This document shows positions 1 through 36,303 of a DNA stretch of 36,303 bases, in pieces (the first letter of the stretch is position 1; every line of letters begins with the position of its first letter). The position numbers and the translations under genes are program-made. The notes beneath the pieces are model-generated. The model had not been told where the DNA came from. It saw only the letters and a program-made list of their open reading frames with translations, and did not search any database. The DNA is from Rhizobiaceae bacterium (lineage in GTDB: Bacteria; Pseudomonadota; Alphaproteobacteria; Rhizobiales; Rhizobiaceae): assembly GCA_027484835.1 (NCBI GenBank), contig JAIXSF010000097.1, forward strand, positions 1 to 36,303. Direction: 5' to 3'.

Positions 1-195
1 CCAGAGGCGACCGGCGGAGCCGGCGAGTGGGGGAGCCGAAATGCGCCAGCATTTTGGGGGTACCGCTCGTGCTTCGACGCTTTCCCGGCTCTCCGGCACG
101 ATCGGATATTCTGAGCAGACTTCTCCTCTCCGTATGGCACCAAAAAAAGCCGGATGCGGGCTCGATGCCCGCCGCCGGTTTCGCCATGAGCCAAA

Positions 196-229
196 GGAAA
201 AGAGCCCCGCCGGGTCTGGCGGAGCTCTT
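196..229 (-). terminator. Rho-independent terminator downstream of the DUF736 gene
   Basis: Minus-strand hairpin AAGAGC-(T)-CCGCC..GGCGG-(G)-GCTCTT followed by a short T-run (CTCTTTTCC), just after the stop at 242. Confidence 0.7.
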
Positions 230-241
230 CGGGATTGGGTC

Positions 242-559
242 TCAGGCCTCGCGCTTGGGGCGGTTCCAGATGAGGGCGTATTCGCCGTCCTTCTCGCCCG
301 GCCAAAGGGCCGCGGTGATCGGGGCATTGAAGCTCGGATCGTCCAGCTTGACCGAGATGTATTCCTCGCCGTCGTTGGAGACCGCCTTCCAGCCGGCGCC
401 GACCTCGACGCCGTTGCCGGCGGTGATGCGGAAGTCCGGGGCGTCGCGCGAGACGCGCTCGATCGGGTTCAGGCGGGCCTTCATGCTGACGGTGAGCGTG
501 CGCACCGTACCGACGATCGAGTTGTTGCCGTTGGTGGTGAATTCGCCGATGACTGCCAT
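242..559 (-). CDS. DUF736 domain-containing protein
   Basis: 105 aa; MAVIGEFTTNGNNSIVGTVRTLTV...NDGEEYISVKLDDPSFNAPITAAL is typical of the DUF736 family common on rhizobial plasmids and ICEs. Confidence 0.9.
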   Translation of the reverse strand: MAVIGEFTTNGNNSIVGTVRTLTVSMKARLNPIERVSRDAPDFRITAGNGVEVGAGWKAVSNDGEEYISVKLDDPSFNAPITAALWPGEKDGEYALIWNRPKREA

Positions 560-1280
560 GGTCGTGTTCCTTTCCGGTTACTCGGGCCGCGCCGATCGCG
601 GCCTCGATGACGGTGTTAAGACCGGGGGCGATCGATGCCGCACCGCCTGGCGGCCGGAACGCATGTGGAGGACGGCCGGGAGCGGCTTTCTTGGGTCGCG
701 AGGAATGCGAACCTGTTCGCAGGGGACGAAAGCCGCGGACGGCCGTTGCGGTTAAGGCGATCGAGACGAAGACGTTCCTCGGTCACACCAGATCCATCGA
801 GGTCCGCCTCGGTGTGGCCGGTTCTCGGCCGGATGGAACGCGATACCGGCAACTGGGATTGACGATCATCCGCCAACAGGCTGCGCAACGTTCGGCGCCA
901 TGCTCATGTCCTTGTCACGCCGCGGCCAGTCCCTACCCCGACGCCATCGCCGAAGTCTTCGGTCGCATCATCACCGCACCAGGATCGAAACCGCGCATGC
1001 TCGATGATGGCTCCATCGGCCGGCGAGGCTTTCGGGTTGTGCTGAGAAACGGCCGTCCTCTGCGCTCATCCCCGTGCCGGCCAAGCGGGACAGAGCGTCT
1101 CGCACCTCCCGGAGACGGCTGAGCGCCGCTACGGCCCTCGAAAGAGCCGAGTCCCACGCGGTCGGTGGTCGACGGCGGCCCACCGTCCCGGATGCAAGTG
1201 GCTCGCGGAACCGGCCAAAAGACGCAAGAATCGTGATAAAAGACTCGGCGACCGAAGACGCGACGAAGCAGGATGAAGCA

Positions 1281-1539
1281 ATGCTGAACACCGATACCCG
1301 CCAGGCGAACTGGCGGCGCGCCAATCCGGCGAAATACGACGCCCCACCTGGCCGTGCAGCGCGCCGTGAAGGCAGGCGAACTGGAAAAGCAGACATGCGA
1401 GGTCTGCGGGGTGGAAGCGGTCGATGCCCACAACGATCAATACGACGAGCCTTTGAAGGTTCGGTGGTTGTGCCGCCGGCATCACACCAGGCTTCACCAC
1501 TATGGCGAGGACATGTTTCCGGAGCGGGAGCGTCCGTAA
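1281..1539 (+). pseudogene. Small HNH-like zinc-binding protein, frameshifted (or a sequencing error)
   Basis: N-terminal frame MLNTDTRQANWRRANPAKYDA and downstream frame HLAVQRAVKAGELEKQTCEVCGVEAVDAHNDQYDEPLKVRWLCRRHHTRLHH join if one C is removed from the CCCC run at 1342-1345. Confidence 0.6.
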
Positions 1540-1591
1540 CAGGAGGTCGACCATATCGGGGAGGACCCGAGCCCTCCCCTTCGATATCCGA

Positions 1592-2518
1592 TCAGGCCGC
1601 ATCCCGTCTGGTCTCGGCATTCGGCTGAAGCTCGTGAAGATAGTTGACCGCACGCTGGGCATGCGCGGCCGCGGCGAAAATAAACCGCTTCTCGTTCTTC
1701 AGAATTTCGAGCCAGCTGGCAAGGTAGCTTGCGTGGTCGGGCCTGGGCTCGAGTTCCGGAACGATGCCGAGGTCGGCGGCCAAAAAGCAACCGCCAAGGT
1801 CCGCGATCAGCTCTTCATGGGCTCTGGACGCGCGATCCTTGTGGTAGCGGGAGAGGTCGCGATCAAGGCGATTTTTTGAGCCTGTCCAATGGGTTAGCTC
1901 ATGTCCGAGCGTCGCATAGTAACTCGGCGCATCGCGAAAACTCTCGAATGGCGGCATTTGTACGATATCAAGAGCTGGGTTGAAATAGGCCTGGTTGCCG
2001 CCATGCCGGATGACGGCGCCGGTATTGGCAAAAAAGGCGTCCGCATGGGCAATCCGCTCGACGGGATCGGGCGCGGGCGCCGAAGCGCGGTAATAGTGCT
2101 CGGCAAGTCCGTCGATCTGATCCGCGCAGAACACCGTATAGGCTTTCAGGAACGGAATTCCGCGCTCCACTTCCTCGCCCTTGGCATCCGTCTCCGTTTT
2201 CGTGAACTGGCTGGCATAGACGACGGTAGCGCCGGTCTCGCCCTTGCGGACATGACCGCCCAGTTCGACGCTTTGCTTGAAGGTCATCCAGGTGGGCGAA
2301 ACGAAGCCTCTCGACGCGGCTTCCGACCAGAGAAGCAGCGTGTTGATGCCTTGATAGGGGAGACGATTGTGGCGCAGCGGCCGCGTGATGCGCCCGGTTG
2401 TATTGGCCGCGTTCCAGGGCTTGACCCAAGGCCGCACGCCCGTTTCCAGATCGGCAACGATCCTGTCGGTGATGCGCGCGTAGATGTCGATGCGGGTGTT
2501 TTCCGATTTCCTGCTCAT
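1592..2518 (-). CDS. ardC: ArdC-like antirestriction protein (N-terminal ssDNA-binding domain plus zincin metallopeptidase)
   Basis: MSRKSENTRIDIYARITDRIVADLETGVRPWVKPW...; metallopeptidase motif GHELTHWTG...EELIADLG. Start set at 2518 (SD GGAGGT upstream); the tracked ORF extends further 5'. Confidence 0.88.
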   Translation of the reverse strand: MSRKSENTRIDIYARITDRIVADLETGVRPWVKPWNAANTTGRITRPLRHNRLPYQGINTLLLWSEAASRGFVSPTWMTFKQSVELGGHVRKGETGATVVYASQFTKTETDAKGEEVERGIPFLKAYTVFCADQIDGLAEHYYRASAPAPDPVERIAHADAFFANTGAVIRHGGNQAYFNPALDIVQMPPFESFRDAPSYYATLGHELTHWTGSKNRLDRDLSRYHKDRASRAHEELIADLGGCFLAADLGIVPELEPRPDHASYLASWLEILKNEKRFIFAAAAHAQRAVNYLHELQPNAETRRDAA

Positions 2519-2844
2519 GGTTCTCATACCTCCGTGTTGGGGAGACCGCGCCGATCGCGGCCCCGTCGCGAAGGGCCAAAAGCAGGAGCGATCGGGAGGC
2601 AGGCGCACCGGAACGGTCGGAACGCATGTGGAGGACGGCGAGAGCCGTTGCGCCTTGCCACCGGCTCCTGCAGGACCGACGCACGGGACGGGCCGCGATG
2701 CGGCGTCTCGTCCATCTCTTTCTGTTCTTGCGTTTCCTTTCCCGGCGCCCGGCAATAACGGCCGCGCGAAGAGGCCGCCTTCGAAGGAAGGCAGCCTCGA
2801 TGCAGATCGGGATGGGGCGGAGCCGAAGCTCCGCCGGTATGGCC

Positions 2845-3453
2845 TCAGTCGAAGGCCAACATCTGCGCTTCGGCCGCCTTGCGGTCGAGCCTCTCGCCTG
2901 GATTGTCGACCGGGCGGTCGAAGGGCTTCCAGGTCTCCCCGACGACCTGCTCGTAGGCGGCGACAGCACCTTCGGCAGCCATCCGAAGCGCATGGGCCTG
3001 AACGCCTATGTCGGCGGCGAATTCACGCTTGCGCTGCGCATTGCTGTCATAGCCGACCGGACCGAGATCGTCCTCGCGATCGTCGCCCGCACCCTTGGCG
3101 GTGGCGTCGCGCGCCTCGGTGACGGCGCGGGAATAGAACTGTCCGGCGCCATGGGCCGATCCGACATAGGCGCCGACGATACGCTGGAGATGGATCTGCA
3201 TTGCCCGTTCGCCCAAGCCCTCGGAGAGGCCGGTGGCGGTCTCGACGATTAGGCGTTCGTGCATGTCGCGGATGCCATCGCTATCGAGGATGGCGGTGCC
3301 AAAACTCTCGGCGATGCGAAGCGCCTGGCCTTCGTCGGGGCATGTGAGACGGACCATTTCGAGGGTGGCGCCCTTGCGGAGCTGGACCACACGGGCCGAA
3401 GGGCGGCTGGTTTGGCGGTTCGTTTGACGGGAGGTGCTTGCAGGCTTTGACAT
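2845..3453 (-). CDS. Conserved hypothetical protein of rhizobial plasmid type
   Basis: 202-aa ORF with protein-like composition, in the same orientation and spacing as neighbouring plasmid genes. Confidence 0.7.
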   Translation of the reverse strand: MSKPASTSRQTNRQTSRPSARVVQLRKGATLEMVRLTCPDEGQALRIAESFGTAILDSDGIRDMHERLIVETATGLSEGLGERAMQIHLQRIVGAYVGSAHGAGQFYSRAVTEARDATAKGAGDDREDDLGPVGYDSNAQRKREFAADIGVQAHALRMAAEGAVAAYEQVVGETWKPFDRPVDNPGERLDRKAAEAQMLAFD

Positions 3454-3499
3454 GACGGTTTCCTTTCTAAAGGCTTCCGAAGCGGTTCCGGCCCCCTGG

Positions 3500-3733
3500 C
3501 CGGTCTGTCCTTCGGTGCGGTCGAAGAGAACCGGCGCCAGCCGGGCGGTTCAGGGTCCGGGCAGGCCGGATCGAGCGAAGCCGGTATGCGGGCGAGCGGG
3601 ACCAACGGTCCTGCGCCGTTCCCGCGTGCCTGCTTTGCGATGAGCGGCATGACCGGCCGCCCCGCGGCGCGCAAGCGGCCTTGAAGCGGACGGGCGCTGG
3701 TTCAGACCGCAGCAAAACCGAAGGACAGACCGG
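3500..3733. repeat. Perfect 17-bp inverted repeat bracketing an intergenic region
   Basis: CCGGTCTGTCCTTCGGT (3500-3516) and its exact reverse complement ACCGAAGGACAGACCGG (3717-3733). Confidence 0.8.
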
Positions 3734-3788
3734 AGAGGCGGGCCGCGTCCAGATGCCGTAGCGGACAAGGCAACCGGCCGTGAGCGCG

Positions 3789-4253
3789 CTACACCTCGTC
3801 ATCCCCGGCGCCGTCCGCGTTTTGTGCTGGCGCTGCGGTCGCAGCTCTTGCCGAAGCCGCGCCGGGTAGCCGATAGGACTGCAGCCAGGTCGGGCCATGG
3901 GAATTGCGCAGACCGCGAAGGATCCCGCCATCGTCATGGGGCGCGCCGCCCATCCAGACATTGTTCAGAACGCTCTTCCATCGCCGGCCGTGTCTGGCGG
4001 CATAGGCCTGCAGCGCCGTCTCCTGCTCGGGGGTGAGTGGAGGAAGGCGATCGCACTTCGGCAGGCGCCTGCGCACTTCGGGCACGCCGTCGGCATGGCC
4101 TACTTTCGCGGCAATCAATCGCTTGAGCTCGGCCACACCGGCGTCAAGGCAGGCCTTGCCCTCCAGATGATGGAACTGCCGCCAGAAGGCGGCGCGCTCC
4201 TGAGGTGCCGGACCGATACCGGCCTCGCGTTCGAGATCTCTGATCGTCGCCAT
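3789..4253 (-). CDS. Conserved hypothetical protein
   Basis: 154 aa; MATIRDLEREAGIGPAPQERAAFWRQFHHLEGKACLDAGVAELKRLIAAKVGH... Confidence 0.65.
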   Translation of the reverse strand: MATIRDLEREAGIGPAPQERAAFWRQFHHLEGKACLDAGVAELKRLIAAKVGHADGVPEVRRRLPKCDRLPPLTPEQETALQAYAARHGRRWKSVLNNVWMGGAPHDDGGILRGLRNSHGPTWLQSYRLPGAASARAATAAPAQNADGAGDDEV

Positions 4254-4257
4254 GGCG

Positions 4258-4623
4258 CTAGATCTCCCCCCGTGTTTGAGCTCGAAGCTTTGCGGCGCCG
4301 GGGCTTTCGCGACAGGCGACTATCGCGGCCTCCTGCCGTGCGAGCTTGTGGGAAAGCGCATCGATCTCCGGCTGACGCTCGGCGGTGATGGCGGCGAGAT
4401 TGGAACGATAGCGGGCGAGGAAGGCGTCCGGTTCCGGTGGCCTGCCGCAGCGATATCTCGGCCGGCGGGCCCCAAGCGACGGAATCAAAGCCGTCATTTT
4501 GCGGATGATCTGGCGCTCGATCATTGCGAGCTGGTGCCGGGTCTGCCGGCAGGCCTCTTCCATGCGGCGTAACCGAGCCTGACGATCGATCGAGGGCATC
4601 ATGGCCTCGTCCTCCCCGTCCAT
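4258..4623 (-). CDS. Conserved hypothetical, helical protein
   Basis: 121 aa; tight spacing to neighbours; RLRRMEEACRQTRHQLAMIERQIIRKMTALIPSLGARRPRYRCGRPPEPDAFLARYR... Confidence 0.6.
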   Translation of the reverse strand: MDGEDEAMMPSIDRQARLRRMEEACRQTRHQLAMIERQIIRKMTALIPSLGARRPRYRCGRPPEPDAFLARYRSNLAAITAERQPEIDALSHKLARQEAAIVACRESPGAAKLRAQTRGEI

Positions 4624-5489
4624 GTGACGAAGCTCGACGGGCCGTCATAGGCGGCATGCCGCGCCGCGTCGATGACGAAGCCGAACCGCCCGGCCTGATA
4701 TTCGGTGGACGCAACCAGGAAGCGCCGTTCTTCGACATGAGCATCACGTCTTCCGCCGCGGGTGGCGATCACCTCGGTCATGCCGGGATGATGATAAGAG
4801 TGAAGCGCTGATATCACGATCCAGTTGCCGGCATGTTTCTGTTCGAAGGCGCGCCGGTCCTTCACATGAGGTTTACCAGGCGCGAGGACCGTGCCGGACA
4901 TCGTTTCCCACGCATCGGGCTGCCAATCCTTGAGCTTTGCTTCCGCCGAACGCCGCTCGACCCCGGTGAAGAGGTCCGGGAAAGTAATGGCAACGGCGGC
5001 CCAGGCTGAATCTTCCTCATAGAAGCCGTCCCCCGAACGAAGCAGCGGGTGGACCATTGCGTTCCGCTCGGGCGAAAGCGAGAAGCCGCCATGGCCTGCC
5101 GTCGTGTGGGCAACAACGCCCTCCGCATAGAGCGTGGCGCCCTGCGATGGTCCCCACGGCGTATTGCAGGCGATGCGGACGGTCCGGCGTGCGAGCGCCC
5201 GGAGTTCGCGGCAATGCTCGGCCTGCTCGACCATGCGCGCGCGAAACGCGGCCTCATCCTCGATCGAACCATGGTACGAATAGAAATCGTCGCGCCTGAG
5301 CGCGGCAAGCGGCCGCGAGACGCACCAGGCGCTCGCCAGCAGATGCCCGCCATCGCGGGATGGCAGCATGGCAAAGACGAGATCGCCGACCCGCGCAACG
5401 GCCATGCCGTCAGCGCGGCCGAATTCCACGCCAGCAATATCGTCGCTACCGACCTCCCGGGTTTGCGATTGGATGGGCATCGTATTCAT
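4599..5489 (-). CDS. DUF7007-like conserved plasmid protein
   Basis: 296 aa; LYAEGVVAHTTAGHGGFSLSPERNAMVHPLLR... resembles the DUF7007 type; overlaps the downstream ORF. Confidence 0.65.
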   Translation of the reverse strand: MNTMPIQSQTREVGSDDIAGVEFGRADGMAVARVGDLVFAMLPSRDGGHLLASAWCVSRPLAALRRDDFYSYHGSIEDEAAFRARMVEQAEHCRELRALARRTVRIACNTPWGPSQGATLYAEGVVAHTTAGHGGFSLSPERNAMVHPLLRSGDGFYEEDSAWAAVAITFPDLFTGVERRSAEAKLKDWQPDAWETMSGTVLAPGKPHVKDRRAFEQKHAGNWIVISALHSYHHPGMTEVIATRGGRRDAHVEERRFLVASTEYQAGRFGFVIDAARHAAYDGPSSFVTWTGRTRP

Positions 5490-5962
5490 GGCGCGGTCCT
5501 CCCGTCATCAGCCTCTGCGGCTGCTTCCTCGGGCGTCACCTCCTCGAGCACGGCGCTCGGGTAGCGATGAGACTGCAACCAGGCCTCGGCAGCCTCCCGG
5601 TCATCGGCAAGATGGATGAGTTCGCGCGTCTCGCCAGCGCGGTTGAAGATGCGCACGGTGCCGAGCGGCGGGCGCTCGAGGAGCTTGAAGGTGAGATCGG
5701 AATCGAGCCCGAAGGTCCGGTGGAGGGTCACGAGGATGGTGGACTTGCCGCCGATGTCCTCCTGATGGAGCGTAGAATACCCCGGCGACGTGTAGCTGCC
5801 GAGCTTGCGCGGGCCTTCCTTGCGGATGAGCCGGCCTTGGCTGTTTCTGGTTTGCCAGGCGGCGAGCTTCTTGTGGAAACGTTCCGGCGGGCGGGGCGTG
5901 CCGTCCGACCAGGATACGACGGCGCCGATCGGGGCAAGATCGAATATGAGGGATGCAGACAT
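5486..5962 (-). CDS. Conserved hypothetical plasmid protein
   Basis: Start taken at MSASLIFDLAPIGAVVSWSDGTPRPPERFHKKLAAW (ATG at 5962); ATGA-type overlap with the 4599-5489 gene. Confidence 0.65.
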   Translation of the reverse strand: MSASLIFDLAPIGAVVSWSDGTPRPPERFHKKLAAWQTRNSQGRLIRKEGPRKLGSYTSPGYSTLHQEDIGGKSTILVTLHRTFGLDSDLTFKLLERPPLGTVRIFNRAGETRELIHLADDREAAEAWLQSHRYPSAVLEEVTPEEAAAEADDGRTAP

Positions 5963-6059
5963 GAGAAAGCCTCCAGTTCCGGTTCTGCGGTTGATGGAAA
6001 CGAAAGCGCCGCCGGGGCGGCCGGCGGCGATCGTCATTCGGGAGGGAAAAGGCGGTCGG

Positions 6060-7793
6060 CTATTCCGCCGCGACGCGATAGGCGTCCTGCTCTTCATCGG
6101 CATCGGACGCTTCGGGGGCATCCTCGAAGGAGCCGGGACCATCGCCTGTGCGCTCAAACGGATCAAGGTCCTCGTTTCCGTCGAGGCCGGCCTCTCTCTC
6201 ATCGAACGTCTCGCCCTGCCTGATCAGATCGGCGACACCTTCAGGATCCGGCGCGAAGAGCGCCGACGCATGGACGAAGTGCCCGTCTTTGAAGTGCTCG
6301 ACCAAGGCCGTGCGGGTCTCCCGCACCCGCGGGCGCGGCAGCACGTTCGCCTCGCCCGCCGCCTTCTCAAGAGCCTGCCGCGACAGGCACAGCAGGAAAT
6401 CCTCCGAGCCCATGTTCGGCAGGTAACCGTCGGCGCCGATGACGTCGCCAGCGATGCGGGAAACGATGCCGCTGTTCGACATCCCGCGCCGGCACGAGAG
6501 CACGTCGATCAGCACCGAGCGCGCCGCCACCCGCACCATCTCCATGTCGAAGGCGAGCCTGCCGTCCTCGGAAAAGAGGGTCGCGGCGTGACGCGTGAAC
6601 CGCTTGCCGAACACGGTATCGCCGGCGCCGCTGTCGACCCGGACATTCTGACCGGCAAAGGCAAGCACCAGCAGCGCGATGAGCATATCGTCCTCGATCG
6701 GCGCCCGGCTGAGCGCCTCATGCAGCGCATCGGTGCGAAAGTCGCCGATCATGTCCAGGCCCTTCTGCGTGACGTCGGGACGCGGCTTCGGCGCATCCAC
6801 GATCGAGCCGTCATGAACGTTGTCCTGCCCGGCGACGGCCGACGTGCCGCCCTTGGCCTTGTTCTTGTCCTCGGGCATGCGGAAGGCGACCGACTGGACC
6901 TTGCCGTCGCGGTCGAGATACATGGCAACGTGGTCGGACTTGGAAGGTTTGCCGTAGACACGCTCGGCCTTCTTCGGCAGTTCCGGCTGGCCCCAGGAGT
7001 TCGCCTCGACGATCGCGCCCTTCTTCGGCAGGTTCGCCGTCATCCATTCCTGCTGCGCGCCGAGGAAGGCCTCGACATCGGTGGTGTACCTGTTGTCCTC
7101 GTCGGCCGGACTGAATAGATCCTCGGCCCACTCGATGCCATAGGCCGCACGCAGATCGTCGCCAAAACTTGCGTCGCGGGCATACATGCGGGTCTTCGAC
7201 AGGGCATTGGCAATCTGCCACCAGGCCGCCGTGTCGCCCTTCTTCGGCTTATTGGCCTTCCAGACTTCCTTCTGCTCGTCGATCGCGGCTGCCGCGATGG
7301 TGCGCAACTGCTGTTCGTTGGGCATGTCGCCCTTGGCCATCTGGTCGAGCATGGCGGGCAGAACATTGGCGAGCAGGCGAAGTTTGCGGATCTGTCGGAC
7401 CGGCAAGGCCAGCGCCATGGCGATCGCCTCCTCGGTCCAACCGAGGGCAACAAGCCGTTCCGTGCCGCGCCATTGGTCGATCGCGTTAAGCGGCTCCCGC
7501 GCGATGTTTTCGATCATGGAGCGCATTGCGCCATTGTCGTTGGCCGCATCGGTCACCAGCACCTCGATCTCCTCAAGGCCGGCGGCGATCGCCTGTTTGA
7601 CGCGGCGGTGGCCGGCCTGGATGATGTAGCCGTTGCCGCCATCGGTTTCGGGCGAAATGACCGGCGGCTGGATGATGCCGACAGCTTTCACCGTCGCCAG
7701 CAGCAGCGCATCCGCCTGCGGCGATGATTTCGAGCGGCGGGCGTCGTCGGGATTGTCCTTCAGCGCACGCGGGTCGAGTTTGAGGATCTGCAT
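6060..7793 (-). CDS. ParB/Srx-domain plasmid protein (ParB-like N-terminal nuclease domain)
   Basis: 577 aa; GIIQPPVISPETDGGNGYIIQAGHRRVKQAIAAGLEEIEVLVTDAANDNGAMRSMIENIAREPLNAIDQWRGTERLV. Confidence 0.85.
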   Translation of the reverse strand: MQILKLDPRALKDNPDDARRSKSSPQADALLLATVKAVGIIQPPVISPETDGGNGYIIQAGHRRVKQAIAAGLEEIEVLVTDAANDNGAMRSMIENIAREPLNAIDQWRGTERLVALGWTEEAIAMALALPVRQIRKLRLLANVLPAMLDQMAKGDMPNEQQLRTIAAAAIDEQKEVWKANKPKKGDTAAWWQIANALSKTRMYARDASFGDDLRAAYGIEWAEDLFSPADEDNRYTTDVEAFLGAQQEWMTANLPKKGAIVEANSWGQPELPKKAERVYGKPSKSDHVAMYLDRDGKVQSVAFRMPEDKNKAKGGTSAVAGQDNVHDGSIVDAPKPRPDVTQKGLDMIGDFRTDALHEALSRAPIEDDMLIALLVLAFAGQNVRVDSGAGDTVFGKRFTRHAATLFSEDGRLAFDMEMVRVAARSVLIDVLSCRRGMSNSGIVSRIAGDVIGADGYLPNMGSEDFLLCLSRQALEKAAGEANVLPRPRVRETRTALVEHFKDGHFVHASALFAPDPEGVADLIRQGETFDEREAGLDGNEDLDPFERTGDGPGSFEDAPEASDADEEQDAYRVAAE

Positions 7794-8106
7794 GGGATTT
7801 GCTCCTTTAAGGATTCCGGAGCGGCGGTTGCCACCCCTTCCGTCTTCAGTTTTTCCGAAGACACTTCCCGGACCGCAGAGCGGACAGACCGGCGCAACTG
7901 CGCCCGAGCGGCCCTGCCCGTCAGGGCGAGCGGAGCAAAGCTTTGCGAGAACGACGGACAGGGGTGAGGAGGGGGCGGTTGAGCGAGAGCGTCGACGGGA
8001 GGGCCGATCTGCGAGTACCCCCTCTTCCCACCTTTTCTTTTTCCTCTAGAACCTTTCCTTCCGACCTTTCAACGGCGACAGCGACGGGTTGCGGAAGGAG
8101 ACTTGA

Positions 8107-8922
8107 GTGACGATACCGACATGGGCTTTGGCCCAAGCGAACATGAGCGTATGCATCAACGGAACCTTCATCCCGTTCAAGAACGCGCCCGACGCGATGC
8201 ACCGCTTTGTTCGCCCCGCCTTGTTTTCGACAGCCGACGAGGTCTACGAGCTAAGGTTCTTCGGCTCAGCCTTTCTCGGCAGATATCGGGGTGCGAGCGT
8301 AGCGATCTCGGCGGCTCATCAAACGGACGTCTCGGTCGGCGCGCCTCCGGCAGAGAAATTTGTTGTTGTCGTGAAGAGCGCAGGCCAGAACCTCGCAATT
8401 CCGCCAACCAACCTGCATATCCCTGTCGTCGAAAATCCGGATCATCAGTCACTCCGGGATCTGATATTTTTCGCGTTCGGGCACGAACCTGCGCGAACTG
8501 TCCATCTCGATCTGACCGAGGTGCTCTGGTCGGACGCGGAACACGTTGCGGTCGATTACTCGTTCCTGATCGGTTATCCCACCAGTTCAAACATCATTGA
8601 ACTCGACCCTGACGACCCAACGAGGCTTTCCAATTTCACCATGCGATGGATCAGGCAGGATCTGGAAGCGGCAGGGCCGCAGCTGCTGGATACTGAACAC
8701 AGGAACATCTTCGTCAAACACAAACGATCAACACGAGACAGTGTCGACCCCGACGGGTTGAGCGGATCGCCAGTGTTTTCGATCGTCAGGCGCGGTTTGA
8801 GGGAAAGGTTTCTGCGTTTCGACGGCATCGTCACGAACGCAAATGGGGACCGCTTCGCCGTATACCCAAGCGTATTTATTCGCGACATGCTGGATCATAT
8901 CGTTGAGCAGGGGCAGGCGTGA
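8107..8922 (+). CDS. Standalone trypsin-like (chymotrypsin-fold) serine protease-like protein
   Basis: 271 aa from a GTG start with SD GGAAGGAG; GSAFLGRYRGASVAISAAHQ (TAAHC-like) and DPDGLSGSPVFS (GxSGxP-like serine motif). Confidence 0.65.
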   Translation: MTIPTWALAQANMSVCINGTFIPFKNAPDAMHRFVRPALFSTADEVYELRFFGSAFLGRYRGASVAISAAHQTDVSVGAPPAEKFVVVVKSAGQNLAIPPTNLHIPVVENPDHQSLRDLIFFAFGHEPARTVHLDLTEVLWSDAEHVAVDYSFLIGYPTSSNIIELDPDDPTRLSNFTMRWIRQDLEAAGPQLLDTEHRNIFVKHKRSTRDSVDPDGLSGSPVFSIVRRGLRERFLRFDGIVTNANGDRFAVYPSVFIRDMLDHIVEQGQA

Positions 8923-8956
8923 ACCACTCATCGCCGGTGGAAGAGGTTGCCCTGAT

Positions 8957-8988
8957 AAAAAAAGAGGGCCAGCGGAAGCCGCGGCCCT
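8957..8988 (-). terminator. Strong Rho-independent terminator for the minus-strand methylase-helicase operon
   Basis: On the minus strand AGGGCC-GCGG-CTT-CCGC-(T)-GGCCCT hairpin followed by CTTTTTTT. Confidence 0.8.
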
Positions 8989-9173
8989 TTAGAGTGTGAA
9001 GGTCAATAAACCTCCAGAGGGGAACAGCTGGTGCGGCGGAACTGGGAGGAGTGACCGCCATTTGCATCAGCTATAGGCAACATGCCCTTTTTCTGACCAA
9101 TCGCATACCACTTTTTGTGCAATGCAGCTATGCAGATGCTGCTGTGCATTCAAAATCGGCGTGATACGGCCGC

Positions 9174-12100
9174 TCAGGCCGCCTGCAGTCCATCACGCGC
9201 GTCGGCGGCAAGCGCCTCCTCCACCTCCCGCAACGCCCTGCGCTTCTCCGCCAGTTCGCCGGCGAAGGCGAAGACACCACCCCGCCGCGACTGGTAGGAG
9301 ACGAGCCGCCGCTGATATTCCTCCAGCCGCTGGCGATAGCGCTCGCGCTCTTCCTGGAACCCGTCGAGCGCATGCTCGAGGCGGGAGACCGCGCCGAGCG
9401 GCGTGACGGTGACCGGCAATTCGATCTCATAATCCGCGCCCGTCCGCTGGAGCAGCGTCTGGTAGTGGTAATTGTTACCGCGGCCAAAACGCTCGCCGTC
9501 ATAGACGAGATCGAAGCCGCCGATCGAGGCGATATGAAGCTCGCCTTCCTGGCTGAGCTGGACGAGGGTGAGGATTTCCTTCATCAACGCCCGGCCGACG
9601 TCTTTCCGCTCCGTATACGGTTTGCCCATCACGGTCATGTTGAAGGCGTCGCCTGACGTCGGAACCAGCCGTTCGATATCCCGGCCGATTTCGCCAATGC
9701 GGCGGGTCGCCGTTTCGATCTCACGCTCGGCGTCGCGAAGCTGCCGGCGGACGGCAAAGAGATCGTCGTCGTGGGCAGCGCGCAGGCGCTCAAGGCGAGC
9801 AACGTCGGCCTCCAGCCCGGCCTTCTGCATCAGGCGCTCGTCACCACTGGCAATCGCCTTGGCCATGGCGAACTGGTTGGCCTGGCCTTCATTCAGGTCT
9901 TCGAGCCTCCGGATCGAGGTGTCGCCGGAAAGAGCCGCGGCGATGAAGCGGGCCTTGCGCTCGTTCTGCTGCCACATCGTCGCGTCGAGCGAACCTTGCG
10001 TGGCATAAGCGTAGATATCGACCTCGTCATGCTGGTTGCCCTGGCGGACGATCCGGCCCTCGCGCTGCTCGATCTGCGAAGGCAGCCACGGCACATCGAG
10101 GTGATGAAGCGCCTTCAGCCGGAGTTGCGCATTGACGCCGGTGCCCATCGTCTCCGAACTACCGATCAGGAAGCGGACCTTGCCGGCGCGGACGTCGCCG
10201 AACAGGCGCTGCTTGGCCTCGGTCTTCTTATAGTCCTGCATGACGGCGATTTCGGATGCCGGCACGCCCATGCGGATGAGTTCGTCGCGAATCCAGCGAT
10301 AGGCGGAAAAACCCCTCGTCTTCTCGACATTGATCGTGCCGAGGTCGGAAAAGATCATCTGCGCGGCGCCCGGCAGCTCGTAATCCTTACCATCCGGCCG
10401 GAGGTAGCTATTCTCCGAGGTTTCCCTCCAAATACGATGGGCGTTGCGGACGAGAAGATTGAGCTTGTTGTCCGGTTCATCATCAATCGCCGGCATCACG
10501 AGGCGAAGATCGATCGCCGCATGGCGGCCGTCGGTGATGACGGAAAGCAGAATGTCGTCGCCCGGCTGCGCCGGCCCCTCGCGCTCTTCGATCGCCTTTA
10601 TGCGGCTCTCCAGAATCTGCTGGTAAATCTTGAAGGCGGGCGTCGGGGCGGCGGTCAGAATCTGCCTCTTCCCGGTAGCGATCTCCGGCACCTTCACATA
10701 GGCTCTGAGATCTTCCGGCATCACCACATCGGCGAAGGCGCGGAACATGGCGATCAGCTCGGGCACGTTCACGAACGACGCGAACCGGCTGACGGGCTTG
10801 TATTTGCCGGACGGCTGAAGCTCCAGTTCGGTGCGCTCGTCACCGAAATTGCTCGCCCAGGCGTCGAACTCGTGCAGGCCGCGCTCGTGCAACGCCTCGT
10901 AGCCGAGCAGGCGCTGGATCGAGAACATTTCTCCGAGCGTGTTGGTGATCGGCGTTCCCGAGGCAAGCACGAGCGCCCGGCCCGGATTCTTCGTCTCGAT
11001 GTAACGGGATTTCACATAGAGATCCCAGGCCTTTTGCGACCCGTTCGGATCGATGCCCTTGAGCGTCGACATATTGGTGGCGAAGCTAAGTTTTCTGAAC
11101 TCCTGCGCCTCGTCGACGATGATCTGGTCGACGCCGATTTCGGAGATGGTCAGAAGATCGTCCTTGCGGGTGGAGAGAGATTCCAGCCGCTCAGCCAAGC
11201 CCTCCTTCAGCCGCTCGAGCCGCTTGCGCGAGACCCGGTCCTCGTCATCAACCTTGGTCAGCAGGTCCTCGTAGAGCTGCAGCTCGTCGTGCATCATCTG
11301 TTGTTCGAAGGCGGATGGCACACCGATGAACCTGAACGCGGAATGCGTGATGATGATCGCATCCCAGACAGCCGACGCAGCCCGCGACAGGAAACGCTGA
11401 CGCTTGTCTTTGGTGAAGTTGGTCTCATCGGCGACGAGAATGTTCGCTGCGGGATAGAGCGCCAGAAACTCGCGCGCCGCCTGTGCGAGGCAGTGGCCGG
11501 GAACGACCAGCATCGCTTTTGCGATCAGACCCAACCTCCGCTGCTCCATGATGGCGGCCGCCATCGTCATGGTCTTGCCGGCGCCGACGGCATGGGCAAG
11601 ATAGGTGGAGCCGGAAGAGATGATCCTCCAGATGCCACGCTTCTGGTGCCCATAAAGAGTAAAGGCGCCAGAGGCGCCCGGAAGATGGAGATGGGAACCG
11701 TCGAATTTGCGCGGTGCGATATTATTGAAGCGGTCATTATAGACCCGCGCCAGCCGGTCGGTGCGATCCGGATCGGACCATACCCAGGTCTGGAACGCCT
11801 CCTTCATCCGCTGGAGCTTGTCGCGTGCGGCTTCCGTATCGACGACATTCAGCACCCGCCGCTCGCCGTCGGCGTCTTTGAACGTGTCGAATATCTGCGG
11901 AACGCGGCTATTCAGCGCATCGGCGAGCAGCTCACCCGCATGGCGGCGGCTGGTGCCCCATTCCGATGTGCCGGCCGCGGTGTAACCAAGCTGCCGCGCC
12001 TCGCCCGTCCATGAACCAAGCTCTGGCATATGATGGATGCGGATTTCCGCACCCATCATTTCCTTGACGAAGGCCGTGACGTCTGACGCCGGGATCCAGG

Positions 12101-14291
12101 GCGCACCCAGACGTGCGGTGATGTCGGAGGGACGCAGATCGGCTGGCTGGACCTCCTGCAAGGCAAGCACATTCCGCCGGAACTCCGGATCGAGCCCGGC
12201 CGCCGCTTCCGCCGCAGCAAGCTTGGTGCGCACAGGGCCGGAAAGATAGGCGTCGGAGGTCTGCCAGGATCCATCGGCCGGATCGCGGAAGATGGCATCG
12301 CCCAACTCGGCAATCACCGCTTGCGTGTCACGATGCAGCAGTTCAGCGATATGGTCGATGTCGACGCGGCCGCGTTCGTTGAGCACGACGGCGAGCGCAT
12401 CCGCAGCGCTGGTGATCACCGGCGGCGCCGGGGGCGAGATGACCCGTTCGGAAAAGATCGGACCGGCCTTGGCGGTGTCGGCCTCGAGATCGTAGTTCTC
12501 GATCGACGCGACCAGCCAGCAATCGGGATCGTCGCGAAAGGGTTGAAGGTTCGGTTGCCGATGAACCTCCCGCACCTCGCCGGTTTCGTCATTCTCGGTG
12601 ATGGACACTGTTGTGTGGTTGATCGGCCCGAAATCGCGAACGAATGACGACCAGGCAATGCGGAGCCTTACCTGCAGATCTTTCCACGGGCGATCCTGCT
12701 CCTGAGCCTTCAAGACCTCCCGCACCGCGTCGCGAACCGGGATCAGTTTCCGGATGATCCGAACCTGCTTTTCGGAGAAGCCTTCGCCGCTGCGACCCTT
12801 GCGGATCTTGATCGGAAGCGGCGCGCCATCGACCCTCTGCATGAGGCCGTGCCTGACATCAATGAAGAAACTGCCCTCACGGACCTTTTCGGATCGGGGG
12901 CGGAGATCGACGATGTCGCCGAGCTCGTCTTCCAGATCGATGTCGATTTCGGTCGGCTCGCCGTCGTAAAGGTCTTCCGGAAGGAGAGAGATGGCGGCCT
13001 TCAGTGCCGTTTCGAGATCGGCCCCGGCGCGGGGACGGCATGTGTAGGTCTCGCCGAACGGGCCAGATGTTAGCGCGTGGTCGCCCAGTACGAAGTCCGG
13101 ATGGCGCGCGAACCAGCGATTCACGCGGATCGCACCTTCGTCCTCTATCGCCGGACGGACTTCCTCCAGATCGAGCCACGACGGATCGCCCTCCGACTCC
13201 GCAACCTTGGGCTTGCGGAAGAACAGGATGTCGACCACGACGTCCGTGCCGGCATCGTGGCGGAAGCTGCCCTCCGGCAACCGGATCGCCGCGATCAGAT
13301 CGGCGGATTTGGCGATATGCTCGCGGGCGGTCGCGTCCGCCTTGTCCATCGTGCCCGAAGAGGTGACGAAGGCGGCGAAAGCGCCGGGTTTCAAAAGATC
13401 GATCGACCGGGCAATGAAATAATCATGCAGACGCAGGCCGAGCGAGCGGTATTGCCGGTCCGAACGCACCGTGCGATCGGAGAAGGGTGGATTGCCGATG
13501 GCGAGATCGTAGATCGGCGAGAGATCGGTGCGCGCGAAATCCCCTTCGATAATCCGGGCTTTCGGCTGCAGGAGCTTCACGATCCGCGCTGTCACCGGAT
13601 CGAGCTCAACGCCGGTCACATAGCTCTTGTCGCGATACGCCCTCGGCATCAGCGCCGGAAACAGGCCCGTACCGATGCCCGGCTCCAGTACGCGGCCGCC
13701 GCGCCAGCCCATGCGCTGCAAACCCGCCCAGATTGCCCGGATGATGAACTCCGGCGTGAAATGCGCATACTGCGTGCAACGCGACAGGCTGGAATAGTCG
13801 CTCTCCGAGACGGCACTTTCGAGCGAACTGGCGAGATCGTCCCAGCCATCCCGGAAACTCACCTCGCCCGGGCGGCGAAACATCCCGTTCGCCAGCTCGG
13901 AGGCGCCGAAGCCGGTGAAACGGATCAGCCGCTTCTGATGCTCGCGCGTGACGGGGCCATTGTTCCGCTCGATTTCGTTCGCGGCCAAAATGGCCGCCAC
14001 GCTCAATCTCGCACGTTCCTTCCACGACGCAGCAAGGTCGCGATCCTCGCCATCATCAAGGAAGAAGTTCGCGCGGTCGCCCTGCCGGCGCGGTGCTGAC
14101 CGCCGGGGCGCCGCGATCGGCACGGCTGGAGCGGGAGCGGGCGGCGTCGGATCGGGATCGTCGTCATTGGCCGCCTCGGGCGCGAAGCCGCCGAAGGCCG
14201 TGACGCCAAGTCCAAGCCCTGACGACAGGGCTGTATTCCCGAACATGTCGAGGGTGCCAGACGGATCAAGCGAAAAAGGATCGTTGGACAT
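9174..14291 (-). CDS. Large methylase-helicase fusion (N6-adenine methyltransferase-like domain plus SNF2-type helicase; DarB-like/strawberry-notch-like)
   Basis: 1705 aa; methylase motif IYDLAIGNPPFSD; helicase motifs AHAVGAGKTMTMAAAIME, IIVDEAQEFRK and QREGRIVRQGNQHDEV. Confidence 0.88.
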   Translation of the reverse strand: MSNDPFSLDPSGTLDMFGNTALSSGLGLGVTAFGGFAPEAANDDDPDPTPPAPAPAVPIAAPRRSAPRRQGDRANFFLDDGEDRDLAASWKERARLSVAAILAANEIERNNGPVTREHQKRLIRFTGFGASELANGMFRRPGEVSFRDGWDDLASSLESAVSESDYSSLSRCTQYAHFTPEFIIRAIWAGLQRMGWRGGRVLEPGIGTGLFPALMPRAYRDKSYVTGVELDPVTARIVKLLQPKARIIEGDFARTDLSPIYDLAIGNPPFSDRTVRSDRQYRSLGLRLHDYFIARSIDLLKPGAFAAFVTSSGTMDKADATAREHIAKSADLIAAIRLPEGSFRHDAGTDVVVDILFFRKPKVAESEGDPSWLDLEEVRPAIEDEGAIRVNRWFARHPDFVLGDHALTSGPFGETYTCRPRAGADLETALKAAISLLPEDLYDGEPTEIDIDLEDELGDIVDLRPRSEKVREGSFFIDVRHGLMQRVDGAPLPIKIRKGRSGEGFSEKQVRIIRKLIPVRDAVREVLKAQEQDRPWKDLQVRLRIAWSSFVRDFGPINHTTVSITENDETGEVREVHRQPNLQPFRDDPDCWLVASIENYDLEADTAKAGPIFSERVISPPAPPVITSAADALAVVLNERGRVDIDHIAELLHRDTQAVIAELGDAIFRDPADGSWQTSDAYLSGPVRTKLAAAEAAAGLDPEFRRNVLALQEVQPADLRPSDITARLGAPWIPASDVTAFVKEMMGAEIRIHHMPELGSWTGEARQLGYTAAGTSEWGTSRRHAGELLADALNSRVPQIFDTFKDADGERRVLNVVDTEAARDKLQRMKEAFQTWVWSDPDRTDRLARVYNDRFNNIAPRKFDGSHLHLPGASGAFTLYGHQKRGIWRIISSGSTYLAHAVGAGKTMTMAAAIMEQRRLGLIAKAMLVVPGHCLAQAAREFLALYPAANILVADETNFTKDKRQRFLSRAASAVWDAIIITHSAFRFIGVPSAFEQQMMHDELQLYEDLLTKVDDEDRVSRKRLERLKEGLAERLESLSTRKDDLLTISEIGVDQIIVDEAQEFRKLSFATNMSTLKGIDPNGSQKAWDLYVKSRYIETKNPGRALVLASGTPITNTLGEMFSIQRLLGYEALHERGLHEFDAWASNFGDERTELELQPSGKYKPVSRFASFVNVPELIAMFRAFADVVMPEDLRAYVKVPEIATGKRQILTAAPTPAFKIYQQILESRIKAIEEREGPAQPGDDILLSVITDGRHAAIDLRLVMPAIDDEPDNKLNLLVRNAHRIWRETSENSYLRPDGKDYELPGAAQMIFSDLGTINVEKTRGFSAYRWIRDELIRMGVPASEIAVMQDYKKTEAKQRLFGDVRAGKVRFLIGSSETMGTGVNAQLRLKALHHLDVPWLPSQIEQREGRIVRQGNQHDEVDIYAYATQGSLDATMWQQNERKARFIAAALSGDTSIRRLEDLNEGQANQFAMAKAIASGDERLMQKAGLEADVARLERLRAAHDDDLFAVRRQLRDAEREIETATRRIGEIGRDIERLVPTSGDAFNMTVMGKPYTERKDVGRALMKEILTLVQLSQEGELHIASIGGFDLVYDGERFGRGNNYHYQTLLQRTGADYEIELPVTVTPLGAVSRLEHALDGFQEERERYRQRLEEYQRRLVSYQSRRGGVFAFAGELAEKRRALREVEEALAADARDGLQAA

Positions 14292-14394
14292 GAAAATGCT
14301 CTCCTTGGAAAAGGGCGAGCGCCATCGTTCCGCTGGAAGTAACCTGCGGGCGGGACGGTCGCGAAGTTGTTGGAAGGGTGCGGCAAGCGCCGCG

Positions 14395-14808
14395 TCAGCG
14401 GCGGATCAGGCTGATGGATATGGACGTGTCGTCCATCACGATCTGCAGATGCGTCGCGTCGGGCTGAGCTGCGACGAGCTTTTCGAGTTCGACGGCGTCG
14501 ATGAATTCGACCCCGTCATCGCCACCGAAATATCGTCGCTTGAAATGCCAGTAATCCGGATGGGTCTTCGGATCGCACTCCTCGGCATAGATGACGAGCG
14601 GACGCTGTCCCTCGGCGAGTTTTCCGTTCGAGAGAACGTATACGCCCTCGTCACCGACCAGCCAAAGGCCGGCTCTGGCCTCGGCTTCGGGGGATATTCC
14701 CTGATACGGAAGGCGAAATCCGCCGTTTGCGGCCGCGTCGGCCCGACCGCGGGCGAGCACAGCGCCGATGTCGATGAGGGAGAAGGTGAACATGCCGCTC
14801 TCCCTCAC
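14395..14808 (-). CDS. Conserved hypothetical protein
   Basis: 137 aa; FTFSLIDIGAVLARGRADAAANGGFRLPYQGISPEAEARAGLWLVGDEGVYVLSNGK...; overlaps the upstream gene stop. Confidence 0.65.
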   Translation of the reverse strand: MRESGMFTFSLIDIGAVLARGRADAAANGGFRLPYQGISPEAEARAGLWLVGDEGVYVLSNGKLAEGQRPLVIYAEECDPKTHPDYWHFKRRYFGGDDGVEFIDAVELEKLVAAQPDATHLQIVMDDTSISISLIRR

Positions 14809-15407
14809 GCTGCGATCGCGTCGGGCAGGTAACGCAGATGGACCGGCAGCTTCGCCGCGATCTCCGCGTCGGTCAGATCTTCCAGCAGCTTGAGCGTGGT
14901 GCCGCCTGGTCTGGCGAAGAACATCACCGTGCGCTTGCCACGATCATCCTCTGGCCAACGCTCGCCGGCGTAGCCGCGATAGTCGTCAGCCGTGCTGCTC
15001 CAGATGTGCTCCAGACGCTCCTCGCGCGTCATCGCCCGGACAGGACGGGATTCACGCTTGATGATCGCCGTGCGCATGCGCTGGGGCGAGCGCTTGTCGG
15101 CGAGGTCGCAATAACCGTGGAAGTGCCGGATACGCCCGTCGATCGACAGCGTGAAAAAGATGCTGGTGATCGAACCGGTCAGGAATTCGCGCATGGCGAA
15201 CATCGCAGCCTCCATCCAAAGCGGCGGCAGGATCTCGAACATGTAATCGTGGGATGCCTCACCGATCTCGAACCATTCGCCGCGATAGAGCGCGCTGTCG
15301 TCGCCCTCCCACCGGTTCGGGCGCTGCGCGTGACGGTCGAACATGCGGAACATCTGATGCCGGTCTGCGACACCCTGGAATACCTTGCGGATAGGAGAGA
15401 GGTTCAT
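14805..15407 (-). CDS. DUF1419-like plasmid protein
   Basis: Start taken at MNLSPIRKVFQGVADRHQMFRMFDRHAQRPNRWEGDDSALYRGEWFEI (ATG at 15407, SD GGAG). Confidence 0.65.
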   Translation of the reverse strand: MNLSPIRKVFQGVADRHQMFRMFDRHAQRPNRWEGDDSALYRGEWFEIGEASHDYMFEILPPLWMEAAMFAMREFLTGSITSIFFTLSIDGRIRHFHGYCDLADKRSPQRMRTAIIKRESRPVRAMTREERLEHIWSSTADDYRGYAGERWPEDDRGKRTVMFFARPGGTTLKLLEDLTDAEIAAKLPVHLRYLPDAIAA

Positions 15408-15515
15408 GATGGGCTCCTTCTGGCCTTCGTCGGGAGGGACGCGCGGCTCATCCCTCGTGGACAGCCATCTTCTATTCAGCCCTTCCTGACCCCTCCCCCG
15501 CGGCCGCCTCTCCGA

Positions 15516-15569
15516 CGGCCGCGTCAAGGGCCGGCAAAGCCGGGCGAAGCTTCACCCTTGACGCGGCCG
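15516..15569. repeat. Perfect 15-bp inverted repeat with 24-nt loop at the 3' end of the Toprim gene
   Basis: CGGCCGCGTCAAGGG (15516-15530) and CCCTTGACGCGGCCG (15555-15569). Confidence 0.75.
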
Positions 15570-16514
15570 GCGGGCATGCGGCAGGCCTCTTTTCCCCTCC
15601 TTCTCCCGTTCCTTCTTTTCTTTTTCTCGCGCGCGCAGCGCATCATTCCAATCCTCGGCCGGCGGCGTCAGGCGAAACCAGTTGCAGCCGGCATCTTCGG
15701 CGATGTCGCGCAGTCGGCCGGCAAAGGTCTCGCCCTGGCTGTTGGCATCCGTGGCGGCGACAAGCTCAGCACCGGGACGTGCGGCGAGCACGCGAACTGC
15801 GGTTTCTGTCGTCGGCGACCATCCGCCGCCCGTGCTGAGATAGAGACTGCCCTCGCGCAACCCTTCGAACGCAGCCAGGCTCATCGCGTCGATCGCCGCC
15901 TCCGTAACGCACAGACGTGAGGCCGCGAGAGTGCCTAACCGGAAGAGCACTTTCGACCCACCTGTCGAGAAGCCACGCCAATCGGGACCGCGTTCCTCCC
16001 AGCCGGTGACGCCGCCATCGGCATCGACATGGGCCGCCCACATACTGCCGTGCGGGCCTTCACGCAGGACGTTGTGACGGATGGCATCGCGGATGATGGC
16101 CTCGGGCAGGTGTCGCCCGTCGCGCAGATAACGCCACGTCATCGATCCGCGCCACGGTTTGCGCCGTTTTTCCCATCGTTCCGGAATGGAACTGGGCGGT
16201 GTGGAATGGCAGGTGGGACGGGTCCAGACCGGTTCTTTCGGCACGGAGCCGACCAATGAAGCGATGCGGTCCAGAGCTTCGACGAAGAATACGCCGTCGA
16301 GATGTTGGACAAGACCGAACACATCGCCCTTAGCGTCGGACAGGGGGTCGAACCATCCTCTCCCCTCATGGATGACGATGACGATCTCCGCACTGCGTCG
16401 ATACTTGACTGCCTTGCGGGTGCTCTCCCTTACGTCGGCCGCAAAGCCGGCCTGCTCAAGCACGACGCCGCAGAGGACACGGTCCCGCAGGTCTTCCAGT
16501 TCGTTTTTTTCCAT
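15552..16514 (-). CDS. DUF3991/Toprim-domain protein (primase-like plasmid protein)
   Basis: Start taken at MEKNELEDLRDRVLCGVVLEQAGF; Toprim-like LCVTEAAIDAMSLAAFEG...LVAATDANSQGETFAGRL. Confidence 0.75.
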   Translation of the reverse strand: MEKNELEDLRDRVLCGVVLEQAGFAADVRESTRKAVKYRRSAEIVIVIHEGRGWFDPLSDAKGDVFGLVQHLDGVFFVEALDRIASLVGSVPKEPVWTRPTCHSTPPSSIPERWEKRRKPWRGSMTWRYLRDGRHLPEAIIRDAIRHNVLREGPHGSMWAAHVDADGGVTGWEERGPDWRGFSTGGSKVLFRLGTLAASRLCVTEAAIDAMSLAAFEGLREGSLYLSTGGGWSPTTETAVRVLAARPGAELVAATDANSQGETFAGRLRDIAEDAGCNWFRLTPPAEDWNDALRAREKEKKEREKEGKRGLPHARRPRQG

Positions 16515-16623
16515 CCTTCTGCCGGCGCTATCGCGTCCGCCCTTCTCGTCCGTTTCTTTTTTCCCGCAGTTTGCGGGGCAGTTTCCGGCGGTCCGCGAAG
16601 AGCAAAGGAGGCAAGGGCGCGGC

Positions 16624-16651
16624 CGACAAGGTGCAGATCTGCACCTTGTCG
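16624..16651. repeat. Perfect 28-bp DNA palindrome
   Basis: CGACAAGGTGCAGATCTGCACCTTGTCG, self-complementary at all 14 pairs. Confidence 0.9.
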
Positions 16652-16731
16652 AAGTGGCCGTGCCAGCCGCGGCGAAGCTTCCCTTGCCGCCTGCCGCTCG
16701 CAAGCGGCACCCGAAGTGGGAAGATGCCGGC

Positions 16732-16914
16732 TCAATGAGCCGGCCCGTATTCGAAGGGATCGAATTCGGCGATGGTCTCGACCTCGCCGTCATCGAGTTC
16801 GTCGCTCGGCAGAATGCCGAACTCGTTTCCTGCCCTGAAGAGCGTGACCGGGACCATAAGGGTGCGGGCAAGTGCGAAAGCGTGGCGTTGAGCGAGTGCA
16901 AGATCCTGTGCCAT
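16732..16914 (-). CDS. Small conserved hypothetical protein
   Basis: MAQDLALAQRHAFALARTLMVPVTLFRAGNEFGILPSDELDDGEVETIAEFDPFEYGPAH; ATG at 16914. Confidence 0.55.
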   Translation of the reverse strand: MAQDLALAQRHAFALARTLMVPVTLFRAGNEFGILPSDELDDGEVETIAEFDPFEYGPAH

Positions 16915-17198
16915 GTGAGAAACCTCCGTCCGGAGCGGGCCAATCCCGCTCGATGGCTCCTCGAAGGGACCAGGGACGGTCGCGATCACCGCGAAGGCGA
17001 CGCCGAGCGGCGGCAGCTTGCTAGCCGACCCTCAACGGGTTGATCGACGGAGATCCGGACTTGGGTCCAGGACGCCATCCATAAAGAGCGGGAATGGTTT
17101 GCTTCGGCGGGCCAGGTGATATTCCGGCACAGGTCTTCCACTGGCGCCACAGCTGCAGCCGCGACCTGCGATCTTTCCGCCACGCACCGGGCAGGTGT

Positions 17199-17471
17199 TC
17201 AACGGCGACCGGCGGTTTCCTGATCGGCAATTGCCTTGACGACCTCAAAGTCCATCGCGGCACGCGGTTCTATGCGGGCGACTTCGCTGGCGACCTTGGC
17301 CCAATGCCAGTATTCGGCGGTATTACCTTGCGCCCGGCTGCGAGCAGCTCTTCGCTGTGCCTCGTAGTAAGCATTGACAGGGTCCGATGCAGCCAGCCGC
17401 CTAGCATCTCCCTGCCAACGGCGGCGGATAGTTCGCCAGTGTTCGATCCATTGCCGCAGGAATGCGATCAT
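17199..17471 (-). CDS. Small hypothetical protein
   Basis: 90 aa; 4-nt overlap with the upstream DUF429 gene. Confidence 0.5.
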   Translation of the reverse strand: MIAFLRQWIEHWRTIRRRWQGDARRLAASDPVNAYYEAQRRAARSRAQGNTAEYWHWAKVASEVARIEPRAAMDFEVVKAIADQETAGRR

Positions 17472-18289
17472 GGCCGGGCCCGCCGCGTCGCGAGAAGTTC
17501 TGAGCGGGGTATCCAGATCGCCGAAATGTCGTCACCGAATGGCACTGCGGTTCCCTCGAAGACGCATATCCCAACCCAGGCGCAGATGACCGCGTCGAGC
17601 ATGTCCTCGAACGCCTTCAACTGCCATGATGGGGCCTCGAACGGGGGAAGCTGCAAAGCGTTAGAAGCGCCCGATATTTCCTGGTCCAGATGGACGACGA
17701 TTGTCCGCCAGGTTTCAAAGAGTTTAGTGCGCCGGTTTGCAGGGTTTTCCGTTGGCCAGTAATTGCGGGTCTTACCCTGCTTGTAGGGCAGCCGCTTTTC
17801 GGTGCTCATTAGTTCGACCAGGGCTGGATGCGGGTAGACCTCCAGCAGGCCCGGCAAGCAAACCTCTTTCGTCAGCAGTCCATACCCGCAGCGCTCGAAA
17901 CTGCCCCTCAGATCGTCGCTAACCTTGCCGGGCCTGACCGCACTCGGCGTGTGAGTGCTGCAATGACGGGCGCCATAGGCTGCCGAAACCAGATTGTCCG
18001 AAACTCGCCGCGCGGTGATCGGCTCGAGAGAAAGGGGCATATCCACGGCAACAAGGTCCACAGGAGCTCCAGCGAGTTTTCCGGCGGCACTAAGGAGAGC
18101 AACGGCCTCTGCGACCGAGCCGGATGGACGGGACGTGGAGATCAGACCCTCATCGGCGTGGTTCAGAAAGTGGCGATAGGACGATCCCGCGAAGATCAGG
18201 CGCCAGTTGCCGTCCGTGGAGGAAACCAGCGCGACACCCCTCGGCTGTGCCGCGGTCCAGGCCGCATCAATACCCAGAATAGCCATCAT
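17468..18289 (-). CDS. DUF429 protein (predicted RNase H-like nuclease)
   Basis: 273 aa; MAILGIDAAWTAAQPRGVALV...VDLVAVDMPLSLEPITARRVSDN...LLEVYPHPALVEL. Confidence 0.8.
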   Translation of the reverse strand: MMAILGIDAAWTAAQPRGVALVSSTDGNWRLIFAGSSYRHFLNHADEGLISTSRPSGSVAEAVALLSAAGKLAGAPVDLVAVDMPLSLEPITARRVSDNLVSAAYGARHCSTHTPSAVRPGKVSDDLRGSFERCGYGLLTKEVCLPGLLEVYPHPALVELMSTEKRLPYKQGKTRNYWPTENPANRRTKLFETWRTIVVHLDQEISGASNALQLPPFEAPSWQLKAFEDMLDAVICAWVGICVFEGTAVPFGDDISAIWIPRSELLATRRARP

Positions 18290-18305
18290 CGCCTCTTCCG
18301 GCCAT

Positions 18306-19286
18306 TCAGGGCGCCCGAAAACGATCGAGCGCCGTCAGATATTTGACCGGTGGATCGGCATCCCAGCGATAGATCTCCGTCCGCAGGAAATCCAGCTCCT
18401 TGTCGAACTTCTCCTCCGGCAGTTCAACCCACCAGGATTTCGGGCGACCGTCGGAGCCGTCCGACCAGCGATAACCGCGCGCCTTGAGATTGTCCTTCAT
18501 GTCGAATGGGGAATTCTCAGCGTAGATGCGAACCCGTGATCGCTGGCTGACCTGATAGAGCTCCGCAAATGGCGCTACGATCGAATCGGGCCATGTCTGC
18601 CCAAGCACTTCTAACAGCGCGAAACAATCGTCGACTGCTCGGTGCCCATCGTGAAAATATCCCGACTGGCCGATCAAATAGCCCAGCTTGCTTCCCTCGA
18701 AGCCGCGCGCCGACCAGTCGATCTCTGAGACCGAGCAGGCCCACGCCTTATCGACGAAGATCGGCGAGAAGGCTTCGCAAAAGGGCCGGTCGAAACCGGC
18801 ATTGTGGGCAATGAGCAGGTCGGCCGGCTCGATGAGGGATTTAAGGCGCGCAACGTCGATCACCTGACCGGCGACCATGTCATCGGTGATAGCGGTCAGG
18901 CGTGTGATTTCGGCGGGGATCGGAATCGTCGGCTGTTGAAGCCCACCATAGACGCCCGTGATGTCGCCAATCACACCCGCTTCGTTGAAGGTGAAGGCGA
19001 TCACACCGATTTCGATGATTTCATCGGAGCGGTGGTTGAGGCCGGTGGTTTCGGTGTCGAGGATCACTCCGCGGCGCCGGAATTCCGGCCGTGGGTGTTC
19101 GACGAGCGGCCTCGGTAGAAGCTTTCGCAGGATACGGTAATTGCCGGTCGCTTCGAGATGACGAACCATCGCCTCGTCATCCAATCCGATGCCGTCCTGA
19201 CCACCTTTTGCGACAACCTGCGGCCTGGCAACTCGCTCGGTAGCCGGCATAACAGGAGCTGCAAAGAAGTCGAGTTGCCGGGTCAT
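18306..19286 (-). CDS. DnaQ-like 3'-5' exonuclease domain protein
   Basis: 326 aa; ExoI motif VILDTETTGLNHRSDEIIEIGVIAF; LIAHNAGFDRPF; GHRAVDDCFALLEVL. Confidence 0.85.
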   Translation of the reverse strand: MTRQLDFFAAPVMPATERVARPQVVAKGGQDGIGLDDEAMVRHLEATGNYRILRKLLPRPLVEHPRPEFRRRGVILDTETTGLNHRSDEIIEIGVIAFTFNEAGVIGDITGVYGGLQQPTIPIPAEITRLTAITDDMVAGQVIDVARLKSLIEPADLLIAHNAGFDRPFCEAFSPIFVDKAWACSVSEIDWSARGFEGSKLGYLIGQSGYFHDGHRAVDDCFALLEVLGQTWPDSIVAPFAELYQVSQRSRVRIYAENSPFDMKDNLKARGYRWSDGSDGRPKSWWVELPEEKFDKELDFLRTEIYRWDADPPVKYLTALDRFRAP

Positions 19287-19388
19287 TCAATTCCGATCCA
19301 ATTGCGGCTTACGGAGCGCACAATACGCATCGACGCCAGTGCAAGCAACGAGGTGCCAAGTGTGTCTCCCTTCGCAGGTAGCGTGCGG

Positions 19389-20327
19389 CTATGCCTCTGG
19401 AGCGTCGGATTGAGGGCCGATCAAATCTATCTCAGCTATTTTCTGGAACTCCCCGAGATATTCCTGGCGGTGATGCGCAAGCCAGCGGGTAATACGACTG
19501 TTCGCAAGCAGCTTGGCGACATATCCGCGCGCCACGGTGAGGTGCAGATTGTCGATGCCATAGGTTTCCTCGACGCTTTTCACTTGCGTCTGAAGCGCGG
19601 CCAGTTCCCGTTCCATACGGGCAATCTGCTGGCCTGATGGCGTGCCTGCAGCCGCGCCCGTCACCTTTTTGGCCGTTACCAGTTGGCTGTCAGGCGTGGC
19701 AGCGCGGATCGCTCGGGCGAACATGACGGTAAAATTGTGCTGACCTATCATCAGATCTGCCGCCTCGATCTGGCGAACGGCGGACATTTGCCGCAAAACA
19801 TCGAACACCTTCATTGAGCAGGGCGTATCCTTCAGCATCTCAGCCGCTTCGGGACTGATGCCTTCCAGCAGTCGAAAGCGGCGAATGACGGACTCCACCT
19901 GAAGGCCCAACGCGTCGGCTATGTCAGCAGAGGAAACGCCGCGCTCGATGGCGCGCGCTATCATCCTATGCTCCTGGATCGGCGCCAGCCGGTTGACCCG
20001 CTTGTTATAGGTATAGGTGTCGTCGTCGGTGGCGATCAAGCACTCGACCTCAGCAATTCCGAGTTCCTTAAGTGCTTCCAGCCGCAGATGTCCATCGAGC
20101 AGGAACCAGGTCCTAGCATTCTGGGTGTTGGCGATGACGACCGGCGCCTCTACCAAGCCGATCGCCTTGATCGAGCTTAGAACCTGCGCGAACTTTCTGC
20201 TTTCGCGAGCGCCGTCCGGGAGCGACTTAAGGGATACGATCGCGGAAATCGGAAGCGTTCTTATGTCTCGGTCGAAGGCGAGTCGGATCCGCCCATCCCC
20301 ATCGTTGTTGTCCGGCCCATCATTCAT
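19389..20327 (-). CDS. RepB/ParB-family plasmid partitioning-like protein
   Basis: 312 aa; WFLLDGHLRLEALKELGIAEVECLIATDDDTYTYNKRVNRLAPIQEHRMIARAIERGVS. Confidence 0.82.
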   Translation of the reverse strand: MNDGPDNNDGDGRIRLAFDRDIRTLPISAIVSLKSLPDGARESRKFAQVLSSIKAIGLVEAPVVIANTQNARTWFLLDGHLRLEALKELGIAEVECLIATDDDTYTYNKRVNRLAPIQEHRMIARAIERGVSSADIADALGLQVESVIRRFRLLEGISPEAAEMLKDTPCSMKVFDVLRQMSAVRQIEAADLMIGQHNFTVMFARAIRAATPDSQLVTAKKVTGAAAGTPSGQQIARMERELAALQTQVKSVEETYGIDNLHLTVARGYVAKLLANSRITRWLAHHRQEYLGEFQKIAEIDLIGPQSDAPEA

Positions 20328-21222
20328 TGCGGCCTCCGGAAATCCGTGCGGTCAGCGCCCTTGGCATGGTCGCCAGTCCCTCGGCCCGCAGCAAATTGAC
20401 GAATCCTTCGTCAGCGAGCAGATCTTTCAATGCCTCAACGATGAACAGAAGCCGTGTCTGTGTGAAATCCGACTTCTTGACCAGCAGCCGCTGCTTTTCT
20501 GCCTCACGCTGATAGACCTGCATCAAGTCATGTGCCGTCATCCGGCGTCCGCCGCCCTTCCGTCCAAGACGCCCTGCCGGCAAACCCTTGCCCTGCGCGC
20601 GCATGCGTATGTCGAGCATTCGCCTGACAGCGGCGAGTTTCTTCCCCCGCAGCTGACCGGCCTCGTAGGCGTCGAGGAGCAGGTTCTGTGCCTCCTCCGT
20701 TTCCGCCCGAGAGATCTCCATAGCAAGCGTGATCGGGATGAGGCCTGTCTCCACAGCGGCAACGAGCCGTTCCTCTCCTTTTTCGAGAAGGGACGCGATC
20801 ATGTTAACCCAGGACGAACCAACGCCAATCTTCTCGGCAATGGCCGCGTCGGTGTATCCACGCGCTCTCAAGGCCCCGATCTCGCGCATCAAGTCGATCG
20901 GCCGCGGCGTACGTCGCGCGATATTTTCAACGAGGCTCATCACAAGGCATTTGTCCTCGGCGGCCTCGATTACAACCGCTGGAATTTCGTTCTGACCGAG
21001 CATCTGGAATGCTTCCAAACGCCCCTCGCCGCACACCAGATCATATCGCGGACCACCGGGTCCATCGTGTCGGCTCACGGTGATTGGACGTTTGAGGCCT
21101 ATGGCTTCGATATTGTTCACGATGTCGCGGTGCTGACGCTTGTTACGGGCTCGTGGGTTGAGGACCGTGATTCGAGAAATCGGAATCATCTCGATCCGGT
21201 TCGGACGAAGGGCAGACATCAT
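20320..21222 (-). CDS. ParB N-terminal domain protein
   Basis: 300 aa; ISRITVLNPRARNKRQHRDIVNNIEAIGLKRPITVSRHDGPGGPRYDLVCGEGRLEAFQMLGQNEIPAVV...LVMSLVENIARR. Confidence 0.85.
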   Translation of the reverse strand: MMSALRPNRIEMIPISRITVLNPRARNKRQHRDIVNNIEAIGLKRPITVSRHDGPGGPRYDLVCGEGRLEAFQMLGQNEIPAVVIEAAEDKCLVMSLVENIARRTPRPIDLMREIGALRARGYTDAAIAEKIGVGSSWVNMIASLLEKGEERLVAAVETGLIPITLAMEISRAETEEAQNLLLDAYEAGQLRGKKLAAVRRMLDIRMRAQGKGLPAGRLGRKGGGRRMTAHDLMQVYQREAEKQRLLVKKSDFTQTRLLFIVEALKDLLADEGFVNLLRAEGLATMPRALTARISGGRNE

Positions 21223-22793
21223 GCGGCCTCCGGCAAGGGAACGGGCGTTGCGATTTGATAGAGAAGCTCAAGGTCGTCGAAACGATAAGCATCGAGATGA
21301 AGAGCGTTGTCCTCCGACAGCCGCAACTTCTCGGACAAAACGTCGATCCGCGGGAACAGATAATAGTCGAAGGGCGCCCGGTTGGCCGCATCCATGCGCA
21401 CCACAACCGTGATGTCGGGACCGAGAGACGTATCAAAGCGGAGTTTCCAGCGCAAAAGCCCAGTCGGCGTCTGAAGGCAACGAGCAATGACCACCGACAG
21501 CGTGAATTGCTGATTGACGATCACCCGATCGGTTTGCAGATCCTGCAAGGCATCGCTGCCGGTGGCCCGCAATCTTTCCAGCACTTCCCCGACCACACCG
21601 GGATGGAGTTTGCGGAGTTCCCGGTTGGTTTCGACATAGCGGTAATCCCGATCGGGGGTGAAGCCGACGAGACGATAGGCTCGAAGCAGGCTCCCGAAGC
21701 GCGCGCTATAGGCGCTGCTGGACGGCATGCCGTCACATTCATCAATGACAATGCCGGAGAGCAACCCCTTTTGCCGGAAGAGGTCTCGCAAAGACTGCAA
21801 CATCTCTTCATCGCTCAGGCGGAACGAGCGCGCATTGATGATTGTTCTTGCAGCCTCGAAAAGCTCGCGCGCGACGACAGGCTCGAATGCTCCCTCCGCC
21901 CTGATCCACATCTCGGGATCGTTCCGGACACGCTTCTTCTTCAGCTTGAACGAGCGGCGGTTCCAGACATTGTCGCCGGCATATTTCTCGTTAATCAGGA
22001 CCTGGTGGACAGTTCCTCTCGTCCATGAACGGCCAAGGTCCGTCAGGATCCCTCGGGCATTGAGATCGACTGCAATCTGGCTCTCAGTTTTTCCATGGTG
22101 GACAAAGGCCCGGTAGACCTCGCAGACCAGGTTTACCTCCTCAACCGGCCCAGGTGTCAGAATGACGCGATCAGTCTGAATGCTCTTGTGCTCGCCACGC
22201 TGCAGGACCCCTTTGACAGCACCGTGTTCATCAATGAGGGTACGCCGCAGACCGAAGCCAGCAGGCCCGCCTTGGCGAAAACCCTTTTCGATCAACCGTC
22301 CCTGTCCAGCGAATACCTTCGTCGATAGTTCGCGGCTGTATTCGCCGGCCATCGCTCGTTTCACACCCTTGACGATCGTCGACACCGGGCTGCCGTCGTT
22401 TTCGAACTGCTCGGCGCAGTATTGGACCGCTATGCCGGCGCGCCGGCAGATATATTCGTAATAGGCGCTTTCGTCGGCATCCTGAAACCGTCCCCATCGG
22501 CTGACGTCGTACACAAGAACCACGGTGAAGTCCGTGGTGCCGGCCTGCACGTCCTCGATCAGTTGGCGGAGCGCGTCACGCCCCTCTATCTTGAGGCCAC
22601 TCTTTCCTGCATCGGCGTAGGTTCTGACGATCTCGATTCCACGAGCTTCCGCATACTGGCGGATCGCGTCGGCTTGGTTTTCTGTCGAATATTTCTGATG
22701 ATCGGTCGACATGCGGACGTATTCGGCAGCGCGAACAGCACGCGCCGGCTGCGCTGACGATAGTTCTCTGTCGTAGGTCTCCCGGTTCGCCAC
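21219..22793 (-). CDS. Large serine recombinase (resolvase/invertase family plus recombinase domain)
   Basis: RAAEYVRMSTDHQKYSTENQADAIRQYAEARGIEIVRTYADAGKSG; LVYDVSRWGRFQDADES. Start inferred as GTG at 22793; ATGA overlap with the ParB gene. Confidence 0.9.
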   Translation of the reverse strand: MANRETYDRELSSAQPARAVRAAEYVRMSTDHQKYSTENQADAIRQYAEARGIEIVRTYADAGKSGLKIEGRDALRQLIEDVQAGTTDFTVVLVYDVSRWGRFQDADESAYYEYICRRAGIAVQYCAEQFENDGSPVSTIVKGVKRAMAGEYSRELSTKVFAGQGRLIEKGFRQGGPAGFGLRRTLIDEHGAVKGVLQRGEHKSIQTDRVILTPGPVEEVNLVCEVYRAFVHHGKTESQIAVDLNARGILTDLGRSWTRGTVHQVLINEKYAGDNVWNRRSFKLKKKRVRNDPEMWIRAEGAFEPVVARELFEAARTIINARSFRLSDEEMLQSLRDLFRQKGLLSGIVIDECDGMPSSSAYSARFGSLLRAYRLVGFTPDRDYRYVETNRELRKLHPGVVGEVLERLRATGSDALQDLQTDRVIVNQQFTLSVVIARCLQTPTGLLRWKLRFDTSLGPDITVVVRMDAANRAPFDYYLFPRIDVLSEKLRLSEDNALHLDAYRFDDLELLYQIATPVPLPEAA

Positions 22794-22910
22794 GCTTCGC
22801 CCTTTCTTCGTTCCTGCCGGATCGGTCCGGGCAATTGACCGCCACAGCGCACGACAACATCCCTGCCGCCTCCCGCGATATTGCAAGTCTAGCTGACGAA
22901 GGAGCGGAAG

Positions 22911-23540
22911 ATGTTGCCGAAAACGGGCAGGAAGCTGCCGGTGTGGAAGGGCGTTCTGGGCGGGCGCGATATGTTGGCCCAGACCATTGCCGATCTGCTG
23001 CGCAAGGAGCATGGCGACACCCATCGAGCGATCAAACAACTGATGAACCAGACGAATGCGAGCGAGCGTACCGTGAAGCACTGGCTGTCGGCACAACATG
23101 CGCCCGACACATTGTTTTTCCTACGACTTATGGTCTCCTCCCCCGTCATCTGCGCCTTTGTTCTGGGCCTGATCGAGGGCCCGGCTTCCAATCCGTTTTC
23201 ATCGGCAAACGATCGCCCTGTCCGTGCCGTTGCGAGGGAAGCCTATGCTGCCGGGGAAGCGGCCTTCAGCGCGCTAACAAAGGATGTACGGGAAAGTGAC
23301 CCTGAAAATGGCCCTGATCATGACCCTAAACTTGACCCTGAACCCGTGGCCCTCAATGAACGTCAGCACTGGTTTCTTGAGCGTATCGTTGACGGCGACC
23401 GCTACGGCGCCAAGGAGATAATGGCTATCTGGGAGGTCAGCCTGAAAACCGCGCGACGGGATATACGTGGCCTCCAGCTCGCCGGATTACTGGCATATGT
23501 CGGCTCACGTAGGAAAGGCAGATATCGCTCCGTCCGATGA
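22911..23540 (+). CDS. Probable DNA-binding regulator divergent from the recombinase
   Basis: 209 aa; MLAQTIADLLRKEHGDTHRAIKQLMNQTNASERTVKHWLSAQHAPDT and a C-terminal HTH-like GAKEIMAIWEVSLKTARRDIRGLQLAGLLAYVGSRRKGRY; SD GAAGGAG. Confidence 0.65.
   Translation: MLPKTGRKLPVWKGVLGGRDMLAQTIADLLRKEHGDTHRAIKQLMNQTNASERTVKHWLSAQHAPDTLFFLRLMVSSPVICAFVLGLIEGPASNPFSSANDRPVRAVAREAYAAGEAAFSALTKDVRESDPENGPDHDPKLDPEPVALNERQHWFLERIVDGDRYGAKEIMAIWEVSLKTARRDIRGLQLAGLLAYVGSRRKGRYRSVR
23298..23345. repeat. Four degenerate 12-bp tandem repeats inside the regulator gene
   Basis: GACCCTGAAAAT / GGCCCTGATCAT / GACCCTAAACTT / GACCCTGAACCC, encoding DPEN-GPDH-DPKL-DPEP. Confidence 0.7.
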
Positions 23541-23814
23541 GGCTTTCGCGCCGATGCTACGAGATTTGGTCTGATAGGATTCGAACCGAAAGTGACCTCA
23601 CTTGAAGAGCTGCTCGCCTTCGTCACCATGATGGCAATGATGTCGCGTACTCTGATCTCACGGCGCAGGTCGAGAAAGCAGCTCTGAGATTGTAGCCGCA
23701 CAGACGACGGTTGGATCAAAGCCCCAGAAGCTGATACAAGCCGCATTAGATAAGTCGACGAATATCGCACATTATTTGCTAATATTCTCAGAGAACGAGA
23801 GGAAGAAGAATATC

Positions 23815-25449
23815 TTGAGTCTGGAAGGCCAACTGTCCGATCAAAAGTCCCTCCGGGCCGTGACCGGTAACACCGCCAACTGGGCCGAGTTGGCGAAAGA
23901 TTGCATTGCATTTGCCAACGCCGTGGGTGGAACTCTGAAGATCGGAATTGAAGATGGCCACGAACTGCCCCCTGTAGAACAACGAGTCCCATCTGAGCTG
24001 CCGGATTTGCTGCGCAGAAAGCTTGCTGAAAGAACCGTCAATGTGACCGGCTTGCCAAACGTCGTGACGGCTGCAAACGGCGGCCAGTACGTTGAGCTTA
24101 CAGTCCCTCGGTCTCTTGCCGTCGCTTCCACGACCGACGGTCGCTACTATCTTCGTGTAGCCGACCAAAGCAAACCAGTGACGGGCGACGACGTAATGCG
24201 GCTGGCGTCTGAACGCGCTGCACTACCATGGGAAACGCAGATCTCGCTGCAGATCCAACGGTCCGAGGTGGACGCAGCAAAGGTCAATGAGATCGTAGAG
24301 GGACTACACGCGTCAGATCGCGTAAAGTCTTCGGTGAAGGAAAAGACACAGAACGAACTGCTGGACCATTACTTTTTGACCCAAGGCGATTACCTCACCA
24401 ATCTCGGCGTCCTTTGTGTAGGTAAGCAGTTTCGGAGAGCACAGCTGATAACAGCGCCAGTGCTCCAGTTCATCAAGCTTGATGATCACGGGCAAAAGGT
24501 GAACAAAATTGTCTGGGATGACCATGCCCTAAATCCCATGGAACTAATAGAAGCCGTTTGGCGGGAAGTTCCCGATTTCAAAGAGTCCTACGAATTACCC
24601 GATGGTCTCTTTCGACAGAATGTTCCTGCGTTCGACGAGATTGTGGTTCGCGAGCTGCTAGTAAATGCGCTTGTCCATCGGCCCTATACGCAGCGAGGGG
24701 ACATCTTCCTCAATCTGCATCCAGATCGTTTGGAAGTCGTCAATCCGGGGCTGTTGCCTCTAGGGGTGACGCCGCAGAACGTGCTTCACACGACAGTACG
24801 GCGAAACGAACACTTGGCTCGCCTTTTCCATGACCTCAAGCTTATGGAAAGAGAGGGAAGCGGGTTCGACAAAGTCTATGAGGTGCTGCTTTCGCAGGGC
24901 CGGCCGGCCCCGGAATTGGTCGAGCAACATGACCGGGTGCAAGTCACCGTTCGCCGCCGTATTTTGAAGCCAGAAATCATCGATTTCATTGCCAAGGCTG
25001 ACGACACATTTCAGCTCACTCAGCGTGAACGTATTGCACTCGGCCTTCTCGCCCAACACGATGCGTTGACGGCGCGCGAGCTTGCAGCGCAAATCGAACT
25101 TCCCTCGATCGATGCACTTCAACCTTGGATCAAGCGGCTCCTGGAATGGCAACTCGTGAAGAGCGCCGGCCGAACTCAGGCGACGCGTTATTTTGTCGAT
25201 CCGGAAATGCTCCGGCGCCACGACTTCGTCGGAGGAACAACACTAAAACGCATTGAGCCCCACCGGCTTTTTGCGCTCATTATCGAAGATGTGGGTCGCT
25301 ATCCACGATCAAAGATCGGCGATATCCACAAACGGGTTGGCTCCGAGATCCCAAGGTCACGAGTCCGCCGAAGCGTTGAACAACTAGTGAAGGAAGGCCA
25401 ATTGATATCCAGCGGGATTCGCAGCGGTACACGTTACAGCCTTCCATGA
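23815..25449 (+). CDS. AlbA_2 (Schlafen-like) ATP-binding protein with C-terminal winged-helix region
   Basis: WAELAKDCIAFANAVGGTLKIGIEDG...RVPSELPDLLRRKL; FDEIVVRELLVNALVHRPYTQRGDIFLNLHPDRLEVVNPG; REGSGFDKVYEVL. TTG start at 23815 inferred from an SD-like GAGAGGAAG; the tracked start is TTG at 23776. Confidence 0.82.
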   Translation: MSLEGQLSDQKSLRAVTGNTANWAELAKDCIAFANAVGGTLKIGIEDGHELPPVEQRVPSELPDLLRRKLAERTVNVTGLPNVVTAANGGQYVELTVPRSLAVASTTDGRYYLRVADQSKPVTGDDVMRLASERAALPWETQISLQIQRSEVDAAKVNEIVEGLHASDRVKSSVKEKTQNELLDHYFLTQGDYLTNLGVLCVGKQFRRAQLITAPVLQFIKLDDHGQKVNKIVWDDHALNPMELIEAVWREVPDFKESYELPDGLFRQNVPAFDEIVVRELLVNALVHRPYTQRGDIFLNLHPDRLEVVNPGLLPLGVTPQNVLHTTVRRNEHLARLFHDLKLMEREGSGFDKVYEVLLSQGRPAPELVEQHDRVQVTVRRRILKPEIIDFIAKADDTFQLTQRERIALGLLAQHDALTARELAAQIELPSIDALQPWIKRLLEWQLVKSAGRTQATRYFVDPEMLRRHDFVGGTTLKRIEPHRLFALIIEDVGRYPRSKIGDIHKRVGSEIPRSRVRRSVEQLVKEGQLISSGIRSGTRYSLP

Positions 25450-25592
25450 GTTTGGCTCAAAAGAGAGTCTATTGGCGTCACCCGAGCCAAAACTTTGAGC
25501 CAAACGGCGGGAAGTATTCCGGTAAGGCCTTGAAACTTAACGTTTGTTTATTTGGCTCATATTTCTTGGCCGAACCAAATTTTGAGCCAAAC
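25450..25592. repeat. Cluster of five GTTTGGCTCAAA-type repeats in mixed orientation
   Basis: GTTTGGCTCAAA at 25450-25461; GAGCCAAAAC 25484-25493; TTTGAGCCAAAC 25494-25505; TTTGGCTCA 25551-25559; TTTGAGCCAAAC 25581-25592. Confidence 0.85.
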
Positions 25593-25664
25593 GCCTCGAT
25601 GAAAATTGAACCTCGGATCCTATGATTGAGGCTGACCATCAATGTTAGCCAGCCAGAACCGCGG

Positions 25665-26348
25665 TCAATAATCAGCGACCGCTGCCTCTCCCTCCGCCCG
25701 GATGAATGCCAGAGCGACAGTATTCGATGTGTCAGAAAAGCGCTTCAAATAAACGCCATAGCTAACAGGTCCCCGTTGGAACCTGTCCTTCCCGAATTCA
25801 ACTAGAAATTTGCGCAGCATCCTCATCGCTTCGGGATCGACGCGATCCGTGTCTTTGTTTTTGATCAGCTTCAGCACATCACCTGACCGTGCAAACACGG
25901 AAAGCTCGCCAGCTGAGAACACCGGGTGTTCCTGTTCGGCGGATCGGGCAATCAAGATCGTGCGAACGCACCATGCAATCCGCCGATTGAGCAACGAAGT
26001 CAGGTTGCTGCCATGACCGTAGTCGATGATGAACCAGCCCAGATCAGAGGCATTCTGAATTTCCTGCTCATAGGAGGCCCGCAGTAAGAAACGCGCTTGA
26101 AGGAGCGCCAGCTGATCGAGAGGATCGTAGATTGCCTTTGCTTCACGAACGATGTGGCAAACAAACAGATCCCCATTTTCAGCGCGTTTAAGAAGCTCGT
26201 CAGCCGGATAGATTGAGGTTGAGAGATGGCCTTTTTGGATGTGCCGGGGGTGATCGTCCTGCGAAATCAAAAGCAGATCCGTATCAGAATAGACGTCCTC
26301 GTCCCCGCGCGCGTGGCTTCCAAACAGAAGCATTGCAGTGATAGTCAT
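25665..26348 (-). CDS. Minimal nucleotidyltransferase (pol-beta superfamily) with helical C-terminal region
   Basis: 227 aa; AMLLFGSHARGDEDVYSDTDLLLI is the GSxxRG...SDxDL signature. Confidence 0.85.
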   Translation of the reverse strand: MTITAMLLFGSHARGDEDVYSDTDLLLISQDDHPRHIQKGHLSTSIYPADELLKRAENGDLFVCHIVREAKAIYDPLDQLALLQARFLLRASYEQEIQNASDLGWFIIDYGHGSNLTSLLNRRIAWCVRTILIARSAEQEHPVFSAGELSVFARSGDVLKLIKNKDTDRVDPEAMRMLRKFLVEFGKDRFQRGPVSYGVYLKRFSDTSNTVALAFIRAEGEAAVADY

Positions 26349-26371
26349 CGTATTGAATTACCTTGCAGCCG

Positions 26372-27304
26372 TCAGGACTCGAACTTCGCTTCCTTCATTT
26401 TTCGGAGCGCATCCACCGATAGCTTTCTCACGACCTCGCGCGCCTGAACCACCTCATCAAGGTTCTTCAATACGAGCTGCTGCTTCTCAGGCTTCACAGC
26501 ATCCGAAGGCACATCGAGGCTGTGCTCGTTAATAAGATAAAACGCGGCGCTCAATCGACAGGACACCCGGAGTTCGTTGGCGGTCATGTCATATTCCGCA
26601 GCAACTGCCCCTTGCTTCGCTTCTTCCAACAGTGGGTTTGGGACGAGCACCAGCTCAATCGTATGGTGCCATTCCAGGTCCATGGTTGAATTCACGTCGC
26701 ATTTTTCGAGGAGGGTAGCGCTCGTAATGCGGTTCAGATTGTAATCTCTAAAATCATTGTGCTCCTTCGACCAGGAACGAATGTACCAGCGGCCGCCGGC
26801 GAACAAGAACGAATGCGGAGCGATCACCCGGAGGCCTGGGATGGATCCGGTGAGCGACGCATAGCCAACTTCCAATTCAGCGTTTTGTTTGATCGCGTCG
26901 AGGATATGTAGCAGATGGCTTGGGCTTGTTGCGCGCCGCTTCAGGGATCCCACTACTTCAACAGGCGGCTTTTCGGAGAACCAGGTATCCCCCTTGCTCA
27001 TCCAGCCTCTCTGCACGGCCATAAGCTGCAGAAGGTAGCGGTCAGAATATGGTCCCACAAATTCGGGGGAATAGTCAGCGGTACGGACATAGCTCTTTTG
27101 GCTGCGGTCGTACGTCAGGTTCTCCTCGGCCCGGCTCTGATACAAGGCAATGTCGGATGAGGCCTGTTGTTCCGAGATCCCGAAGAAATCCACAATATCT
27201 TTTCGATTGAACGACCCCTGCCAGAACAATCGAAAATCGATAAATTCCAAACGTTTAGAGACGCCCCACCTTAGATTACGATCGTCGGTTTCCGTCATGG
27301 ACAC
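26372..27304 (-). CDS. WYL-domain transcriptional regulator of BrxR/CapW type
   Basis: 310 aa; N-terminal winged helix RWGVSKRLEFIDFRLFWQGSFNRKDIVDFFGISEQQASSDIALYQ; central VGYASLTGSIPGLRVIAPHSFLFAGGRWYIRSWSKEHNDFRDYNLNRITSA (WYL). Confidence 0.85.
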   Translation of the reverse strand: MSMTETDDRNLRWGVSKRLEFIDFRLFWQGSFNRKDIVDFFGISEQQASSDIALYQSRAEENLTYDRSQKSYVRTADYSPEFVGPYSDRYLLQLMAVQRGWMSKGDTWFSEKPPVEVVGSLKRRATSPSHLLHILDAIKQNAELEVGYASLTGSIPGLRVIAPHSFLFAGGRWYIRSWSKEHNDFRDYNLNRITSATLLEKCDVNSTMDLEWHHTIELVLVPNPLLEEAKQGAVAAEYDMTANELRVSCRLSAAFYLINEHSLDVPSDAVKPEKQQLVLKNLDEVVQAREVVRKLSVDALRKMKEAKFES

Positions 27305-27444
27305 CTCTTCTTTATCGATTCATCCAAAAAAGATGCATCGCATTACTTGATTGGTCTTGTGCTCGTGCTTACCTTTTATGGAGGCATGGGGAGGTGCCGT
27401 CAACGTACTGGGAATGGCATTGCGTCGAATTGTCGGGTGCAGAG

Positions 27445-27485
27445 CTCGCTTTCTACGCGTGAATTGAGAACGAGTAGAGAACGAG
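27445..27485. promoter_or_regulatory. Candidate operator in the divergent WYL/MBL1 promoter region
   Basis: Exact direct repeat GAGAACGAG at 27466-27474 and 27477-27485 (11-bp period) plus an imperfect inverted copy CTCGCTTTCTAC at 27445-27456; overlaps the SD of MBL1. Confidence 0.5.
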
Positions 27486-27495
27486 GTTTCGAGCA

Positions 27496-28692
27496 ATGGC
27501 AGCCAAAACAACGCATTTTAAGGTCAGCAATGGGGATATGACACTCATCGAAACCGGTGACGGGCATACAATCATCGTTGACATCAATATCCGCGCAGCG
27601 GCCGATGATCCATCGGATGACACCCCAGATGTCGCAAAACAACTGCGAGAGCGCCTGTCGAGAGATAACGAGGGCCGCCTCTACGTCAACGCATTCCTGC
27701 TGACCCATCCTGATGCAGATCACTGTCGTGGCCTTGAAAAGCATTTCCATCTCGGTCCGCTTGGTGACTGGAAGAAGGCAGACGACAAGATTGTGATCCG
27801 TGAGATGTGGTCGTCTCCGATCGTGTTTCGTCGAGCCTCCCGCAACCATACTCTGTGCACGGACGCCAAGGCCTGGGCCGCTGAGGCGCGTCGCCGCGTC
27901 CGGCACTTCCGTGCAAACGGTTACGCCTACGATGGCGACCGCATCAAAATTCTCGGCGAGGACGAAAGCGGAAAAACGGACGACTTGACGGAGATCCTGA
28001 TTGCCGGTGGAGATGTCTTTCAGACCATTTGCGGTGTAACCGACAACACCTTCTCCGGCCACCTGCTCGCTCCGCTTCTGGCCGAGGACGAAGATGAGGC
28101 CGAGTTTCTCAGCAAGAACAATTCGAGCGTCATCATCAACATCTCGCTCGGCAAGTCAGACCTCCAGAACCCGAGCTACTATCTGCTTGGTGGCGACGCC
28201 GAGGTCGGCATCTGGGAGAAGCTTTGGGGAAAATATGGCGACGATCCATCTCAGTTCCAGTACGATATCCTGGCCGCCCCGCACCATTGCTCCTGGCACA
28301 GCCTGTCATGGGACAGTTGGTCCGATTTCGGTGAAGATGCTGAAGTGTCGCAAGATGCGAGGTCTGCGCTCGGCCAGCCAATGTCCGGCGCAACGATCCT
28401 CGCAAGCAGCAAGGAGATTAAGGACGACGACGCCGACCCGCCGTGCATCCGTGCGAAGCGCGAATACAAGTCGATCCTAGAGCCGGTGAAGGGTACGTTC
28501 ACGTGCCTTGGAGAGCTGAGCGGAGACGCCCCGCTCGAATTCGAAATCACGTCGTCCGGCGGCCCCAAACAAAAGGAACGCTCGGCAAAGGCGAAGGTTG
28601 CGGCGCCGGCTATACTCGGACTTGCCGGCGCTGCAGCCGGAAGCCAAAGCGCACTCGGTTCGCAACCATTCAAGCATGGTGGCGACGATTGA
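27496..28692 (+). CDS. Metallo-beta-lactamase-fold hydrolase (MBL1)
   Basis: 398 aa; LTHPDADHCRGLEKHF (HxDxDH), YYLLGGDAEVGIWE, ILAAPHHCSWHSL; C-terminal low-complexity tail ending ...QPFKHGGDD. Confidence 0.85.
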   Translation: MAAKTTHFKVSNGDMTLIETGDGHTIIVDINIRAAADDPSDDTPDVAKQLRERLSRDNEGRLYVNAFLLTHPDADHCRGLEKHFHLGPLGDWKKADDKIVIREMWSSPIVFRRASRNHTLCTDAKAWAAEARRRVRHFRANGYAYDGDRIKILGEDESGKTDDLTEILIAGGDVFQTICGVTDNTFSGHLLAPLLAEDEDEAEFLSKNNSSVIINISLGKSDLQNPSYYLLGGDAEVGIWEKLWGKYGDDPSQFQYDILAAPHHCSWHSLSWDSWSDFGEDAEVSQDARSALGQPMSGATILASSKEIKDDDADPPCIRAKREYKSILEPVKGTFTCLGELSGDAPLEFEITSSGGPKQKERSAKAKVAAPAILGLAGAAAGSQSALGSQPFKHGGDD

Positions 28693-30974
28693 CGCGGCCC
28701 TCTCCTGCAGTATTGCGTGCGGTTCGCCAAATCCGGGCGCACCCTCGCGTCTTAAGGCTGGAAAGTACCTTGGATGCCGATCTGTCGATCGTCGCCCATG
28801 TTGATACCGGTCTGGGCAACCGATGGAAAGCTGGCGGAGCCAGTCCGAACGGCGTCCTTGCGGTCGAACCGATCACCATCCGATTTTCAGAACACTACCC
28901 AGGGGATTGCCCGGACGTATGCCTTCGGTCCGACTTTGACCGCTCCCACCCGCACCTTTTGCCCGGCAATCCAAGTGAACCGCCGCGCCCTTGCTATATT
29001 GATGGCGATCCCCGCGACTTTTTGCGACTGAGGGGGCCCTATGGCCTGGTAACCCAGGTGGCTGATTGGCTAGAAAAGGCAGCAGCAGCCGAGCTGATCA
29101 ATCCAACCCAGGGGTGGGAGCCAGTCCGCCGGGACCGCCTCCATGACTACGTTGAAGCCGATGCGAACGTTATTCGGGCGCTGGTCAATCCGGATGGTGG
29201 AGGCGCTTTCTTTCGTGCGCCGTTCACGATGATCGGCGACGAGAAGATGCGATCCTATTGCTGTCATCTGATGGAGCGGCTTCAGCTACGGCAGGATATA
29301 GCAAAAACACTCTATACCCAGTACGGCCAGATCGGGATTGGGGTTGTGGTCTGGCCTGGCCGGTCACCGGCGGGTGGCGAGTTGGTCGCTGGAACGTACG
29401 CGCCCGAAACGGTCACCAATGTCATGGGGCTCTACGAGCGCGCGCAGTCGCTCGATTTGCTAGAGCCGCTCAAATCGCACCTCGGCCTTCTACAAGCGCG
29501 CCTCAAAGGGGTGCCGGCCAGCGTGCCGATCGTGATTGCGATCGCGCTTATGGTTCGAAGGCCACTGGAGGTCATGGGCCAAGGCTCCCGAATTGAAATC
29601 CTACCATATGTCGTCGAGGTCTCCAGTTCAGAGGACCTAGCGCCGACCAGCCTGCAGCAAGTTCGTTTGGCGGCGCACCGCGATACCATCGGCGCGAAGC
29701 TGCTGTCGACCATGGCTGGTGGAGCTGTTGTGACGGAGCCGCCCAGATGGACGCTGATAGGTGCCGGCAGCGTCGGATCTAAACTTGCCGTCCATTTGGC
29801 TCGTGAAGGCAGGGGGCCAGACATCGTCATCGATAGCGGCACGATGCGGCCGCATAACTATGGCAGACATGGCCTAATGCCCCGGTCGCGATTTGATGCA
29901 CTTAACGATATCAAGGCAGAAGCCTTGAGCCATTCCGTGAGGTTGTTGGGGCAGTCGTCTACCGGCTACTTCACAGATGCCGCTTGGCTCGCAACGGCCG
30001 GTACTGACGACGAACGACGCAAAGCCTGGCCGCGCGGGTGCCGCCTACTCGTGGATGCCACGGGCTCTCCGTCGGTGACGGACGCACTTTGCTTGCGCGA
30101 TGTTACCAGGTCTCGACCACGTGTCGTCGAGACTAGTCTCTTCGCGAAAGGTCGCATTGCCTACCTCGCAATTGAGGGATTCGGACTTAACCCGAATGTC
30201 CAAGACCTTGCCGCGGAGAGCTACCGCATTTTCGCCAAAGACAAAGCCCTACAGAAGCTCGTCTTCAACCGAGGAGGCGAGCTGGTCCCGATCGGTCAAG
30301 GCTGCTCGACACTGACAGCACGGATGTCGGACGCTGCTCTTTCTGCATCCATTCCCGCGATGTCGATGAAGCTGTCGAAACTCCTGCAAGACGATGGCAT
30401 GGGCGAGCACGGAGAAATTCTGCTCGGCCTCGTCGATGAAGATTTGCTGGGCCAGTCCTGGCAGCATCACACAGTCGAAACGTTTGTTGAGCTGACTGGT
30501 GACGATGGCACGACGCCCTCGGTCAGAATTTCCCGCCGCGTTGCCGACCAAATCGATGAAACGATAGGATCTTACACCGGAGTTGAGACCGGAGGTGTCC
30601 TGATCGGGCGCTTCAACGAAACGACGAACAGCTTCCATGTGGTCGACATTGTTCCCCCACCGAAGGACAGCAAATTCTCCGCCAGTCTGTTTTCGCTCGG
30701 AACCGACGGTCTCACCGATCGCCTCAACGAATACGTCGCTGATAGCCACGGCACGCTCTACCCGATCGGCACGTGGCATAACCATCTGTCCGATAGTCCA
30801 GCCTCTAGAACTGACTTGGCTACGGGCGTGCAACTTGCATTTGGTCAGACATTTCCAGCCGTAATCCTCATCAAAACGCCGGCGGCATTTCACGGATTGG
30901 TGGTCGAAGCCACGGACATAGTGGACCCCCAGGAACCTGTGGTCACGGTTTCACGCATACAACAATGCCAATGA
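28689..30974 (+). CDS. Single-chain E2-like / E1-like (ThiF) / JAB (JAMM) peptidase protein
   Basis: E2-like YPGDCPDVCLRSDFDRSHPHLLPG...PPRPCYIDG; E1 nucleotide-binding WTLIGAGSVGSKLAVHLAREG...IDSGTMRPHNYGRHGL; JAMM ETGGVLIGRF...IGTWHNHLSDSPASRTD. TTG start at 28689 overlapping the MBL1 stop is preferred over the tracked ATG at 28443. Confidence 0.87.
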   Translation: MTRPSPAVLRAVRQIRAHPRVLRLESTLDADLSIVAHVDTGLGNRWKAGGASPNGVLAVEPITIRFSEHYPGDCPDVCLRSDFDRSHPHLLPGNPSEPPRPCYIDGDPRDFLRLRGPYGLVTQVADWLEKAAAAELINPTQGWEPVRRDRLHDYVEADANVIRALVNPDGGGAFFRAPFTMIGDEKMRSYCCHLMERLQLRQDIAKTLYTQYGQIGIGVVVWPGRSPAGGELVAGTYAPETVTNVMGLYERAQSLDLLEPLKSHLGLLQARLKGVPASVPIVIAIALMVRRPLEVMGQGSRIEILPYVVEVSSSEDLAPTSLQQVRLAAHRDTIGAKLLSTMAGGAVVTEPPRWTLIGAGSVGSKLAVHLAREGRGPDIVIDSGTMRPHNYGRHGLMPRSRFDALNDIKAEALSHSVRLLGQSSTGYFTDAAWLATAGTDDERRKAWPRGCRLLVDATGSPSVTDALCLRDVTRSRPRVVETSLFAKGRIAYLAIEGFGLNPNVQDLAAESYRIFAKDKALQKLVFNRGGELVPIGQGCSTLTARMSDAALSASIPAMSMKLSKLLQDDGMGEHGEILLGLVDEDLLGQSWQHHTVETFVELTGDDGTTPSVRISRRVADQIDETIGSYTGVETGGVLIGRFNETTNSFHVVDIVPPPKDSKFSASLFSLGTDGLTDRLNEYVADSHGTLYPIGTWHNHLSDSPASRTDLATGVQLAFGQTFPAVILIKTPAAFHGLVVEATDIVDPQEPVVTVSRIQQCQ

Positions 30975-31765
30975 CAGGAAATACGATGGTAGGTATCTCC
31001 AAGCACTTCGACGCCTACACTCTCCGGGCGAGAGTTGTTCCAGCACTTATGGCGGGACTTCCTACCCTCGCCTTCTTGTTTCTCATTATCCCTTGGGATC
31101 ATTTCAGCGTGTCGCAGGCCATATCCGCGACGATGGCCATAATCCTGCTGGTCGCCTTCGCTGATCTCGCCAGAAACCTCGGAAGAAAGGCTGAAAGAAA
31201 ACTCGGCACACGGGCGACGCCAGAGTTCTGGTTCCGAGATGACGGCAGCATCGATTCGATCTCTAAGGATCGATATCGGAGTTTCGTCGCATCAAAGCTT
31301 CATATTCAGGCGCCGAACGCGGAAGATGAAATCTCGGACGCAGCATGTGCAAAACAATTCTATTTGAGCGCGGGGAATTGGCTGCGAGATCAAACCCGCG
31401 ACCATAAGAAGTTCCGCATTCTGGCGGATGAGCTATTTACGTATGGCTTTCGTCGCAATCTCTTTGGTCTGAAGCCGGTCGCACTATCTCTGAATGCGAT
31501 CGTTCTTGGGCTTTGCCTCATCGCGATGACTTTTTCGCTACCCGTGGAGCTTCCCGCGCTCCAATCGTCTGGCAGGCTCGTCACCGCCATCATAGCCGTG
31601 ATTCTTCATTCCGCTTTCATGATCTTTGCGGTGAACAAAGAAGGTGTCCGCGAGGCTTCCCGCGCATATGGAATTCAGTTGATCCTGAGTTGCGAAACGC
31701 TCATGGCCTCCACCGGCACCCCCCGGGGGCAGGCAAAGTCGGGCCGTAGTAAACAACAACCTTAA
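30971..31765 (+). CDS. Predicted four-TM membrane protein
   Basis: ATGA overlap with the E2-E1-JAB stop; hydrophobic segments PALMAGLPTLAFLFLII, ISATMAIILLVAFADLA, LSLNAIVLGLCLIAMTF and LVTAIIAVILHSAFMIFAV. Confidence 0.75.
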   Translation: MTGNTMVGISKHFDAYTLRARVVPALMAGLPTLAFLFLIIPWDHFSVSQAISATMAIILLVAFADLARNLGRKAERKLGTRATPEFWFRDDGSIDSISKDRYRSFVASKLHIQAPNAEDEISDAACAKQFYLSAGNWLRDQTRDHKKFRILADELFTYGFRRNLFGLKPVALSLNAIVLGLCLIAMTFSLPVELPALQSSGRLVTAIIAVILHSAFMIFAVNKEGVREASRAYGIQLILSCETLMASTGTPRGQAKSGRSKQQP

Positions 31766-31885
31766 GGCGCTTTCAGTGTGCGGCGAGAAACAACCCGAGT
31801 GGTGCTGCCTCAATCGCGCGCGTGCTCTCGCAGGCAATGTCGATACGAGATTGAAACCCAGAGCGATACGAACGAGGGCGGTTTG

Positions 31886-32698
31886 ATGGACATCCGCATT
31901 TTTAACGTGGAGCATGGCGGCTGCGCGCTGGTCTCGACCGACAACGGCGAGCACCTGATGATCGACGCAGGGCATAACAGCACCACCGGCTGGCGCCCCT
32001 CGGTGTATCTGCCACAATTCGGGATCACATCGCTTGAGCGCCTGATCATCACCAATATGGACGAGGACCATGCCAGCGACCTCTACAATCTGCGGAAGAC
32101 AGTGGCCATCAACGCCTTGTATCGCAACCCGACCGTCGGCGCGGACGAGATCCGCTACCTGAAGGGGCAGAATGGCATTGGCTCCGGAATTGAGAGCCTG
32201 GCGCGGATGATGACGGCCTACACTGGCTCCGTTCCGGCGCAACCGAACTTGGGCGGCCTCTCAATCCAGATGTTTTGGAACACCTACCCCTACGATTTCG
32301 AGGATGAGAACAATCTCAGCATGGTGTGCATTCTGCGTTGCCATGGCCTCGTGGTTTGCTTCCCGGGGGACATGGAGGTACAGGGCTGGAACCGCTTGCT
32401 CGACCGGCCTGACTTTCGCGCATCTATGGCGGAGGTTCACGTCCTCGTCGCCTCACACCATGGTCGACGCAACGGTTGCTGCGAGGCACTCTATGTCAAT
32501 GGGTGGCGACCTCAGATCACAATCATATCGGATTCCGGCATCGAGTATGCGACCCAAGAAACAGTGGCGTGGTATCGCGCGCGTACGCAAGGCGTGTATC
32601 TCAACGGCGATTTCAGGCGGGTCTTGACCACACGCCGTGACGGTCGCATCCTCCTTCGCGCGACGCCGACCGGATCGTCAGTTCACGTGGGCATCTAG
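31886..32698 (+). CDS. Second metallo-beta-lactamase-fold protein (MBL2; ComEC-type, first motif His replaced)
   Basis: MDIRIFNVEHGGCALVSTDNGEHLMIDAGH...IITNMDEDHASDLYN...VVCFPGDMEVQGW...VLVASHHGRRNG; SD GAGGGCGG before ATG 31886. Confidence 0.82.
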   Translation: MDIRIFNVEHGGCALVSTDNGEHLMIDAGHNSTTGWRPSVYLPQFGITSLERLIITNMDEDHASDLYNLRKTVAINALYRNPTVGADEIRYLKGQNGIGSGIESLARMMTAYTGSVPAQPNLGGLSIQMFWNTYPYDFEDENNLSMVCILRCHGLVVCFPGDMEVQGWNRLLDRPDFRASMAEVHVLVASHHGRRNGCCEALYVNGWRPQITIISDSGIEYATQETVAWYRARTQGVYLNGDFRRVLTTRRDGRILLRATPTGSSVHVGI

Positions 32699-32777
32699 CC
32701 TTCAGAAGGCCATCGGATATGGCAGTAGCGTGATGGCGGGGCACGACCCCTCGCCCGACAGCGATCGGATGAGAAAA

Positions 32778-34256
32778 TCAAATCGCTTCGGGAAGCCTAT
32801 AGTCGCTTGCAACCTCGAGTGCGGCCAATGTCGCGTTCCGGCGAGCGAGCGTCTCGCGGTAGTCCTGCGCTTCGACGTCGCGGAAAAATGGTGCGCCAGG
32901 AGCAAGTCTTGTGACCGCAGCTTCAACCTCCTCAATGCGAGCCCGGAAGAACTCCTTCCGGAAATTCTGCGCATTAATTCGAACAGCTTCGAACTCTCTA
33001 TGGAGAGCTCGTTCGAGCGCCGGTGCGTCATCGCTGTAAATGATGGCGTGCGTGTCGAAAGTGAACGGAACGCTCGCGTCGCCGAGCTCGCGGACGCGGT
33101 CTGCCGGATCTAGCCTCCGCGTTAGACCGATCTTGACGACGTCGTCGCCGAACGACCCGATATTCGAAATGATGTACACGTAGCCGGATTTAGTCTTCTC
33201 GGCCATGGCTTGCGCACGTTCGAACTTCGCATGTGCTTCCTCGAGATCACGCTCCAGCATCGCAATTTGCGCATTGAAGGCCTCGAGCTTCGGCCCGACT
33301 GCACGTTCGGCTTCCGCCTTCGCCTTGTCGAGGAGGCGCTTATAACGGGCCTCCTCTTCCTCGGCGCGCTCCATGTCACGAACGAGCTTTAGCTCCTCTT
33401 TTTGCGCCCTGGCAAGTTCCGCTCGCTCTTCCTTCTCAGCCTTGAGCTTTTCGCGATATTCATGCGTGAGGAAGAGTTCCTCCAAGCGAAGCTTCAAATA
33501 GCCTTCCGTGATGAATACTTGGTTGGATTCATTCAGTTTGTTGATTTGGGCGAAGGCAGTTCCGATTCTTTTTTCCATCGCGTTAACGTTGTTCCAGCGC
33601 GTGTTGGCGATTGCCGCGTCACATTCGTTGTTAAAAGCGCGCAACGTCAGCCTGATGTTTCGGTTGGTCATCGTCTGACCTTTGGCGGTGCTACCATCCA
33701 CCGTCCAAGTTGTCGGGCAGATCACTGCGGCTTTGTCGGTGACCATATTCTTCTGCGCCGCCCGCACGCGTTCAATATTTCGTTTGTACTCCTCGCTGTC
33801 CGTATAATCGAAATGAGGTTCGTAGACGCCCATCTCCGCGAAGGCGAGCTTCTCATCAAAAATTGCAACTTCTTTAATGAGGCGATCGTATATGGCCTTT
33901 TTTTCTGCGTACGACGAACGCAGCGCCGAAAGGTCGGTATTGAGCGTATTGATCGAGCCTTGAACGGCTTCCGCCTCTTTATCCAAATCCATGATTGGCT
34001 TGTAGCGTTGCTCGACCTTGCGAATGAATTCCACGAGCGCGTTCTTTTCAGTTTCGATCTCGGCGCCTCGAGTTTGCGCCACGCCGAGCGCGCCGTGGCT
34101 TTCTGTGAGCGCACTATGCGCCTCCGCGAGGGATTTTTCGGCGCGCTTTCTCAAACCATCCGCCCGGATAAATTTGTAAATGAAAAACGCCATAATGAAC
34201 GGGCACAGGATCAACACGATCCCAACTCCTGCACCGATAGCCTGCTCGTTTGTCAT
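32778..34256 (-). CDS. Membrane-anchored coiled-coil protein with C-terminal GIY-YIG (T5orf172/MUG113-like) domain; DUF4041-like
   Basis: 492 aa; N-terminal TM IGAGVGIVLILCPFIMAFFIYKF; coiled coil; SGYVYIISNIGSFGDDVVKIGLTRRLDPADRVRELGDASVPFTFDTHAIIYSDDAPALERALHREF. Confidence 0.82.
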   Translation of the reverse strand: MTNEQAIGAGVGIVLILCPFIMAFFIYKFIRADGLRKRAEKSLAEAHSALTESHGALGVAQTRGAEIETEKNALVEFIRKVEQRYKPIMDLDKEAEAVQGSINTLNTDLSALRSSYAEKKAIYDRLIKEVAIFDEKLAFAEMGVYEPHFDYTDSEEYKRNIERVRAAQKNMVTDKAAVICPTTWTVDGSTAKGQTMTNRNIRLTLRAFNNECDAAIANTRWNNVNAMEKRIGTAFAQINKLNESNQVFITEGYLKLRLEELFLTHEYREKLKAEKEERAELARAQKEELKLVRDMERAEEEEARYKRLLDKAKAEAERAVGPKLEAFNAQIAMLERDLEEAHAKFERAQAMAEKTKSGYVYIISNIGSFGDDVVKIGLTRRLDPADRVRELGDASVPFTFDTHAIIYSDDAPALERALHREFEAVRINAQNFRKEFFRARIEEVEAAVTRLAPGAPFFRDVEAQDYRETLARRNATLAALEVASDYRLPEAI

Positions 34257-34372
34257 GAATTTCTCCCACCTCTAGTAGCAGAAGATTGCTTTGCCCTGCA
34301 CGTTAGAGTCAAGGAATCCGAAGACAATCAACCACTGAGAATTAACCATCGGCGATCATTTGATGTGAGCCA

Positions 34373-35068
34373 CTACGTTACGTCGTCATGCGCATCATCG
34401 CTCGCTTCCGCGAATAGCGCCGCAGCCATTTCATTCCTGCTGAGCAACCCCGCATCCTCGAGCGCCTCGATATCCGGCAGATCGCGGAGCGTCTCCATGC
34501 CGAAGGCGGAGAGAAAGTGCTTGGTCGTCACATAGGTATACGGCGCTCCGGGCGTCGGGCTGCGCGGCCCTGAGGCAATAAATCCAGCGCCCCGGAGCGC
34601 CCCGATGGTGTCGCGGCTGACCTCCTTGCCGAAGACCTTCGACAGCTCGCTTCTTGTCACCGGCTGGAAATGTCCCACCGCCATCAGCACCATCGCCTCG
34701 AACTCCGACAGCGCTGCGGCCGCCGCGCGGGTCGGCGCGGTCGAGGCGCGGATGGTCTCGCCAAAACGGACCCGAGTGCGGTGCTGCCAGCCGCCGGCGA
34801 CGGAAACCAATTCATAGGGCCGATCGCGCAATTCCTCCTGCAGATCGTCGATCAAGAGATCGATGCTGCACCCCTCGCCGACCACCCGCGCCAACGTCTC
34901 GCGACTGACTGGCTCGGCCGAGGCGAAAATCACCGCCTCGATCCGCAGCATCCATTCGCGCCAGCGCAGCTCCGGCGGCAGTTCTTCCAACTCCTTGTCA
35001 TAAAGGATTTCATCCTCCAACCTCGATTTGCTTCCACGATGTGCCTTGGTTGCGCTCGGTCCGGCCAT
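34373..35068 (-). CDS. scpB: ScpB-like winged-helix protein
   Basis: 231 aa; RIEAVIFASAEPVSRETLARVVGEGCSIDLLIDDLQEELRDRPYELVSVAGGWQHRTR...GAPYTYVTTKHFLSAFGMETLRDLPDIEAL. Confidence 0.85.
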   Translation of the reverse strand: MAGPSATKAHRGSKSRLEDEILYDKELEELPPELRWREWMLRIEAVIFASAEPVSRETLARVVGEGCSIDLLIDDLQEELRDRPYELVSVAGGWQHRTRVRFGETIRASTAPTRAAAAALSEFEAMVLMAVGHFQPVTRSELSKVFGKEVSRDTIGALRGAGFIASGPRSPTPGAPYTYVTTKHFLSAFGMETLRDLPDIEALEDAGLLSRNEMAAALFAEASDDAHDDVT

Positions 35069-35070
35069 CG

Positions 35071-36024
35071 TTACAGCCCATAGATCCGGAAGGATGTGCG
35101 GCCGGAGAGCTCCCGCACGGCGCCAAACCCTTCGAGCCGTTCAAACAGCCGGGTCGCGGCCCAGCGGGACAGCTTACTGCCGGGCGCCGACGCCGGCACG
35201 GCGTCATCCTCGAGCAGTTCTTGAATGACGGCGCCGGCCCCTTTCGTCCGCACCTTCGGCGCAGCGGTCAGCAGCGTATCGGCGCGCCGCGCGATCTCGC
35301 TGGCGACGCGCAACGCCGTGTTTGTCCCGTTGACCAGGGCGAGGCAGACGGCGCGCGGGAAACCGGCCTCGCCCGGCCGCACGCGTCCCCTGCCCCCGAT
35401 GGTCCGAAACGCCGGACCGTAGCGTTCCGCCATCAGCAGCGGCACGGGGCGATCCCATTTCAGCATGGCGGCGATCAGCCTGTCGGCAAGCGCCCAGGCC
35501 AGCGGCTCGGCGTCGGGGCGATCGGCACCAAGCGCCGTCACCAGATCGGCTGCGGCAAAAGGCACGACACGGCCGGACTGCAGCGCTGCGTCGGCGTGAT
35601 CGACGGCGGCCGCCAGCCGATCGTCCCATGCCAGTCCCATGAGTTCAGCCAATTCGGCCACGCTCTTCGAGGTAAAGCCGGGTTTTCGGCTCGCGATCCT
35701 TTTGTAGGCCAAAAACACTCTGCCGGCCGGTCCAGGATCGTCGCCTGGCGCCGTCAGCAGCACCGCGTCGCGCAGCGCCTTCTCGTCCTCGTTCCGCCCC
35801 ATCAAGCGCACGCCCCCCGCGGCGCATTTGAGGGCCTGGCGGGAGCGCCAGCAGCCAGCCCAAAGAGGCTCGGCGCGCACCAGATCGTCCAGGGATTTCA
35901 AAGCGATGCCGGCGGCGAAGGCGGCGTCCGGTTCCGTCAGCTCGCGGCCGCGCGGCAAAGCCCAAGCCGGCAGAGGAGCGGTCGGCGAGAGGGTGTTGGC
36001 GGCGGTGAAAGCGAGCGAATCCAT
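35071..36024 (-). CDS. DUF1403-like protein
   Basis: 317 aa; [55 protein letters not shown]...; adjacent to scpB on the same strand. Confidence 0.75.
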
Positions 36025-36093
36025 GGCCGCGAGCCTACCTGATGCGTGCAGTTTATACCAGTCTATTCGACCATAACCGCACGCCTTGTCTTC

Positions 36094-36123
36094 ATCTTAT
36101 AATGATTGATAAGATTGCATTAT
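36094..36123. promoter_or_regulatory. Nested inverted repeats in the divergent DUF1403/36149 intergenic region
   Basis: ATCTTAT (36094-36100)/ATAAGAT (36109-36115) and ATAATG (36099-36104)/CATTAT (36118-36123). Confidence 0.5.
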
Positions 36124-36148
36124 CGTTTGTTTTGCACATTATAGATAA

Positions 36149-36303
36149 ATGGCCCGAATCGACGATGAAAACAGTGAAAATCACGCTCAGGAGAGCTCAG
36201 CGCCGTCTGACAGCACGGCGGTTTCCGTTGATGTTTCCGCGGCCGGGGTCCCGGCCGGCCGGCCCTCCCCTCTTGCCAAGGCCAACGCCGGCGTGCCGGC
36301 CCA
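36149..36303 (+). CDS. Truncated ORF of unknown function running off the window
   Basis: ATG at 36149: MARIDDENSENHAQESSAPSDSTAVSVDVSAAGVPAGRPSPLAKANAGVPA..., no stop before the window end. Confidence 0.5.
   Translation, partial: MARIDDENSENHAQESSAPSDSTAVSVDVSAAGVPAGRPSPLAKANAGVPA

Follow-up and report, generated by a model that had tools for sequence, protein, structure and literature searches.

The window analysed here, a 36,303-nucleotide stretch of a Rhizobiaceae contig, encodes on its plus strand (23815-25449) a 544-aa protein with an AlbA_2 (Schlafen) domain, a HATPase_c_4 domain and two winged helices (wHTH). Both Pfam matches exceed their cut-offs (SLFN_AlbA_2, 1.6e-8, 35.5 bits against 25.3; HATPase_c_4, 1.1e-18, 67.4 bits against 26), assigning the protein to both families, and its TTG start at 23815 was fixed by orthologue alignment and a purine-rich stretch immediately upstream. 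An AlphaFold model (pLDDT 87.5) places the two winged helices at the C-terminus; the first, delimited by the secondary structure of the model, spans residues 403-460 (25021-25194, plus strand), and the second residues 482-542 (25258-25440, plus strand), with its recognition helix at residues 514-526 (25354-25392, plus strand). Among the orthologues E4 and E46 are invariant and D9 and K11 are at least 90% conserved, and the acids among them are presumably equivalent to the active-site acids of SLFN13. The best Foldseek match over most of the length is DIP2311 of Corynebacterium diphtheriae (PDB 3lmm; 7.9e-29), the closest solved structure and the sole PDB sequence match (~20% identity), which is listed as uncharacterised; Schlafen N-domains were also matched, with weak E-values. 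Pfam found no recombinase domain in the protein, and NCBIfam holds no model that matches it.

Directly past this gene lies an array of six 9-bp TTTGGCTCA units in two clusters (A, 25451-25504; B, 25551-25591), each ordered +,-,-. Unit A1 (25451-25459, plus strand, exact TTTGGCTCA) starts one base past the TGA stop codon (25447-25449) and is followed by A2 (TTTGGCTCG, 25483-25491, minus strand, one mismatch) and A3 (25496-25504, minus strand, exact). Cluster B opens 100 bp past A1, as in the orthologues, with B1 (25551-25559, plus strand, exact) and continues with B2 (TTTGGTTCG, 25571-25579, minus strand, two mismatches), whose position holds an exact TTTGGCTCA in NGR234 (L094), L008, L009 and L031, and B3 (25583-25591, minus strand, exact). 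The earlier note had described five repeats in inverted pairs; the repeats are real and both pairs were recovered in place, but B2 had been overlooked and the units are arranged as +,-,- twice rather than as independent pairs. Its description of each unit as dyad-like (TTTG-N3-CAAA) did not hold up, since what relatives conserve is the 9-mer; the pseudo-dyad is lost in them and thus incidental, and we dropped it as a functional feature. When aligned on B1, the spacer between the clusters (25505-25550, no strand) retains tAA..c.tTg ahead of a T-rich run in TTTGGCTCA-type relatives, and its sequence is not alike between unit types. A consensus scan revealed no convincing sigma-70 promoter in the array or spacer.

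All four matches to TTTGGCTCAWA in the 4.32 Mb assembly fall within the array. When 9-mer repeats were scored de novo, the region reached 9, whereas 40 dinucleotide shuffles averaged 3.3 and none of them attained that value. A lone 9-mer is common in the window (10 matches with at most one mismatch, 7.2 expected); the exceptional feature is the clustering, not the single 9-mer.

We collected orthologues from 80 loci in one scan of species genomes and from 17 further strong plasmid matches, covering Alpha-, Beta- and Gammaproteobacteria, Geobacter and relatives, Myxococcota, Cyanobacteria, Acidobacteria, Nitrospirota and others. The earlier note had counted absence of the motif from all orthologous loci among the grounds for refutation; instead, most orthologues bear a two-cluster array directly past the stop codon. 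A 190-bp stretch covering the stop codon and the sequence past it was scored at 86 loci, with 40 dinucleotide shuffles each. The repeat score exceeded all shuffles in 53 of them, and its mean downstream of the gene was 5.3, compared to 3.3 on the upstream side, 3.6 for control stretches and 3.1 for shuffles. Units of the known types occur at 26.3 per kb in the 170 bp past the stop codon, compared to 0.47 upstream, 0.48 within the gene and 0.64 at greater distance, so that, as expected of an operator, short sites recur beside the regulator gene and are enriched over a background of ~0.5 per kb. Their distance from the stop codon, displayed with unit seeds that were partly picked by eye, is nearly constant within each unit type, with offsets of 0 (A1), 32 (A2), 45 (A3), 100 (B1), 120 (B2) and 132 (B3) in TTTGGCTCA loci and of 6, 38, 52, 93 and 116 in TATCG loci. 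Some orthologous loci have no clear array (e.g. L020, L046, L071, L074 and L081), and distant AlbA_2/HATPase_c_4 proteins of the same genus and order are without a comparable one in the readable cases (L086, L087, L089 and L093), the weak repeat at L087 being unrelated to it.

Lineages differ in the sequence of the unit (TTTGGCTCA, TATCGNCCA, TCTCTTTCA, TATCTGCCA and others). The layout in two clusters mostly persists through these changes. Units resembling TTTGGCTCA are found in the relatives of the window and in some distant lineages, TATCG(C/A/G)CCA-like units in a large beta/gammaproteobacterial clade and Geobacter, and TCTCTTTCA in two cyanobacteria; TATCTGCCA, TAACGGACA and TTCTGGCCA are among the types of the remaining lineages. 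The TTTGGCTCA label requires five changes on the protein tree, four of them forced by supported branches; judging from this tree, the unit type has switched at least four times. A CTATC/TTATC motif about 20 bp past A1 is retained in the middle of cluster A in TTTGGCTCA-type loci and is similar to the core found in units of the other type.

These switches coincide with changes at the very end of the protein. Close pairs of different unit type share an identity of ~0.9 over most of the protein, 0.6 at residues 481-520 and ~0.3 at 521-544; same-unit pairs of more distant relatives share 0.72-0.80 across the last 65 residues. The sister pair L031 (TTTGGCTCA) and L041 (TATCG) shows the same C-terminal drop and constitutes an independent case. 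A partial Mantel test over 45 loci, using 32-residue windows, de novo units and only the non-coding sequence past the stop codon, gave r = 0.60 for residues 513-544 and 0.28 for 481-512, both with p at the 1/300 minimum, p-values that are optimistic because the loci share descent and the permutation removes kinship only partly. None of the other fifteen windows was both positive and significant (r about 0 or negative), including those over residues 385-480 (about 0), and the first winged helix accordingly shows no co-variation with the unit. The independent switches and loci added later do not rely on these p-values and are untouched by their optimism. The two main unit types are told apart best by residues that include 500, where the second helix begins, 513-516, at the start of the recognition helix, where the split of TTTGGCTCA from TATCG proteins is near-complete, and 530-539, in the wing. 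Among the loci fetched later, L103 combines a TATCG-type helix (EIHIRQVKR..RWRRY) with TATCGACCA units, and L105 and L107 combine TTTGGCTCA-type helices (EIPRTQ/EIPRSR..GTRY) with TTTGGCTCA-type units, all as predicted; L104, whose helix is of a third type, has a pair of TAAAGGACA units, for which there was no prior prediction, and L108, a near copy of L036, was not counted as independent.

The site thus co-varies with the recognition domain in the way expected of an operator. Since unit sharing tracks the last winged helix alone, we infer that the units are the DNA sites of that domain, and the simplest reading is that the second winged helix would recognise them directly. Very probably, then, the DNA-reading tail of the protein docks at the repeats; of the candidates put forward in the earlier note, operators for the C-terminal winged helices is therefore the one strongly supported by array recurrence and unit co-variation, specifically for the last winged helix.

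To evaluate the gene neighbourhood, we considered co-directional ORFs of at least 150 aa starting within 700 bp downstream, which 54 loci possess. In 39 of these the gene belongs to a restriction-modification system or encodes a defence helicase, as assigned by Pfam, clustering and N-terminal sequence in a tally made partly by eye: 13 HsdM, 12 HsdR, six SNF2/DEAD helicases, four N6_N4 methylases, and one each of HsdS, C5 methylase, Eco57I and ResIII. On the upstream side, hsdS is the neighbour of the regulator gene at 8 of 53 loci, so the regulator can form part of an hsd operon. In annotated Aeromonas plasmids the regulator is followed, after ~215 bp, by hsdM, then by specificity and other genes and finally by hsdR, and in loci such as L018 cluster B sits tens of bp ahead of the start codon. 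Lying between the regulator and the restriction genes, the array is where an operator of the latter should be, and it is most likely the operator by which the AlbA_2 protein controls restriction-modification and other defence genes. Autoregulation through the same units was considered and rejected: upstream of the regulator gene unit density is at background, and the absence of units there means that ordinary autoregulation is not indicated.

The evidence is comparative throughout: array, position, co-variation and neighbourhood are read from the sequences themselves, and from them we infer binding, repression and response to a signal. In the mechanism that we propose, the last winged helix of the protein encoded upstream would read the array DNA, several protein copies could occupy the six units in two clusters ~100 bp apart, and binding would most likely repress or time transcription of the defence gene, possibly governed by the ATPase/AlbA_2 part. 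Such an arrangement, present in dozens of related bacteria, appears to be a genetic switch for bacterial immunity that has not been described before. Taken as a whole, the explanation that the array is the target of the last winged helix, that it controls the downstream defence gene and that the window carries an orphan copy appears to us well founded and probable. A bolder version, in which the protein would be sensor, switch and effector at once, a Schlafen-type RNase/ATPase parked on the array between its own gene and a restriction-modification operon, where a single signal (phage or loss of modification) would both lift the repression of restriction and free the effector, with recognition helix and array exchanged together as systems pass from one bacterium to another, is speculative and on balance improbable.

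A rival reading, which we consider unlikely, is that the protein is mainly a Schlafen-type RNase and anti-phage effector that the array docks or titrates at its own locus, with regulation secondary. It would account for E4, D9, K11 and E46 being invariant or nearly so in the family, agrees with the weak Foldseek matches to Schlafen N-domains, and has a parallel in similar domain fusions that a recent survey (PMC12839542) reads as RNase effectors. However, the array is confined to the space between the gene and the next one and does not occur elsewhere in the flanks, which control of the next gene fits better than docking.

Less probable still is that the repeats serve to move the gene by recombination or transposition; a recombination site had been among the candidates of the earlier note. 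Gene and array do travel together, as in the ~2 kb units of rhizobia and in L007 and L092, but such joint movement is equally expected of a regulator and its operator. The AlbA_2 protein is without a recombinase domain, the outer edges that the rhizobial unit conserves are well beyond the repeats, array architecture is unchanged in loci between hsd genes, and we saw no sign of joining at the repeats. The serine recombinase gene of the window (21219-23099) falls outside the DNA common to orthologues, and a reading of the repeats as a res/att site is not supported. Least probable of all is the remaining candidate of the earlier note, a structured 3' RNA (attenuator, terminator or processing signal): although the stretch folds better than shuffles (z -4.3), as expected of any region with long inverted repeats, no predicted fold is common to the orthologues (A1 pairs with B3 in the window, A and B form separate hairpins in L031, units give only the B hairpin in L008, and z is -0.6 in L027), A3 and B3, which are on the same strand and would not have to agree for pairing, nevertheless agree in sequence and follow the winged helix, and neither a T-run terminator in the array nor an Rfam match at the repeats was found.

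The reading as an operator can be set against known regulators of restriction. Controller (C) proteins of type II restriction-modification systems are co-encoded with them, bind repeated operators and time expression; they are small lambda-cI-like HTH proteins, unlike the large AlbA_2 protein with its winged helices and AlbA_2/HATPase part. By analogy, the closest functional counterpart is RptR, the RMS-proximal transcriptional regulator, a single-domain, four-helix protein of 79 aa; the site that it binds, the 6-bp palindrome TAGCTA, belongs to the promoter ahead of the RptR gene, and repression is shown (Zhang et al. 2025, PMC12255303, where C proteins are also discussed). RptR and, in orthologous loci, the AlbA_2 protein are encoded beside type I restriction-modification genes and have several short repeated sites, which for RptR lie near its promoter. 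The 544-aa AlbA_2 protein differs by combining AlbA_2, HATPase and two winged helices, and its units are non-palindromic 9-mers downstream of the gene that switch between lineages; it is neither a 79-aa helical protein nor preceded by TAGCTA palindromes, and so falls outside the RptR family. A role as backup RNase effectors has been described for Schlafen - minimal histidine kinase - wHTH proteins encoded close to BREX and BREX-related loci (PMC12839542). These proteins share the domain order, by description, and the defence neighbourhoods; the part of that account consulted gives no DNA targets or arrays for them. Our literature search found no published operator for the AlbA_2 family, and nothing on regulation for AlbA_2 with restriction-modification. 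Little is known about how type I and III restriction-modification systems are controlled at the DNA level, with RptR (2025) the clear case in the literature searched; the AlbA_2 protein would be a second candidate regulator, unrelated to RptR and phylogenetically wide, and with the array a DNA target is predicted for a Schlafen-like family that has until now been treated as effector. Its natural series of matched recognition helices and sites may also yield a readable winged-helix recognition code.

In the window itself, the next gene past the array is convergent and encodes a nucleotidyltransferase (25665-26348, minus strand), with no co-directional restriction-modification gene beside it. 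The other rhizobial copies likewise have no co-directional defence gene, annotated rhizobial plasmid copies are without restriction genes nearby, and HsdM_N has no match in the own genome (84% complete). As regulator and array are kept, the restriction gene is absent and a convergent gene follows, we interpret the window copy as an orphan regulator-operator cassette whose downstream defence gene has been lost. Rhizobial copies (L094-L098 and L005) share ~2 kb of DNA in unrelated contexts, from ~130 bp before the gene to 280 bp past it, with the right edge conserved near GATACATTATGCGATCTT, a sequence that recurs elsewhere in L097. The Sinorhizobium fredii GR64 plasmid pSfreGR64c carries two copies of this unit, which is possibly a small mobile cassette.

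Traces of exchange are also visible. In L007 (4660-5000) a TTTGGCTCA-type gene and array are followed by a complete TATCG-type array ahead of hsdR, and in L077 (4632-4960) a TATCG-type array stands directly after a TTTGGCTCA array, as if one regulator-operator unit had displaced the gene of another and left its operator behind. L092 (1500-1720), from a genome of the same family, holds a frameshifted remnant of the last winged helix and a shortened TTTGGCTCA array that has lost its B part; the fossils in L007 and L092 fit regulator and array moving together. Insertion next to a tRNA gene was considered for the orphan copies, since a tRNA T-arm-like sequence lies near the left edge of several of them; ARAGORN detected no tRNA in the window or the rhizobial loci, and a tRNA-Ala precedes L031 and a tRNA-Thr lies upstream in L008.

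The surroundings of the locus contain further genes of defence and mobility. Beside the array (25665-31765), the minus strand encodes a minimal nucleotidyltransferase and a WYL-domain regulator, and the plus strand further on a metallo-beta-lactamase-fold-like ORF (no Pfam match) and a Prok-E2_A/ThiF protein; this region has the appearance of a ubiquitin-like defence cassette separate from the array and equipped with a WYL regulator of its own. On the other side (9174-23099) are two RepB/ParB-like genes, the large serine recombinase gene, a gene for a Toprim/DUF3991 protein, and one for a protein of 1705 aa that matches SNF2/ResIII and Eco57I, a content that marks the window as a plasmid or mobile island. 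An alphaproteobacterial ar15 small RNA is located at 8960-9072 on the minus strand (111 bits).
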